DNA from: Bacteroidales bacterium
GTDB lineage: Bacteria > Bacteroidota > Bacteroidia > Bacteroidales > JAIOZK01
Direction of reading: 5' to 3'
DNA length: 64,000 nucleotides
Assembly (NCBI GenBank): GCA_021740625.1
Contig: JAIOZK010000007.1
Span: 1 to 64,000 of the forward strand
Position 1 is the stretch's first letter; each line of letters opens with the position of its first letter. A program made the position numbers and the translations under genes. The notes under the pieces were generated by a model. It was given only the letters and a program-made list of their open reading frames with translations. It searched no databases and was not told where the DNA came from. Shown one piece after another: positions 1 to 64,000 of the stretch.

Positions 1-528
1 AAAACTCAGAACCAGAAGGAATTTTCAGCCCTTCGGGCTGAGGACAACAATCCTTCTGGTTCAAATATCGCTCTTGAATTAAATACTCAGAAGTTGAAAA
101 AATCAAAGAAAACGGTCAACGTTATTTAGGCATAGACATTTTTTAAATTCCAAATCTCAAATTCCAAAATTCAAATATCCTAAACTCCCCGTCCATTGCC
201 ACAGCTGTTTGGAATCCTGTCCGCAATACTGCATTTTGTATTTTGAAAATTGATGCTTTCAATTACCTCTTTTGATTAGAGCTATGAATTACCCCATGCT
301 TCAGCATGGGGGTTGATAAATAACTCAAATCTTAGCCGGGGCTTTAGCCCCAAATAAGTTTAACTTTGAATCAGTGCAGTTGTTCGCATTTTCTCTTGCA
401 ACCAAATTATTGAAAATTGTGTCTTTTTATCGCATGTCGTTTTGTGAAGTTGGCAATTCATTTACTGTTTGATGATTGAACCCTCACTACAATTGCTTTG
501 ATGTTTCAATTAACCAAATATTAATGCC
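1..528. repeat. Intergenic region with short palindromes
   Basis: No convincing gene is visible. The stretch holds several short perfect inverted repeats of the kind scattered between genes elsewhere in this window: a CAGCCC-TTCG-GGGCTG-like hairpin near 27-44, CCCCATGCT/AGCATGGGG at about 294-312, and GGGGCT-TTA-GCCCC at about 337-350. They may be REP-like elements or terminator-like structures for a gene left of the window. AT-rich sequence from 360 to 528 leads to the next gene. Confidence 0.5.
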
Positions 529-3500
529 ATGAAAAAGCTGATACTAATCTTCTTAAGCCTGGGTACTCACTTTTGCCTCCATTCTCAGGATAACAGAGGT
601 TTTGCAACTTTTAATTTCTCAAGCTGTGTTGGACAACCAATTGAATATGTATATGCTTTAATATCTGGAGATACATTAATAAACGACACAATTCAAGGCT
701 TAACATTATATACGCCAGGATATTATGATATATATTTGACCACTCCCGGGCATACGCCGGTTGATTTAGGGTATAGTTATTACAGCGGCGATATAACATA
801 TAATATTGTTTTTTGTATACAATTGTTTCCACCTATGCATGCATAAACGACACAATAAACTATCAATCCGATACCCTTATCACATTCGCACTTGATCTTG
901 CAAATTATGATGATTTTTCTTTATCATTTGATAGCTATTACGACGGACAGGGAACCCGGGCTTCTGTGATATATAGCCTTGACGGAGGAATAAGTTATCA
1001 TTTGTTATCTGAAATAATTCCGGCTTCTGAATGGCAACACACAATAATTGATTTGGATGAATTTTCCGGAATAACAGGGCAACTTATCTGGTTGGGATTT
1101 ACAGCTTCACAATGGGCCGTCGACAATGTGGAAGTGTCTGTTTTAGAATATACAACGCCATATTTATTAGGATACCATGTTTTTCTGAATGATTCTCTGG
1201 TTACAGAGACAACGGACACATCATGGCAATTTGAAGGCCTGAAATACGGTGAAACATATACCGCAAGTGTCGGTGCTTTATATGGATGCGGCTTATCTAA
1301 AAAACTTTATGAATCTTTTTTATCAGGATTTCAATATCCGCCCAGAAACCTTTTTGCAGCCTCATACGACAATAGCATTTATTTAATGTGGGAACCCCCC
1401 TTGATGCCGGATACCTCAAGTGGTGATCCCTGCAGGGATCTCTGGGACACTCAGTTTTCTTTCTCTTGTGGGGATGCTTCCGGAGAGGCCGGAGTGGAAT
1501 CCGATGGCAATTATATTTACACCACTAAATGGAATGCAGGCAATGGTACTTTTTTCCGTTACGAACTGGACGGAACTTTCATGGGAAGTTTTGTAATTGA
1601 CGTCTGTATGGATGTCCGTGACCTGGCCTACGATGGAGAATTGTTCTGGGGTAGCAATGCAGGCACCCTTGTTTGGGGAATGGATTTCGACAATGAAACA
1701 GTAGAGGAAACAATCAATGCACCTGTGGCTGTGAGGGCCATTGCTTATGATCAAAATTTTGATGCTTTCTGGGCGAATAATTATGATACAGACTTTACAC
1801 TCTTTGATAAAGACGGGGTAATTTTAAACAGCTTTGCTGTTGGAAGTTATGGTACATTCTATGGCCTGGCATGGGATGATCAGGAGTACGATGGCACACC
1901 CTGTTTGTACGGACACAGCCAGGATAACAACGCAACCATCGTTCAATTTGATATTGCTACGGGAAGCGAAACGGGAGTTACTTATAATTCTGGCGCTTTT
2001 GGTACACAAAATGCCGGTGGACTCGCTATTTGTGATGGAATAGTACCTGGATATAGAACAATGCTGGGTATACTTCAGAATGACGTCATATTTGGACTCG
2101 AGTTTGGAGAAGATAATGGAAGTTTGTCATATATTGTTCCTGAAAACTTGCTGGGTTTTAATCTTTATAAAAATACTGAATTCCTGGATTACATCGAATA
2201 TGTAGAAGAACAGAATGAATTTGAATACTGGGATTATGATGTTGAACCAGGGTGCCATGAATATGAGGTTACTGCCCTTTATGATCTTTATCCTTATGGA
2301 ATGCCAGAAGATACAGCCGAAACAGGTTCAGAGGGCCCTGCCATAATATGCGGAGGAGCGGCTTTTCCTATGCCGTTTTATGAAGACTGGGAAAGCGGAT
2401 CATTTGAGAACCATGAATGGAGTGCAAGTTCGGAAAACTGGATCGTAAACCATGAAATTGGAAATCCTGGAAAATCTGCTGAATTTAAGGGTTTGCCTGA
2501 ACTCCATAACTATGAACATGAACTTGAATCATTTTTCATTTATACCTGGGATATTGTCGATGGTACAATGTATTTTAATTTTGACATCAAATTAGTTGAT
2601 ATTGAAGAAAATGCAAGTGAAAAGTTCATCCCGGGTATATATACGAATCAGGAGTTTCACCCGATGGATACACTATATAACAGTGGTACAACAGAATGGT
2701 TATCGAAACATTATGATGTTACTGATCTTTTTAAAGACGGTCATATCAACAATAGTCATTATTTCAGACTTGTTTTTAAAGTTGAGGGTGAAAATTCTTC
2801 AAATATAGATAGTTGGTTCATCGACAACATTTATGTTTATCATCTATGCGAAGAACCCCAAAACCTCAGCCTGGAACCGCAATTTGGTTATGAATACTCA
2901 ATTGCAAAGTTAAACTGGGAACCTCCCTTTGCTCCCTATCACTGGTTGTATTACCATGACAATACATTTGAAAATTCGCTTTCAAGTATTGAACCGGGTT
3001 TGGGGTTTGCCCAGTTATTTATTCCGGAAGATCATCCGGCCACTATCCAAAAAGCAAAACTCTTTATCGGAGATCACCTGAATTATCAAAATTATATTGA
3101 TGTATACCTATTAAGCGGAGATGGAAATACAATCCTGGCCAGTCCGATCACAGTACAAGCTGTTGAAAAAAATTCCTGGATCACAATTAACTTTGGGGAA
3201 GTAAGTATAGGCGAAGGCCATTTTTTAATTTATGTCCAAAACTTGCAGGAAAACGGACCTTTCCTTGCTGTAGATGACGAGCTCGAAAATCCCAATCTTT
3301 ACTATGGAAATCCCGGAAATTTTACAGCATTGAACCAGTGGGGATATCATTTCGTTAGCAGTTGCCAGGCATACATTACATATAATCAAACGGGCAATAT
3401 TGTAAACAACTCAAATGTCCTGCAACCTGTTTCAAAAAACTTCAGACCTAAAATAAGTCTTTCCAATCAACAATATATGCCGGAGAAAGCTGCAAATCAA

Positions 3501-3938
3501 AGGGCACTAACGGGATATAATATCTGGAGAAACAATGAACTCATTCAAACAAACTGGCCCGAAACCTATTACAATGATACCATTTATGAAGCCGGTGAGT
3601 ATTCCTATTTCATCTCTGCACACTACGATCAGTGCGAATCTGATACCACGGGAACAGTTCATATTTCGTTTTTCGCAGCAGTAAATTCATATACTGAATC
3701 AAACCAAATCATCATATATCCCAATCCTGTTCAAGAACAACTTAACATTATTCTGAACAGCCAGGAAGATGTAATCCATCATTTTACCCTCACCTCTGCT
3801 AGCGGGCAGCCCGTTGTTAGTCTTAGTCCTGACAGCAGGCGGATAAGGCTGAGCATTTCCCGTTTACCGGAAGGATTGTACATTGCGGAGATTCGTACCG
3901 GGAACAAGAGGGAGTTTCGCAAAATTATCATCAATTAA
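529..3938 (+). CDS. T9SS-sorted multidomain surface protein, frameshifted (529-846 plus 813-3938)
   Basis: Probable exported surface protein split into two frames. The first frame (105 codons from the ATG at 529) starts with a signal peptide (MKKLILIFLSLGTHFCLHSQ). The second frame runs 813-3938, about 1040 codons, with no signal peptide of its own and only a TTG start. The frames overlap at a run of six T at 809-814; adding one T joins them in one open frame. The long part has propeller-like and fibronectin-III-like stretches, a cleaved-adhesin/MAM-like segment (around residues 520-670, FYEDWESG), and a C-terminal T9SS type A sorting domain (IIIYPNPVQEQLNI ... KREFRKIIIN). It should be exported through the Sec and type IX systems to the cell surface. 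The precise function is unknown. The break may be real decay or a sequencing error. Confidence 0.8.
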
Positions 3939-3953
3939 CGCCCCTTTCTGGAT

Positions 3954-3987
3954 CCCTGTCGGTGCGTGCATGCCGGCAGGGGTTTTT
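3954..3987 (+). terminator. Rho-independent terminator after the T9SS surface protein
   Basis: A nine-pair stem (CCCTGTCGG with CCGGCAGGG, one G-U pair) is followed directly by GTTTTT, 16 bases after the stop codon. Confidence 0.8.
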
Positions 3988-4046
3988 ATTGATTCCTGCT
4001 TACTTGTCTTGAGAAAGAAAGGGCATCATATCAATCGAATTTGAAT

Positions 4047-4077
4047 TTTGGAATTTGTAGTTTGGAATTTACCTTTG
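4047..4077 (+). promoter_or_regulatory. Bacteroidota-type promoter of hemW
   Basis: TTTG at 4047-4050 and TACCTTTG at 4070-4077 match the -33 and -7 consensus of the Bacteroidota housekeeping sigma factor, with a 19-base spacer. The -7 box ends only four bases before the hemW ATG at 4082, so the transcript should start at or within a base or two of the start codon. Confidence 0.65.
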
Positions 4078-4081
4078 CTCC

Positions 4082-5215
4082 ATGGCTGGCATTTACATCC
4101 ATATCCCTTTTTGCAAGCAGAAATGTCATTACTGCAATTTCTTTTCGGTGGCATCTTTGAAAAATAAGGATGAATTTCTGAAAACTCTTTTAAAAGAGAT
4201 AGAATTGCAAAAGGATTATTTACAGGGCCGTGAGATCAATACGGTTTATTTCGGGGGCGGAACGCCATCCATGCTTTCTGCATTTGAGGTACAGAATATT
4301 TTTGACAAACTGAATCGGTATCATAATATTAATTCCGATGCAGAAATCACCCTGGAAGCCAATCCTGATGATATAAACAAGGAAAAGCTCAGGGAACTGA
4401 AAGCTCTTCAAGTGAATCGTTTCAGCATGGGGGTGCAATCATTTTTCAATGACGACCTGCATTACCTCAACCGGGTTCACGATGCGAGCCAGGCAGAACG
4501 ATCCATCAAACTTGCTCAGGATGCCGGCTTCAACAACATCACCATCGATTTGATTTATGGCATACCTACCTTAACAACAGACAAATGGAATCAGAATCTT
4601 GAGAAATTCTTGCAACTTGATATACCGCACTTATCTGCCTACTCTCTGACCATTGAGGATAAAACGGCCCTGAAAACACTCATCGATAGAAAGAAACTCC
4701 CCGCTGTGAAGGAAGAAGAAAGCATCAAACATTTTAAGATCCTGGGCAAAAAAATGAAGGAAAATGATTTCATTCATTATGAGATCTCCAATTTTGCACG
4801 CAAAGGTTTTTACAGCAATCACAACAGTATCTATTGGATGGGCGGGCATTACCTGGGATTAGGACCTTCCGCACATTCCTTCAATGGGAAATCCAGGCAA
4901 TGGAACCACGCCAGCATTGCCAAATACCTGCAGCTTTCAGCTTACAAAGAAACCCATTACGAAAAAGAAGTCCTTTCTTTTGAACAGAAATATAACGAAT
5001 ACATCATGACTTCCCTGCGAACCACCTGGGGCTGCGACCTGGAGCATATCGCCAATGTTTTCGGTAAAGAATATGCAGCACGATGCCTGCAGGATGCAAA
5101 AACTTTCATCACCGACAGTATGATCCGTAAAGAAAACAACAAACTCTTCTTAACTGATAAAGGAAAACTCTTTGCCGACGGAATTGCTTCCAAACTATTT
5201 TTAGAAGAAATTTAA
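4082..5215 (+). CDS. hemW: Radical SAM heme chaperone HemW
   Basis: 377 residues, the usual length for HemW (oxygen-independent coproporphyrinogen III oxidase-like). The radical SAM cluster motif CxxxCxxC is at residues 11-18 (FCKQKCHYC), followed by the GGGTPS motif and the conserved MGVQSF and YSLTIE segments. HemW proteins bind heme and a 4Fe-4S cluster and deliver heme to target proteins; they lack the residues of genuine HemN. The start at 4082 is fixed by the family N-terminus (MAGIYIHIPFC). The gene is a single unit with its own promoter and a likely leaderless transcript. Confidence 0.92.
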   Translation: MAGIYIHIPFCKQKCHYCNFFSVASLKNKDEFLKTLLKEIELQKDYLQGREINTVYFGGGTPSMLSAFEVQNIFDKLNRYHNINSDAEITLEANPDDINKEKLRELKALQVNRFSMGVQSFFNDDLHYLNRVHDASQAERSIKLAQDAGFNNITIDLIYGIPTLTTDKWNQNLEKFLQLDIPHLSAYSLTIEDKTALKTLIDRKKLPAVKEEESIKHFKILGKKMKENDFIHYEISNFARKGFYSNHNSIYWMGGHYLGLGPSAHSFNGKSRQWNHASIAKYLQLSAYKETHYEKEVLSFEQKYNEYIMTSLRTTWGCDLEHIANVFGKEYAARCLQDAKTFITDSMIRKENNKLFLTDKGKLFADGIASKLFLEEI

Positions 5216-5324
5216 GCTTGAACAATTGAACAATCGAACAATTAAGATCTAACAACCTTAAATATCAGGGGGTACAACCTGCAACTTGTAACTTGCAACC
5301 TGCAACCTATAACCTGTAACCCTC
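5216..5324. repeat. Short low-complexity tandem repeats
   Basis: Two simple arrays lie between convergent genes: variants of GAACAATTGAACAATC at about 5219-5242 and variants of AACTTGCAACCTGCAACC from about 5276 to 5322. They probably arose by slippage; no function can be read from them. Confidence 0.6.
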
Positions 5325-6845
5325 CTACCACTGCACATAATGAATAATAAAATCCTCTTCCTGGTATTCCCGGATCACGGTTTGCCTTCCTTGCTGTGCT
5401 TCTTCCTTTGTCATGAAACCAACAGTAACACGGTGGCCGGCGTCAACCTTCGGCCAGGTAACCACATTTTTCATGATGATGGCATTGAACTTTTCCATCA
5501 GTTCATATTTTTTGGTTGCATAATGTATATTGCTGACAAAGGCATGGAATTTATTGCCGGTGCCTTCGTTAAAAGGATCGCAGAAGCAGGAGGCATACAC
5601 AAAGTAATAATAAGGCTTTACAGAAATGTGCATCGGACTGGTTGTCCAGATGGATTTTGCGTCGGTTTCTTTTTCAACTTTTTTCTTTTCATAAATACCA
5701 TCGTTGCGGAAAATCTTTGCCGAAAAGTCATAACAATTGTCCAGGCCCAAAAGCAGGATATCCGCATCCCCGTCGCGGTCATAATCACCCCAGTAGGCGC
5801 CACCCAGACTCACTCCGGGTAAACCGGCATTTACATGGGTAAAATAAAAATCCCCTTCATTCCTGTAGATCCATGTAATGGATTCACCGTATGTTTCACC
5901 GGTGATCACCACATCCAGGTCGCCATCTCCATCATAATCCCCCAGGTCTATATTGCCACTTCGTGTTCCTGCCAGATTCGTATTCATCTCTGTAAACTCT
6001 CCATTTCCATTGTTCCGGAAAACAGCAGCAAGAATGCCCCCCGTGGGTGTTTCTCCGCTCATGATAAAATCGGGATCGCCATCACCATCCAAGTCGCCCA
6101 CGGCAACATCCGATAGGGTTAAATCAGGCATGTTCACCGGCAACAGTGTAAATTTATCATTGTTATCGTTCCGGTAAAGATTGCCAACAAATCTGTTGGA
6201 AGAGGTTTGCCCGGTCAGCAAAACATCCAGGTCTTTGTCGCCGTCAATATCAATCCATTTGGCTTTTCCGTTAAAAACAGGAGTGAGATCCGCCGAAATT
6301 TTATAAAATTTATTTCCACCTTCATTCCGGTAAATTTCTGTACGAGCCATATTATCCCTGTTTTCACCGCTGAGCAGTATATCCAGGTCTCCATCATTGT
6401 CAAAGTCACCCCACTCAACCGATCCATCGCGGACAGGTGTTAAGCTCGTATTGACCAGGATAAATCCTCCATTGTGATTTCGGTAAACACCTGCGAAAAG
6501 ATCACCGGTTTTTGTTTCCCCGCACAAAACAAGGTCCTGGTCACCATCTCCGTCATAATCACCCCAGTCGAGACCCGCCAGAAATACATCCCTTATATTG
6601 CTGTGCACGTTCTGAAAAGTTCCGTTTTTGAGATTCTTCTGAAGCTCGCTGATCACGATCTGTTGATTGCCACTGTACTTATCTCCTGTGATAAATGCAT
6701 CCAGCCAGCCATCATTGTTATAATCCGTCCAGGCGCTGGCAGCCTGCATCACTTGCTCAAATTTTGTATCAATATACGTGAATGGCTGTGATTGTGAATA
6801 AGTAAAAAAAAGGATCCCAATAATCAGTACAAATGTCTTTTTCAT
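5325..6845 (-). CDS. Secreted VCBS/FG-GAP repeat protein
   Basis: 506 residues with a signal peptide (MKKTFVLIIGILFFTYSQSQ). At least seven FG-GAP/VCBS repeats carry calcium-binding DxDxDGxxD loops (for example DYDGDGDQD, DFDNDGDLD, DLDGDGDPD, DYDRDGDAD), spaced about 50-55 residues apart over residues 25-390, as in a seven-bladed beta-propeller. The last 110 residues are a non-repeat region of unknown fold. No T9SS tail is visible, so the protein may stay in the periplasm or be sorted by another domain. Function unknown; such propellers usually bind ligands or polysaccharide. Confidence 0.85.
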   Translation of the reverse strand: MKKTFVLIIGILFFTYSQSQPFTYIDTKFEQVMQAASAWTDYNNDGWLDAFITGDKYSGNQQIVISELQKNLKNGTFQNVHSNIRDVFLAGLDWGDYDGDGDQDLVLCGETKTGDLFAGVYRNHNGGFILVNTSLTPVRDGSVEWGDFDNDGDLDILLSGENRDNMARTEIYRNEGGNKFYKISADLTPVFNGKAKWIDIDGDKDLDVLLTGQTSSNRFVGNLYRNDNNDKFTLLPVNMPDLTLSDVAVGDLDGDGDPDFIMSGETPTGGILAAVFRNNGNGEFTEMNTNLAGTRSGNIDLGDYDGDGDLDVVITGETYGESITWIYRNEGDFYFTHVNAGLPGVSLGGAYWGDYDRDGDADILLLGLDNCYDFSAKIFRNDGIYEKKKVEKETDAKSIWTTSPMHISVKPYYYFVYASCFCDPFNEGTGNKFHAFVSNIHYATKKYELMEKFNAIIMKNVVTWPKVDAGHRVTVGFMTKEEAQQGRQTVIREYQEEDFIIHYVQW

Positions 6846-6937
6846 TTTATCATCTGGTTTCTAACAACATGCCCCGAACTAAAATATAAAAGAAAAGAGG
6901 AAATAATATTGCCTTTTTATTTATTTATTAACAAAGA

Positions 6938-6971
6938 TTTGTGCAAGAATCAGAAAAAACAAGTACCTTTG
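6938..6971 (+). promoter_or_regulatory. Promoter of the methylmalonyl-CoA decarboxylase operon
   Basis: TTTG at 6938-6941 and TACCTTTG at 6964-6971 match the Bacteroidota -33/-7 consensus with a 22-base spacer, 28 bases upstream of the mce start codon. No other strong promoter is seen before mmdA, so it probably drives the whole operon. Confidence 0.65.
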
Positions 6972-6999
6972 TGAAAAATTTAACAATAAGATTTTTACT

Positions 7000-7413
7000 A
7001 TGAAACCAACTCATATTGAACACATTGGAATTGCGGTAAAGAACCTGGAAGATGCCATTGTGTATTACGAAAGCATCCTCGGCACAAAATGCTATGCCAT
7101 CGAGGAGGTGAAAGACCAGAAAGTAAAAACTGCATTTTTCAAACTGGGGGATACAAAAATAGAACTTCTGGAATCGACCGAAGCCGACGGACCCATTGGA
7201 AAATTCATTGAGAAAAGGGGAGAGGGCATTCATCATATTGCCTTTGCTGTAAAAAATCTTGAGGAAAGATTGAAAGAAGCTGAAGAAAAAGGCATCAGGC
7301 TGATCGACCAGAAACCCCGCAAGGGTGCCGAAGGTCTGGACATTGCTTTCCTGCATCCCAAATCAACTCATGGTGTGTTAACGGAATTATGCGAAGATAA
7401 AAACCAGGAATAG
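7000..7413 (+). CDS. mce: Methylmalonyl-CoA epimerase
   Basis: 137 residues, the usual size of the vicinal oxygen chelate fold epimerase that interconverts (R)- and (S)-methylmalonyl-CoA. The N-terminal [15 protein letters not shown] and the [10 protein letters not shown] segment carry metal-ligand histidines, and ELLEST and GVLTEL give the paired glutamates. It is the first gene of the operon, three bases before mmdA, and supplies the stereoisomer used by the decarboxylase in the succinate-propionate pathway. Confidence 0.95.
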
Positions 7414-7416
7414 AAC

Positions 7417-8976
7417 ATGGCAATAGAGGATAAAATTCAGCGGCTGCTGAACAAGCGGGAAGAGGCCAAGATAGGTGGCGGGTTGAAGCGTATCGAGTCC
7501 CAGCATGCAAAGGGTAAACTAACAGCCCGCGAGCGACTGGAGATCCTTCTTGATGAAGGAAGTTTCGAGGAATATGATATGTTTGTCAGTCACCGTACCA
7601 AGGAGTTTGGTCTCGACAAAAAACAATATCTGGCCGATGGTGTGGTCACGGGTCATGGCACGATCGACGGACGCATTGTGTATGTCTATGCCCAGGATTT
7701 TACTGTTTTCGGGGGCTCTCTTTCTGAAACCCATGCCCACAAGATCTGTAAGATCATGGACCAGGCGATGAAGGTGGGTGCTCCCGTCATTGGGATCAAC
7801 GACAGCGGTGGTGCCCGCATTCAGGAAGGAGTAAGAAGTCTGGCAGGTTATGCCGAGATATTTCAGCGCAACATCATGGCTTCCGGCGTTATACCGCAGA
7901 TCAGTGCCATTTTCGGACCCTGTGCCGGTGGAGCGGTTTATTCACCCGCCCTGACCGATTTCATCATCATGAGTGATAAAAGCAGCTATATGTTTGTAAC
8001 CGGGCCCAAAGTTACCAAAACGGTTACCGGCGAGGATATCAGCGTGGAAGACCTGGGCGGGGCCAGCATTCATGGAAAGAAATCAGGCGTTACACATTTT
8101 ATCGCAGATGATGAAAATGAAGGCCTGATGCTGATCAGGAAACTTATGTCGTACATTCCGCAGAACAACCTGGAAGAGCCACCCGTTACTGAATGCGATG
8201 ATCCTATCGACCGCAAGGAAATTTACCTGAACGATATTGTTCCTGACAACCCCAACAAACCCTATGATGTAAAAGACATCATCCATGGGATCGTTGATTA
8301 CGGGGAATTTCTGGAGACACAGCGCAATTTTGCCGCCAATATCGTTACGGGTTTTTCCAAATTCGACGGACAACCGGTGGGGATTATTGCCAACCAGCCC
8401 AATTTCCTGGCAGGTGTCCTCGACATCAATTCCTCCAGGAAAGCGGCCCGTTTTGTCCGCTTCTGCGATGCCTTCAATATCCCCCTGGTCACACTGGTGG
8501 ATGTACCTGGTTTCCTTCCCGGTAGCGGACAGGAATACGGCGGCATCATCATTCATGGCGCCAAATTGATGTTTGCATACGGAGAAGCTACAGTGCCAAA
8601 AGTCACCATTACCCTCAGGAAATCTTATGGGGGTGCACACGATGTGATGAGCTCCAAGCAACTTCGCGGTGACATCAATTATGCCTGGCCTTCCGCTGAA
8701 ATTGCGGTGATGGGTCCGGCAGGTGCAATAGAAATCCTGTGGGGTAGAGAATTGTCACAGATCGAAGATGAAAAAGAACGGGCAAAATTCATAGCCGAGA
8801 AAGAAGACGAATACAGGGAAAGATTTGCCAATCCTTACGAAGCTGCCAGGTACGGTTATATCGATGATGTGATAGAACCCAGGAATACACGCTTCAGGAT
8901 TATCCGGGCATTGCAGACACTGTCCACCAAGAAGGATTCAAATCCTCCCAAAAAGCATTCAAACATCCCCTTGTAA
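7417..8976 (+). CDS. mmdA: Methylmalonyl-CoA decarboxylase alpha subunit (carboxyltransferase)
   Basis: 519 residues, typical of the biotin-dependent acyl-CoA carboxyltransferase family (PccB/MmdA). It has the N-terminal [19 protein letters not shown], the oxyanion-hole segments around [16 protein letters not shown] and [15 protein letters not shown], and a duplicated crotonase fold. In this operon, with a biotin carrier and membrane decarboxylase subunits but no biotin carboxylase, it should transfer the carboxyl group of (S)-methylmalonyl-CoA to biotin, giving propionyl-CoA. Alone it could be mistaken for propionyl-CoA carboxylase beta; the context decides. Confidence 0.95.
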
Positions 8977-8977
8977 A

Positions 8978-9340
8978 ATGACAGAACTTTTTGTTAAGAT
9001 CGGTACTCCGGATTTTTTGAACGACGGCCTGGTCATCGCCATCGTTGGCTATGTGATCGTATTTAGTGCCCTTGTGGTATTATACTTCGTATTTGCCAAC
9101 TTTTCCAAGGTCATCAATTACAATATCAGGAAAAAACTCAGGAAGGAAGGAAAAGGAGATCAGGTAAAAGAAAAAGAGCTTCAGATTAGCGGGGATGAAG
9201 CCGCCGCCATCAGCATGGCCATTTATTTATACCACGAACTGCATGACGAGGAAAGCAACGTGATCACCATCAAAAAGGTGTCGAAGCGCTATTCTCCATG
9301 GAGTTCAAAAATATACGGATTAAGAAATTACAAATCATAA
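8978..9340 (+). CDS. mmdD: Sodium pump decarboxylase small membrane subunit (OadG/MmdD-type)
   Basis: 120 residues with one N-terminal transmembrane helix (about residues 17-42, LVIAIVGYVIVFSALVVLYFVFANF) and a charged cytoplasmic tail, as in OadG/MmdD subunits that hold the pump complex together. It begins one base after the mmdA stop codon and is followed within five bases by the biotin carrier. The central EAAAISMAIYLYHELHDEES segment resembles the C-terminal region of Bacteroidota OadG-like proteins. Confidence 0.85.
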   Translation: MTELFVKIGTPDFLNDGLVIAIVGYVIVFSALVVLYFVFANFSKVINYNIRKKLRKEGKGDQVKEKELQISGDEAAAISMAIYLYHELHDEESNVITIKKVSKRYSPWSSKIYGLRNYKS

Positions 9341-9344
9341 AAGG

Positions 9345-9767
9345 ATGAAAAACTTCAAATTTACCATCAGGGGTCATGTTTACGAAGTGGATATTCTGAG
9401 CTTCGAAGACAGCCAGGCAATGATAGAGGTTAATGGAACCCCATATGAGGTAGAAGTTCATAAAACGAAAGCTGAATCCAAAACCCCGGTGCTGGTGCGC
9501 AAAGAAGTCAAGCATCCCAAAGATTCCCATAAGATCAAAAAGCAGGATGCAGGTACCTTGAAGGTGAAAGCTCCCCTGCCCGGTAACATCATGCAGGTGA
9601 TAGTTCGTGCGGGTGATGAGGTTAAGAAGAATGATAAACTCCTGATCTATGAGGCCATGAAAATGGAAAACAACCTGCTGGCTGAAAAAGGAGGAAAAAT
9701 CAAGAAAGTTCATGTGAATCCGGGCGACAGTGTTCTGGAAGGAGATCTATTAATTGAAATTGAATGA
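9345..9767 (+). CDS. mmdC: Biotin carboxyl carrier subunit of methylmalonyl-CoA decarboxylase
   Basis: 140 residues. The C-terminal biotinyl domain has the AMKM motif (IYEAMKMENN), with the biotinylated lysine at residue 106, exactly in the middle of a hammerhead fold. A charged linker separates it from the N-terminal part. It carries carboxybiotin from MmdA to the membrane subunit MmdB. The stop overlaps the next ATG by four bases (ATGA), so translation is coupled. Confidence 0.93.
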   Translation: MKNFKFTIRGHVYEVDILSFEDSQAMIEVNGTPYEVEVHKTKAESKTPVLVRKEVKHPKDSHKIKKQDAGTLKVKAPLPGNIMQVIVRAGDEVKKNDKLLIYEAMKMENNLLAEKGGKIKKVHVNPGDSVLEGDLLIEIE

Positions 9768-11134
9768 TGAAGAACAAAACTGTAAAAAAAGCACTAACCG
9801 TTTTCGGGATCATTGCCATTCTGACCCTTGTAACGAACACCACCTCTTTGTTCGAATCTAAGGCTCAGGAAGCTGATACGGGCAATAGTAAAGAAATTGT
9901 CAAGGATACGACAGCATCCGAAGAGCAAGATATTTCCATGGATGAGATCGAGGAGAAATCCCTTTCAGGAATCAGAAAGTTTTTATCCTATACCGGTTTC
10001 AACAATGCCACCCCGGGACACCTTGTCATGCTCTTGGTTGGGCTTTTCTTCATCTTCCTGGCCATCAAATATGATTACGAACCCCTGCTGCTGGTGCCCA
10101 TCGGAACAGGCATCATCATGGGAAATATACCCTTCTTCCAGGCTGACGGTATCAATCTTCAACTCGGAATTTACCAGGAAGGAAGTGTGCTGAACTATTT
10201 GTATTATGGTGTTGTAAAAGGTATTTACCCGCCGCTGATCTTTCTTGGGATCGGGGCCATGACCGATTTCTCTTCCCTGATCTCCAACCCACGCTTGATG
10301 TTGCTGGGCGCGGCTGCCCAGGTCGGAATATTTCTGACATTCCTGGGTGCTATATTCCTGGGATTTAATTTACCCGAGGCAGGATCCATCGGGATCATCG
10401 GGGGCGCTGACGGTCCTACGGCCATCTTCCTTTCTTCTAAACTGGCCAACGGGGAAATTATCAACGGACTGCAAACCGCCAACCTGATCGGGCCCATCGC
10501 CATTGCAGCTTATTCATATATGGCTCTGGTTCCCGTAATCCAGCCGCCCATCATGCGCCTGCTGACCAGCAAAAGGGAAAGAAGGATCAAAATGAAACCG
10601 CCCCGTTCGGTATCCAAGGTGGAAAAGATCATTTTCCCGATCGTGGGCCTCCTGCTGACTACATTTATTTCTCCCGGTGCATTGCCATTGCTGGGAATGT
10701 TGTTTTTCGGTAATATCCTCAAAGAAAGCGGCGTAACCAAAAGGCTTGCAGATACCGCCAGGACTTCTATGATCGATATCGTGACCATATTGCTTGGACT
10801 GACGGTTGGTGCTTCCACGCAGGCAGATGTCTTTTTAACCTCACAATCCATCCTGATCTTTGTCCTGGGTGCATTGTCATTCATGGTGGCCACAGCCGGT
10901 GGATTGATGTTTGCCAAAGTCATGAACCTCTTCCTGTCGAAAGACAACAAGATCAATCCGCTTGTGGGTGCCTCCGGTGTTTCAGCCGTGCCCGACAGCG
11001 CCAGGGTGGTTCATGCGGAAGGTCTGAAAAACGATCCTTCAAACCACCTGCTGATGCATGCCATGGCACCCAATGTTTCGGGTGTGATCGGATCGGCAGT
11101 TGCCGCCGGTATATTGCTGAGTTTCTTATTGTAA
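9764..11134 (+). CDS. mmdB: Methylmalonyl-CoA decarboxylase beta subunit, sodium pump
   Basis: 456 residues, a polytopic OadB/MmdB/GcdB-family protein with about ten hydrophobic segments. Family signatures are GGADGPTAIFLSS (around residue 210) and VGASGVSAVPDSARVVH (around residue 400), which hold the aspartate and serines involved in sodium and carboxybiotin decarboxylation. The first 80 residues include an extra hydrophobic segment and an acidic linker not present in short OadB proteins. It couples decarboxylation of carboxybiotin to export of sodium, so the operon saves energy during propionate formation. Confidence 0.95.
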   Translation: MMKNKTVKKALTVFGIIAILTLVTNTTSLFESKAQEADTGNSKEIVKDTTASEEQDISMDEIEEKSLSGIRKFLSYTGFNNATPGHLVMLLVGLFFIFLAIKYDYEPLLLVPIGTGIIMGNIPFFQADGINLQLGIYQEGSVLNYLYYGVVKGIYPPLIFLGIGAMTDFSSLISNPRLMLLGAAAQVGIFLTFLGAIFLGFNLPEAGSIGIIGGADGPTAIFLSSKLANGEIINGLQTANLIGPIAIAAYSYMALVPVIQPPIMRLLTSKRERRIKMKPPRSVSKVEKIIFPIVGLLLTTFISPGALPLLGMLFFGNILKESGVTKRLADTARTSMIDIVTILLGLTVGASTQADVFLTSQSILIFVLGALSFMVATAGGLMFAKVMNLFLSKDNKINPLVGASGVSAVPDSARVVHAEGLKNDPSNHLLMHAMAPNVSGVIGSAVAAGILLSFLL

Positions 11135-11199
11135 GGAATTGATTGATTTTTTTTATTTTTGATCCTGTCAGCACATGCTGCAGCTAAAACAATACTTGT

Positions 11200-11811
11200 A
11201 TGTTGATCATAGGAATAGCCGGGGGATCGGGATCAGGAAAAACCACTGTTGTGAAAAAGATCATGGAGAGCCTGCCAGCAGATACCGTTTCATTGATCTC
11301 CCAGGACGCATATTATAAAGACAACGGGCATTTGCCGGAGGAGGAGAAAAAGAAAATCAATTTCGACCATCCCTCATCCATTGAATGGGATCTGCTGATC
11401 AAACACCTGGATAAACTCAAGGGAAACCAATCCATACAAATGCCAATGTATTCCTATGTTACCTGCGCCAGGGCAGAAGAAACCTTAGAAGTATACCCCA
11501 GGAAAGTGATCATCGTGGAAGGTATTCTGATCCTTACCAACAGAGCCCTGAGAGAAAGATTCGATATAAAGGTTTATGTAGATGCCGATTCCGACGACAG
11601 GCTGATGCGAATCATTTCTCGCGATATCAAAGAAAGGGGAAGAAATTACCAGCAGGTGCTGGATCATTACGCCATATTCGTGAAACCCATGCATGAGCAG
11701 TTTATCGATTCCACGAAAAAATACGCTGATATTATTGTCCCCATGGGAGGCAAAAACAAAGTTGCCATTGATATTTTATCTTCCAGGATCAGGATGATCC
11801 TGCATCATTAA
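11200..11811 (+). CDS. udk: Uridine kinase
   Basis: 203 residues, normal length for Udk. The Walker A motif GIAGGSGSGKTT is at residues 5-16, followed by QDAYYKD and the IIVEGIL segment. It phosphorylates uridine and cytidine in pyrimidine salvage. It lies 65 bases after mmdB and could be read through from that operon. Its stop overlaps the convergent lipoprotein gene by four bases. Confidence 0.93.
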   Translation: MLIIGIAGGSGSGKTTVVKKIMESLPADTVSLISQDAYYKDNGHLPEEEKKKINFDHPSSIEWDLLIKHLDKLKGNQSIQMPMYSYVTCARAEETLEVYPRKVIIVEGILILTNRALRERFDIKVYVDADSDDRLMRIISRDIKERGRNYQQVLDHYAIFVKPMHEQFIDSTKKYADIIVPMGGKNKVAIDILSSRIRMILHH

Positions 11812-13715
11812 TAAATATGTGAGGGATTCCTGTATCCTGCATTATTCTGGTACCAGTCGGGATAATTCACACCTGCACTTACTGCCCAGTTTGCAAACTT
11901 CAGGTAGGCTGAAGTGATTTCCTTTTTCTCTTCTGGATAGTCGAAATTTTCGTAGAGATTGATGGCCCAGGGCAGGTTGTTATCCGTTTTATAATATCTA
12001 CCCAGATCAGGATCGCTGTCATCATGACTTGTTCCCAGGCGTGTTGTATCCGCCAGGTCGGTCGGTGGAAAATCCGCCAGATGCACCTCAGTACCCCTGA
12101 ACATATTCACGATGATGAAAGGATTGAAATTCTCGATATCAATATCATTTGCAGTGTATGTATTAACAGCAAAATCCATGTTGATGGATACGGTATCGGG
12201 AAGTACATAAACCCCATTGGGGTCCGTATTCGTTCCTGTTTCACTTACCGTATTGGGCGTAACTTCAAAAAAGTTGTCAAACACGATTACCGTATGCCTT
12301 GATTGATTGGCTTCCGTTCCGTTTGCATTGGTGTTGATATATCCCACATTGAGTGACATGCCGCTTACACTCAAATCGGAACCCGCTACATTATCATTGG
12401 GGAATTGGAATCCAAATCCGTTTTGTTGGGAAGCTCCGGATGCCCGGGCGACAAAATCTGCAAGGATCTCTACCACGAAATTGGAGGCATTGGTCACGGT
12501 CTGAAACTGGTAATCCACAACCACGTCATTGAAATCATAATCACCCGTGCCGGGCCACAGATCTTCAAAAGCCAGCGAGCCGTAGCCGCTCGCCGGAAAA
12601 TAATTGTTAAAGGCACGGTTGGGATCATTGGGATAGTCATCCACATCATTGGTAATGCCATCACCATCGGAGTCGTTACTGCCTCCACTGTCGTTTGCCC
12701 AGGCGGCGCCATGTATGCTTCCGTCATTTTCGTTGGATGTCTGATCAAATGCTGTGTTACCCCATCCGGTGTCAAAATTCCAAAATGCAACCAGATCCTC
12801 CTCATTTCCGGAAGGCGGATTATTATAAAGGCTTGCAATTTGCGATTGAGAGAGGGCTTCTTCCCAGACCTGCACATCATCGATATTGCCGTTAAAGTAA
12901 GATTTCGGGGTCTCATCCCCCCATCTTCCGATCACGCAATCCTCAGCATCATCATCGAAAATCACATTCCTGGTATCACTGGCTTCCAGCACACCATCCA
13001 CGTATAGTTTTCTGTCCTTTTTACCGTTAAACACACCTACAACAAAATGCCACTGGTCGTCAGTAAGTACCGTCGTCCCATTGATGGTTTTATGACTTCC
13101 TTTTCTTGCCCTGAGGCAGGCAACTCCACCTTCATCTTCCCCGATAAAAATACCGTAATAACGATTGTCTTTGGAAGGATCGGCCAGGTTCAGAATTACC
13201 ATATCCTCATTGGGATCACTGAATCCATCCGTCTTGATCCATGCCGCCAGTGTATATGGATAGTCATCGATCAATTCATCTTCATCGATCTGCACATAAT
13301 CATCGCTTCCATCGAAATCAAGTGAGTAGTCGGATAGTATAGATCTTTTCTTGCCCATGAAATCATAGGTAACCTGGCTTCCCGCAACGCTAATGGTTTC
13401 TCCATTTACCTTAACTTTGGTTATGTAAGAAGGCAGGGTAACTTTTGTGCGATATTCACCAAAATCAAACTGGTTATTGCCTTTGTGGAAAACAGTATTT
13501 TCGTTTACCGTGGTGATCTGAACGATTCCTGCCGGTACATTGGAAAAAACAAACTGGACGGATTCACTGGTTTCCCAGTTAAAACTTTCGTCCACGATCA
13601 TTTCTTCAAAATTCTCCGGAAGGTTTTCATCTTTTACAATACGATCTTCCCATTTGGTGCAGGCTCCCATTACAAAAATAAGGAAGATCAATGATATTCG
13701 TCTTGTTGGTCCCAT
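11808..13715 (-). CDS. LamG and LruC domain lipoprotein
   Basis: 635 residues. A lipoprotein signal peptide ends in a lipobox at VMGAC near residue 19. Residues about 125-325 form a LamG/concanavalin-like domain (SLDFDGSDDYVQI ... FNGNIDDVQVWEEALS). A calcium-loop linker (DSDGDGITNDVDDYPNDPN) leads to an LruC domain from about residue 360 (FPASGYGSLAFEDLWPGTGDYDFNDVV). LruC proteins were first noticed in Leptospira and are common in Bacteroidota as outer-membrane lipoproteins of unknown function. It is convergent with udk. Confidence 0.88.
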   Translation of the reverse strand: MGPTRRISLIFLIFVMGACTKWEDRIVKDENLPENFEEMIVDESFNWETSESVQFVFSNVPAGIVQITTVNENTVFHKGNNQFDFGEYRTKVTLPSYITKVKVNGETISVAGSQVTYDFMGKKRSILSDYSLDFDGSDDYVQIDEDELIDDYPYTLAAWIKTDGFSDPNEDMVILNLADPSKDNRYYGIFIGEDEGGVACLRARKGSHKTINGTTVLTDDQWHFVVGVFNGKKDRKLYVDGVLEASDTRNVIFDDDAEDCVIGRWGDETPKSYFNGNIDDVQVWEEALSQSQIASLYNNPPSGNEEDLVAFWNFDTGWGNTAFDQTSNENDGSIHGAAWANDSGGSNDSDGDGITNDVDDYPNDPNRAFNNYFPASGYGSLAFEDLWPGTGDYDFNDVVVDYQFQTVTNASNFVVEILADFVARASGASQQNGFGFQFPNDNVAGSDLSVSGMSLNVGYINTNANGTEANQSRHTVIVFDNFFEVTPNTVSETGTNTDPNGVYVLPDTVSINMDFAVNTYTANDIDIENFNPFIIVNMFRGTEVHLADFPPTDLADTTRLGTSHDDSDPDLGRYYKTDNNLPWAINLYENFDYPEEKKEITSAYLKFANWAVSAGVNYPDWYQNNAGYRNPSHIY

Positions 13716-13884
13716 GTTAAAATTTATTCCAAGAATAAATCCAATTTTTTATGTATCTGTTTTTCTGTTCTTTATGGTGTTTTCTTGTTTTTTTAATTTA
13801 CCATTTCTGGAAAGCCTTTCCAATATATGTACTGCTGCTGGCCCAATACTAAAATATTTATAAATTTACATAAAAATATAAACG

Positions 13885-14856
13885 ATGAAAAATCTCCTGG
13901 GCATTCCTTTCATATTGTTCATTTTGCTTACGGGTTCTTCCTGCCAGAAAGAAGAAGCATCTGCAGATGACAACCCCAACAATTACACCTGGACGACATT
14001 CACAACCAAAAACAATCTTTCGAGCAATGAGGTTTACTGTGTCGAAGTTGACAACAATGGGATTATTTGGGTTGGAACGGAATATGGCATCAGCAGATAC
14101 AATGGAAGCGGCTGGACCAAATATTCAACCGTACATGGTTTGATCTACCATTCGGTCAACACTCTTGCGGTGGATCAAAACAACAATATCTGGGCGGGAA
14201 CAAATGTGGGTGTTTCCAAATACAATGGCAATTCATGGACCAGCTATACCACCCTTAATGGGTTGGTGAACAACCTGGTCAGGGATATTGCTGCCGATAA
14301 TGATAATCATTTATGGTTTGTCACACCCAGTGGTGTTTCCGAGTTCACAGGAACAGCATGGCACACTTATAAAAAATCTGCTGATACTGCCCTGGTAAAC
14401 GACCAGGTAAGGGCCGTTGCTGTGGATCATGCAAATAACAAATGGTTCGGTACCGAATTCGGCATCTCCAGATACAATGGTTCAAGCTGGGTAACTTACA
14501 TTTCAGAGGTTTCCATTGCAGATTACATTTTTACCATTTATATTGATTCACAGCAAAGGATCTGGTTTGGAACGCTGGCCGGGATCGCTATGTACGACGG
14601 ATCCGACTGGTATGAATACGTGAGTGCGGATGGCCTTGTATACAATGAAGTAAGGGCCATTACAGAAGATAAGAATGGCAATATGTGGTTTGGAACGCTC
14701 TATGGCCTCTCCAAACTATCGGGTAATGTATTCACAAATTTTACCACGGATGACGGACTACCCGGTGATCATATCACCTCGCTGGCAACAGATGCCAGCG
14801 GTAACATCTGGGCAGGAACCAGGAGCGGGGGCGTTTGCAGAATTACCCCTAAGTAG
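13885..14856 (+). CDS. Two-component-regulator-type beta-propeller lipoprotein
   Basis: 323 residues. The signal peptide has a lipobox at LTGSSC (cysteine near residue 20). The rest is six or seven repeats of about 42 residues built on the pattern D..NNIWVGT..GVS.YNG..WT.Y....GL, the reg_prop motif found in the periplasmic part of hybrid two-component sensors of Bacteroides. Here there is no membrane helix or kinase, so it is a free-standing propeller anchored to the membrane by lipid. It might be a detached sensor module or a binding protein. Confidence 0.85.
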   Translation: MKNLLGIPFILFILLTGSSCQKEEASADDNPNNYTWTTFTTKNNLSSNEVYCVEVDNNGIIWVGTEYGISRYNGSGWTKYSTVHGLIYHSVNTLAVDQNNNIWAGTNVGVSKYNGNSWTSYTTLNGLVNNLVRDIAADNDNHLWFVTPSGVSEFTGTAWHTYKKSADTALVNDQVRAVAVDHANNKWFGTEFGISRYNGSSWVTYISEVSIADYIFTIYIDSQQRIWFGTLAGIAMYDGSDWYEYVSADGLVYNEVRAITEDKNGNMWFGTLYGLSKLSGNVFTNFTTDDGLPGDHITSLATDASGNIWAGTRSGGVCRITPK

Positions 14857-14967
14857 ATCCCCGGGCCGGCCCACTTATGACTTTGGGCAATCTGAAGTCG
14901 GCACCAGGCTGAGACATCGATTATTTAAGTAATTTTAAAACTGAATATTTAATAAATTAGCTTGTCG

Positions 14968-15005
14968 CCCATTCGATAATTATCGGAATGGCGCGGGCTT
15001 TTTGA
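14968..15005 (+). terminator. Terminator after the propeller lipoprotein
   Basis: A long stem (GCCCATTCGATAA with TTATCGGAATGG-GC-GGGC, with a small bulge) is followed by CTTTTTG. It is about 110 bases after the stop codon of the propeller lipoprotein. Confidence 0.6.
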
Positions 15006-15074
15006 AATTTCTTTTTTTGCTGAAATACAGTTTTGATCAAATTTGGCATAAGCCGCAAAGTAAATGTCAAACCA

Positions 15075-15155
15075 AGCGGAATCCATGTCAGGCCCAGCGA
15101 AGTCGAAGTCAGACCCAGCGAAGTCGAGGTCAGGCCGAGTCGAAGTCGAGGCCCA
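15075..15155. repeat. Short tandem repeat, about 20-base unit
   Basis: Imperfect copies of a unit close to AGCGAAGTCGAAGTCAGACC follow each other three to four times. The array has higher GC than its surroundings and no open frame of note. It sits downstream of a convergent gene end; no function can be inferred. Confidence 0.7.
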
Positions 15156-15162
15156 ATTGTAC

Positions 15163-15699
15163 TTAAAACCCTGTTTTGGTTTTCTTCTTTTTAAAATAAG
15201 GATTCACATAACTGATCCGAAAACGAATGTTGCCGTCCCCACCGCTGAGCTCCGGTTTTACCAGCATGTTCCTGTTGTCAAAGGTGTTGCTTAGTTTCAG
15301 ATGCCCCAGGCTCACGGCATGACCATAAAAGAAACGATTGTCCTTGTGCTTTTCATCGATCCATTCGTAATCATTTTCAAGTTTTGGTTCACCATAGGTA
15401 GATGAGAGAATTTCCTTGATATTGAAATAATCCTCCAGATAATCATTCTTGTTCTTATGTTTGATCTTCAGGAGATAATCTGCCTGATAATAAGTACCAT
15501 TATCGAAATAGTAGGTAAGGATGGCTTCCCAGTCTCCAACTTCCGTGTTATACTGCAGGCTATGATCCGATTCAGAAACAAATTCCGCAGTTTCAACTTC
15601 TTTAATTTTGTTTTTGTCCATGGCCCATGTGGTTTGCCGGAACTGGGCAGAAAGTATTAAAGGGAAACAGATTGATAACAGAGTGATTAGGCTTTTCAT
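15163..15699 (-). CDS. Exported protein of unknown function
   Basis: 178 residues. The N-terminus MKSLITLLSICFPLILSAQF is a signal peptide ending in the SAQ cleavage context common in Bacteroidota. The remaining 158 residues are hydrophilic, with short beta-like segments (DWEAILTYYFDNGTYYQADYLLKIKHK). It is transcribed away from tRNA-Arg, seven bases after it, so both may share a transcript. I do not recognise the family. Confidence 0.75.
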   Translation of the reverse strand: MKSLITLLSICFPLILSAQFRQTTWAMDKNKIKEVETAEFVSESDHSLQYNTEVGDWEAILTYYFDNGTYYQADYLLKIKHKNKNDYLEDYFNIKEILSSTYGEPKLENDYEWIDEKHKDNRFFYGHAVSLGHLKLSNTFDNRNMLVKPELSGGDGNIRFRISYVNPYFKKKKTKTGF

Positions 15700-15706
15700 T
15701 TTTTTG

Positions 15707-15778
15707 TAGCCCCGAGTGGAATCGAACCACTATCTAGAGTTTAGGAAACTCCTATTCTATCCATTGAACTACGGGGCC
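15707..15778 (-). tRNA. tRNA-Arg, anticodon CCU
   Basis: On the minus strand this 72-base stretch folds as a full cloverleaf: acceptor GGCCCCG with CGGGGCT, anticodon stem GGAGT with ACTCT around the loop TTCCTAA (anticodon CCT), and T-arm GTGGTTCGATTCCAC. CCA is not encoded. It reads AGG codons. Confidence 0.95.
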
Positions 15779-16167
15779 TGAAATTTTTGGCAAAATTAAC
15801 AATTTTCTACTTCATGTGAAATAAAGCTTCTACAAAACCTGGCCTTTCCGGCAAACCAATTCATCACTTCAATTATATTGCCCTTTCAGGGCGTGGGAAC
15901 AGCTACTACAAACCAGCCAAAGGGCGTTGCCCTTCGCTATGATATGCTGGCCCTTCGGGCCGCTATAAACAATATCCAATATTGGACATTTGACATTAAT
16001 TGATGACACTAACAAAAACCCCTATACCCGAAAACCATATACCTATGTATCCCTGTACCAAACCAACAAGCGAGGGCATTGAGCATGCGGTCCATCTCAA
16101 TAATCCAACTGACCGTCCCAGCGAAACCCCAGCAATACCAATTCACAAATAAACCACTCTACCAACC
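15779..16167. repeat. Intergenic region with palindromic repeats
   Basis: No gene is seen. Three small palindromes lie close together at about 15889-15968: GCCCTTTCAGGGC, AAGGGCGTTGCCCTT and GGCCCTTCGGGCC. Copies of the same kinds occur near 30 and near 51975-52020, so they belong to a family of intergenic repeats. The rest is AT-rich non-coding sequence downstream of metG. Confidence 0.55.
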
Positions 16168-18222
16168 CTAATTCACCTCACTCCCGTTATTGAAGTCTTT
16201 GGTAGGAGCAATAAAACACAACTTGCCTTCGGAATTTTCCGCCATCAGTATCATGCCCTGGGATTCTATCCCTTTGATCTTCCTGGGTGCCAGGTTGACG
16301 AGGATACTGACTTTCTGCCCGATGATCTCTTCCGGTTTATAGTGCTCTGCAATTCCCGAAACAAGTGTTCGCTGGTCAATTCCGGTATCCACTTTCAGCT
16401 TTAAAAGTTTCTTGGTTTTGGGTACTTTTGTGGCTTCCAGGATGGTGCCGGTGCGGATATCCATCTTGATGAAATCGTCGAATGTTATGGTTTCTTTGGC
16501 CGGACTGACTTTCACTTCTTCGTTGGCTTTGCGGGTATCAAGCAGTTTTTGTACCTGGGCTTCTACTACGTTGTCATCGATTCTCTCGAAGAGAAATTCG
16601 GGCTTGTTCAGTGCATGCCCATCTGACAACAGTTCATTGCTCCCGGCCTGATTCCACTGCAAACTTTGGATATTCAGCATTTTCCTGAGCTTATCCGCAG
16701 TAAAAGGCAGAAAAGGATAAGACAGAACAGAAAGGTTTGCACAGATCTGCAGGGATATGTTCAAGATGGTTTTTACCTTTTCTGGATCGCTCTTGAAAAT
16801 CTTCCAGGGTTCCGTATCCGTAAGGTATTTATTCCCCAGCCGCGCCAGGTTCATCATCTCACTCAAAGCTTCCCTGAATTTAAATGTATCCAGCTTTGAA
16901 CCGATCCTTTGCGGGTAGGTTTTAATCTCTTCCAGGGTTTTTTTGTCAAAATCCGACAAAGCGTTAAGAGCAGGTACTTTGCCGTCAAAATATTTGTGGG
17001 TAAGTACCAGTGTACGGTTCACAAAATTCCCGTAAATGGCCAGCAGTTCATTGTTATTTCTTGCCTGAAAATCTTTCCAGGTAAAATCATTGTCTTTGGT
17101 TTCCGGGGCATTGGCCGTGAGCACATACCTGAGCACATCCTGCTTTCCCGGGAATTCTTCCAGGTACTCGTGCAGCCAAACGGCCCAGTTGCGGGAGGTC
17201 GAGATCTTGTCGTTCTCCAGGTTCAGGAATTCAAAAGCCGGCACATTGTCCGGTAAGATATAGGATCCCTCATGCTTCAACATGGAAGGAAAAATAATGC
17301 AATGGAAAACAATATTGTCTTTTCCAATGAAGTGGATCAGGCGGGATTCAGGATCTTTCCACCATTTTTTCCAGTCTCCGCCAGTCTTCTCTCCCCATTC
17401 TTTGGTAGCAGAGATATACCCGATCGGAGCATCGAACCAGACATACAGTACTTTTCCCTCGGTATCTTTGAGTGGCACTTTCACGCCCCAGTTCAGGTCA
17501 CGTGTTACGGCCCTGGGCTGCAATCCCTGGTCGATCCATGATTTACATTGCCCGTAAACATTGGGTTTCCAGTCATCTTTATGTTCTTCAAGGATCCATT
17601 CCTTTAACCAGCCTTCGTATTTATCCAGGGGGAGATACCAGTGTTTGGTTTCGCGCAAAACAGGTTTGTTGCCACTCAGGGCGGATTTGGGTTCGATCAG
17701 CTCGGTCGGGCTGAGGGAGGTACCACAGTTTTCACATTGGTCACCGTAGGCCTTTTCATAACCGCAATGCGGACAGGTTCCGGTGATATAACGATCGGCC
17801 AGGAACTGACCTTCTTTTTCATCAAAATAATTCGCGGATGCTCTTTCAACAAACTCACCTTTTTCATACAAAGTTTTGAAAAACTCCGCTGCCGTTTCAT
17901 GATGTACCGGTGCTGAGGTGCGGCTGTAAACATCAAAAGAGATCCCAAAATCTTCAAAAGACTTTTTGATGATGCCATGATATTTATCCACGATCTCTTG
18001 CGGTGTAATACCTTGCTGTCGCGCCTTGATGGTAATGGGTACACCATGTTCGTCGGATCCCCCGATAAAGATCACCTCCTCACCCTTCTGTCGCAGATAC
18101 CTGACAAATATATCTGCTGGTACATAAACACCGGCCAGGTGCCCGATATGGATGGGCCCGTTTGCATAAGGCAAGGCCGAAGTAACTGTATATCTTTTGT
18201 ACTGATCCTTTGTATTCGCCAT
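16168..18222 (-). CDS. metG: Methionyl-tRNA synthetase
   Basis: 684 residues, full length for the MetG form with a fused C-terminal tRNA-binding domain. The HIGH motif is at residues 25-28. The zinc-binding insert has two CxxC pairs (CPHC and CENC). The KMSKS loop appears as KISTS ([11 protein letters not shown]), a variant seen in some MetG enzymes. The last ~110 residues ([17 protein letters not shown] ... [16 protein letters not shown]) are the EMAP/Trbp111-like dimerisation and tRNA-binding domain. A TAACTTTG -7 box lies at about 18248-18255 on the minus strand. It is divergent from the S66 peptidase. Confidence 0.95.
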
Positions 18223-18270
18223 TCTGGGATATTTCTTGTAATTTCGGCAAAGTTAACCAAATGTAATCAA

Positions 18271-19176
18271 ATGCAAACTCCCGGATATTTGAAAAAAGGT
18301 GATCAGGTGATGATTGTGGCGCCTGCCCGGAAAATTGCACCAGAGGAAGTTGAGCCTGCGAGAAAAATTTTGGAAAGCTGGGGACTGAAAGTTGAATATG
18401 CCCGGCATCTTTTCGGAATATACAATCAGTTTTCCGGAACAGATTCGGAAAGGCTGGAAGATTTTCAGCAAGCGCTGGACGATCCCAGAGTAAAAGCGAT
18501 CATTTGCGCACGAGGAGGCTATGGCTCCGTCAGGATCATTGACAGGCTGGATTTCAGCCGATTTATTGAAAAACCCAAATGGATTGTGGGCTACAGCGAC
18601 ATTACCGTTTTTCATTCCCATATCAATCAAAACTTAGGTATAGAAACCCTGCATGCCGAAATGCCGCTGAATTTCGGAAAGGAAAAAACAAAAGCGGAAA
18701 CTTTTGATTCGCTCAAAAAGACCCTCTGCGGCCGGATCCCGGAATACAACATTCCAACATTCGATTCAAACAGATTGGGCAAGGCACAGGGAATACTCAC
18801 CGGCGGTAATCTTTCCATGCTTTACAGCCTGATGGGAAGTCCTTCAGATATCAATACGGAAAACAAAATTCTTTTCATTGAAGACCTGGACGAATATCTC
18901 TACCATGTCGACCGCATGATGATGAACCTGAAGAGGAATGGCAAGCTCGACAGACTGGCCGGCCTGATCGTTGGCGGACTAAGTGATATGAACGACAACA
19001 GCATTGCCTTTGGCAAAACAGCAAAAGAGATCGTATGGGAACATGTGCAGGAATATAATTATCCTGTCTGCTTTGATTTTCCTGCCGGCCATATCCCGGA
19101 TAACCGGGCTTTGATCATGGGGCGGGAGATTTTGTTGACAGTGGGGAAGGAGGAGATAAGGGTATTTTACAAGTGA
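18271..19176 (+). CDS. LD-carboxypeptidase (peptidase family S66)
   Basis: 301 residues from the ATG at 18271; the open frame extends further upstream but that part overlaps metG on the other strand and has no family similarity. Family signatures: N-terminal PGYLKKGDQVMIVAPAR, CARGGYGSVRI holding the nucleophile region (serine of the GYGS motif), WIVGYSDITVFH, GGNLSMLYSLMGSP and the FPAGHIPDNRALIMG region with the catalytic histidine. S66 enzymes remove the terminal D-alanine from muropeptides for recycling, or inactivate microcin-like compounds (MccF). Confidence 0.9.
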   Translation: MQTPGYLKKGDQVMIVAPARKIAPEEVEPARKILESWGLKVEYARHLFGIYNQFSGTDSERLEDFQQALDDPRVKAIICARGGYGSVRIIDRLDFSRFIEKPKWIVGYSDITVFHSHINQNLGIETLHAEMPLNFGKEKTKAETFDSLKKTLCGRIPEYNIPTFDSNRLGKAQGILTGGNLSMLYSLMGSPSDINTENKILFIEDLDEYLYHVDRMMMNLKRNGKLDRLAGLIVGGLSDMNDNSIAFGKTAKEIVWEHVQEYNYPVCFDFPAGHIPDNRALIMGREILLTVGKEEIRVFYK

Positions 19177-19538
19177 CAAGTATCCAATAATCAACCTGAA
19201 TTTCGTCAGGCAAGTTATCCAATTGATTGGGGCGCTTGTTGGATATTGGTTATTTGAATTTTTTGAATTTTGAATTTCGAATGCCCAATATCGAATTTCA
19301 AAGTTGGGGTAGCCGCATCAGCCAAAGCCTCGCAGGTAAGATACTAATTTTTTAATGTCAATTAAAAATTAATAAATTGCCCTCAGGCTTCGACTCCACA
19401 GAGGTTTAAGGCATTTAGCATGATGAAAAACAACACTTTATTGCCTCATTCCTATCATAACTTTTCTTCGTGTCTTTGCGTTTTTGCGGTTATTTTCTGC
19501 GACTTTTTTGCCCTGAAAGGTATTAACCCATAAAAAAC
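19177..19538. other. Intergenic region, no gene seen
   Basis: 362 AT-rich bases between the S66 peptidase and the YraN-family gene. They contain short repeated GAATTTTGAATTTCGAAT-like segments at about 19256-19300 and no open frame with coding character on either strand. A promoter for the next gene is presumably near the end, but no clean consensus is visible. Confidence 0.5.
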
Positions 19539-19901
19539 ATGGCCGAACACAATGACTTGGGCAATGCCGGAGAAGAGCTTGCCTGCAAACACCTGCGCAA
19601 AAAGGGTTACGAGATCCTGAAAACCAACTGGCACTTCGGGAAAGACGAAGTGGATATCATCGCACAAAAAGATGATATGATCGTATTCATAGAAGTCAAA
19701 ACCCGTTCATCCCGCTTTTTCGGGGAACCCTATGTTTTCGTAACAAAGAAAAAGCAAAGGTTCCTGCAAAGAGCCGCCGATGCCTATTTCGACCGATACG
19801 ATTGCAAACTGGAAGGCCGCTTCGATGTTATCTCCATCGTAATCAACGGCAATGAAAGCAGCGTGGAACATATTGAGCGAGCGTTTTACCCAGTGATTTG
19901 A
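19539..19901 (+). CDS. YraN family protein (UPF0102), putative endonuclease-like
   Basis: 120 residues, standard for the UPF0102/YraN family. The restriction-endonuclease-like fold is shown by GNAGEELACKHLRKKGYEIL, then DEVDIIAQKDDMIVFIEVKTRS with the D...ExK metal-binding pattern, and YFDRYDC...RFDVISI. Its cellular role is not established; the family resembles Holliday junction resolvases. Confidence 0.9.
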   Translation: MAEHNDLGNAGEELACKHLRKKGYEILKTNWHFGKDEVDIIAQKDDMIVFIEVKTRSSRFFGEPYVFVTKKKQRFLQRAADAYFDRYDCKLEGRFDVISIVINGNESSVEHIERAFYPVI

Positions 19902-20008
19902 GGGGGGTTCGGTGATATTTTGATAGAAATTCGGTAGAAATTTATTGGTCAAAACTCAAAACTCAAAACTCAAAATTATTGGGTATATCTTTGTAAAAAC
20001 ATTTCTGA

Positions 20009-20764
20009 ATGATGAACAAAGAAAAAAATACCGGAAAAGACAAGGGAGACAATCTCACACGCCTGAACAAATACATTGCCAATGCCGGTGTTTGTTCCCG
20101 GCGCGAAGCAGACAAGCTGATTGAGGCCGGTGCCATCAAAATCAACGGAAAGGTGGTTACCGAACTGGGCACCAAGGTAAAAACGGGCGATAAGGTACAA
20201 TACGGGGAACAAATCCTGTCTTCTGAAAAGCCTGTATACCTTCTGCTGAACAAACCCAAGGATTTTATCACCACCACGGATGATCCGCAGGAAAGAAAGA
20301 CCGTGATGGATCTTGTGAAAAGAGCCTGTAAGGAAAGGATATATCCGGTGGGCCGTCTAGACAAAAATACCACCGGCTTGCTTCTTTTCACCAATGATGG
20401 CGAGCTGGCCAAGAAGCTCATTCATCCCAGTCACCAGATTAAAAAAGTTTACCATGTGATCCTGGAAAAGCCGCTTACGAAAAATGATATGCTGAAAATT
20501 GCCGGCGGTCTGGAGCTGGAAGATGGCAAAGCCGATGTGGACAAGATCGCTTGGGTAGAACCCGAAAAAGACAAAAGGGAAGTGGGCATAGAACTACATT
20601 CTGGCAAAAACCGCATCGTCCGGCGCATCTTCGAAAACCTAAACTACAAAGTATACAAGCTTGACCGTGTGATGTTCGCCGGGCTGACCAAAAAAGACCT
20701 CCCCCGGGGAAAGTGGAGGTTTCTTAGCCCAAAAGAGGTGAACCTGCTGAAAAGGATCTCTTAA
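20009..20764 (+). CDS. rluB: RluB-type 23S rRNA pseudouridine synthase
   Basis: 251 residues. An S4 RNA-binding domain is at residues about 16-75 (RLNKYIANAGVCSRREADKLIEAG), then the RsuA/RluB catalytic domain with GRLDKNTTGLLLFTNDG, whose aspartate is the catalytic residue. The protein probably converts a uridine in 23S rRNA helix 89; RsuA and RluE/F are close relatives, so the exact target is inferred. A TATCTTTG -7 box lies at about 19984-19991, 17 bases before the start codon. Confidence 0.88.
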   Translation: MMNKEKNTGKDKGDNLTRLNKYIANAGVCSRREADKLIEAGAIKINGKVVTELGTKVKTGDKVQYGEQILSSEKPVYLLLNKPKDFITTTDDPQERKTVMDLVKRACKERIYPVGRLDKNTTGLLLFTNDGELAKKLIHPSHQIKKVYHVILEKPLTKNDMLKIAGGLELEDGKADVDKIAWVEPEKDKREVGIELHSGKNRIVRRIFENLNYKVYKLDRVMFAGLTKKDLPRGKWRFLSPKEVNLLKRIS

Positions 20765-20831
20765 AAATCTATTTGAATACTTGATATGTGACTTTTCTTT
20801 TTCGTATCTTGGCAGTATAAATATTAATGGA

Positions 20832-21660
20832 ATAGAAATAGTACCCGCAGTAATTTTTCCAATCAACTCAATTTAAATTATGTCAATATTTTCGACCAGG
20901 ATTCGCTGGTTTATCAGTCAGATTGTTTATCAACGATCAAATTAGATATAGATGATAATATTATCTGGCACTGGGATTTTTACAGCAATTCTTTTTATAC
21001 GACGCAAATAAACAAAACCTGTATTAATGATAATAATGAGGTCTTTCATTTTGGCAGAACATCAAACGATCTTATCATTAATCATGATACACTAGTATTC
21101 CCTTATGAACCGGAAACAAACTGTTTAAGTTTTTTACTAAAGTATTCTCCTGGAGGGAATCTAATTGATACAGCCTTTTTTCATGTTCTTTCGGGTATTG
21201 ATTATATCCAGGTTGATTTCGAAAATAATTACTATTTCACCGGATGGGTATTTGATACTTTAATATTGGGCAATGACACCTTGTTTGAATCTGGTGACAC
21301 CAATATTTTTGTTCTTGTCAAAACGAATCAGGAATTTGAGCTTCTCTGGTATAATTTTTTAATATAGATACATTTACTTCTCCTTCTTATGAAACAAAGG
21401 ATTACTTCCTATCCAAAAATTTAAGAATTGATCCAATAACAATTGATATTGGTCCAGATACATTGTTTTGTGAAGAAATCACCCTGATTGGTCCACAAGG
21501 CTATACTTATTACCTCTGGAATGATTCCCTGAGGGAGCAACCAAAGTTTATTGTCAATGAAACAGGTATGTATACCCTTTCGGTTGCAAACGAAGATGGT
21601 TGCTGGTCAGAAAGCGATTCGATCTTCATCTGGGTGCACAGCAAAAGGGCATTTATTTAA
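20832..21660 (+). pseudogene. Remnant of an SBBP-like secreted protein
   Basis: An open frame without a start codon runs to the stop at 21365-21367 and encodes beta-propeller-like repeats (ENNYYFTGWVFDTLILGNDT is typical of SBBP repeats). A second frame then continues (NIDTFTSPSYETKDYF...) to 21660 with an Ig-like module (GPDTLFCEEITLIGPQGYTYYLW). The frames meet at six T (21355-21360); one more T would join them. The 5' end is missing, with stop codons just upstream, and there is no T9SS tail. It is either a decayed gene or one damaged further by assembly error. Confidence 0.7.
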
Positions 21661-21799
21661 TACTGATCAAAACAGAGAGGGGCAACTTCTGCAGGAAATT
21701 GTTGATTCAATAGAATGTTCAGTAATCATGACCTGTAAAATTATAATTTATTAATCCATTTTAAGCATTACCTTTAGAAATATTTAAATACTGATATAC

Positions 21800-23272
21800 A
21801 TGCAAGTTAACGTAAAAAGAAAAAATGTTAAATTCACACCGGATCCTGGTAGGGTCATTGCCCGCTTTCTTTATACCACCGATGAAAGGGCCTTAAATAC
21901 CATACGTTCTGTGTTGAACTTGTCTGAGGATAAAGTATCGCAGGTGTTAAGTCCCTTGCTGAGGGATTTTTCATTGCGACACAGAAACATATCGTTAGTT
22001 TTCAAAAAGCATTTCAATAAAGTTTCTCATTTGCTAAAGTTGCTGGATGTTGATCCTGACTCACTCAGCACAACGCAAAAGGCGCTTATCGGGGCCTACT
22101 TTACCATGGAGTATTCCATTGAATCAGCCGCATTTTTTAATCCATCTATTGTGGAACATCCCGATCAGTCGGAAACCGGCCCGGGCGAAAAAAGGGTCAT
22201 TCTCAGTTTCAGGGCAACGGGTGAAGGTCATATTTCATCCATTGTTTTCCGCACCGGTGTGCTGGATAAAAATAATAAGCTACCCCTTGAGCCAGTAGGT
22301 AATATGCTGGAAGAAGCTTATCATATTCGCAGGCATGTTTACGATAAAACTTCCTTCAAAAGCAAACTTGATGAAATGAAAGAGGTTCATACGCTCATTC
22401 CTTCTGATTTGATCCTCGACAGGCTAAACGAAAACTTTACATATCGTGAATTAATGGATTGCATCAATGAAGCCCGGAATACAATTCCTCCTGATCCCAA
22501 TAAAGAAGTTCTATTTAATCAAATTCGATGGCTTGCATCCTCAAATTACGAACTTGATTTTTCGCTTGACACAAATATTTCGGAAAGGGTCATATTCCCG
22601 GTTTCGAAAAACGAAAAGAACGGCATTGAAGACGCCCGTTTCGTGAGGTTCACAGAAGATCATGGTGAAGGCATCTATTATGCCACTTACACCGCATACG
22701 ACGGCAGCACCATTTTACCAAAGATGCTTAAAACCAGGGATTTTTATCACTTTAAGGTAATGCCGCTTCATGGTGAAATTGCCCAAAACAAGGGCATGGC
22801 GCTTTTCCCCCGGAAAGTGAATGGAAAATACGCCATGCTGTGCCGTTTGGACGGCTTTAACAATTACATTGCTTATTCTGATGAAATCAATATCTGGCGG
22901 CAGGCCAAATTACTTCAAAAACCCAAGTATCCCTGGGAATTTATTCAAATTGGCAATGGAGGTTCCCCCATTGAAACATCGGAAGGATGGCTGGTGATTA
23001 CACACGGTGTTGGTCCCATGCGCGAATACACTTTGGGAGCTTCCCTGTTCGATCTTGAAAACCCGGAGAAAGAAATCGGGAGGTTAAGAACTCCGCTGCT
23101 GGCGCCCAATGCCGAAGAAAGGGAAGGATATGTGCCCAATGTGGTTTATTCCTGCGGATCGATGATCCACAATGAGGAACTGATCATACCTTACGCCATG
23201 TCGGATTATGCAGCAACTTATGCAACTGTTAATCTGAGGGAACTTCTGAATGAGTTGAAAAACTCAAAATGA
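21800..23272 (+). CDS. Glycoside hydrolase family 130 protein
   Basis: 490 residues. An N-terminal helical region of about 160 residues precedes a five-bladed beta-propeller core of the GH130 type, with EKNGIEDARFVRF (putative catalytic aspartate), GSTILPKMLKTRDF, and the GNGGSPIETSEGWLVITHGVGPMREYTLGASLFDLENP stretch that holds phosphate- or sugar-binding residues in the family. GH130 enzymes are phosphorylases or hydrolases of beta-mannosides; which applies here cannot be read. It lies at the left edge of the stress/sensory block but its promoter lacks the box A/box B element. The GT4 fusion at 35964-38210 may be a functional partner. Confidence 0.85.
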   Translation: MQVNVKRKNVKFTPDPGRVIARFLYTTDERALNTIRSVLNLSEDKVSQVLSPLLRDFSLRHRNISLVFKKHFNKVSHLLKLLDVDPDSLSTTQKALIGAYFTMEYSIESAAFFNPSIVEHPDQSETGPGEKRVILSFRATGEGHISSIVFRTGVLDKNNKLPLEPVGNMLEEAYHIRRHVYDKTSFKSKLDEMKEVHTLIPSDLILDRLNENFTYRELMDCINEARNTIPPDPNKEVLFNQIRWLASSNYELDFSLDTNISERVIFPVSKNEKNGIEDARFVRFTEDHGEGIYYATYTAYDGSTILPKMLKTRDFYHFKVMPLHGEIAQNKGMALFPRKVNGKYAMLCRLDGFNNYIAYSDEINIWRQAKLLQKPKYPWEFIQIGNGGSPIETSEGWLVITHGVGPMREYTLGASLFDLENPEKEIGRLRTPLLAPNAEEREGYVPNVVYSCGSMIHNEELIIPYAMSDYAATYATVNLRELLNELKNSK

Positions 23273-23489
23273 AAAAACAGGTGCTTTTCCCAAGTCAGAT
23301 CCCATTCAAACCCAACTCCTCTTTAGCGTTGATGATCCTGAGAAACACACACTGATATATTTGCCGACAATGAACTGGATCCCTGAAAACGGATTTATGG
23401 CGGGTTTGGCATTTCACAAGGGTTTCATCATTCCAAAACCGGTATTGATTTGCATTTCAGAAACCGCGACATTTCTTCTAAATGTGTGA
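23273..23489 (+). pseudogene. Fragment resembling the C-terminal part of an M1 metallopeptidase
   Basis: A short open frame overlapping the end of the GH130 gene reads LLFSVDDPEKHTLIYLPTMN and then WIPENGFMAGLAFHKGFIIP, which resembles the C-terminal part of large Bacteroidota M1-type peptidases (YMPxxNWTRENGxMAGVAxHNG). It has no start codon, ends at 23489 inside box A of the next promoter, and has none of the catalytic domain. It is most likely a remnant left by an old deletion. Confidence 0.45.
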
Positions 23490-23550
23490 ATGATGTAAGT
23501 CTTTTATGAAATAGTGTAATACATTTTATAACCTCAAACCAGACCTTTAC
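23484..23550 (+). promoter_or_regulatory. Box A/box B promoter element, copy 1
   Basis: Box A GTGTGAATGATGTAA at 23484-23498, box B GTGTAAT at 23514-23520 (30 bases on), and the -7 element GACCTTTAC with TTT at 23546 (32 bases after box B). The Thivi_2564-like gene starts 34 bases after the TTT. Confidence 0.85.
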
Positions 23551-23579
23551 TAAGTTTAGGAACAATTAAATTCATTATT

Positions 23580-23765
23580 ATGTCCGTTTTAACGATCATT
23601 CTTGTCATTCTTGGTGTTGGGGTTATACTCTGGCTGATTAACAGCTATATCCCAATGCAACGAACAATCAAAGGAATTCTGAATGTAGTTGTTATTATTA
23701 TTCTGGTGATTTGGCTGCTGAAGGTATTTGGTGTTCTGGATAGTATGCAAAACCTAAGAACTTAG
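23580..23765 (+). CDS. Thivi_2564-like small membrane protein
   Basis: 61 residues that are almost entirely two transmembrane helices (residues about 4-23 and 30-52) joined by YIPMQRTIKGILN. This matches the small Thivi_2564-type membrane proteins (about 60 residues, LINxYIPM...KxILNxVVVI). Such proteins are often found beside other stress-induced small membrane proteins. It is the first gene after promoter copy 1, with the CHRD lipoprotein following 71 bases later. Confidence 0.85.
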   Translation: MSVLTIILVILGVGVILWLINSYIPMQRTIKGILNVVVIIILVIWLLKVFGVLDSMQNLRT

Positions 23766-23836
23766 TGATACTTATTTTGAAATAGTTCATAAAAAACTGA
23801 CCCGCCAGACGCGGGAAATATTTAATACAAATAAAA

Positions 23837-24661
23837 ATGATGAATGCAAGAAAATTGTATGCCATGCTCCTGATAGTTGTTTCGGCAATTTTACTGATGC
23901 CCTTCAGCGGTTGCAAAAAAGACAAAGATGAAGAAGTACCTGCAAGAGAAACAACCTATAAGCTGAAAGCGCAGGATGTGCTTGGTGTTACAGGCACTGC
24001 AACTTTCACTGAAACAAGCAATACCTCGTCCACTATCACTTTAAAGCTTTACGGTGCACCTTCCGGAACACATCCGGCTGCATTGTGCATGAATACGGTA
24101 GTGGAAGGAGGTAATACTGTTGTTGAACTTAATCCTGTGGATGCTTCAGGAAGCAGTTCCACCAGCGTAAATGCATTAACCTACAATCAGTTGATAGCCT
24201 ACGACGGTTTCATAAAAGTCGTGGAAAGCAGCAGCGAACCTGATGTAATTCTTGCCCAGGGCGATATTGGCGGTAATGTAATTACCGACATCAATGTTTC
24301 TTATCCACTTGATACAGTGGGCGCTTTTGGTGTTTCAGGAAGCGCGTTGTTTGAAAAAAGGAAAAACGGGAATACACTTGTTACTCTTAACATTTCAGGA
24401 ACCATTGCCGGGGAGGAATATCCCGCCAGTATTAATCTGGGTTCGGTTGAATCCATAGGTGGCGGGCCGGTAACCAAAACACTGAGCAGTGTGAACGGCA
24501 CTACCGGTAAAAGCTTTACCAACATCCGGAAACTGGATAGCGGGGTGAATATTACTTACGAAAACTGGTTGGTTTACGATGGATATATAAACATATATCA
24601 AATCGCAGCAGAATTTGACAATATAATCTGTCATGGCAATATAGGTTCGAACGTGGACTAA
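23837..24661 (+). CDS. CHRD domain lipoprotein
   Basis: 274 residues. The signal peptide is of lipoprotein type (lipobox MPFSGC, cysteine near residue 26). Two tandem repeats of about 115 residues follow (residues ~40-155 and ~160-274), each with the CHRD-like pattern VLGVTGTATFTE..ST.TL.L.G...G..HPA.......GG..V..LN, including a repeated LxxYDGxIxV segment. CHRD domains occur in chordin and in bacterial surface proteins and bind ligands of unknown nature. It is probably co-transcribed with the preceding small membrane protein and the hybrid kinase 69 bases downstream. Confidence 0.75.
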   Translation: MMNARKLYAMLLIVVSAILLMPFSGCKKDKDEEVPARETTYKLKAQDVLGVTGTATFTETSNTSSTITLKLYGAPSGTHPAALCMNTVVEGGNTVVELNPVDASGSSSTSVNALTYNQLIAYDGFIKVVESSSEPDVILAQGDIGGNVITDINVSYPLDTVGAFGVSGSALFEKRKNGNTLVTLNISGTIAGEEYPASINLGSVESIGGGPVTKTLSSVNGTTGKSFTNIRKLDSGVNITYENWLVYDGYINIYQIAAEFDNIICHGNIGSNVD

Positions 24662-24730
24662 AGCTGTTCTAATATCATTGAAAGGGACGGTACAGTCTTC
24701 GAAACACACAATAAATTTCATTTACAAGGT

Positions 24731-26464
24731 ATGAATAAACAAAAAAAACCGGTAGGCAAACTTGTCAAGTTTTGGAAATCTTCAAAATTTTTGCTAAAAA
24801 ATAAAGTGAAGGCTTCAGAAATGTCTTTCCCGGAATCCGTTAATCAAAAACTCATTCAGGAGCTTGAATTGCACCAGGAAGAACTGGAGTTGCAAAATGA
24901 AGAACTTAAACTGGCCAAGGAAAAAGCAGAGCTTGCAGAAAAAAAATATACTGAATTATACGATTTTGCCCCTACAGGATACCTAAGCCTTACAAAGAAA
25001 GGTGAAATTATAGAAGTGAATATTAGTACAGAACGTTTGTTGGGAAAGGAACGTTCGCGTTTGATTAAAAGTAGTTTTGGGTTTTTTGTTTCCATGGATA
25101 CAAGAGCCGTTTACAATCATTTTCTGCAAAAAATATTTGAAAGCAAACGAAAAGAAACCTGCGAACTTAAACTGCAAAAAGGCGACGGTTCCCTGAAATA
25201 CGTACTCGCTAAAGGCATAATCAGTAAAGCTGACGAAAAATGTCTGCTGACGCTGGTTGACATAACAAAGAGAAAACACGCTGAGAACGAATTGATAAAA
25301 GCCAAAGAAAAAGCGGAAAAAGCAGAAAGGATGAAATCGGCTTTTCTGGCCAATATGAGCCATGAAATCAGAACGCCCATGAATGGCATTCTTGGCTATA
25401 CTGATCTGCTTAAAACCTTGAAATTAAACCGTGAAAAGCAGCAAAACTATATTGGCATAATTGAGCAGAGCGGCACCCGAATGCTCAATATCATAAACGA
25501 TATTATCAGCATTTCCAAAATAGAATCCCAGCAAACAGAAGTAAACCTTAGCAATACGAACATAAACCATCAAATTGAATATATTTTCTGTTTTTTCAAG
25601 CAGGAAGCTGAACAAAAAAAATTGCATCTTTCCTTCAACAATGAACTTCCTGAAAAAGAAGCGGAAATAAGGACGGATCGTGAAAAAATATATGCAGTGC
25701 TCACAAACCTGGTTAAAAATGCGATTAAGTTTACGCAAACCGGCACCATTAAATTGGGTTATGTTAAAAAAGAAGGATTTTTTGAATTCTATGTGAAAGA
25801 CAGTGGTTCTGGCATTCTGGAAGAACAGAAAGAATTCATTTTTGAACGCTTCAGGCAGGGCAACCAATCACATAAGCGCAATTACGAAGGCGCAGGACTG
25901 GGTTTATCTATTTCGAAAGCTTATGTTGAAATGCTGGGAGGAAAAATCTGGGTGGAAAATAATGCAGGTAAAAATGGAAATGACTCAGGTGCCACCTTCT
26001 TTTTCACCATTCCGGCATACCTGCCTGTGGAAAGGAAAAATGATATTGCGGATACCGCCCCCGAAAAAGCAACGGAATTTAATTTCAGAAATCTTAGTGT
26101 TTTAATTGTTGAAGATGATAAATATTCAGAAACACTCTTTATTACATTGGTTGAAGAATTTACCAGAAAAGTTTTTACAGCAACCACCGGAGTTGATGCA
26201 GTTGAAGTTTGCCGGAAAAATTCTGACATCGATCTGGTGCTGATGGATATAAATATGCCGGGAATGGATGGATATGAAGCTACCCGGAAAATCCGAAAAT
26301 TTAACGAGAGGGTGGTCATAATCGCACAAACTGCCCATGCATTGACTGGCGACAGAGAGAGGTCAATAGCAGCAGGATGTAATGACTATATCACCAAACC
26401 AATAAAAAGGCTTGATTTAATTAAATTGTTAAACAACTATTCTTCAGAATTTACCAAATCTTAA
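24731..26464 (+). CDS. PAS-containing hybrid histidine kinase/response regulator (kinase 1)
   Basis: 577 residues, soluble. A coiled coil at residues ~40-72 ([23 protein letters not shown]) leads to one PAS domain (~73-182). The phospho-acceptor is His211 in [19 protein letters not shown]. The ATPase domain has the N box [16 protein letters not shown] and [14 protein letters not shown]-terminal receiver domain has EDD near the start and the phosphorylated aspartate in [11 protein letters not shown]. No DNA-binding domain is present, so phosphate must pass to another protein or act by protein contact. It is a close paralogue of the kinase at 32747-34690, and its N-terminal half resembles the solo PAS protein at 31733. 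Confidence 0.95.
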
Positions 26465-26467
26465 AAC

Positions 26468-26534
26468 ATATGAATGATGTAAAACAATCCCAAAATTGTG
26501 TAATACCATTCAGTGCAGGATGGCTGACCTTTGT
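26468..26534 (+). promoter_or_regulatory. Box A/box B promoter element, copy 2
   Basis: Box A is ATATGAATGATGTAA at 26468-26482 (first G of the consensus changed), box B GTGTAAT at 26498-26504, and the -7 element GACCTTTG with TTT at 26530. Spacings are 30 and 32 bases. It begins four bases after the stop codon of kinase 1 and precedes the YtxH-like gene by 38 bases. Confidence 0.85.
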
Positions 26535-26567
26535 AAGTAAATTAATCATTAATAAACAATCAATATT

Positions 26568-26743
26568 ATGAGTTCAGGAAAAATTTTATTGGGCATATTG
26601 GCCGGTGCATTGGCAGATATCTTATTTGCCCCAGCAAGCGGGTCGAAAACCCGTAAGAAACTTTTAAAACGGGCAATATGTTTAAAGAAACACTGAAAAC
26701 AAAATTCTCCAGAGAAGTTGACAGGTCATTTAAGACTCATTAA
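26568..26743 (+). pseudogene. YtxH-like small protein, frameshifted
   Basis: The first frame (26568-26696) encodes MSSGKILLGILAGALADILF followed by APASGSKTRKKLLK, which is the membrane helix and GSKTRKK motif of YtxH-type stress proteins, then runs into unrelated residues and a stop. A second frame reads GNMFKETLKTKFSREVDRSF, the normal kind of YtxH tail, to a stop at 26741. One added base in the AAAA run near 26667 would join them into a protein of about 58 residues. YtxH proteins are small membrane-anchored proteins induced by general stress. Confidence 0.7.
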
Positions 26744-26785
26744 GCACATTCAATTTACTGACCCTGATTGAATAAAAATAAACTC

Positions 26786-28570
26786 ATGACAAAGATGCAT
26801 TCATTTCATATTCCGGTTATGGGAATTGGTTTTACAATTGATACACCATTAAAGGTTTCTCAGTTTGGAATTGACTCTGTAATTTCAATAGTCGATGATA
26901 TTTTGCTTGAAAAATTGAGAAAAATATATTGCAAGAAGTATGAATTACCCTTTACCGAAATTACCAATAATATTGACGATAGCAGAGCAAAAAGGATTAC
27001 CGCTTATTTGAATTTAATCAATACTATTGCGGCCAGTAAATTTGAGCAGCTAAAAAGCCTTCTCACACATAAAGAAAGGGATAGAAAAGAATACTTTGAT
27101 ATGTTACCTGATCGTTCCGGCATTTTGCAAGAATTCAAAAGCTTCATGGAAAAATCACCTGCTACAGAAAAGCTTTATAAATGGCTGGACCACAATCTGT
27201 CAATGGGAAGCATTGATGTAAATATCATGACCAAAATTGACAAGGAAAACTATTTTAATGGGCAGAAACTACCTGTTGAATATAATGATGCACATGCCGC
27301 CCTTAGAGGGTATGCAAATAGTGACCTGAATTCTTCCGTGGTGTTTTCCGCAGGTATGAATCCAAAATTATACAGCTACATTAAAGAGTTTGAGGATTTT
27401 TATCCAAATGAAAAAGGAATAATAAAAAAGAAAATCACATTAAAGGTAAGCGACTATAGATCAGCTCTTATTCAAGGTAAATTTCTAGCCAAAAAAGGGC
27501 TTTGGGTTTCAGAATACAGAATTGAATCAGGACTCAATTGTGGCGGGCATGCATTTCCAACTGACGGTCAGCTCTTAGGGTCAATTTTGGCTGAGTTTAA
27601 GGATAAGCGAAATGAATTGGTTGAAACATTGCATGAGATTTATGTTGGAGCACTTTCCGGGAAAGATCGCCCAATACCTGCAGCAACACTACCTGTAAGA
27701 ATAAGCGCCCAGGGAGGTGTGGGCACACCCGAAGAACATCAATTCCTGATCGATCATTATCAGATCGATTCCGTAGGATGGGGATCCCCTTTTCTATTGG
27801 TGCCAGAAACCACCAACGTGGACCATTTAACTCTGAGTAAATTAATTAAGGCCAAAGAGGATGATCTATATTTAAGCAATATTTCTCCCCTTGGGATTGC
27901 ATTCAATAATCTCAAGGATAATGCAAAAGATATCGAAAAGCTGAAATTGGCAGAACAAGGCAAGCCGGGCAGCCCGTGTGTAAAAAAATTTCTTGCTTTA
28001 CAGAAAGGGGATGATGGACAAACAATTTGTACTGCCTCACGTAAATACCAAAATGCAAAAATAAAAGAACTAAAAAAAGAAGGAGTGCCTCCACAAGAAT
28101 ACCAAAGACGATTTAAGGAAATTGTTGAAAAAGCCTGCTTATGTACCGGCCTTGGTGCATCAGCCATGTTGGTAAATGTTATGGACACCAGGGTTGAAGG
28201 GAGTGCTGTTTCAATTTGCCCCGGACCGAACATGGCATATTTCACAAAAATAATGAGCTTAAAACAAATGATCGGACACATATACGGAAGAGCAAATGTG
28301 ATTGAAGTAAGCGGCCGACCTAATATGTTCGTTAAGGAACTGAACATTTATATTAACTTTCTAAAAGACAAAATCGAAAAATCGCAACTTTCCTTCAACC
28401 AAAAGCAAAAGAAAGACTTATTGGATCTCGCTGAGAACCTAAACAACGGAATCAGCTATCTAATCAACTTATTCAGCACTCTAACTGACAAATTCAATGA
28501 TACAAAATCCGATGTTCTAAAAGATTTAGAGGATGATAAAAAAAATTTAGAAATATTAGGCAATGTGTGA
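26786..28570 (+). CDS. Conserved protein of unknown function, possibly a TIM-barrel enzyme
   Basis: About 594 residues from ATG 26786; a TTG six codons upstream (26768) is a possible alternative start. I do not recognise a named family. Residues such as HSFHIPVMGIGFTIDTPLKV near the N-terminus, SGLNCGGHAFPTDGQLLG (around 250), RISAQGGVGTPEEH and DSVGWGSPFLLVPE (around 320-345) resemble the phosphate- and flavin-binding loops of FMN TIM-barrel proteins. A cysteine-containing second half (GKPGSPCVKKF, TICTASRKYQ, EKACLCTGLGASAM, SICPGPNMAYF) suggests metal or redox chemistry. It has no signal peptide or membrane helix. It follows the YtxH-like gene under promoter copy 2, so it is probably part of the same response. 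Confidence 0.8.
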   Translation: MTKMHSFHIPVMGIGFTIDTPLKVSQFGIDSVISIVDDILLEKLRKIYCKKYELPFTEITNNIDDSRAKRITAYLNLINTIAASKFEQLKSLLTHKERDRKEYFDMLPDRSGILQEFKSFMEKSPATEKLYKWLDHNLSMGSIDVNIMTKIDKENYFNGQKLPVEYNDAHAALRGYANSDLNSSVVFSAGMNPKLYSYIKEFEDFYPNEKGIIKKKITLKVSDYRSALIQGKFLAKKGLWVSEYRIESGLNCGGHAFPTDGQLLGSILAEFKDKRNELVETLHEIYVGALSGKDRPIPAATLPVRISAQGGVGTPEEHQFLIDHYQIDSVGWGSPFLLVPETTNVDHLTLSKLIKAKEDDLYLSNISPLGIAFNNLKDNAKDIEKLKLAEQGKPGSPCVKKFLALQKGDDGQTICTASRKYQNAKIKELKKEGVPPQEYQRRFKEIVEKACLCTGLGASAMLVNVMDTRVEGSAVSICPGPNMAYFTKIMSLKQMIGHIYGRANVIEVSGRPNMFVKELNIYINFLKDKIEKSQLSFNQKQKKDLLDLAENLNNGISYLINLFSTLTDKFNDTKSDVLKDLEDDKKNLEILGNV

Positions 28571-28631
28571 ATAATGTAAACCTAAATCAGAATTGTGTAA
28601 AATTTTTTAAATAAAAATTAAGACTTTTTAC
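28565..28631 (+). promoter_or_regulatory. Box A/box B promoter element, copy 3
   Basis: Box A GTGTGAATAATGTAA at 28565-28579 contains the TGA stop codon of the preceding gene. Box B GTGTAAA is at 28595-28601, and the -7 region ACTTTTTAC has TTTAC beginning at 28627. Spacings are 30 and 32 bases. It precedes the RpoD-like microprotein by 32 bases. Confidence 0.8.
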
Positions 28632-28658
28632 AGATGTGCAAACATTAGCAAGCGTTTT

Positions 28659-28763
28659 ATGAAGAAATTTAAGATCAGCAAACAAAATACCAATCGTCAT
28701 AATTTTTCCCTGGAAATTTATCTGCAGGAAATAGGAAGAACAGGTCTTTATTATATAAATTAA
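28659..28763 (+). CDS. 34-residue protein resembling the N-terminus of RpoD
   Basis: The reading frame starts at ATG 28659, 32 bases after the -7 element of promoter copy 3. Its sequence MKKFKISKQNTNRHNFSLEI and then YLQEIGRTGL closely resembles the first 30 residues of Bacteroidota RpoD (xxxLKIxKxxTNRExxSLxKYLQEIGxxxL), which lead into sigma region 1.2. The frame then stops; neither of the other frames continues with RpoD-like sequence. It could be a truncated duplicate of rpoD or a small protein that touches RNA polymerase. It lies 50 bases before the CheB/CheR fusion gene. Confidence 0.6.
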   Translation: MKKFKISKQNTNRHNFSLEIYLQEIGRTGLYYIN

Positions 28764-28813
28764 TGTATATTTTTGATATTTAATGACTCGTATTCTGTTT
28801 AAAAATCAAACAA

Positions 28814-31729
28814 TTGAAAACAAAACCTGCTGCTTCGTCAAAAGATAAGAAAACCGGAATTGAAACGCGGAATTTTCCAATCCTTGGCATTGGCGCTTCG
28901 GCCGGTGGACTGGAAGCACTGGAACAACTTCTGGAAAATGTACCCGCTGACAGCGGAATGGCTTACGTGGTTATACAACATTTGGATCCCACGCAAAAAG
29001 GGATGCTCCCCGAACTGCTTCAGCGAATCTCCAAAATGAAAGTTTTTCTGGTGAAAGACCGCATGCCGATAAAACCCAACAACATTTATGTTATCCCGCC
29101 CAACAAAAGCATGTCAATTTTAAAAGGGGTACTCTATTTGTTTGAACCCGCTGAAGCAAGGGGTTTGCGCCTTCCCATCGATTTTTTTCTCCGTTCACTT
29201 GCCGACGATCAGAAAGAGTATGCCATCGGAGTTATCCTTTCAGGCATGGGCTCCGATGGCAGCAGCGGACTTAAGGCCATTAAAGAAAAAGAAGGAATAG
29301 CTATTGTGCAGGAACCCGAAACAGCAAAATTTGACAGCATGCCCCGGAACGCAATCGATTCGGGATTGATTGATATTGTAGCCCCACCCAATAATATTTA
29401 TAATAAACTAATTGATTTTTTTAAACATTTACCTGAAGTTAAATCAGATATAAGTGGGGAAGGTAAAAACAAAAGTGCACTGGAGAAAATTATCATCTTG
29501 TTGCGGACACATACCGGGAATGATTTTTCGCTCTATAAAAAAAATACCATTTACCGCCGCATCGAAAGACGAATGGGTGTGCATAAAATCGACGGAATTA
29601 ATTCATACATACACTTTTTACAGGAGAATCCTGAAGAGGTACATATTCTTTTCAAAGAATTGATGATTGGAGTCACTAACTTTTTTCGCGATGCCCCGGT
29701 ATGGGAAGAATTAAAAAAGAAGATTCTTACGAAAAAGTTGGGCAAAGATCAAAGCGGCTCAACATTGAGGGCGTGGGTACCTGGCAGTTCTACGGGTGAA
29801 GAAGCTTATTCGCTGGCCATCGTATTTAAAGAAGTCCTGGAAAAATTAAACCCACAAGTAGGATTTTCATTACAGATTTTTGCTACTGATCTTGACAATG
29901 ATGCAATTGAAGCTGCCAGAAAAGGCATCTTTCCTAAAAATATCGAAGCGGATGTTTCAGCAAAACGATTAAGCCGTTTTTTTACTAAAACCGACGATGA
30001 CAGCTATCAAATAAATACCGAAATCAGGGAAACGATTGTGTTTGCGCAACACAACATTATCATGCATCCGCCTTTTACAAATATCGATATCATTTCGTGT
30101 CGTAACCTGCTTATTTATTTGGACCCGGAATTGCAGAAAAAGCTTCTAGGGTTGTTTTATTACAGCCTTAATCCTGAAGGAATTTTGTTACTGGGCAGCT
30201 CCGAAACACTTGGGGTGCAGGGCCAGCTTTTTACACCCCTAAATTCCAGTCTGAAGATATTTAAACGGGCCGATTCGAACCCCAACCCAGAGCAGCTTGA
30301 TTTTCCTTCTTCTTTTTCACGCTCAAAGCTCGCAGTTAGCCAAAATAAAGCCCCCGACAAACCCATTAAGAATATTCAGGCACTTGTCGATCAATTGTTG
30401 CTGAATAAATTCTCACCTGCCGGCGTTTTGGTCAATGAAAATGGCGATATTTTATACATCAGCGGACGAACCGGAAAGTACCTGGAACCTGCCGTGGGGA
30501 AAGCAAACATGAATATTTTTGCCATGTTGAGGCCGGGTTTTCAAAACGATTTTGCCATAGCCTTCCGAAAAGTACTTATGAAAAAGGAAAGCGTGGTTCT
30601 AAACCATGTTAAAATAGGTACAAACGGGGGCTCACTTACCTTAAATGTAGATCTCCTGTGGATTGACAAACCTGAACCATTGGTTGGAAAGGTGCTGATA
30701 ATTTTTTCCGATGTTCCGAAAAATGCTGCCATTGAAATAAAAGGAAAAAAAGGGGGGAAAAATAAAACCAGCGTCAGGGAAGCAGAACTTGAGGAGGAAT
30801 TGCAGCACACACGCGAGCAGGTACAAAACATTACGGAAGAGATGCAGACTTCGCAGGAAGAACTGAAATCAGCCAACGAAGAATTGCAGTCAACCAACGA
30901 AGAGCTGCAATCAACCAATGAAGAATTGACTACCTCGAAAGAAGAAATGCAAAGCCTGAACGAGGAACTTCAAACCGTAAATGCCGAACTGCAGTCGAAG
31001 GTGGATGAATACTCGCGGATAAATAACGACATGAAAAACCTGTTGAACAGTACTGATATAGCAACGCTATTTCTCGACAAGGAATTGAATATCCGCCGTT
31101 ACACCAACCAGGCCACCAAAATATTTAAACTCATAAAAAGCGACATCGGAAGACCATTTACCGACCAGGCTTCACAACTTATTTACCCCGAACTGGTTGA
31201 TGATGCACGCGAAGTGTTGCGTACCCTTATTTTTATCGAAAAACAAATCCCGACCAGGGAAGGGTATTGGTTTCGTATTCGCATTATGCCATACCGGACC
31301 TTCGACGACCGTATTGACGGCCTGGTTATTACCTTTATCGATATTACTGAGATGAAACAGGTGGGAGAAAAATTGCAGAAAGCAAAGCAGGAGAACCGGC
31401 TGCTTTTAGAATCCTTATCCAGCGTAATTATTAAATTATCACCCGACTGGAAAATTCTGGAATTTAATCCCCTGGCTGAAACCTTTTTCGGCAGAAAACG
31501 CAAAGAAGTAACAGGAGAGAATTTTATGGCCTTATTTATACCCGGGCCATTACAGAAAAGTACAGAACAAAAAATGAACAAAATGTTGCAAAAGTCTGAA
31601 AATAAAAATGTTAAAATGAAGGTAATTGCAGCCGGTGAAAAAGAACTTGAAACGGTGTGGTCAGTAAATGTATTGTTTGATAAGCCTGAAATACCTTCAG
31701 AAATAATTATAACAACACAAAACAGATAA
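28814..31729 (+). CDS. CheB-CheR-PAS fusion protein
   Basis: 971 residues with a TTG start. Residues ~20-205 are a CheB methylesterase domain with the catalytic triad visible: Ser29 (GIGASAGG), His56 (QHLDPT) and Asp148 (GMGSDG). Residues ~225-490 are a CheR methyltransferase domain (SSTGEEAYSLAI, ATDLD, ISCRNLLIYL). A long coiled coil follows (~650-730, repeats of EELQSTNEEL), then two PAS-like domains to the C-terminus. Such proteins usually continue into a histidine kinase; here none is present, and the next gene starts three bases later and encodes a PAS protein. It probably works as a sensory methylation module with the neighbouring kinases. Confidence 0.93.
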   Translation: MKTKPAASSKDKKTGIETRNFPILGIGASAGGLEALEQLLENVPADSGMAYVVIQHLDPTQKGMLPELLQRISKMKVFLVKDRMPIKPNNIYVIPPNKSMSILKGVLYLFEPAEARGLRLPIDFFLRSLADDQKEYAIGVILSGMGSDGSSGLKAIKEKEGIAIVQEPETAKFDSMPRNAIDSGLIDIVAPPNNIYNKLIDFFKHLPEVKSDISGEGKNKSALEKIIILLRTHTGNDFSLYKKNTIYRRIERRMGVHKIDGINSYIHFLQENPEEVHILFKELMIGVTNFFRDAPVWEELKKKILTKKLGKDQSGSTLRAWVPGSSTGEEAYSLAIVFKEVLEKLNPQVGFSLQIFATDLDNDAIEAARKGIFPKNIEADVSAKRLSRFFTKTDDDSYQINTEIRETIVFAQHNIIMHPPFTNIDIISCRNLLIYLDPELQKKLLGLFYYSLNPEGILLLGSSETLGVQGQLFTPLNSSLKIFKRADSNPNPEQLDFPSSFSRSKLAVSQNKAPDKPIKNIQALVDQLLLNKFSPAGVLVNENGDILYISGRTGKYLEPAVGKANMNIFAMLRPGFQNDFAIAFRKVLMKKESVVLNHVKIGTNGGSLTLNVDLLWIDKPEPLVGKVLIIFSDVPKNAAIEIKGKKGGKNKTSVREAELEEELQHTREQVQNITEEMQTSQEELKSANEELQSTNEELQSTNEELTTSKEEMQSLNEELQTVNAELQSKVDEYSRINNDMKNLLNSTDIATLFLDKELNIRRYTNQATKIFKLIKSDIGRPFTDQASQLIYPELVDDAREVLRTLIFIEKQIPTREGYWFRIRIMPYRTFDDRIDGLVITFIDITEMKQVGEKLQKAKQENRLLLESLSSVIIKLSPDWKILEFNPLAETFFGRKRKEVTGENFMALFIPGPLQKSTEQKMNKMLQKSENKNVKMKVIAAGEKELETVWSVNVLFDKPEIPSEIIITTQNR

Positions 31730-31732
31730 ATT

Positions 31733-32314
31733 ATGACTGACGAAGAAATGGATTTTACCGATGCAAAAATGCTGCGGCAGAAAGCTGAAAAAAAACTCAA
31801 AGAAAAGAAAAACAAAGAGGCCGGCACCTTGAAGGAAACCGATGTGAATAAACTGCTTCACGAATTGCAGGTGCACCAGATTGAACTGGAATTGCAGAAT
31901 GAAGAATTGCGCCAGGCGTACGAAACAGCGGAAACAGCCTTAAAAAAATATACCATGCTGTTTGATTTATCACCCATGGGATATTTCTTACTCGAAGCTG
32001 AAGGTACAATTCGTGACCTGAATTTCACGGGCGCCGATATGTTGGATGAAAGGCGCTTTAGTTTGATAAACACCAATTTCAAACTTTTTGTCTCAGAAGA
32101 TTCAAAGCCTGTTTTTAATACTTTTTTCAGAAAAGTGTATAACACCAATGCAAAAGAATCTTGCGAAGTTTTACTGGGTTATGATAAAAAACCTTTATGC
32201 ACTGTGTATATGGAAGGGGTTGTTACTGAGGATGAGCAAAATTGCCTTTTGTCGGTGGTCGATATTTCGAAGTTTAAAAGTCGAACCATCTCCGAAAGTT
32301 CAACTGATGAATAG
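31733..32314 (+). CDS. Solo PAS domain protein
   Basis: 193 residues. A charged helix and coiled coil ([20 protein letters not shown], residues ~40-65) precede one PAS domain (~70-180). The arrangement and many residues match the first 180 residues of kinase 1 at 24731 ([17 protein letters not shown] ... [15 protein letters not shown]). There is no transmitter or output domain. It starts three bases after the CheB-CheR-PAS gene, so the two proteins are probably made together and may form a split sensor. Confidence 0.88.
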   Translation: MTDEEMDFTDAKMLRQKAEKKLKEKKNKEAGTLKETDVNKLLHELQVHQIELELQNEELRQAYETAETALKKYTMLFDLSPMGYFLLEAEGTIRDLNFTGADMLDERRFSLINTNFKLFVSEDSKPVFNTFFRKVYNTNAKESCEVLLGYDKKPLCTVYMEGVVTEDEQNCLLSVVDISKFKSRTISESSTDE

Positions 32315-32571
32315 TTTTAAAATTAAAAATAAAAGGTATTAACCCCAGGGTAGAACCCTGGACCCATTATTCCGATGCAGAGCATCGGGGAAACTTGCCT
32401 GACGGCAGTCAGGTTAAACCATAGCTTCTCGTCCGCACGCTACCGCTGAAGCTTTAGCGTAAGCGTCCGAAGCGAACGCGAAGGCGGATTAAACCGGAGT
32501 GTCTGTTTTTACGAATTCCGGATTAGAATCATTTCAAAAATATCAAAAACCCTGTTTGCATCTGATAATAT
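32315..32571. repeat. Intergenic palindromic repeats
   Basis: Several short inverted repeats lie in a row between 32345 and 32495: CCAGGGT-AGA-ACCCTGG, CCGATGC-AGA-GCATCGG, CCTGACGGC-AGTCAGG, and a GC-rich segment with GCTGAAGCTTTAGC and repeated CGAAGCGAACGCGAAGGCGG-type motifs. They differ in composition from the AT-rich surroundings and resemble the intergenic hairpin repeats elsewhere in the window. Confidence 0.6.
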
Positions 32572-32638
32572 GTGTGAATGATGTAAGTAATTACTGGAAT
32601 TATGTAATGCTTTCGGTCTTCAAATGAATCATCTTTAC
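32572..32638 (+). promoter_or_regulatory. Box A/box B promoter element, copy 4
   Basis: Box A GTGTGAATGATGTAA at 32572-32586, box B ATGTAAT at 32602-32608 (first G changed to A), and the -7 region CATCTTTAC with TTTAC at 32634. Spacings are 30 and 32 bases. The leader to the hybrid kinase start is longer than in most copies, 113 bases. Confidence 0.85.
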
Positions 32639-32746
32639 ATCATATTCAATTAAACAGTTTTATTCCGGACAAAAAGTTTGGCATCAACATAAATATCTTA
32701 ATGTTGTGCCCCAAAGGGCGGGAAATCTGGCTTTGATGAAAAGAGT

Positions 32747-34690
32747 ATGAAAAAAGAATCAATCATAGCAGATGAATTATTGGTTTCCGAGCTTCGCTAT
32801 CGCCGCTTGTTCGAATCGGCTAAAGACGGAATACTTATCCTTGATGCTGAAACCGGTAAGATTGTCGACGTCAATCCTTTCTTAACGAATTTGCTTGGCT
32901 ACACGAAACAAAATCTCATAGAGAAATCAATCTGGGAAATTGGCGTATTTAAGGACATTTATATAAACAAAAAGAAATTTCTGGAATTACAAGAAAAAGA
33001 ATACGTCCGCTATGATGATTTACCACTTGAAACTTCGGATGGACAAAAAATTCATGTTGAGTTTGTGAGTAATGTCTATTTGGCTAATGGTATTAAGGTA
33101 ATCCAGTGCAATATCCGCGATATTACCGAGAACTGGGAAATAAAAAAGCAAATTGTTGAAAGCGAAGAAAAATTCAGGATAATTACCGAGAACTCCGCTG
33201 ATGCGATTTTTATTACAGATAAAGATGGCAAATACATATATGTCAATAAACAGGCAGTTGAATTGCTGGGGTATTCAAAAGAAGAACTTCTAACATTTAC
33301 AATTGTCGATATATCACCCAAAAATAGAATTGAAGAGTATTTTCAAATCTTTCAGCAAATGCTAACCACGGGCAGTTCCTATTCCGAGATAGAACTTGTG
33401 AGGAAGGACGGGAGTTACGCAGATACCGACCTGAATACCGTTCTGCTTCCCAATGGATGGGTTTATGGAAGTTGCCGTGATATTTCTGTGCGAAAACATC
33501 TGGAAAAAGAACTTTTACAAGCCAAGGAAAGGGCAGAAGAAAGCGACAGACTTAAATCAGCATTTCTGGCCAATATGAGCCACGAAATCAGAACACCCAT
33601 GAATGGGATACTGGGTTTCACCAGCTTGCTCAAAAATCATAAACTGAAAGGCAAAGAGCAACAGGAGTACATCAGGATCATCGAAAAAAGTGGTACCCGC
33701 ATGCTCAATATTATCAATGATATCATCAGCATTTCCAAAATAGAATCCCGTCAGATAGGAATTGTAATTTCCGATACAAATATCAACATTCAGGTAGAAT
33801 ATATTTATCATTTTTTTAAACTGGAGGCTGAACAAAAAAAACTGCATTTTTCTTTCAGGAACGGACTGTCGAATGAAGCAGCAGAAGTAAGGACCGATCG
33901 TGAAAAAACCTATTCAATACTGACCAACCTGGTTAAGAATGCATTGAAATTTACACCCTCTGGTTTCGTTGAATTCGGTTATATTAAAAAGGACGGCTTT
34001 TTGGAGTTCTACGTAAGGGACAGTGGAACAGGTGTTTCCGCAAAACAAAAAGAATATATTTTTGATCGGTTCAGACAAGGCAGTGAATCCCTCACCCGGA
34101 ACTACGAGGGGGCCGGCCTGGGCTTGCCAATTTCAAAATCCTATGTTGAAGATCTGGGTGGAAAAATCTGGGTGGAGAATAATACCGACTTGCCTTCCGG
34201 TAATGATAACCACTTCAATCAGGGTTCAACTTTCTATTTTACTCTTCCTTTCATACCTGCACAAAATCCTAAAATGATCTCTTCCGAACTCCCAGCAGAT
34301 GTTGATGCAAAAATTCATAAAAGAAAACTAAAAATTTTAATTGCTGAAGACGATCAAGCTTCGGAATTGCTTTTCAGGATTATGCTGGAAAATGATGCCA
34401 GAGAATTTTTGCAGGCTTCAAACGGAATAGAAGCAATAAAATCCTGCAAAAACAACCCAGACATCGATTTGGTGCTGATGGATATCAACTTGCCGAAAAT
34501 GGATGGCTATGAAGCCACCCGGAAAATTCGTGAATTTAATAAGGATGTGGTGATTATCGCCCAAACTGCTTATGCTTTGTCCGACGACCGCAAAAAGTCA
34601 ATAGATTCCGGTTGCAACGATTATATTTCAAAACCCATAAAACGGGCAAGTTTGATAAAAATCATCGAAAAGAATCTGAAACCGGAATAA
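32747..34690 (+). CDS. Two-PAS hybrid histidine kinase/response regulator (kinase 2)
   Basis: 647 residues, soluble. Two PAS domains lie at residues ~17-130 and ~142-252. The phospho-acceptor is His279 in [19 protein letters not shown]. The ATPase domain has NLVKNALKFT, DSGTGV and GAGLGLPISKSY. The receiver domain near the C-terminus starts KILIAEDDQAS and carries its aspartate in [11 protein letters not shown]. From the H box onward it is very similar to kinase 1, so the two arose by duplication with different sensor parts. It has no DNA-binding domain. Transcription starts from promoter copy 4. Confidence 0.95.
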   Translation: MKKESIIADELLVSELRYRRLFESAKDGILILDAETGKIVDVNPFLTNLLGYTKQNLIEKSIWEIGVFKDIYINKKKFLELQEKEYVRYDDLPLETSDGQKIHVEFVSNVYLANGIKVIQCNIRDITENWEIKKQIVESEEKFRIITENSADAIFITDKDGKYIYVNKQAVELLGYSKEELLTFTIVDISPKNRIEEYFQIFQQMLTTGSSYSEIELVRKDGSYADTDLNTVLLPNGWVYGSCRDISVRKHLEKELLQAKERAEESDRLKSAFLANMSHEIRTPMNGILGFTSLLKNHKLKGKEQQEYIRIIEKSGTRMLNIINDIISISKIESRQIGIVISDTNINIQVEYIYHFFKLEAEQKKLHFSFRNGLSNEAAEVRTDREKTYSILTNLVKNALKFTPSGFVEFGYIKKDGFLEFYVRDSGTGVSAKQKEYIFDRFRQGSESLTRNYEGAGLGLPISKSYVEDLGGKIWVENNTDLPSGNDNHFNQGSTFYFTLPFIPAQNPKMISSELPADVDAKIHKRKLKILIAEDDQASELLFRIMLENDAREFLQASNGIEAIKSCKNNPDIDLVLMDINLPKMDGYEATRKIREFNKDVVIIAQTAYALSDDRKKSIDSGCNDYISKPIKRASLIKIIEKNLKPE

Positions 34691-34757
34691 GTGTGAATGA
34701 TGTAAGTCTTAATTATAATTGTGTAATACTTCCCTGGCTTATGTAGCATACTTTTAC
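34691..34757 (+). promoter_or_regulatory. Box A/box B promoter element, copy 5
   Basis: Box A GTGTGAATGATGTAA at 34691-34705 starts directly after the kinase 2 stop codon. Box B GTGTAAT is at 34721-34727 and the -7 element TACTTTTA at 34749-34756 (TTT at 34753). Spacings are 30 and 32 bases. The lmo0937-like gene begins 20 bases after the TTT. Confidence 0.88.
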
Positions 34758-34772
34758 ACGAATAATTTTACA

Positions 34773-34949
34773 ATGAAAAATTCGCTTTTTTTAATTGCGG
34801 GCTTACTGGTGCTTCTTTGGACTATAATAACTTTTGGGTTTTACTCATTCAGAATCTTCGACATACTGCTTTCAATTGCAGCCTTTTTAGTACTGCTGAG
34901 AATTTTGTTCTACGAAAAATCACACGACATAATAAATAAAAAAAATTAA
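34773..34949 (+). CDS. lmo0937-like small membrane protein
   Basis: 58 residues from ATG 34773; an in-frame start further upstream (34719) would lie inside the promoter element and is rejected. Two transmembrane helices (residues ~3-24 and ~29-47) with LLWTIITFGFYSFRIFDILL resemble the lmo0937 family of small membrane proteins, which are often stress-induced. It is the first gene of the unit under promoter copy 5; the next gene starts after one base. Confidence 0.8.
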   Translation: MKNSLFLIAGLLVLLWTIITFGFYSFRIFDILLSIAAFLVLLRILFYEKSHDIINKKN

Positions 34950-34950
34950 T

Positions 34951-35451
34951 ATGAAAAACAAAGTTTTAACTTTTATCCTGGTATTAGCAAGCGGTTTTGC
35001 TTTTGCTCAAAGCCCTGTTTCAAAGGGTGAGTCGCAAATTAATTTAGGCGTTGGGCTTTCATCCTGGGGCTTACCCATATACGCGGGCTTCGATTATGGA
35101 GTACATCAGAATATAACCCTAGGTGCAGAAGTATCCTTCCGTTCATTCAATGATAACTGGCACGATAATAAGTACAGGCATACAGTCATCGGTTTTCTTG
35201 GGAATGCCAATTACCATTTTAACACCATATTGAATATTCCTCCTCCCTGGGATTTTTACGCAGGCCTTAACCTTGGTTTTTACAATTGGAGTTCACCAAA
35301 TGACTACGAAGGTTCCCATACATCGGGAATTGGGTTAGGTGCACAAATTGGCGGCCGCTACTTTTTTAGCAATACATTCGGAGTAAACCTGGAGTTTGGC
35401 GGCGGAAATGCCTTCTTGGGAGGAAAGTTTGGTGTCACTATAAAAATTTGA
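34951..35451 (+). CDS. Outer-membrane beta-barrel protein
   Basis: 166 residues. The signal peptide MKNKVLTFILVLASGFAFAQ is followed by alternating hydrophobic beta strands (INLGVGLSSWGLPIYAGFDYG, NITLGAEVSFRSF, DFYAGLNLGFYNW, GLGAQIGGRYFFS) ending FGVTIKI, as in small eight-stranded OmpW/OmpX-like barrels. Function unknown; co-transcribed with the lmo0937-like gene under promoter copy 5. Confidence 0.8.
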   Translation: MKNKVLTFILVLASGFAFAQSPVSKGESQINLGVGLSSWGLPIYAGFDYGVHQNITLGAEVSFRSFNDNWHDNKYRHTVIGFLGNANYHFNTILNIPPPWDFYAGLNLGFYNWSSPNDYEGSHTSGIGLGAQIGGRYFFSNTFGVNLEFGGGNAFLGGKFGVTIKI

Positions 35452-35550
35452 AAAGTGGCATCGAAACTTAATTTGGCTTATTGTTGAAGCCGACCGGATT
35501 AATGCAGTCAGGATAATTTATCTTTTGACTGGAAATACACAGAAAAAGAA

Positions 35551-35865
35551 ATGAAAATACAAATTAATACAGACAAAAATGTAAGCGGAAGCGAGGAATT
35601 GATAGCTTCGGCAACTTCGTTAATTTCGAAAGAACTAAGCAGGTTCAGTCAACAGATAACAAGGGTGGAAGTTCATCTCTCGGATGAAGATGCCAATAAA
35701 GACGGGGATAACGATAAACGCTGCATGGTGGAAGCCCGCCTTGCAGGTATGAAACCAATCGCAGTTACCGACCACGCAGACAACCATGTGCAAGCTGTTT
35801 CTGGAGCCATAGACAAATTAAAAACTTCTTTGGAAACAATAAGAGGCCGTTTAAAAAATTATTAA
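35551..35865 (+). CDS. HPF/RaiA-family ribosome-associated protein
   Basis: 104 residues, the length of short hibernation factors. The pattern ISKELSRFSQQITRVEVHLSDEDANK...KRCMVEARLAGMKPIAVTDHADNHVQAVSGAIDKLKTSLETIRGRL matches the beta-alpha-beta-beta-beta-alpha fold of RaiA/HPF, which block the decoding site of idle ribosomes under stress. It is 99 bases after the beta-barrel gene, without a box A/box B element of its own, so it may be in the unit driven by promoter copy 5. Confidence 0.85.
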   Translation: MKIQINTDKNVSGSEELIASATSLISKELSRFSQQITRVEVHLSDEDANKDGDNDKRCMVEARLAGMKPIAVTDHADNHVQAVSGAIDKLKTSLETIRGRLKNY

Positions 35866-35938
35866 AACAATGAAAAAAGTATTAAATGCCACAAATGTTA
35901 AGCTAGCTTAATTTATAAGTATTATTTGCATTTTTTAT

Positions 35939-35967
35939 CATCCCGCTTCTGGCGGGATTTTTTTTAC
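35939..35967 (+). terminator. Rho-independent terminator after the HPF-like gene
   Basis: The stem ATCCCGC-TTCTG-GCGGGAT is followed by eight T. It overlaps the stop codon of the convergent GT4 gene and mainly fits transcription on the plus strand. Confidence 0.75.
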
Positions 35968-38210
35968 ACCAATTTTAAGTCCGAATTGTGAAACTCTTCA
36001 TAAGCCTGCAATACAGTTAAGTGGGAAATTAAATAGGCAAGTGAACTTTCGGCCCCCTGGTTGCGGTTTACACCGTAACTTTCAAAACCGTCGCAACAGC
36101 CTTTGGTTTCAAAATCATACAAACTCATGCGCAAATCGTTCTCACCCAGAAACCACAAAAAGGATGTATAAAGTTTGTTGAGGAAATCCCGGTCTTTTGT
36201 TACAAAAAATGCCTGGTGATACATTAAAACCATCGCCATGGCATCGATGGGCTGCTGGGCATAAACCGAGCGCTCGTGTTCTTTTTTATACCATTTTTCG
36301 TTGCCAATTATCGACAGGTAATTATCCTTTAAAGTATGTTCTGTCAAAAAATTCATGGAATCTATAGCAGTTTGGGTAATTTTTTCATCATTCAGTATTT
36401 CGGCCGAATGCAACAATGCCAGGGGTAAAATACCATTGTCGTAAGCCAGCAAAGATTCAAACCATTTCCAGCCGGAAGACTGGTTTTCCTTGTAGTGATT
36501 GACCAATACATTCGCGAGATTCCTCAGCCTTTCGGTCATGGAATCGTCTGCCGGATTGCTCTTCAGGTAATAGCTGATGCCAATCATGGTGTTGGCGATT
36601 CCACGTATAGATTTTAATTTTTCGAAATTTGGTGAGGCATTAAAAAATATCAGTTTACCGCTTTGGTAATAGGCATCGTTTGGTGCATTGCCCAGCAAGT
36701 ACCCTAAGGCCCAGATAGTCCGGCCAAATGAATCTTCAGAACCAATTTCATCCAGGAAATTGCGGTTGAAACTGAGGAAATTCCGGAAAGTCCCGTTTGC
36801 GTTTTGCATGTAATGCATATAACTTAAATAGATGGGAGACAATTCAAGTGCCCGCATATCTTTCATTTGCCGGTAAGCCATTAAAACCATCAGCAAAGCA
36901 CGTGAATTATCATCGAGGCAATACCCCTCCTTCAAATTCGGAATGCCGAATTTGGCATGTTGAATGATTCCGGTATCATCGGTAAGACGATTGATATGGG
37001 CAAGGGAAAAAGGAGGAAGGAGAAATAAATCAGGTTCGGGTTCCCTGTGGGATATAACCCGACTTTTTTCCTTTACTGTTTTTTCGATAAGGGCCAGGTA
37101 TTTTTCACCCGTTGTTGGCCAACTTGTCTTTTTGCCATGTTCACCGGCATTTTTTTTCAGTTCATTTCGTTCTTCCGGTTTATCAAAGAGTTCCGTTAAA
37201 GTTTTCGCCAGCTCATCCGAATCATTAAAATCAAATAAGCGGCCTCTTCCATTGGCCAGTAACTCGGCGGCATGCCAGTAAGGTGTTGAAAGTACGGCGG
37301 CACCCACACCCACCGCATACGAAAGTGTTCCGGAGGTAATCTGGGCTTCATTCAGATAAGGTGTGATATAAATATCGCATGCATACAAGTATTTGAACAG
37401 ATCCTGTTCGTCAATAAATTCATTCAGAAATACCACATGATCTTCAAGCTGAAGGTTTTTCACCAAACGCAAAAGGGAAATCCGGTATTCCTCTCCGGAA
37501 TGCCGCAACACATTCGGATGGGTTTTCCCCAAAACAATGTAGATGAGTTCAGGGTACTTTTGAACCACCGCAGGAAGAGCCTTTATGACTGTTTCAATAC
37601 CCTTGCTTCGCCCGATAAAACCAAAAGTAAACAGCACTTTTTTGTTTTCAAGTTTAAACTCCCTTTTCACTTTTTCAGGGCAGAAATGAATATCCGGCAC
37701 GCCATGCTCAATCAGGGCAATTTTTTCTTCCGGCACATCGTAAATGGTGGTCAGAAACTCAATGGCCTTGTGGGTCATCACGACAATTTTTTGCGCCATT
37801 TTGCAAATTTCCTTCAAAACCGCTTTTTCGTTATAAGAAGGCTTTTTGAGTATGGTATGAAGGGTAACAATGAGCGGTATTTGGAGGCGGTGGAGCAGCG
37901 GAAGAATATAAACCCCGCTCTGCCCCCCAAATATACCGAATTCATGCTGTAGAATACAAACATCAGCACCGCTAAGATTAATGTATTTTACGGCTTTTAA
38001 ATAATCTTCTTGATAATCCTGCCTGATGGTCAGTTTAACTTCTTCAGGATATTTATAGGTAAGGTCGTTATCGTTCAATGCAATCACAAATCCTTTGTTC
38101 TCCATATTCGGGTTTGAATTCCCGGGCAACATCGATTTAAACAGGTTGTTTGTAAATGTTCCGATTCCGCATTCGCGAGGCGTGTATGTGGCGATATAAG
38201 CTATTTTCAT
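35964..38210 (-). CDS. Glycosyltransferase family 4 fused to an alpha-helical barrel domain
   Basis: 748 residues. The first ~385 residues are a GT4/GT-B glycosyltransferase: the N-terminal IATYTPRECGIGTFTNNL, VLFTFGFIGRSKGIETVIKALP in the nucleotide-sugar domain, and YACDIYITPYLNEAQITSGTLSYAVGVGAAVLSTP with the family E-x7-E-like site. The last ~350 residues (DDNSRALLMVLMAYRQ, YMHYMQNANGTFRNFL, SAEILNDEKITQ) look like an (alpha/alpha)6 barrel of the glycosidase type. The fusion probably makes or remodels a glycan; GH130 proteins are possible partners. It is the third gene of the unit under promoter copy 6. Confidence 0.88.
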   Translation of the reverse strand: MKIAYIATYTPRECGIGTFTNNLFKSMLPGNSNPNMENKGFVIALNDNDLTYKYPEEVKLTIRQDYQEDYLKAVKYINLSGADVCILQHEFGIFGGQSGVYILPLLHRLQIPLIVTLHTILKKPSYNEKAVLKEICKMAQKIVVMTHKAIEFLTTIYDVPEEKIALIEHGVPDIHFCPEKVKREFKLENKKVLFTFGFIGRSKGIETVIKALPAVVQKYPELIYIVLGKTHPNVLRHSGEEYRISLLRLVKNLQLEDHVVFLNEFIDEQDLFKYLYACDIYITPYLNEAQITSGTLSYAVGVGAAVLSTPYWHAAELLANGRGRLFDFNDSDELAKTLTELFDKPEERNELKKNAGEHGKKTSWPTTGEKYLALIEKTVKEKSRVISHREPEPDLFLLPPFSLAHINRLTDDTGIIQHAKFGIPNLKEGYCLDDNSRALLMVLMAYRQMKDMRALELSPIYLSYMHYMQNANGTFRNFLSFNRNFLDEIGSEDSFGRTIWALGYLLGNAPNDAYYQSGKLIFFNASPNFEKLKSIRGIANTMIGISYYLKSNPADDSMTERLRNLANVLVNHYKENQSSGWKWFESLLAYDNGILPLALLHSAEILNDEKITQTAIDSMNFLTEHTLKDNYLSIIGNEKWYKKEHERSVYAQQPIDAMAMVLMYHQAFFVTKDRDFLNKLYTSFLWFLGENDLRMSLYDFETKGCCDGFESYGVNRNQGAESSLAYLISHLTVLQAYEEFHNSDLKLV

Positions 38211-38213
38211 TTG

Positions 38214-38339
38214 CTACTCTATGCTTGAATTCTTTTTCCCGGCCTTTTTGGCGGCTTTATCCGCTCTTTTTTCTTTCAGGCTTTTTAAAGCTACCTTCTT
38301 CTTAGCCCTTCTTTCTTTTCCTTCTTTTACTTTTGTCAT
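38214..38339 (-). CDS. 41-residue lysine-rich basic protein
   Basis: The frame starts at the ATG ending at 38339 and stops three bases before the GT4 start codon. Seventeen of 41 residues are lysine or arginine after MTKVKEGKERRAKKKVALKS; the rest is helical (LKEKRADKAAKKAGKKNSSIE). Its tight position between the cupin gene and the GT4 gene on the same strand supports translation. It may bind nucleic acid, ribosomes or an anionic glycan; no family is recognised. Confidence 0.6.
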   Translation of the reverse strand: MTKVKEGKERRAKKKVALKSLKEKRADKAAKKAGKKNSSIE

Positions 38340-38363
38340 TGTATTTAATTTTATATTTTTATG

Positions 38364-38723
38364 TTACACGTTGCTTCCTTCATACCCGCTTTTGATCACC
38401 GTCGATATCATTTTAGAACGCCCGTTTGCTTTTACAATATTTGAAGTATGAGCAGGTATTACAATGCCCTGACCGGTTTGAAGCATATTTGGCTGATCGT
38501 CGATAACAACTTCCGCAGATCCTTCGATGATCTGAATAAAAGTATCGAAAGGAGAAATTTTTTCTGCCAGGGCTTCCCCGGTATCGATCGCAACTATGTT
38601 AATGTTCCCGGTAGTTTTACGAATAATTGTTTGGCTAACCACTGAATTGGGCACATATTCTGTGATTTCGATGAGAATATAAATTTTTGATTTTTCGATT
38701 TCTTTCATTTTCATCCGTTTCAA
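38364..38723 (-). CDS. Small cupin protein
   Basis: 119 residues forming a single cupin barrel: TGEALAEKISPFDTFIQIIEGSAEVVIDDQPNMLQTGQGIVIPAHTSNIVKANGRSKMISTVIK. The usual first histidines are replaced (SPFDTF), but the second motif keeps PAHTSN, so metal binding is uncertain. Similar proteins often follow stress-regulated genes in Bacteroidota. It is the first gene of the unit under promoter copy 6, followed by the lysine-rich protein and GT4. Confidence 0.85.
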   Translation of the reverse strand: MKRMKMKEIEKSKIYILIEITEYVPNSVVSQTIIRKTTGNINIVAIDTGEALAEKISPFDTFIQIIEGSAEVVIDDQPNMLQTGQGIVIPAHTSNIVKANGRSKMISTVIKSGYEGSNV

Positions 38724-38743
38724 CTTAAATTAGCATATCAAAA

Positions 38744-38811
38744 CCAAAGGTACTCCCCTTCTATTCGAAAAATGTTACACTATTGACGGTTATATTTTAC
38801 ATCATTCACAC
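38744..38811 (-). promoter_or_regulatory. Box A/box B promoter element, copy 6
   Basis: On the minus strand, box A GTGTGAATGATGTAA is at 38811-38797, box B GTGTAAC at 38780-38774, and TACCTTTG, a perfect Bacteroidota -7 box, has its TTT starting at 38748. The box A to box B distance is 31 instead of 30; box B to -7 is 32. The cupin gene starts 25 bases beyond. Confidence 0.85.
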
Positions 38812-38828
38812 ATTTAAATGCATTAATC

Positions 38829-40316
38829 CTATAAATTACGCAGCCCGTATACGGCTCTGAAATGATAACCATAAACCGTAAAGGTCACGGCATCAACCAT
38901 TAGTTTTGGTTTTTTGAAAAGGGTCCAGATAATAAATTTCCAGTATTCAGTTCTACCCTTGTTTACGAGACCTAAAACATAAACCGATTTAATAAACGCC
39001 AGCAGCAGGGAGAATCTCATTGTACTTTGTCCTTTTGACAAGCGGTTGTAGTTCAGCAACAACTGCCTGGCCCTTTTATAATAAGGTTTTTCCGAATAAA
39101 TACTTTGAATTATCTTTTTATATCCTTCCAATAATTCATTGTAATCCATTTTTGGGATGAAATTCATGGATGAATCTGTATTATTCCCCGTAGCTTCCGT
39201 GGTTAAGCGGTTTTCTTCTTTTAACTGATGATAGAGTTTGGTGTTTTTGGGTGCATTTAATAATCCAACCATAGCCGAAACAATCCCGCTTTGCTGAATA
39301 AAATCGATTTGGCGCTGAAAAACCGTCGGCGTATCGCTGTCGAAACCAACAATAAAACCAGCGGAAACCTGAATTCCGGCTTGCTGAATTTTTTTTACAC
39401 TATCCAGTAAATCGCGGTTTAAATTTTGTACTTTATTGCAATAGCTCAGTGATTTTTCTTCGGGGGTTTCAATACCAATAAATGTGGAGCTAAACCCGGT
39501 TTCCACAAGCAGCGACATCAATTCATCATCGTCGGCAAGATTTATTGAAGATTCAATATTAAAAGTAAACGGATATTTGTGAACCATCATCCATTCTTTC
39601 ATGGCAGGCAGCAGATTGTATTTTATCTCTTTTTTGTTCCCTATAAAATTATCATCGACAATGGAAACAGGCCCGCGCCATTTAATCTTATGGTATAAAA
39701 CGTCCAGTTCATTTATAATCTGAGCCGTGCTTTTCATTCGCACCTTATGTCCCAAAAGCTGTGTTATTTCGCAGAAATTGCAGTTAAACGGGCACCCGCG
39801 CGTAACCTGGATATTCATAAAAGCATAATCTTTTGCCGACAACAAATGGAAGTCGGGAACCGGAGTTTGCGATAAATCAGCAAATTCTTTGGTGGAATAA
39901 ATCCTTTTCGGCTGTCCTGCATTCAAATCAGCCAGGAAAAGGGGCATGGTAATCTCGGCTTCATTTAAAATAAAATGATCTACATCCGGATAATTTGGAT
40001 ATTCCTGGGTGAAAAGCGGGCCGCCTACCACAACCTTTTTATTCCATTTTTTACTTTCGGATATTACCCTGTTTACCGATTCTTTTTGAATATACATGGC
40101 GCTGATAAAAACATAATCGGCCCATTGAACATCGCTTGTCCGAAGTGTTGAGATATTTAAATCAACCAGCTTTTTCGACCAGGCATCCGGCAACATTGCC
40201 GAAACCGTAATTAAACCGAGTGGCGGTACTGCGGCTTTTTTCGAAATAAATTTCAGGGCATGGGTGAAGCTCCAGAAAGAGTCGGGGCATTTCGGATAAA
40301 CCAATAAAATGTTCAT
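38829..40316 (-). CDS. B12-binding radical SAM protein
   Basis: 495 residues. The N-terminal ~140 residues are a cobalamin-binding Rossmann domain (PPLGLITVSAMLP, ADYVFISAMYIQKES, VVVGGPLFTQEYP). The radical SAM motif is VTRGCPFNCNFCEI (CxxxCxxC, around residue 175), followed by the SPASM-less C-terminal extension of the DUF4070 type (ESSINLADDDELMSLLVETGFSSTFIGIETP, GFIVGFDSDTP). Such enzymes typically methylate or rearrange lipids or cofactors; the substrate here is unknown. It has its own promoter copy (7) in the same orientation. Confidence 0.93.
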   Translation of the reverse strand: MNILLVYPKCPDSFWSFTHALKFISKKAAVPPLGLITVSAMLPDAWSKKLVDLNISTLRTSDVQWADYVFISAMYIQKESVNRVISESKKWNKKVVVGGPLFTQEYPNYPDVDHFILNEAEITMPLFLADLNAGQPKRIYSTKEFADLSQTPVPDFHLLSAKDYAFMNIQVTRGCPFNCNFCEITQLLGHKVRMKSTAQIINELDVLYHKIKWRGPVSIVDDNFIGNKKEIKYNLLPAMKEWMMVHKYPFTFNIESSINLADDDELMSLLVETGFSSTFIGIETPEEKSLSYCNKVQNLNRDLLDSVKKIQQAGIQVSAGFIVGFDSDTPTVFQRQIDFIQQSGIVSAMVGLLNAPKNTKLYHQLKEENRLTTEATGNNTDSSMNFIPKMDYNELLEGYKKIIQSIYSEKPYYKRARQLLLNYNRLSKGQSTMRFSLLLAFIKSVYVLGLVNKGRTEYWKFIIWTLFKKPKLMVDAVTFTVYGYHFRAVYGLRNL

Positions 40317-40401
40317 TCTTTACTTTTTTTGAATCATGAAATATACCTAAGTTGTATTGGATTCCATGTTACGGAAAACAATTTTATAACTCTAAATCAA
40401 A

Positions 40402-40468
40402 GTAAATTTCGGAATTTGGGTTTTGAAATGCTTTACACAATTCTGAATAATATTTACATTATTCACAC
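40402..40468 (-). promoter_or_regulatory. Box A/box B promoter element, copy 7
   Basis: On the minus strand, box A GTGTGAATAATGTAA at 40468-40454 overlaps the stop codon of the araC-family gene. Box B GTGTAAA is at 40438-40432 and the -7 region GAAATTTAC has TTTAC from 40406. Spacings are 30 and 32 bases. The B12-radical SAM gene begins 90 bases further. Confidence 0.85.
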
Positions 40469-41023
40469 ATCTTCGAGTGTTTCGCGATTTTTGTTTTTGA
40501 GATTTTTGAAATGGGTAGGCGTAAGGCCGGTGTATTTTTTAAACTGATTGGAGAGATGGGCCACACTACTGTAATGCATTCTGTAAGCAATTTCTGAAAG
40601 ATTTAGCTCATCGTAAACAATCAGTTCTTTTACCCTTTCGATTTTATGTTTGAGATAAAACTTTTCGATGGTGATGCCTTTTACTTCTGAAAAAAGACTT
40701 GCAAGGTAATTGTAATTATAGTTAAGCTTTTCGCTGAGGTAGTTTGAAAGGTTTACTTTTATTTGATCTTCGGAATAATGCACCAATTCGATGACTGCAA
40801 ATTTAATTTTTTCAACAAGTACACTCTTCTTATTGTCCATCAAAAGCAATCCGGATTTTTTCAAATTTGCTTTTAGCTTTTCCAACTGCACCGGTTCGAC
40901 ATCACCAATAATGTCAGCTTCACCTATTTTCACATAAACATACCTGAGGCCTACTTTTTCAAGTTCGGATTTCACTACCATCTGGCAGCGGATGCAGACC
41001 ATATTTTGAATATATAACTTCAA
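40463..41023 (-). CDS. AraC-family regulator with N-terminal HMA-like domain
   Basis: 186 residues. The first ~65 residues resemble a heavy-metal-associated ferredoxin fold with a CxxC pair at residues 10 and 13 (NMVCIRCQMVV), a form common in Bacteroidota AraC proteins. The rest is a two-helix-turn-helix AraC domain: DQIKVNLSNYLSEKLNYNYNYLASLFSEVKGITIEKFYLKHKIERVKELIVYDELNLSEIAYRMHYSSVAHLSNQFKKYTGLTPTHF. It is the only recognisable DNA-binding regulator in the 21.8-45 kb block and lies amid the promoter copies, so it is the first candidate to bind boxes A and B. Its own upstream region lacks a full copy. Confidence 0.9.
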   Translation of the reverse strand: MKLYIQNMVCIRCQMVVKSELEKVGLRYVYVKIGEADIIGDVEPVQLEKLKANLKKSGLLLMDNKKSVLVEKIKFAVIELVHYSEDQIKVNLSNYLSEKLNYNYNYLASLFSEVKGITIEKFYLKHKIERVKELIVYDELNLSEIAYRMHYSSVAHLSNQFKKYTGLTPTHFKNLKNKNRETLEDV

Positions 41024-41253
41024 TGTTCTATTTTATAAACATAAAGTTAAGTCTTTTTATGCGGAGTTGATTACATCAAATTTCAAATTCTTTATTTATT
41101 CCTGCTTTCGGACCTGTATAAATAACCATACAAGCCATGCCAAATGGGAAAGGGATCAGGAATTAGAATCAGCGCGATTAAGAATAAATAGTTTCGAAGT
41201 TGCCAGTAAGCATGGCTTTACAGAAGATGTTATCTGACATTTATGATGAGAAT

Positions 41254-41320
41254 GTGTGAATGATGTAACTTAAAATTTTTATTGTGTAACATTCTGGAGC
41301 ACAAATGACTTTACCTTTAA
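41254..41320 (+). promoter_or_regulatory. Box A/box B promoter element, copy 8
   Basis: Box A GTGTGAATGATGTAA at 41254-41268, box B GTGTAAC at 41284-41290, -7 box TACCTTTA with TTT at 41316. Spacings are 30 and 32 bases. It is in the orientation of the OmpA gene at 41510, 194 bases beyond; the leader holds no clear gene. Confidence 0.85.
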
Positions 41321-41509
41321 ACTACTATAGAAATCTTTGTTATTTAAAGGTTCCGGAAGTGTTTGAGATGAAATCAGATGCGGAAGCAAAGCTCCGTTAC
41401 TGCATTTTCTGAATGCAAGCATTGAAAAAATAATGATGGTTTAGCCTGAAAGATTTTCACAATTTCAGAATAGAGAATCAAACAATAATAACAAATAAAT
41501 CATAAAAAA

Positions 41510-42037
41510 ATGAGAATACTAATCATCGGGTTTATTACATTTTTAGCATACTCAACGCTATCAACCTATATTTATGTATGTGTCATAAAAGGACTGTGCG
41601 ATGAACCGGTTAACATGCAAATAAGTGAAGTAAACAAGGACACCATCATCGCGAAAGACACCATTCAAAAGCAATTTGTACAACAAATCCCTGTTCCAAA
41701 AGACTTTATCATCTACTTTAAATTTGATAAATATGATTTCAAACCTGATGCATTCACTGATAAGTACTTTGATGAATCGACACAATATCTGGATCAAAAC
41801 ATTCAGGCCAAACTCAGTATTACGGGCCACACCGATGCAATTGGAAACGAAGAGTATAATCAGGCGCTGGCTTACAGAAGAGCGCAAAGTTTGCAACACT
41901 ATTTTGAAAAGAAAGGTATGCCTGCCAGTAAGATTATTATAATCTCCAAAGGTGAAAATGAACCTGCAGATGAAAATAATACAGTTGCAGGAAGAGCAAA
42001 TAACAGAAGAACAGTGATAACTATAAAAAATCAATAA
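41510..42037 (+). CDS. OmpA-family peptidoglycan-associated protein (1)
   Basis: 175 residues. An N-terminal hydrophobic segment (residues ~3-22) serves as an anchor or uncleaved signal. The C-terminal OmpA domain (~65-175) has FKFDKYDFKPDAF, then SITGHTDAIGNEEYNQALAYRRAQSLQHYF, with the aspartate and arginine that bind diaminopimelate, and GRANNRRTVITIK. It should hold the envelope to peptidoglycan. It is the first gene after promoter copy 8 and is followed after one base by the helix-hairpin-helix protein. Confidence 0.9.
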   Translation: MRILIIGFITFLAYSTLSTYIYVCVIKGLCDEPVNMQISEVNKDTIIAKDTIQKQFVQQIPVPKDFIIYFKFDKYDFKPDAFTDKYFDESTQYLDQNIQAKLSITGHTDAIGNEEYNQALAYRRAQSLQHYFEKKGMPASKIIIISKGENEPADENNTVAGRANNRRTVITIKNQ

Positions 42038-42038
42038 T

Positions 42039-43268
42039 ATGAACACTTTAGCAATTCTTTTAGCACAAACAAAAACTGCAGCTGCCATTGAAATAATTCT
42101 ATTATTACTTGGTGCTGCAATCATTGGTTATGTGGTTGCATGGCTATATTATAAATCTATTTATTCGAAAAAAATAGAAATTCTTGAATCTGAAAATCAT
42201 GAATTGAAAATCCAAAACGATGCTCTGAAAGCAGAAAAAAGTAGTTTTCAAAAAGAACTTCAGGAAAAGGATAATGAGATTATTCAATTGAATAAAGATC
42301 TTAATGCCTTTAAAGCTCTTCATGCTGTAGCCGCTCAGGAATCCGGGAATTTGACTTTAAAAAACAAAGAAACAGAACAATTGCTGAATGAAAGAGATGA
42401 GGCATTGGCTAAAATAGCACTGCGTAAACATTTATTGGATTATAATAGTTTCGGCACAGCTTCAGATGCCGAAAAGGATGATTTGACAATGATCAGTGGT
42501 ATTGGGTCTTTTATTGAAGAGAGGCTTCATGCACTGGACATTTATACTTACAGGCAAATCAGCAAATTCACAAAAAAGGATATTGAAACGATTAATGTTG
42601 CCATAGAGTACTTTGCCGGCAGGATTGAACGCGACGAGTGGATTGCCCAGGCCAGGGAATTGATGAGTAAAGAGAAAAGAGAGGCGGCACTGGATCGGAT
42701 AAGAGCCAGAAAAACCCAAATCTATTTTAACAGGATCGGCATGGCCAGCAGGCAAAAGGCCGATGATTTAACTGCAATATCCGGCATTGGGGGATGGATA
42801 GAAAAAAAGCTCAATGCTCTGGAGATCTATACTTATAAGCAGATTGCGAATTTTAACAAGGAGGACACAGAGATGGTAACCAGTGCCATTGAGTACTTCC
42901 CCGGAAGAATTGACAGAGATGAATGGGTGCATCAGGCCAGAGACCTTGTGCGCATTGAGGGCAAAAAAGCGAATCTTCTGAAAAATATAAGGGAGAAAAA
43001 GAATGTGATTCCAACCAATAGGTTAGGGATAAGCCTTAAACATCAGGCCAACAACTTAACGCTGATTAAAGGGATCAGCCTATGGATAGAGGAAAGACTT
43101 AACTTATTGGATATTTACACCTTTGAGCAGATCAGTAAGCTATCCCCTGAGGACGTAAAATCCATCTCTGAGATTCTGGAAGTTTCGCCAAAGCGAATTC
43201 AAGCGGATAACTGGATTGGTCAGGCTAAAGAATTAACAAAAACGAAAGTATCAATTCCAATAAATTAA
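42039..43268 (+). CDS. Membrane-anchored protein with three helix-hairpin-helix repeats
   Basis: 409 residues. A transmembrane helix (~15-42) is followed by a coiled coil (~45-125) and three copies of a module of about 78 residues, at ~133-210, ~228-305 and ~325-401. Each contains a DDLTxIxGIGxWIEExLxxLxIYTYxQIxxF helix-hairpin-helix-like core and a RIxRDEWIxQAREL ending. The core resembles the HhH_5 motif attached to some ribosomal and NADH dehydrogenase subunits. The function is unknown; the position between two OmpA genes under one promoter suggests an envelope role, although HhH modules usually bind DNA. Confidence 0.82.
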   Translation: MNTLAILLAQTKTAAAIEIILLLLGAAIIGYVVAWLYYKSIYSKKIEILESENHELKIQNDALKAEKSSFQKELQEKDNEIIQLNKDLNAFKALHAVAAQESGNLTLKNKETEQLLNERDEALAKIALRKHLLDYNSFGTASDAEKDDLTMISGIGSFIEERLHALDIYTYRQISKFTKKDIETINVAIEYFAGRIERDEWIAQARELMSKEKREAALDRIRARKTQIYFNRIGMASRQKADDLTAISGIGGWIEKKLNALEIYTYKQIANFNKEDTEMVTSAIEYFPGRIDRDEWVHQARDLVRIEGKKANLLKNIREKKNVIPTNRLGISLKHQANNLTLIKGISLWIEERLNLLDIYTFEQISKLSPEDVKSISEILEVSPKRIQADNWIGQAKELTKTKVSIPIN

Positions 43269-43308
43269 CAAACCTTAAGCATTTACATTAATTTAAAAAA
43301 TAATCAAA

Positions 43309-44841
43309 ATGAAAAAACTTAAAAAAAGAACAAAATCGATTGTGATTCTTTGGTGCCTGTCATTCCTGATGATAAGTACTATTGCTTATGCACAACAAAC
43401 AAAAAGCGCTTTATTTGTGAAAGCTGATAAAGCCAGACTTTATGCACAACAAATGCAAGCCGACATACTTGTACCTCTTACTTACAACGAGGGGGTAGAT
43501 AGCTACAAAGATGCTGAGAAATCCTTCAACAAAGATAAAGATGTTGCTAAGGTAGAAGCATCGCTTGTTGAAGCTGTAAATTATTTTAAGCAGGCGGTAG
43601 ATCTCAGTGCCTCCTCCAGAATTGTTTTTGCCAATACTTTAGACGCACGTGCAGATGCATTATCAGCAGGTGCTAACGCATATGCAAAGGAATTGTGGAA
43701 AGGAGCCGAACAATCATTTTACGAGGCAGCTAAGGAACTGGAAAATGGAGACAAAGATGACGCTTACAAATATTCAAAAGAGGCAATGGAAATATACCGG
43801 AAAGCAGAATTAGCTTCCATTAAAACAGATTTGCTTGACGAAACACGCGCTTTGCTGGAGAAGGCAGATGACTTGAAGGTTGACCGAAATGCACCAAAAA
43901 CACTTGAAAAGGCAACAAGCCTGCTGGCAGAAACAGAAAAAGAACTCGAAACGAATCGCTACGACATGGATTACCCCCGAATTTTGGCAAAACAAGCCAA
44001 ATATGAAGCCAGGCATGCCATTTATCTGAATAGCGCCATATCTGAGATGAATGACAATGACCTTGAGATGGAAGATGTAATTCTGCATTATGAAACACCC
44101 CTTACAAGAATTGTAGAAAAAGCTGGGTTTGTGGCACATTTTGATGAAGGACTGGCAAAACCTGAGAATAAAATAATAAACTATGTGGATGATTTACAGG
44201 AAAGAAATAAAAATCTTCTTGCTCAAAACTTCGCAAAGGATTATAAAATCATGCAGCTTGAATCAAGCATAGCCTTATTGAAAAAGGAAAGTGATGCACT
44301 TAACAGGGAGCTTGAGCGTGAATCAATAAAACGCAGTGAGGCCATGAAAGTGCAAATGAAGAAATTTGAAGACGAAAAGGCCATACTGGATGCTAAAATC
44401 GAAAGACAAAAAAAATTGGATGATCAGTTTGAAGAGGTCTATAGAACATTTAACAGCACAGAAGCATCGGTTTTACGTTCTGAGAACAATGTTATCATAA
44501 GAATGCATGGTTTTGGTTTTGATATTGGAAAATCGGAAATCAAACCGGACAATTTTCCTTTGCTAACAAAGGTACAGAATGCCATCAAAATATTTCCCGG
44601 AAGTGCAGTAATTGTTGAAGGCTATACAGATTCTTTTGGTGGAGATGCGTCGAATCTAAAACTTTCTCAAGATCGTTCGGATGCAGTTACAAAATATCTA
44701 AACGCAAACTCCAAAACAACGGCTGGAAATAAAATAACTTCAGTGGGCTATGGGGAGATCAACCCCATTGCCAACAACGAAACAAAAGAGGGGAGAAAGC
44801 AAAACCGTCGGATTGACATAATCATTCAACCGGTTTTATAA
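43309..44841 (+). CDS. OmpA-family protein with long helical region (2)
   Basis: 510 residues. A signal peptide (to about residue 29, AYAQQ) precedes a helical domain with TPR-like or DUF4398-like repeats (~35-250; QADILVPLTYNEGVDSYKDAEKSF), a coiled coil (~290-375; ESIKRSEAMKVQMKKFEDEK), and a C-terminal OmpA domain (~390-510) with GFDIGKSEIKPDNF, VIVEGYTDSFGGDASNLKLSQDRSDAV and GRKQNRRIDIIIQ. It probably spans part of the periplasm and binds peptidoglycan. It is the third gene of the copy 8 unit. Confidence 0.88.
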   Translation: MKKLKKRTKSIVILWCLSFLMISTIAYAQQTKSALFVKADKARLYAQQMQADILVPLTYNEGVDSYKDAEKSFNKDKDVAKVEASLVEAVNYFKQAVDLSASSRIVFANTLDARADALSAGANAYAKELWKGAEQSFYEAAKELENGDKDDAYKYSKEAMEIYRKAELASIKTDLLDETRALLEKADDLKVDRNAPKTLEKATSLLAETEKELETNRYDMDYPRILAKQAKYEARHAIYLNSAISEMNDNDLEMEDVILHYETPLTRIVEKAGFVAHFDEGLAKPENKIINYVDDLQERNKNLLAQNFAKDYKIMQLESSIALLKKESDALNRELERESIKRSEAMKVQMKKFEDEKAILDAKIERQKKLDDQFEEVYRTFNSTEASVLRSENNVIIRMHGFGFDIGKSEIKPDNFPLLTKVQNAIKIFPGSAVIVEGYTDSFGGDASNLKLSQDRSDAVTKYLNANSKTTAGNKITSVGYGEINPIANNETKEGRKQNRRIDIIIQPVL

Positions 44842-44912
44842 GCATCTTCGTACCCAAATTGAACGAGCTTCGTTCAATGGCTCTTGCCTGAACGAATTAC
44901 AGGGAACAAGTA

Positions 44913-44955
44913 AAATGTTGATTTTCACAAAACGCATGTGAAAATCAACATTTTT
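44913..44955 (+). terminator. Strong terminator after the OmpA operon
   Basis: A perfect 16-pair stem (AAATGTTGATTTTCAC with GTGAAAATCAACATTT) with a nine-base loop ends in a run of T, about 70 bases after the stop codon of the second OmpA gene. It closes the stress/sensory block. Confidence 0.88.
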
Positions 44956-45031
44956 AAATTCAGTCAGCCAACCAGCATACCTTCAATGTTAATGGCTCAG
45001 TATCTATAAATCCTTGATTGTTTTAAGGATG

Positions 45032-45420
45032 GTCTTTGTTCTTTTCAATAAATAGTATTACCAACATCTTTGATCATAATGGCATTGGGAATAAAAATAT
45101 CTCGTCCGTCAACAGTTCGGATATGCGTATTGCGCTAATCAATGCTTTTTACAGGGCCTTTTTTTGACCCGATCTCAATGATATCATCCACCTTAAAAGG
45201 CCGGTTTAAAGCAATGAGAATCCCTGCCAGAAAATTCTCTGCAATGTCCTTGAAGGCAAACCCAAGTATTATAGCCGAAACGCCAACATCAGCAACATTA
45301 CTTGCAGCCACTTTCCCAAAACCCATTATATCAAGTGCAATGATAAACCCCACAAGATAAAATGTCTATTTTATTATTTGTGCAAAGAATGAAGAAACAA
45401 GTTTATCTTTTCGAATAATC
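45032..45420 (-). pseudogene. Broken mscS-like mechanosensitive channel gene (1)
   Basis: On the minus strand the frame encodes part of MscS: FFAQIIK, stop (TAG), TFYLVGFIIALDIMGFGKVA, ASNVADVGVSAIILGFAFKD, IAENFLAGILIALNRPFKVD, stop (TAG), then RNTHIRTVDGRDIFIPNAIM. These are the third transmembrane helix and the beta domain of MscS. Both stops are TAG in frame, at positions where other MscS proteins have sense codons, so this is decay by substitution, not a frameshift. The N-terminal helices and C-terminal domain are missing. It lies next to the AOR gene. Confidence 0.7.
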
Positions 45421-45491
45421 TCCTTATCTTTACTTTAATACTTTCTGTGAATGAAAATTCTTCATCAGATACATTAAAGAATTGATATGCT

Positions 45492-47369
45492 ATGAACAGT
45501 ACGTCTCTAAAAGTATTGCTAATCGATGCAAGCAACGGTTTTTACAGGATTGTAAAATATAAACTGGGGGATTTTTTCGGTCCTGTGGACCTGGGTTTGC
45601 ATCTTGCTGGAAAATATAACAGCATGAACATCGGAACCGGCTTGCTTGCCGGCTCAATCTTACCAGGGTCCAACAGGCTAATTTTTACAGGATTTTCCCC
45701 CTGCTGGGGCGGATTTTATGTATCCACAATGGGTGGTGCCGGGCTTGTATTTGATGACCTGGGAATAAATATGGTAAGTATTATTAATACAGCGCCGGGT
45801 CCATCCATTCTTTACCTGAACAGAGAGCATGGTGAAGAAATAGAAGTGATCACCGAGCGTGTTGATCTCAGGAAGGTTTGGGAGGAAGGCAGGAAGGGGA
45901 CCTATGGTTTAATGGACTACACATATGAAAAACATGGCCAAAAATTCGAAAATAATCCCAGGGTTCTTTCAACTGGTCCGGCATCCATGACGACAGACTT
46001 TGGAGCTATTTGCTCTGCACCGGTTAAAAAAGGAAAAGTATCATATATCGACACCTGGGCGGGAAGGGGAGGCTTTGGTTCCAAACTGCTGAGAGATCAC
46101 AACATCGCTTCAATAATTTTTGGCGGGACACATATTGATGAGGATTTCCGCGACAGGAAAGTTGCAGACATCTGGTTTCAGGACAGGTACAATAAAAAAA
46201 TGGCCGCAAAAGACATAGAAGCAACCATTAAATACCGTTTCGATCCGAAATTCCAGACCGGCGGAACCTTTGGTGTGAATTATGCCAGTGTCGGAGGACG
46301 AATTCTGGCATTTAATTATCAAAGTATTTACTGGAGTGAGCGTGAAAGAATCGCGCTGCATGAAAACTTTATCAAAAATCATTATCTCAAACAATTTAAC
46401 GAGGAAACCATAAAGGAAAAGCAGCAATTCAACTGTGGCGAGCCATGCGCAGCCGTGTGTAAGAAGATGAATAATCAGTATAAAAAGGACTATGAACCTT
46501 ATCAAACCATGGGGCCTCTCTGTGGAATATTTGACCAGAGAGCAGCAGAAAAGCTGAATCATCGTGCTGACACTCTTGGTTTTGATGCAATATCAATTGG
46601 GGGGGTGCTTGGCTGGCTGTTAGAATGCCTGGATAAGAAATACTTAAGCAAAGAAGAGGTTGGAGTTAGCAAGTTGCCCCAATTTAATCCGAAAAATTTT
46701 GATCCGGTTAAAGATTCAAATACAAACGCAAGCATCGCTTTGGAAATCCTTGAGGCAATTGTCAATAAAAATGGAATATTGGATATGCGTGAGGGTGCCC
46801 GGAAATTTGGCAGGGTCATTTCGCGTGAAAAAGGGATCAACCTCCTGGATTGCTTTGTTTTCAATGCTTTTGGCAGGAAAGGATGGATGGTCCCCAATCA
46901 GTACTGGACACCGGGGGTACTTTCCCCCATGCCGATCATGGGGAAATATTATATGTATTATGGCAGTGAATTTCTGTCACCCCGGGAACTGGGCCAGATC
47001 AATGCTGAAAGAATGAAGCAAGAAATAATCATTGATAACCTTGGTTTCTGCAGATTTCACAGGGGTTGGGCAGAAGAAATGCTTCCCGACATCGTAGAAA
47101 CATTATTTGGCAAAAAGGAACAGTTTCTCATGAATGCCGCCATAACAGCCAGCCGGATCAACTCAAGAAATGCTTCTGTATTCTGGGAATCCAAACGCAA
47201 TTTTGAATTTGTTCAAACTTTTATTAAACGACTGCATGAGGAAACCGGAGCTACAAGTCAGGATGTAAAAGACTGGCTCGGTTCTTTTGAAAAGGACCAG
47301 CAATCCGCTGCGATAGACTTCTGGTATGATATACACAAAGGGATTCATGAAGAACTGCGCGAATTTTGA
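45492..47369 (+). CDS. Aldehyde:ferredoxin oxidoreductase-family protein
   Basis: 625 residues, the AOR size. N-terminal LLIDASNGFYRIVKYKL resembles the AOR start. Three cysteines of the 4Fe-4S site are at C315, C319 and C323 (CGEPCAAVC, a CX3CX3C spacing rather than the usual CX2CX3C), with the pterin-binding RADTLGFDAISIGGVLGWLLE segment and a late GINLLDC for the fourth ligand. AOR enzymes hold a tungsten or molybdenum bis-pterin and oxidise aldehydes or reduce acids with ferredoxin. The substrate is unknown. It is flanked by two broken mscS genes, and no partner subunit is nearby. Confidence 0.9.
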   Translation: MNSTSLKVLLIDASNGFYRIVKYKLGDFFGPVDLGLHLAGKYNSMNIGTGLLAGSILPGSNRLIFTGFSPCWGGFYVSTMGGAGLVFDDLGINMVSIINTAPGPSILYLNREHGEEIEVITERVDLRKVWEEGRKGTYGLMDYTYEKHGQKFENNPRVLSTGPASMTTDFGAICSAPVKKGKVSYIDTWAGRGGFGSKLLRDHNIASIIFGGTHIDEDFRDRKVADIWFQDRYNKKMAAKDIEATIKYRFDPKFQTGGTFGVNYASVGGRILAFNYQSIYWSERERIALHENFIKNHYLKQFNEETIKEKQQFNCGEPCAAVCKKMNNQYKKDYEPYQTMGPLCGIFDQRAAEKLNHRADTLGFDAISIGGVLGWLLECLDKKYLSKEEVGVSKLPQFNPKNFDPVKDSNTNASIALEILEAIVNKNGILDMREGARKFGRVISREKGINLLDCFVFNAFGRKGWMVPNQYWTPGVLSPMPIMGKYYMYYGSEFLSPRELGQINAERMKQEIIIDNLGFCRFHRGWAEEMLPDIVETLFGKKEQFLMNAAITASRINSRNASVFWESKRNFEFVQTFIKRLHEETGATSQDVKDWLGSFEKDQQSAAIDFWYDIHKGIHEELREF

Positions 47370-47429
47370 TTGAGCTGGAACCTTTTTCCATTTGCTTTAG
47401 CTGATTGTCAGGACAAGAGGAATAAACAT

Positions 47430-48262
47430 CTAACCCTTCTTCAGGTCTTTTTTGTACACCAGCGTCCGGTAGGGAAAGGGTATTTCAACACCCTCTCTGT
47501 CAAATCGCTGTTTCACTGATTTGAGTAGGTCACAATGAAGAACAAATGCCTCATCATTGTTTTTTGCCCAGGTATATGCCTTCAGGTCCACTGAAAAATC
47601 ACCCAGCGAAACCACTCTTACAAGGATCCGGGGAACATTATTTTTTATATCTTCAGCGCTCCGGTTATCAAAACAAAGGGGATGTTTTGCAGCTTCATCC
47701 TGGATAATGCTGATTGCCTTATCGATATCCGAATCATAACTGATAGAGAAAACCACATGTTTCTTTATTTTCTCATCCTGTATGCTACTGTTAATAATTG
47801 TTTCATCACTGATCACGCTATTGGGAATAATTATTCTCCTGGCTTCGTAATTGATAATTACAGTATGTCTCAGGGTTATTTCTTCCACCACTCCTTTCAG
47901 CCCATTCTTGAACTCTATTGTATCGGAGATTTTATAGGGTTTAAAGATCAGGATGTATATGCCGCTGATAATGTTTGCAAATGCTTTCTGGGACGCAAAG
48001 CCTATCACAATCGCCGCAATACCAACACCAGCAAAAAGAGCGGCACCATGCGTTTTCAAATATGGAATTTTGTAAAATATAAAGATAGAAAATAACAGAC
48101 AATAAGAACAGTATTTGTAAAAACCCATGAATGAATCACTGCATGAATCATTCTCATTTCATTCAACAAAAAGCGACAAACCAATGATGGAAAGGAAGGG
48201 TATTTTATTTTGGTATCTGAAAAATTTATCAAAATGTTTCAGCAATGTCTCAGTAAACCGTA
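47430..48262 (-). pseudogene. Broken mscS-like mechanosensitive channel gene (2)
   Basis: The longest frame (47430-48128) encodes the third helix and beta domain of MscS (KTHGAALFAGVGIAAIVIGF, ASQKAFANIISGIYILIFKP). Upstream the coding signal moves to two other frames: MIHAVIHSWVFTNTVLIVCY before it, joined by one missing A at the run 48068-48071, and RFTETLLKHFDKFFRYQNKI before that, around the A5 run at 48168-48172. The 5' end with the start codon is missing, cut just after the tRNA-Asn terminator. A complete gene would be longer. Confidence 0.7.
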
Positions 48263-48264
48263 AT

Positions 48265-48302
48265 AAAAAAAAGGCTAAAACCTTTGTGATTTCAGCCTTA
48301 TC
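48265..48302 (-). terminator. Terminator of tRNA-Asn
   Basis: On the minus strand, AAGGCTGAAA and TTTTAGCCTT form a stem and are followed by a run of T, just beyond the 3' end of tRNA-Asn. Confidence 0.75.
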
Positions 48303-48315
48303 TTGATTTCCGAAG

Positions 48316-48389
48316 CTCCCCAGGTTGGACTCGAACCAACGACCCTCTGATTAACAGTCAGATGCTCTAACCAACTGAGCTACTGAGGA
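48316..48389 (-). tRNA. tRNA-Asn, anticodon GUU
   Basis: A 74-base cloverleaf on the minus strand: acceptor TCCTCAG with CTGGGGA, D arm AGCTCAGTTGGTTAGAGC, anticodon loop CTGTTAA (anticodon GTT) on a TCTGA/TCAGA stem, T arm with GGTTCGAGTCC. CCA is not encoded. Its 3' end points towards the block of broken mscS genes and stress genes. Confidence 0.95.
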
Positions 48390-48545
48390 ATCTATACGTT
48401 TCTGAACGTATCAGCCCGTAAAAACGGATTGCAAATTTACAAATACTTCAATAATCGGCAAGTAAAATGATGAAAAAAATATTTTCATCAAAAATAATTA
48501 CTAAATTTGTAATTTAGAACCAATAAAAATAAAACCAGAACGAAC

Positions 48546-49250
48546 ATGAACAGAATAAGTAAATTATCAGCAAGCCTCGTGCTCATTTTTATGATCAGCA
48601 TTTCAGGTCAGTTGGCTGCACAGGATTGCCAGGCCTATTTCCCAACAGAAATAGGTACCGAACTCACCTATGAGATGTTCAACAAAAAGGACAAGCCGGA
48701 CGGGACCATGGTACAGAAATTAAGTTCCATTGAATCATCCGGCGATACCACCATCTTCAACATCCATCAGAAGGTATTTGACAAAAAGGATGATCTCCTG
48801 TACGAGGGGGATATTCAATTCAAGTGCCATGGCAATAAGTTCTATCTCGACATGAATTCTTTTATCAATCCAGAGCAGTTCAAGGCTTACGAGAACATGG
48901 AAATGGAAATGAGCATGGACGATATCTCCCTCCCGGAAGAATTGGCAGTGGGCATGAAGCTGGATGAGGGCTATATCAACATGAAGATCAATGCGCAGAT
49001 GATGAGTATGAACTTCAACACCCGCATCTTCAACCGTAAAGTGGAGGCGAAAGAAACGCTCAACACCCCGGCCGGCAGTTTTGAAACCTATAAGATCTCA
49101 TCCTCCACCGAAAGCAAAACCCCGATGATGACCGTCACCACCAGCAGCACCACCTGGTATTCGGAGGAATACGGGATGATCAAATCGGAGAACTACGACA
49201 AAAAGGGAAAGCTGGAGTCTTATTCGGTGTTGACGAAGATTGAGAAATAA
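48546..49250 (+). CDS. Exported protein of unknown function (DUF3108-like)
   Basis: 234 residues. A signal peptide (MNRISKLSASLVLIFMISIS...AAQ) precedes a domain that starts CQAYFPTEIGTELTYEMFNKKDKPDGT and includes NTPAGSFETYKISSSTESKTPM, TTWYSEEYGMIKSENYDKKGKL. This arrangement resembles DUF3108-type periplasmic beta-sandwich proteins, but the match is only by pattern. It is the first gene after the tRNA-Asn boundary. Confidence 0.75.
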   Translation: MNRISKLSASLVLIFMISISGQLAAQDCQAYFPTEIGTELTYEMFNKKDKPDGTMVQKLSSIESSGDTTIFNIHQKVFDKKDDLLYEGDIQFKCHGNKFYLDMNSFINPEQFKAYENMEMEMSMDDISLPEELAVGMKLDEGYINMKINAQMMSMNFNTRIFNRKVEAKETLNTPAGSFETYKISSSTESKTPMMTVTTSSTTWYSEEYGMIKSENYDKKGKLESYSVLTKIEK

Positions 49251-49501
49251 TAGATTGGGCGATTGAAGGATTGGGCGATGTAGCGATGTAACGATTTTTA
49301 GGAGTACCCTGCAAATCGAATATCATTAAATCGTGCAATCGTTACTTCGTTACATCAAAGAATATTGGGATTGAACGATTGAGCGACGTAGCGATGTAAC
49401 GATTTATACTGTGCTACTAGCATTATTTTTTCTTTCAAGTAGCCATCTATGGATAAATAAAAGTAATGGTTACAGTTTTCAGTCTCCATACTTTAAGTGT
49501 T
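49251..49501. repeat. Intergenic region with imperfect repeats
   Basis: A segment close to GATTGAACGATTGAGCGACG-TAGCGATGTAACGATTT occurs twice (around 49255-49297 and 49371-49406), with a partly inverted copy (AAATCGTGCAATCGTTACTT) between them. No gene is seen. Confidence 0.55.
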
Positions 49502-50803
49502 TCATATTTCCTGCTTCAGAAAATTAATGGCATAAAGAGGAAAATTACAAAGCCAGTCTATTTTGCGATAATCCGACATTGATGTGCGTATTGCGATTGA
49601 GGGGTTAAATTTCTCATGATATACCTTTAGGCTTTTTGAGTGCAGGTTTTCTTCTGCTTTCACTTCTAATGGTATTACCGAATCATTATACTGAAGAACA
49701 AAATCAACTTCAGCAGTACCCAGTTTGGCCGACCAGTAATTGATCTTGTATTTATCCGCACTCACCAACTGTTGTAGAACAAATTGTTCTGTGAGGGCTC
49801 CCTTGAATTCGGTAAAGATTTCATTCCCCTTTATTAGCGTTTTATTGTCAAGGTCAGTCAGGACAGCAAGTAGGCCAACGTCCACAACAAAGAGTTTGAA
49901 CGCACCCGGATCCTCATAAGCTTTCAGTGGGATATTGGGTTTTGATATCCTGTGTATTTTATAAGCCAGTCCACAATCAATTAACCAGGTCAAAGCTAAT
50001 TCATACTCTCTTGCTCTGGCCCCATCCTTAATCAAACCATATACAAACTTTTTGTTTTCCTTCGTCAGTTGAGCTGGCAATGAATTCCAGGCCATTCTGA
50101 TGCGTGGTACCAAAGATGCAGGAGTATGTTTTGAAAAATCCTGCTCATAAGCACTTAATATTTGTTTCTGTATATTTCTTACAGCTTTTAAATCGCGGTT
50201 TTCGGCAAATATTGCAACCGCCTCAGGCATACCTCCTACATAATAATATTGTCTCAGACGATTCATCAATCTGGATTTAAAAGCAGCTATTAATCCCCAA
50301 TCACCTGATTGAAGTAGATTAACAATATTATCTTCTTTCATCGCCTTCAGGAATTCAGGAAAACTCAAGGGGTACAAATCCATAAAAGCAATTTTGCCAA
50401 CAGGAAAGGAAGAACCGGAATGCATGGCAACACCCAAAAGTGAACCTGCAGCAACAATATTGTAGTCTGGGGCATCTTCCTGAAAATATTTTAATGAATT
50501 CAATGCTTCGGGAGATTCCTGTATTTCATCTAAAATCAACAGAGTGTTATCAGAATTTATGTTCAGGCCTGATTCAATTTGCAGTCCCTGTATTATTCTA
50601 TCCGGATCAAAATCTTCTTTAAACAACAATTTCAAATGTTTATCTTTTTCAAAATTCACATAAACATATTGTTTATAAAACCTCCTCCCGAATTCCCTCA
50701 TTAACCAGGTTTTTCCAACCTGTCTTGCACCTCTTATCAATAAGGGCTTACGATTGCTTGAGTTTTTCCATTTTATTAAATCGTCCAGTTTATCACGTTT
50801 CAT
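49502..50803 (-). CDS. AAA ATPase with DUF4143 domain
   Basis: 433 residues from the ATG ending at 50803; the frame allows nine more codons (50830), but MKRDKLDDLIKWK is the usual start in the family. The Walker A motif is LLIRGARQVGKTWL, Walker B LLILDEIQES, and the C-terminal DUF4143 domain has TEQFVLQQL and the nuclease-like WSAKLGTAEVDFVLQYNDSVIPLEVKAE (D...ExK). These proteins are common in anaerobes and archaea; their role is not settled, but the nuclease-like end suggests a defence or mobile-element function. It stands alone among repeats. Confidence 0.88.
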   Translation of the reverse strand: MKRDKLDDLIKWKNSSNRKPLLIRGARQVGKTWLMREFGRRFYKQYVYVNFEKDKHLKLLFKEDFDPDRIIQGLQIESGLNINSDNTLLILDEIQESPEALNSLKYFQEDAPDYNIVAAGSLLGVAMHSGSSFPVGKIAFMDLYPLSFPEFLKAMKEDNIVNLLQSGDWGLIAAFKSRLMNRLRQYYYVGGMPEAVAIFAENRDLKAVRNIQKQILSAYEQDFSKHTPASLVPRIRMAWNSLPAQLTKENKKFVYGLIKDGARAREYELALTWLIDCGLAYKIHRISKPNIPLKAYEDPGAFKLFVVDVGLLAVLTDLDNKTLIKGNEIFTEFKGALTEQFVLQQLVSADKYKINYWSAKLGTAEVDFVLQYNDSVIPLEVKAEENLHSKSLKVYHEKFNPSIAIRTSMSDYRKIDWLCNFPLYAINFLKQEI

Positions 50804-50830
50804 CTTTGATTTTTGTATAAATATACACAT

Positions 50831-51234
50831 TTTTCAAATGATTTCTGTGATATTTTGCCACTTTTTCAGTGGTCTTTTTATTATTTGGAGGGTACGTGGA
50901 AAACATGCCGGAACAATGCAATGGACAGTGACCCGATCCTTTAGCTTTTGTCGCCCCTTTTGATCAAATGACTTTTCCAGGTGATCGATTCACTAGCCGG
51001 AACGAATAAATGCGCTAAGGGATCCTTTCTGCCAGCCAGGCAGGGAATCTCTTAGCGTATTATAGGCCTCTGATAAAAAGCTTTGTTAGACAGGCTGCTA
51101 TTCCGCTAAGAGATTCCCTGTCTGCCGACAGGCAGGCCTCCTCACATTTTTCACTGTCGTGAAAAATGATTGTCGGGATGACATGGGCTCTTTGGAAAGG
51201 GGTCTCCTGGCGTTTTACAGGTCAGTAGACAGTA
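50831..51234. repeat. Intergenic repeat element, copy a
   Basis: From about 51010 to 51215 the sequence matches the composite repeats at 51580, 52200 and 56950: GGGATCCTTTCTGCC, GCAGGGAATCTC, CTGTCTGCCGACAGGCAGG, CACTGTCGTGAAAAATG and the ending TCTCCTGGCGTTTTACAGG. Several short hairpins result. The part before 51000 contains nothing recognisable besides the start region of the ATPase gene. Confidence 0.6.
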
Positions 51235-51537
51235 TCACCAATACTTCACCCTCTCGTTTAAAAACGCAAAATCAGGGTTTGTGCTTTGAATGAGTGCATC
51301 CTTTTTCGCCCTCCTCCATTTCTTAATTTCTTTTTCCCGTTTAATAGCCAATTCAATATCAGTAAAATGCTCATAAAAAACCAAGTAATGACAATTATAC
51401 TTTTTTGTAAAACCTTTTATCATCCCCCTCTCATGTTCATAAACCCTTCTGCCCAATGAATTGGTAACACCAACATAAAGCACTTTCTTGCTTTTGTTGG
51501 TCATGATGTAAACGTAGTAATTGTGGTTGCGGGACAT
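51235..51537 (-). CDS. GIY-YIG nuclease superfamily protein
   Basis: 100 residues, normal for the UvrC-like single-domain GIY-YIG family. The start YYVYIMTNKSKKVLYVGVTNSLGRRVYEHERG carries the GIY-YIG pattern (here YVYIM...YVGVT) and the arginine, with a later FEH/E-like YEHFTDIELAIKREKEIKKW. Such small proteins are frequent in Bacteroidota and may act on DNA repeats; there is no evidence of an intron here. It is surrounded by repeat elements. Confidence 0.88.
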   Translation of the reverse strand: MSRNHNYYVYIMTNKSKKVLYVGVTNSLGRRVYEHERGMIKGFTKKYNCHYLVFYEHFTDIELAIKREKEIKKWRRAKKDALIQSTNPDFAFLNERVKYW

Positions 51538-52428
51538 GGAGTAAAAATAAAAAATGTTTTTAATAAACAGAGTGGTTAAACACTAAGGGATCCCTCCTCA
51601 GCATTTTTGCTATCTCAAAAATGCTTCGTCGGGATGACAATTGTCTTTATGATGAAGAGAGGGCTTCGGGGCGCGCGGCGCGCGCCCCGAACCCCTCTCT
51701 TCAAAAAAATAATACATGTCATTCCGAATGTAGGTGTTTCGCCTGGCGAAACACCTGAATGAGGAATCTCCCAGCGCATAGCAAACCGTCAGTATAAAAA
51801 TTCAAGAAAGAAGCGGCTTTATGTAAAGATCGTATATGTGGTATCGGCAGGTTGGCTCCTCTTTTTTCCTTTATTGATCAGTATATTTGAAATATGCAAA
51901 AAGGATTGCTCCATGGTATTCGGTGCTGGTTAAGATTGATAGATAGAGCTTTTCCAATGCAGGCTGAAAGCTGACACAGGGCGTTGCCCTGTGCTATGTT
52001 CTCTCAGCCCTTCGGGCTGGAATCTTCACGCTGATACCAAGTGTGATGCGAAGCGGGGTTGTGGGGGGCTAAAGCCCTTATGGGTACTAAGACTGCCATT
52101 CCCGTTGCTTAAAAGTAACGGCAATCCAAAGTTTTGATAAGCCACATGAGTTAATAAACCGTTCACTTTCAGGATTGAATAAATGTGCTATTATTTGCCG
52201 GGCTGCTATTCCGCAACGGGATTCCTGTCTGCCGACGGGCAGGGAATCTCCTGGCGTTTTGTAGGCCAACGGTTAAAACCTTTTATTAAAAGATTGCAAT
52301 AATTTGCTTGATACTTTGAAATTTGGGCTTCGTCATTCAAACATAGCTTTTAGGACAACTCCATCTAAATTTCTTTTATATAGAATATTTACGCAATAGT
52401 TTTATAACTCCTTTAAAAAAATCTAAAT
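51538..52428. repeat. Intergenic repeat elements, copies b and c
   Basis: Copy b spans about 51580-51790: GGGATCCCTCCTCAGCATTT with TTGCTAT, a 27-base perfect GC palindrome at 51665-51691 (TTCGGGGCGCGCG mirrored), an outer stem GAAGAGAGGG/CCCTCTCTTC, then TGTCATTCCGAATG and GAGGAATCTCCCAGCG. Around 51970-52020 two further palindromes occur (CAGGGCGTTGCCCTG, CAGCCCTTCGGGCTG). Copy c is at about 52195-52268 and ends TCTCCTGGCGTTTTGTAGGC. No real gene is seen; the small open frames are by-products of the repeats. Confidence 0.65.
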
Positions 52429-52917
52429 ATGAAAAAGATAACATTTACGGTAATTATCTCTTTTACCTGTTATTTTGCTTCAGCACAAACAGGCACGCCC
52501 CAGATTGTTTCAACTGCTGGCAATACAGTTCATCATTCAGAAATTTCTTTGCAATGGACCCTGGGAGAATTCTTTATTGAGCACTATCAGAATGAAAACC
52601 TTAACCTTACCCAGGGTTTCCAGCAACCCCAAAACATGTTGGTTACAGCTATTGAATCAGATAAACCAGTTCAATACCTAATTTATCCAAATCCAACCAA
52701 AAATGAATTCTTTATTGAGTTTGGAGACGAAGAGGGCTCCTTTATAATTGAATTGTATGATTCACGCGGAACTAAACTATATTCTGAGGAATTAAACGGT
52801 AGTCATTTAAGAGAACGCATTGAAACAATCGGATTCCAGTCGAATGTATTCTTGCTAAAAATTACTAATGCAGATAGTCAAAAAACGAACTGTAATAAAA
52901 TAGTCAAGCAACGATAA
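52429..52917 (+). CDS. Short T9SS-sorted secreted protein
   Basis: 162 residues. A signal peptide (MKKITFTVIISFTCYFASAQ) is followed by a short domain (VSTAGNTVHHSEISLQWTLGEFFIE...LTQGFQQP) typical of small Bacteroidota surface proteins, and a T9SS type A tail (YLIYPNPTKNEFFIEF ... NKIVKQR). The cargo part is only about 70 residues. It is 30 bases before the FISUMP gene, so both may be exported together. Confidence 0.85.
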   Translation: MKKITFTVIISFTCYFASAQTGTPQIVSTAGNTVHHSEISLQWTLGEFFIEHYQNENLNLTQGFQQPQNMLVTAIESDKPVQYLIYPNPTKNEFFIEFGDEEGSFIIELYDSRGTKLYSEELNGSHLRERIETIGFQSNVFLLKITNADSQKTNCNKIVKQR

Positions 52918-52947
52918 AAATATAAAACAAAACCAAATATCTTAATT

Positions 52948-54675
52948 ATGAAAAAGATACTATTATTCATTGCAGCAACTTTCCTGATTATTGGAATGTG
53001 CAAATCACAGGCGCCCGGTGCTTTTAATTATCAAGCTATTGCAAGAGACAAGCAGGGAAATGCACTAATAAACCAGGAAATTAGTTTTAGGGTTAACTTG
53101 CTTGCGGATAATCTTCAAGGGAATATCCTGTATAGTGAAGATCATTCGGTTAGAACCGACCAACTGGGAATGATCAATCTTCAGATAGGAAGCGGTAAAC
53201 CCCTTGTCGGGAATTTTTCAAATATAGATTGGGGAAGCCATAAGGTTTTTATGGAAATCCGTATGGATGAAACCGGGGGAAACAATTTTAAAAAGATGGG
53301 GGCTTCTCAATTATTATCAGTACCCTATGCCTTGTATGCCGAATCTACCGGTAATGCCTCTGATCCCGGTGGGGGAAAGTGGAAAAAAAATGGAAACGTA
53401 CTTTATTATAATAATGGGTTTGTTGGCATTGGGACCGAAAATCCTGCAACAGAACTTGAAGTGGTTGGCACCATTACCACCGATAATGGCAATTCGGATA
53501 ACTGGGATCAGGCTTATAGCTGGGGAGATCATACAACACAGGGATATTTAACGAATGAAATTGATCCCAAAGTCTCCATTAGTGATTTAAATTATCTATC
53601 AAAATGGAACGGTACAACCCTTGAAAAAAGTTCAGTTTATGATAATGGAAGTGTTGGTATTGGGACCGAAAATCCTGATCCCAGTGCGAAACTGGATATC
53701 ACCTCATCTTCTAAAGGTCTTTTACTTCCAAGACTAACAAGCCTTGAACGGGAGGCTATCCAAACGCCTGCCGCTGGATTAATGATCTATAACATAGAAG
53801 ATTCAACCATACAAATATATAATGGGAATGTTTGGTCGAATGCATCTCTGGGTTCTTGCGCACCAGCACAACCTGGAGAAATTAGTGGCAACGGAAACCC
53901 CGAACCCAACTCAACTGGTGAAGTTTATTCAATAGATTCTGTTCCTTACGCTACATATTACCATTGGACTGTACCACCAAATGCCACTCTGGTGAGTGGA
54001 CAGGGTACAAAATCCATTACTATTAATTGGGTAGAAAATGGAGGTTACATTACTGTTGTTGCAAAAAATAGCTGTGGCACAAGTCCTGAGCAACTTAAAG
54101 GTGTTTCTATTACTATTCAACTTCCAACCATGATAGATCCTCGTGATGGACAAGAATACAATATTATCACAGTGGGAGATCAAACATGGATGGCTGAGAA
54201 TTTAAATTTTAATAGTCCTGAATCCATGTGTTATACTAATCCTTATAGTGGGGAAACATTTTGTGATGAATATGGTAGATTATATAAATGGGATGATGCA
54301 TTTAATGTATGTCCTAATGGCTGGCACTTGCCAAGTGAAAATGAATTTAGGATATTAGCTAACAATCTGGGGGGAACCTCTGTTGCAGGTGGAAAACTTA
54401 AAGAAATAGGACTTACTCATTGGGTACCCCCAAATACAGGAGCTTCAGATTCAGTTCACTTTACTGCTATAGCAGGTGGATGGTATGACCCAAGAGACAA
54501 TGGCTGTTCAATGCTTAAATGGCGTTCTGCGTATTGGACGACCGATGATGGATCTAGTGGGTATAATGAACCCCATGGAATAGCAATTATTTTGGATTGG
54601 GAATCTGAAGAGATGGGAATTAATCCAGAACTAACTGGCATGGGCATGTCCGTGCGATGCATAAAAAATGAATAA
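52948..54675 (+). CDS. FISUMP domain secreted protein
   Basis: 575 residues. After the signal peptide (residues 1-20) a region of about 140 residues (APGAFNYQAIARDKQGNALI, NQEISFRVNLLADNLQGNIL) is followed by GFVGIGTENPATELEVVGTI and GSVGIGTENPDPSAKLDI repeats resembling phage tail-fibre/trimeric stalks, an Ig-like part (PGEISGNGNPEPNSTGEVYS), and a C-terminal FISUMP domain (DPRDGQEYNIITVGDQTWMAENLNF ... GWHLPSENEFRILANNLGG). FISUMP domains are named from Fibrobacter paralogues; they are surface-exposed and of unknown function. There is no T9SS tail. Confidence 0.88.
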   Translation: MKKILLFIAATFLIIGMCKSQAPGAFNYQAIARDKQGNALINQEISFRVNLLADNLQGNILYSEDHSVRTDQLGMINLQIGSGKPLVGNFSNIDWGSHKVFMEIRMDETGGNNFKKMGASQLLSVPYALYAESTGNASDPGGGKWKKNGNVLYYNNGFVGIGTENPATELEVVGTITTDNGNSDNWDQAYSWGDHTTQGYLTNEIDPKVSISDLNYLSKWNGTTLEKSSVYDNGSVGIGTENPDPSAKLDITSSSKGLLLPRLTSLEREAIQTPAAGLMIYNIEDSTIQIYNGNVWSNASLGSCAPAQPGEISGNGNPEPNSTGEVYSIDSVPYATYYHWTVPPNATLVSGQGTKSITINWVENGGYITVVAKNSCGTSPEQLKGVSITIQLPTMIDPRDGQEYNIITVGDQTWMAENLNFNSPESMCYTNPYSGETFCDEYGRLYKWDDAFNVCPNGWHLPSENEFRILANNLGGTSVAGGKLKEIGLTHWVPPNTGASDSVHFTAIAGGWYDPRDNGCSMLKWRSAYWTTDDGSSGYNEPHGIAIILDWESEEMGINPELTGMGMSVRCIKNE

Positions 54676-54702
54676 ATATTTTCTAAAACAAAAACATTAC
54701 AC

Positions 54703-54744
54703 TAAAAAAAGGATCGGATGAGTTGAATCCATTCGATCCTTTTC
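54703..54744 (+). terminator. Terminator after the FISUMP gene
   Basis: AAAAGGATCGGATG and CATTCGATCCTTTT pair with one mismatch around a short loop, then T residues follow. It lies about 30 bases after the stop codon. Confidence 0.75.
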
Positions 54745-54805
54745 TGAATGCATTTCTTAACCTCTCCAATTTTCCCTATACTTGCATCAGATTACACCAA
54801 ATCTG

Positions 54806-56911
54806 ATGGCAAGGAAGCTGAAAAATATTTTTCTCAAATCCTGGTTTCTGGCCTTAACAGTTACTTTGCTGGTGATTTTTTTGCTGCCGGATATTTTCAA
54901 TAAATACAAGATCGAACTTTTTGAAAAAGGTTCATTAGGAGGTGAAAGCAGGTTACGCGCACATTTGTTTGATATCGATCATGACGGATACAGCGAAAGA
55001 ATACATTCCCTGCTTGATCCGGATGGCTTTCTTGCTCTGCAAATATTCCAGGAAGATGGCGGTCTTGTGGACCAGTGGAATGTGGAAGGCACACTCCTGG
55101 ATAAAGGTGGAGAACGATTAATATTCGGGGATTATGACCGGGATAGCCTCCCGGAGATTTATGTTTTTCATCAATTAAAAGACACGGTTTTTCTGGATTG
55201 CTTTGAACCCATGGATAAGACAACTCCTTTTTCTTTCCAAAATAGATTCATTTGTGAGCTCACCAGAAGATATGCTAGGCCCGACCCATCGATAAATTCT
55301 TTACATTTTGCTGATATTAATAATGATGGACACATAGACCTTTTGTTTAGTTTACATGCCGGTATGTCCAAATTTCCAAGAAGACTTATTTGGTACGACA
55401 TTTTTCAAGATTCACTGCACAGCACAAAGGATATGGGAAATTTCATTGCTCCCCAAGCTGTTAATCTTGACATAGACAAAGAACTTGAGATCATTGGCCA
55501 TTGCGGTTCAGCGGGGAATGTACATGACAGCGTGGGTTACCCATACCACGATTACAGCGCCTGGTTGATGGCCTTTGATCACAAACTTGAATTTCTGTTT
55601 GAGCCTATTGAGTTTCCGGGTTTTCGATCAAATATCAGGGTTTATCCCTATCAATTTGATAAAGAAAAAGTTTTGGTAGTTTTCCACAACCATATCGGTC
55701 CGTTGAAAAATTTTCCCAAATTAATGCTGTTTGATAAGAACGGTAAACTCATGCAAAAGACCGTATTCCCTGAATCTGATAAAACCCACCGAATATTGAT
55801 CCCTTTGCCCAGCAATCCGATTCATCCTTTTTTGATCCTACACGAAACAGGTATGCTGGTACTACTAAGCGATGAACTCAAAGTAACAGACAGCATTCAT
55901 TCAAATAAGCGTTTTTTCGAAAGACTTTATTCCATGGATCTTAATGATGATGGGAAAAATGAATATGTAATTCCCACAAGAGATCATCAATTGCTAATCT
56001 ACGATCATTCCTTCAGGCATAAAACCCTCTTTGATTTTAAGGGAGATCGAATCTATACCTATTCATATCAAATCCTAAAAAGAGGCGCAAAACCATCCTT
56101 GCTTTTTGCTCAGGGAAAAAACAGCTATTATCTGTTAAGTCACAGCTTTAATTCTCTTTATTATTTTAAGTATCTGATCTACGCCGGCATTTTCCTCTTC
56201 ATCTGGCTCTTCATCCTTCTCATTCGCAAACTTCAGCTCATCCAGCTTGAAAAGAAAAACCGCATCCGCAATGAGATCGTGCAGTTGCAACTAAAGAACA
56301 TGAAAAACCAAATGAACCCCCATTTTACGTTTAATGTGTTCAATGCCATTGCTTCAAAGATCAGAAAAGAAAATCCCAAAACCTATCCCGATTTTATACA
56401 ATTCTCAAAACTGATCCGAAATACGCTGGAGTCTTCGGATAAGATCACACGTTCGTTGTCAGAAGAGATCAGTTACCTGGAAAGTTACCTGGGACTTGAG
56501 AAATTGCGCTTTCCCGATAAGTTTGATTATGAGATCGAAATCGAAGATGGAATCGACACAAGTACAAAAGTCCCCAAGATGATCCTGCAAACCTATGTGG
56601 AAAACGCCATCAAACATGGTATCCGGCATAAGGAAGGAAAAGGGCATATCGAAGTTTCCATAACAACCGATAACAAAAACATCACCATCAGCATAAAAGA
56701 TGATGGGATCGGCAGGGCAAAGGCCAAAGAGCTATCCACGGATTCAACCGGTTTCGGCTTGCAGATCATGGAAAATTACTACAAGCTTTTTAATGAATAC
56801 AATGAAGCCCGGATTGCCCATGAGATCATCGATCTTTATGATGATAATGGCGAGCCATCTGGCACCAAGGTGATGGTTAGTATTCCTTTGAAGTTTAGTT
56901 ACAGGATTTGA
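54806..56911 (+). CDS. LytS-type sensor histidine kinase with periplasmic propeller-like domain
   Basis: 701 residues from ATG 54806. The frame allows a TTG start at 54782, but that overlaps TATACTTG, a likely -7 box, so the later start is preferred. A transmembrane helix at ~13-35, a periplasmic region of about 420 residues with FG-GAP-like DxDxDG motifs (DIDHDGYSER, DINNDGHIDL, DLNDDGKNEY), a second helix (YLIYAGIFLFIWLFILLI), then a His_kinase domain (KNQMNPHFTFNVFNAIA) and ATPase (NAIKHGIRHKEG, DDGIGRAKAKE). It pairs with the LytTR regulator at 57202 and senses an extracytoplasmic signal of unknown nature. Confidence 0.93.
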   Translation: MARKLKNIFLKSWFLALTVTLLVIFLLPDIFNKYKIELFEKGSLGGESRLRAHLFDIDHDGYSERIHSLLDPDGFLALQIFQEDGGLVDQWNVEGTLLDKGGERLIFGDYDRDSLPEIYVFHQLKDTVFLDCFEPMDKTTPFSFQNRFICELTRRYARPDPSINSLHFADINNDGHIDLLFSLHAGMSKFPRRLIWYDIFQDSLHSTKDMGNFIAPQAVNLDIDKELEIIGHCGSAGNVHDSVGYPYHDYSAWLMAFDHKLEFLFEPIEFPGFRSNIRVYPYQFDKEKVLVVFHNHIGPLKNFPKLMLFDKNGKLMQKTVFPESDKTHRILIPLPSNPIHPFLILHETGMLVLLSDELKVTDSIHSNKRFFERLYSMDLNDDGKNEYVIPTRDHQLLIYDHSFRHKTLFDFKGDRIYTYSYQILKRGAKPSLLFAQGKNSYYLLSHSFNSLYYFKYLIYAGIFLFIWLFILLIRKLQLIQLEKKNRIRNEIVQLQLKNMKNQMNPHFTFNVFNAIASKIRKENPKTYPDFIQFSKLIRNTLESSDKITRSLSEEISYLESYLGLEKLRFPDKFDYEIEIEDGIDTSTKVPKMILQTYVENAIKHGIRHKEGKGHIEVSITTDNKNITISIKDDGIGRAKAKELSTDSTGFGLQIMENYYKLFNEYNEARIAHEIIDLYDDNGEPSGTKVMVSIPLKFSYRI

Positions 56912-57201
56912 AAAATAATACGGTTTTAATCAGCAGTGTTGCCAAACCCAAAGGGATCCCTCCTCAACATTTTTGCTATCGCAAAATTGTTTCGTCTGGA
57001 TTACACGTCTTTATATGTCGAGGAGGTGGGCAGAGGGGCGCGCTGCGCGCGCCCCTCTGCACTCTCTAAAAAAAAGACCAAATGTCATTCCGACCGCAGG
57101 CATTGAGCGATAGCGAAATGCCGGAGGGAGGAATCCCCTGGCGTTTTTGCAAATCCAACCAAAATTCCTTAAGTTTACAACAAATCAATCTACCTATTTG
57201 T
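56912..57201. repeat. Intergenic repeat element, copy d
   Basis: From about 56950 to 57145 this is a full copy of the composite repeat seen at 51580-51790: GGGATCCCTCCTCAACATTT, GCTATCGCAAAATTG, a 31-base GC hairpin at 57030-57060 (14-pair stem GCAGAGGGGCGCGC with loop TGC), TGTCATTCCGACCGCAGG and GAGGAATCCCCTGGCG. It separates the kinase from its response regulator and gives the regulator's frame a false 40-codon extension. Confidence 0.75.
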
Positions 57202-57960
57202 ATGAATACGGAGCAGTTGTCAGCCATTATCGTTGACGATGAAGCGGAAGCCATCAAAAACCTGGAGGCACTCCTGAAAGCGCATCAGCAAGTGGATGTA
57301 AGCGGCACTTTTCAAAATCCCGAAAAAGCCATTGGTGAAATTCAAAACAATGAACCAGACCTGCTTTTTTTGGATGTGCAAATGCCGGGCAAGTCAGGAT
57401 TTGATGTGTTGAAAGAAGTTTCAGGCGGTTTATACCAACCCATTGTGATCTTCACCACCGCCTACGAAAAATACGCCATCGAGGCCATCCGGCATGCGGC
57501 TTTCGACTTTTTGCTGAAGCCCATCAGCGAAGATGAACTGGCAAATGCACTGCAACGCATTGAAGAAAAGCAGGAGCAGCCGGATTATAGCGAAAAGCTG
57601 CAAAGCCTGTTTCAGGCCATTGGCAAACCGAAACAACTCAAATTCAACACCAGCACAGGTTTCATCCTGATCGACCCCAAAGATGTCCTCTACTGTCAGG
57701 CCAGCCGCAACTATTGCGAATTATTCCTAAACAGCGGGGAGCGCGAAGTGGTGACCTGCAATATGAACCGGGTTGGGAAAATGCTAACGAATGACCGCTT
57801 TTTCAGGATCAGCCGCTTCAACATCATCAACCTGGATTATCTGAAAAAGGTAGAACGCAAAGACCATTCATGCACTTTGCTGGCCGACGGGGAAAAAATC
57901 ATGCTAAAAGGAACGACGAAAAATCTGAAAGCTCTTGAACAAAAGCTTGGTTCTTCTTAA
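57202..57960 (+). CDS. LytTR-family response regulator
   Basis: 252 residues from ATG 57202 (MNTEQLSAIIVDDEAEAIKN). The receiver domain has DDE near the start, the phosphorylated aspartate in DLLFLDVQMPGKSG, and TTAYEKYAIEAIRHAAFDFLLKP. The LytTR DNA-binding domain (~150-250) has FILIDPKDVLYCQASRNYCELF and FRISRFNIINLDYLKKVER. It should be phosphorylated by the LytS-type kinase at 54806 and control its targets by binding DNA through the LytTR beta-domain. A longer frame start lies inside the repeat element and is rejected. Confidence 0.93.
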   Translation: MNTEQLSAIIVDDEAEAIKNLEALLKAHQQVDVSGTFQNPEKAIGEIQNNEPDLLFLDVQMPGKSGFDVLKEVSGGLYQPIVIFTTAYEKYAIEAIRHAAFDFLLKPISEDELANALQRIEEKQEQPDYSEKLQSLFQAIGKPKQLKFNTSTGFILIDPKDVLYCQASRNYCELFLNSGEREVVTCNMNRVGKMLTNDRFFRISRFNIINLDYLKKVERKDHSCTLLADGEKIMLKGTTKNLKALEQKLGSS

Positions 57961-57965
57961 TGAAC

Positions 57966-58190
57966 TCAGATTTTTTTCCAATGAAAATCCGGTTTCAGCA
58001 TGCCTTTGCATATCGGGCAGGGATGCACGGAAAGAGAAATATATCCGCAATTCACACAACGGAAATATTTTGTGCAGAGTAAAGGTGCATCCTTCATCAT
58101 TTTATTTAGTTTTTCATCTTTGTTTGATCTTTCCATATCCTGTATTGTGCTATTCACCTCAGAAATATAATGATAATCATTTTCATTCAT
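57966..58190 (-). CDS. Small zinc-ribbon protein
   Basis: 74 residues. The C-terminal half has two CxxC pairs, YFRCVNCGYISL and HPCPICKGML, forming a rubredoxin-like zinc or iron ribbon as at the end of rubrerythrins; a further cysteine lies nearby (LLCTKY). The N-terminal 35 residues are acidic and helical. It is convergent with the LytTR gene, five bases apart. It could be a small regulator or an electron carrier; no named family is certain. Confidence 0.65.
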   Translation of the reverse strand: MNENDYHYISEVNSTIQDMERSNKDEKLNKMMKDAPLLCTKYFRCVNCGYISLSVHPCPICKGMLKPDFHWKKI

Positions 58191-58335
58191 TGCCCGGAAT
58201 CAGTTGATTTCCCGAAAATCTTTTTTAATGTGATGAAGCGGTTCTTTGCGGGTATGAAGCGTTTTAGAGGATCGCACCGCAAATCGAATATCTTTAAATC
58301 CTGCCGGCAGGTACGGTGTGCAATCGCTAAATCAA

Positions 58336-58755
58336 TTATTCTTTCTTCAGCAAATCCCTGATCTCTTCCAGTAATTTTTCCTCTTTTGAAGGAGCAGGCT
58401 GAGGAGCCGGCCTGGCTTCTTCTTTTTTCTTCATCCGGTTCATGCCTTTCACCACCCAGAATATGACCAGGGCGATGATGAGGAAGTTGATGAGGGCTTG
58501 AATGAACAGGCCATAATCAATAGTGACGGCGTCCCTTATTATTTCATTGTTTTCATCATAAACTGCTTTTTTCAAAACGATCCGCAAATAGTTAAAATCA
58601 GAATCATTGATCAAAAGGCCGATGGGGGGCATGATGATATTGTTGACAAGTATGTTTACGATCTTACCAAATGCAGCGCCGATAATGATACCAATGGCCA
58701 TGTCGACCACGCTGCCACGTTTTATGAATGTTTTGAATTCTTTGACAAATCCCAT
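58336..58755 (-). CDS. mscL: Large-conductance mechanosensitive channel MscL
   Basis: 139 residues from the ATG ending at 58755; an ATG 11 codons upstream (58788) is possible but MGFVKEFKTFIKRGSVVDMA is the usual MscL start. It has the pore helix MAIGIIIGAAFGKIVNILVNNIIMPPIG, a short periplasmic loop and the second helix LFIQALINFLIIALVIFWVVKGMNR, with a charged C-terminal helix (SKEEKLLEEIRDLLKKE). It opens at high membrane tension to protect cells from osmotic downshock. With two broken mscS genes nearby, it may be the only intact channel of this type in the window. Confidence 0.93.
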   Translation of the reverse strand: MGFVKEFKTFIKRGSVVDMAIGIIIGAAFGKIVNILVNNIIMPPIGLLINDSDFNYLRIVLKKAVYDENNEIIRDAVTIDYGLFIQALINFLIIALVIFWVVKGMNRMKKKEEARPAPQPAPSKEEKLLEEIRDLLKKE

Positions 58756-58844
58756 AATAATCAATTTGAATGAATTGCTATCATTCAAATCTACAAATAA
58801 TAAAACAAATTTTTGGGTGGTTTGGAATCATTAAACTAACAAGA

Positions 58845-59963
58845 CTAATCCTCTACCCACTGATGCTTCATAAAACGAATTTTGTAAAGTGTATAATCCA
58901 GGGTGTTTTTCATAAACTCAGGGGTCTGGTCTGTCCAGGTAGTGCCTGCATCTTTCGAATAAATGACCTGGGCATACTCTTCTGCACCACCCGGGCTCCC
59001 GCATACCCAGATATGGGTTTCATCCTGTATGGCGATACCCAGCAACCAGTCGTTGGTCTGTGGATAATACTTTGTCCAGTTCTGTCCGCCATCGGAAGTG
59101 CTGAAGAAAGATCCGAAATCGAGTGCAAGATAAGCTTCTGTTTCGCTCAGCAGGAACAGGTCGTTGGCATCACCGGTTCCGACTGCCGGAACTGATACAT
59201 CGGTCCATGTTGTACCATTATCTGTTGACCTGACAGTAAATGCTCCGAATCCTCCGATGGCCCAGATGCTGTTCCCATAGAGCTTGATGGCGAGATAATG
59301 GCCGTTTGTTCCTATGGCAGGTGTAATGTTCAGATCTTTGATCGGATCAGGCCTTTCCCAACTGGCGCCACCATCCATGGTATGCAACATGATGGGGGTT
59401 GTGTCAGGGGCAAAATAATCACCCACTACCCAAATATCATTAACCGTATTGACAGCAATTCTCAGGAAATTACATTCCTTGTATTTATCCGGAACATTGA
59501 TCCTGTTCCAGGAACCACCCAAGTTGTCTGAGTGGTAAATACTTCCCGAATCACCCACAATAAACAAATGTTCATTGTTAAGATTATAGATACAACAATA
59601 ATCGGCATTGATCAGATCGGCCGCTCCCGCCGGACTCCAGTTATTTCCCCCGTCCGTGGATTTCAACACATGGGGCGTTCCGTCTTCCGTGTGATCTCCA
59701 ACCGTTAGAAGGGTATTTTCATCAATGATACAAATGTCTTCCAGGCCGGTTAGCAATTGGTCAGCGTTTGATTGTGCGTTCCAGTTCTTACCACCGTCTT
59801 TGGTATGGATCAGAAAACCGTTGGTGTTCTGGTAGGCTCCCACAGCCCATCCATAATAAGCAAATTTCGGAATGACAGGTTTTGATTCGTTAGCTTTTTT
59901 ACAGCCAGGCCAGGCAATGAACAGCAGGCTAATAACCAGCAATAAAGTGATTGTTTTTTTCAT
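58845..59963 (-). CDS. YCF48/BNR-repeat lipoprotein
   Basis: 372 residues. The signal peptide has a lipobox (FIAWPGCKK, cysteine near residue 21). The mature part has repeats of the BNR/Asp-box type, each with HxxDGGxxWxx (HTKDGGKNWN, KSTDGGNNWSP, HTMDGGASWER, STSDGGQNWTK, YSKDAGTTWTD), as in the YCF48-type photosystem assembly-like propellers widely found in non-photosynthetic bacteria. It probably binds ligands or assists folding in the periplasm. Confidence 0.88.
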   Translation of the reverse strand: MKKTITLLLVISLLFIAWPGCKKANESKPVIPKFAYYGWAVGAYQNTNGFLIHTKDGGKNWNAQSNADQLLTGLEDICIIDENTLLTVGDHTEDGTPHVLKSTDGGNNWSPAGAADLINADYCCIYNLNNEHLFIVGDSGSIYHSDNLGGSWNRINVPDKYKECNFLRIAVNTVNDIWVVGDYFAPDTTPIMLHTMDGGASWERPDPIKDLNITPAIGTNGHYLAIKLYGNSIWAIGGFGAFTVRSTDNGTTWTDVSVPAVGTGDANDLFLLSETEAYLALDFGSFFSTSDGGQNWTKYYPQTNDWLLGIAIQDETHIWVCGSPGGAEEYAQVIYSKDAGTTWTDQTPEFMKNTLDYTLYKIRFMKHQWVED

Positions 59964-60040
59964 TTGGTTTGGATTTAATTACAGGCCATAAATTTAGTTT
60001 ATATCCAAACAATTGTCAATCTAAATTTCATGAGCACCTT

Positions 60041-61081
60041 TTAGCGGCAAATCAGAACTTTTTCAATGATAAGGGTTTCTGGTTTATAAATCCGCAGAAA
60101 ATAAATTCCCGGTTTCAGTTCCTGTGTGTCAATCTGAAAATTCTGCTCACCCCAGAATGCACGATTGGCTATAGTTCTGACCAGGCTACCCTGTGAGTTG
60201 ATCAGTTCGACCTGTGTTTTACTGATCCTGGAATTTTTGATACTGACATTCAATCGCTCGTGCACAGGATTCGGAAAAATCCTGTATTGGATCTGATTTT
60301 CATAAGCATTTTGATCCATGCCTACATTGAAAGGTTCATAATTGACAATAATACGGTGATAGGCAGAAAACACATCCATGGTATCAATATCATAATAGCC
60401 GCTGATGCCGCCATACATATAATTGGTATAAAACTCGTCATTTTCATTGTATCCATCGCAAACAAAAAAATGTCCCTGCCAGGAACCCGGCTCCCACGGC
60501 GGTGGACTATCGGGCGTTCGTCCATCAATCAGTATGGGGCGGCCCTGGTCCAGTTCGTTCTTAAAGATTTCAATCCATTCTTCCCTTGTATAGTCCCATC
60601 TTTGCAAAACGTCCATCTCTTCGCTGTAATACATATAATCCTGCATGGCCTGGGGGATACGCATGATACCATCTGTAAATCCTATCATGATATCTTCCCC
60701 AATGGCACCACAGGCCAGGAACAACATGGCAGTTTCATGGTATATATCTTCAGGATCGTTCCAGTCAAGTTCATAGGGCATATCTGAATAATCAAGATCC
60801 ATATTTTCCAGATCAATGTACCAATGATGACCGAAAAAATCATCGAAGTCGAGTACGCCATTCCCGTTGATCGGATACTGCCAGTAATGTAAGATCCTGG
60901 CCATGGCCGTATATCCACATGCATTACCTGCATGACCGTTCACGCCCTGGTCGTCTTCAGGATAATACGCATTATAGGGCCACTGAAAGGTTTGCCAGTT
61001 GTTCTGTATGAGCGGTTCAAGCTGCGACCATGCATTGAAAGTGATCAATAAGCCCAGAATCAATGTAGATAGTAGTTTCAT
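60041..61081 (-). CDS. C10 (streptopain-family) cysteine protease with T9SS tail
   Basis: 346 residues: signal peptide (~1-19), a C10 catalytic domain (~25-255), and a T9SS type A tail (YRIFPNPVHERLNVSIK ... IEKVLICR). The nucleophile is Cys55 in GNACGYTAMARILHYWQYP and the histidine is His204 in WQGHFFVCDGY. The usual inhibitory propeptide of ~100 residues before the catalytic domain is missing, and the NWGWGG motif after the histidine reads TNYMYGG, lacking both tryptophans. It may be a secreted protease with altered activation or an inactive relative. Confidence 0.85.
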   Translation of the reverse strand: MKLLSTLILGLLITFNAWSQLEPLIQNNWQTFQWPYNAYYPEDDQGVNGHAGNACGYTAMARILHYWQYPINGNGVLDFDDFFGHHWYIDLENMDLDYSDMPYELDWNDPEDIYHETAMLFLACGAIGEDIMIGFTDGIMRIPQAMQDYMYYSEEMDVLQRWDYTREEWIEIFKNELDQGRPILIDGRTPDSPPPWEPGSWQGHFFVCDGYNENDEFYTNYMYGGISGYYDIDTMDVFSAYHRIIVNYEPFNVGMDQNAYENQIQYRIFPNPVHERLNVSIKNSRISKTQVELINSQGSLVRTIANRAFWGEQNFQIDTQELKPGIYFLRIYKPETLIIEKVLICR

Positions 61082-61310
61082 AAGGCATGTGTTTTCTTTG
61101 TTAATAGAATAACAAAGAAAAGGAAAAAATTGAATGGCAATGTTAAATTTTTATTAATTGGAACGAGGAATCGTAAACAAAAAGTACTTCCCTCACCAGG
61201 CTGGTTTTTCATGTGGATGGTTTCTTCTATCAGGTCAAAATATTCTTTTACCATTACCAGTTCTGTGAAAATGAACTATCCCGAGGCAAGCCTGCGTGGT
61301 ATCAATTTGA

Positions 61311-62306
61311 TTAAACCTCATATCCCCTGGAAACGTAGTAGGATGCTTTGTCAAAGAAAAGCATCATCCTTCTTTCCAGCTCCAGCGTGGTGTAAATATC
61401 AATGGTTTTATTCCACATCTTTTGTGAAAGGGCAAATTCCCAGATATGTTTTCTGGTCAGGCTGAGGGCACTGATCATTTCACTGAGGGCAAAACCTTCC
61501 TGTTTTCTTTCTCTGCCCAGTTGTTCATAATAATCCTGAATATCTTTTGTGGAATAACAACCACCCAGCCATTTTCCAAACTGCCTGATCACTTCTTTGT
61601 TTTTCTCGCAATATAGGCGGGTATTTGCTCTTGCATATGATGGTGTACTTTTGTTATTCCTGACGTCGTCCATCCACCTGCCGGCAATTACATCGGCATT
61701 ATTTTCCACGATGCGAATGAGTTTGTCCGAAAGGAAATCTCCCCTGGGTCCATCTTCCTGCTGATTTACTGAAAGCTTGAATGAATCTACAATGGCCCAG
61801 TATTCTTTCTTATTTCGCATCCATTTTTCAATTGCATTAATGTTGGACTGAAATGCCATTTCAGGCAAATTGTCCAGTGGAAAAAACCCCACTTCCCCGG
61901 CGTCATCGCCAGCCCGTAAATTCCTGCCGATCCATTCTGTTTCAAAAGTCAGGTAAAGCAGGTCTCCATAGGTATTACTATTGCCAGATTCCACATTGAC
62001 CAGTGAAAGAATGCGTCCTTTGATCCCCGCTTCTTCCTGCAGCTCTCTCAAGGCAGCATGTTCAATACTTTCGCCCGATTCTGCGAAGCCCATGGGAAGG
62101 CACCAGTATCCCCTGAAAGGATCGAATTTCCTTTTTACCAGCAGGATCTCACGATCTCTTATCACGATATTCGAAGCCACCGGAAGGGGATTATCATAAA
62201 AGAAAACCTGGCAGTTATTGCAAAATTCACGTTTGGTTTCACCTTCCATTTTGCATTCTGTCTTTGCACCACAGTAGGGGCAATATTTTCTTTTCCTTTC
62301 AGTCAT
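61311..62306 (-). CDS. NUDIX hydrolase fused to an RsbRD-type helical domain
   Basis: 331 residues. An N-terminal zinc ribbon has Cys9, Cys12, Cys29 and Cys32. The NUDIX box GFAESGESIEHAALRELQEEAGI is at residues 73-95, as in NADH pyrophosphatase-like NUDIX proteins. From about residue 180, NNADVIAGRWMDDVRNNKST...YARANTRLYCEKNKEVIRQFGKWL resembles the N-terminal RsbRD domain of stressosome and sensor proteins. I have not seen this combination as a standard family. It overlaps the methyltransferase gene upstream by eight bases, so they are translated together. Confidence 0.85.
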   Translation of the reverse strand: MTERKRKYCPYCGAKTECKMEGETKREFCNNCQVFFYDNPLPVASNIVIRDREILLVKRKFDPFRGYWCLPMGFAESGESIEHAALRELQEEAGIKGRILSLVNVESGNSNTYGDLLYLTFETEWIGRNLRAGDDAGEVGFFPLDNLPEMAFQSNINAIEKWMRNKKEYWAIVDSFKLSVNQQEDGPRGDFLSDKLIRIVENNADVIAGRWMDDVRNNKSTPSYARANTRLYCEKNKEVIRQFGKWLGGCYSTKDIQDYYEQLGRERKQEGFALSEMISALSLTRKHIWEFALSQKMWNKTIDIYTTLELERRMMLFFDKASYYVSRGYEV

Positions 62307-63144
62307 ATCTTGGTAGTTTTTTAGGGCGTGAACAAATAAATATCATATCATCTTTGGTGATCCTGAATTTTTTTCCTTTTTGCATGTCTGTGCGGACGGA
62401 CTTCAGTAATTTTTCTTCCATATCAATATTTACATGTTCAGGAATGAAGAACCGATGCTTAAACTGGAAATAACTTACAAAATCATCAAAATCCTTTACT
62501 TTAAAAAGCAGGCAGCTTCTGTACTTTTTTCGGATGACTTCATGAAAACAAGGATTCAGGAAATTCATGGCATTCCGACTTGAAAAAAATCCGATCAGTT
62601 TTTCATAAGGCAATTCCCCGGATACCTCCACATTCCTTTTACGCAAAAAATGACGCACATAATCCGTGAATTCCTGCATATGCGGAATGGCATGTGTGAT
62701 GATCACAAAATGGCCGTCTTTTTTCATTTTTTTTATAACATCCGGTACGATCCAGGGGAAAAAATACATGGCATAGCTACAGATCACCAGATCGATGGTG
62801 TTATCCGGAATTTCCCGGATCGAGCAAACACCATCGCCAAGGAAATTACCCGGAATGCCTGTTTCCTCGCAAGATTCCAGATATAGTTGCTGGTATTCAG
62901 GATAGCGGTCAATACCTGTGACCCTTGAACCTGCAGGTATTTTCCCCTTCAATGCCCTGGTAAAAAACCCGAAACCGCAACCCAGGTCCAGGATGTTGCG
63001 TGAATTTCTAAGATTCAATGTTTTCAGGGCTTCATACCTGACATCACGCTTGCTGGTAAGATGCCGGATAATTATCCCTGTCACCTCTTTGTGTGTATGC
63101 ACATCCCTGAAAACTTCAGCCAGTTTGTTCCCTGTATCTATCAT
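62299..63144 (-). CDS. Class I SAM-dependent methyltransferase
   Basis: 281 residues. The glycine-rich motif I is ILDLGCGFGFFTRALKGKIPAGSRVTGID, followed by an acidic loop and a motif II/III region (GDGVCSIREIPDNTIDLVICSYAMYFFPWIVPDVIKKM). The C-terminal part is charged and of unknown role. The substrate is not clear. Its stop overlaps the NUDIX start by eight bases. Confidence 0.88.
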   Translation of the reverse strand: MIDTGNKLAEVFRDVHTHKEVTGIIIRHLTSKRDVRYEALKTLNLRNSRNILDLGCGFGFFTRALKGKIPAGSRVTGIDRYPEYQQLYLESCEETGIPGNFLGDGVCSIREIPDNTIDLVICSYAMYFFPWIVPDVIKKMKKDGHFVIITHAIPHMQEFTDYVRHFLRKRNVEVSGELPYEKLIGFFSSRNAMNFLNPCFHEVIRKKYRSCLLFKVKDFDDFVSYFQFKHRFFIPEHVNIDMEEKLLKSVRTDMQKGKKFRITKDDMIFICSRPKKLPRYD

Positions 63145-63252
63145 TTTTTAAGCTTCCTGAAAAAACAGGCTTGCTCTTTTAAAGGTAAGACAAAATAAAG
63201 AAAAATTGCAAATTTGTTTTTTTTAACGAAATTTGTTCTAAATCAATCATGC

Positions 63253-64000
63253 ATGATGTTCAACGAATTTATTTTTACACCAGATAATAAGAAACAATTA
63301 CAGGACTTCAAAACCAGTTGGCAGAGTAGATACAACAATAAGAAAGAAGCCCACAAAGAGCTTGAGAAGGGAATAAAAAAAATGCGAAAGTTACAGGACA
63401 AGCTTTATGCTTCTGATACTTATGCATTGCTGATCATTTTTCAGGCAATGGATGCAGCCGGTAAGGATGGTACGATCAAACACGTGATGTCAGGAATTAA
63501 CCCACAGGGCTGCCAGGTGAAAAGCTTCAAAGCTCCCAGCCAGGAAGAACTGGATCATGGTTATATGTGGCGTTGTATGAAAGAATTGCCCGAGCGTGGA
63601 AAGATCGGGATTTTTAACCGATCTTATTATGAAGAGGTTCTGGTGACAAGGGTACATCCGGAGATTATCGCAAAAAATCAGAAAATTCCCGGTATCAATC
63701 AACTCAAAGATATAGATGATTCATTCTGGCAAAACCGTTATTCCGATATTGTATGTTTTGAAGAATACATGAACCGGAATGGCATCAAAATCCTTAAGTT
63801 CTTCCTGAATATTTCAAAAGAAGAACAAAAGCAGCGCTTCTTGAAAAGGATCAATAACCCGGACAAGAACTGGAAAATTTCGCTTTCGGATTTCCAGGAA
63901 AGAAGATACTGGACACAATATATGAAGGCATACGAAAGTATGCTTCAGAACACTTCTACCGAAACGGCTCCCTGGTACGTAATCCCCGCTGACAACAAAC
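63253..64000 (+). CDS. ppk2: Polyphosphate kinase 2, truncated by the window end
   Basis: The frame starts at ATG 63253 and is open to the end of the window, giving 249 codons of a protein usually ~270-300 residues long. Walker A is FQAMDAAGKDGTIKHVMSGI, with QGCQVKSFKAPS, then FNRSYYEEVLVTRVHPEII (Walker B and lid region) and FFLNISKEEQKQRFLKRI...NWKISLSDFQERRYW. PPK2 enzymes make NTPs from polyphosphate and NDP or NMP. It is divergent from the methyltransferase gene, with a long AT-rich promoter region. Confidence 0.95.
   Translation, partial: MMFNEFIFTPDNKKQLQDFKTSWQSRYNNKKEAHKELEKGIKKMRKLQDKLYASDTYALLIIFQAMDAAGKDGTIKHVMSGINPQGCQVKSFKAPSQEELDHGYMWRCMKELPERGKIGIFNRSYYEEVLVTRVHPEIIAKNQKIPGINQLKDIDDSFWQNRYSDIVCFEEYMNRNGIKILKFFLNISKEEQKQRFLKRINNPDKNWKISLSDFQERRYWTQYMKAYESMLQNTSTETAPWYVIPADNK

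Follow-up and report, generated by a model that had tools for sequence, protein, structure and literature searches.

RpoD-type sigma factors and the 34-codon frame

Sigma-70 factors bind the core mainly through region 2, which the RpoD/SigA-family sigmas of Bacteroidota possess together with regions 3 and 4. The primary sigma factor of these bacteria is about 286 amino acids long and lacks region 1.1 (compare sigma-ABfr, as cited in PMC6847099), and a -7 element of the form TAnnTTTG is known from Bacteroidota (PMC6847099). The window analysed here, a stretch of 64,000 nucleotides from a Bacteroidales bacterium, contains a frame, hereafter the stub, which resembles RpoD/SigA-family proteins in its start methionine, its N-terminal arm (K-F/L-K-I-x-K-Q) and the first half of region 1.2 (SLEIYLQEIGR), but which ends after 34 codons and has none of the later regions. 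The stub and what follows it are arranged thus:

28659..28763, plus strand: 34-codon ATG frame whose codons 1-30 share homology with an RpoD paralog at its N-terminus
28749..28813, plus strand: non-homologous tail (YYIN, stop) and spacer, in which sigma homology is gone, with no remnant in any frame
28814..31729, plus strand: CheB-CheR-PAS fusion protein with a TTG start, the gene after the stub, with orthologs at 72-76% in G143, G222 and Maribellus

The product of the frame (ATG at 28659, stop at 28761-28763) is MKKFKISKQNTNRHNFSLEIYLQEIGRTGLYYIN. It aligns without gaps, and from the same start methionine, to residues 1-30 of the full-length RpoD paralogs of its own genome, which bears out the sequence-only reading that the frame copies the first ~30 residues of Bacteroidota RpoD and reaches into region 1.2. 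Identity is 53% to the paralog G000:C13 (E 2.1e-4), 50% to C45 and 41% to a third. There are four full-length RpoD paralogs in this genome (C13, C45, C42 and C24), and the stub is the sole partial one. The C24 paralog (L171:4744-5607, minus strand; MRKLVILNKLTDRSLPSLEKYLQ) is divergent and lies in another context.

In an intact 285-aa paralog from Maribellus, Pfam places region 1.2 at residues 17-48. Sigma homology is lost in the stub at about codon 30, so it retains the N-terminal arm but no more of region 1.2 than its first half. Within that stretch it has the character of an RpoD-type (group 1/2) sigma-70 factor, but none of the later regions 2, 3 and 4 is present: the product is 34 amino acids long, has no Pfam match and is followed by no downstream remnant. 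A tblastn search with sigma residues 29 to the end against positions 28741-29000 returned a best E of 0.37, and since nothing sigma-like occurs after codon 30, up to or into CheB-CheR, the last nine tenths of the sigma gene are gone.

The regulatory element ahead of the frame

The stub lies behind one of several copies of a two-part element, here called copy 3:

23484, 26468, 28565, 32572, 34691 and 41254, plus strand, and 38797 and 40454, minus strand: element GTGTGAATgATGTAA-N13-TTGTGTAA with a -7 box at fixed spacing
28565..28600, plus strand: element copy 3, operator GTGTGAATAATGTAA-N13-TTGTGTAA, a motif common to 25 of 295 genomes of the order
28622..28629, plus strand: weak -7-like box GACTTTTT (consensus TAHCTTTG), at a fixed position relative to the element
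40463..41023, minus strand: HMA-AraC regulator, candidate binder of the element

The halves of copy 3 are GTGTGAATAATGTAA at 28565-28579 and TTGTGTAA at 28593-28600. Exact matches to the first half of the element, GTGTGAATRATGTAA, number seven in this genome, all of them inside the island of the stub. Across the order the two-part pattern lies upstream of many genes in its 25 genomes, while a reversed-pattern control gave 0. The sites precede genes of a general-stress type, namely those for small membrane proteins, YtxH-like and CsbD-like proteins, glycine-zipper lipoproteins, a ferritin-like protein, a cold-shock protein and GH130-like enzymes; these names were read from sequence, save where Pfam was run. 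The element also stands upstream of HMA-AraC regulator homologs in G167 and Maribellus, and the HMA-AraC protein encoded at 40463-41023, the most evident candidate for the regulator, would bind it. Directly upstream of copy 3 lies a 600-aa frame (26768-28570) without any Pfam match.

The element consensus includes TAHCTTTG, a box that keeps a constant distance and fits the Bacteroidota -7 element. At copy 3 a box stands at this position, yet it is among the weakest, the 57th best of 63. The earlier placement of the start 32 bases after the -7 element of copy 3 holds for the element, which is real, but the distance is about 29 nt and the box is weak. Counted from the beginning of the element, the ATG is reached after 94 nt; of the 54 element copies followed by an ORF, 34 show a corresponding distance of 85-115 nt. 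This spacing is typical, so the frame stands at the place expected of a first gene, as had been proposed by comparison with other regulated first genes. An ATG at a normal distance would also suit a real microprotein, namely a peptide produced under stress that imitates region 1.2, attaches to RNA polymerase or to promoter DNA and acts as a competitor of a sigma factor, and the regulon does have other small first genes.

Full-length and decayed relatives

Among 84,980 species genomes scanned, the element followed by N70-100 and an RpoD-like start was found at one locus, in Maribellus maritimus (L170, which is scaffold 50, record 14000-33000). Two RpoD-like copies are present there:

L170 9892-10749, minus strand (NZ_JAIKLE010000050.1): intact RpoD paralog S285, 285 aa, with its element at 10830, minus strand
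L170:8078-8596, minus strand: frameshifted, element-driven RpoD-like copy with a 172-codon frame, beside the Maribellus HMA-AraC gene

S285 holds regions 1.2, 2, 3 and 4 and lies directly behind an element of the HMA-AraC type, in an island of the same kind as that of the window, with an HMA-AraC regulator, CheB-CheR and a PAS kinase. The two islands are homologous (CheB-CheR 76%, PAS 64%, kinase 60%, HMA-AraC 50%), and S285 further resembles the stub in rare N-terminal residues and in its distance from the element (95 nt, and 94 nt at the stub). The second copy, about 2 kb from S285 in the same island, is likewise element-driven, truncated and RpoD-like, and has QN at positions 9-10 and SLE.YLQ in common with the stub, but it is cut in region 3 by a frameshift whereas the stub is cut after 30 codons. 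Past the break, a different frame takes up the sigma reading (CEPIVDELLEVSK) until a stop ends it. Its region 2.3-2.4 motif has drifted from YAVWWIRQSI to FASKWIDQSI, and its branch in the tree is very long; given the frameshift and the drifted motif, decay of element-driven sigma copies is seen in this island. Another genome of the Maribellus family carries both RpoD copies too, nearly identical in DNA, and the main block of its island is 99.95% identical.

The closest match to the stub, among the matches listed, is a 289-aa sigma factor of the Maribellus family (G906), with 21 of 30 residues identical (70%, E 1.6e-8), against 37-53% for the paralogs of its own genome; in the search of the Maribellus family the Maribellus sigma ranks second to it. 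A maximum-likelihood tree, built on 30 columns only, pairs the stub with the G906 sigma (bootstrap 92) and places the Maribellus copies next. The rare residues N15 and I20 are common to the stub, S285 and G906, while RpoD nearly always has T or S at position 15 and 65 of 69 sigmas have K at position 20. The stub and the G906 sigma additionally have K2, F4, F16 and T28 in common. Judged by residues over 30 columns, the case that the stub groups with the S285/G906 subfamily and not with ordinary RpoD paralogs appears good but not final. The pattern KI.K..TNR....SL..YLQEIG, common to all RpoD paralogs, could underlie a resemblance by chance or a piece copied out of an ordinary RpoD gene of the same genome. 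However, the match is to a specific subfamily, at a higher identity than to the own paralogs, and the grouping with the G906 sigma speaks against a copy of ordinary RpoD. Chance is moreover untenable because the element-driven relatives sit in a homologous island, and we regard this pair of explanations as highly unlikely.

Intact S285 and the G906 sigma, both full-length where the stub retains 30 codons, share 70% identity over their whole length (201 of 289 columns), so it is the full-length form that is being maintained. Over its 30 codons only, the stub differs from the G906 sigma at 7 of 17 synonymous and 11 of 73 nonsynonymous sites, and its nonsynonymous distance to G906 is 0.15 per site, compared with 0.16 for S285. 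Five amino-acid changes are private to the stub, two to G906 and six to S285. Several of the states found only in S285 are ordinary RpoD residues; the stub-private changes include Q3K and D/E14H, at near-invariant positions. As the 30 codons are not obviously decayed, either the truncation is young or the peptide is somewhat constrained, and the codon changes, so far as so short a stretch can be read, fit a young truncation and also weak constraint. This lack of clear decay would favour the microprotein described above, although the two changes at near-invariant positions count against it.

Short form, leader or relic

Searches for a conserved short form covered 295 genomes of the order (with the 34-aa query), 24 element-bearing genomes of the order and 140 genomes of the Maribellus family; the same short frame was absent among the matches listed for the first, and no comparable short frame was among those listed for the other two. 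Some of the sampled genomes are incomplete, and the match lists comprise the best-scoring matches. For the 34-aa query, each match examined was either a full-length sigma frame or one interrupted by a gap or a contig end. Lower-ranked frames of 102-264 codons in the Maribellus family (e.g., in G818 and G823) may likewise reflect contig ends or gaps, and at 52% identity they are no more stub-like than ordinary sigmas. A 109-aa frame in G170, considered as a short form, proved to be an assembly gap. The only other genome of the genus is without the 34-codon frame, a DNA search with the whole leader across the class yielded just short AT-rich matches and ordinary rpoD N-termini, and a search of the literature on truncated or element-controlled RpoD paralogs in Bacteroidota found nothing relevant. 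A search for a phage origin of the stub gave nothing significant.

The expectation for a conserved microprotein, that the same short frame recurs in related loci, was therefore not borne out among the matches listed: the matches examined were full-length or cut by gaps, and the element-driven relatives full-length or frameshifted. The stub also ends in the middle of region 1.2 without regions 2-4, and without the core-binding region 2 its peptide, which may still be translated, would be unable to serve as a sigma factor and is improbable as a competitor or loader. The earlier suggestion of a small protein acting as competitor or loader of a sigma factor is thus not supported, and we consider a microprotein very unlikely. 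That the first 34 codons have been kept as a stress-induced peptide which mimics the start of region 1.2 and modulates RNA polymerase or sigma exchange is likewise very unlikely.

The stub could instead serve as a translated leader (uORF) that affects the translation of CheB-CheR or the stability of its message, whatever the sequence of the peptide. No other frame precedes it in the presumed transcript, its stop lies 50 nt before the TTG of CheB-CheR, and Maribellus also has a frame, a different one for a small membrane protein, between the element and CheB-CheR. On the other hand, the stub and CheB-CheR do not overlap, and an RNA element or attenuator found no backing at the stub, with no Rfam match, a fold no better than shuffles (z +1.05) and no terminator-like site. 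A leader of this kind is a very improbable account. The fusion gene at 28814 itself seems to be TTG-started, and a TTG is found at the equivalent place in its G143, G222 and Maribellus orthologs.

We conclude that the stub is most probably a 5' remnant, now the leader of the CheB-CheR transcript, of a once full-length sigma gene of RpoD type (group-2-like) from the HMA-AraC/element island. Since intact copies exist in related bacteria, a broken gene is more likely than a new mini-protein, and the early suggestion of a truncated duplicate gains support from the full-length and frameshifted element-driven relatives. Also in favour of a relic, the CheB-CheR orthologs in G143, G221 and G222 are preceded by element-like sites with no RpoD-like frame between. 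An ancestral full-length sigma gene would have belonged to the HMA-AraC/element stress island and would have lost everything past about codon 30, presumably by deletion. Its promoter, leader and first 30 codons would now be the 5' part of the CheB-CheR transcript, with the element promoter probably still driving transcription through the stub into CheB-CheR, and any stub peptide made would be functionless. No intact sigma ortholog is known at exactly the place of the stub, before CheB-CheR, so the deletion is not directly seen. This counts against a relic, as does the absence of the frame from the other genome of the genus. Moreover, the 30 codons show no obvious decay, the G906 sigma is not element-driven, and the promoter leader has no special kinship with that of S285: ranked by closeness to it among the element leaders, S285 has rank index 23 of 84.

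The broken stub matters little by itself. Some Bacteroidales, however, have an RpoD-type sigma paralog among the targets of the HMA-AraC/GTGTGAATgATGTAA stress regulon, with copies that seem to be gained and lost, and the regulon could therefore feed forward through RNA polymerase specificity. S285 of Maribellus, wired into this stress regulon, is the better lead, and possibly a more interesting one than the stub.
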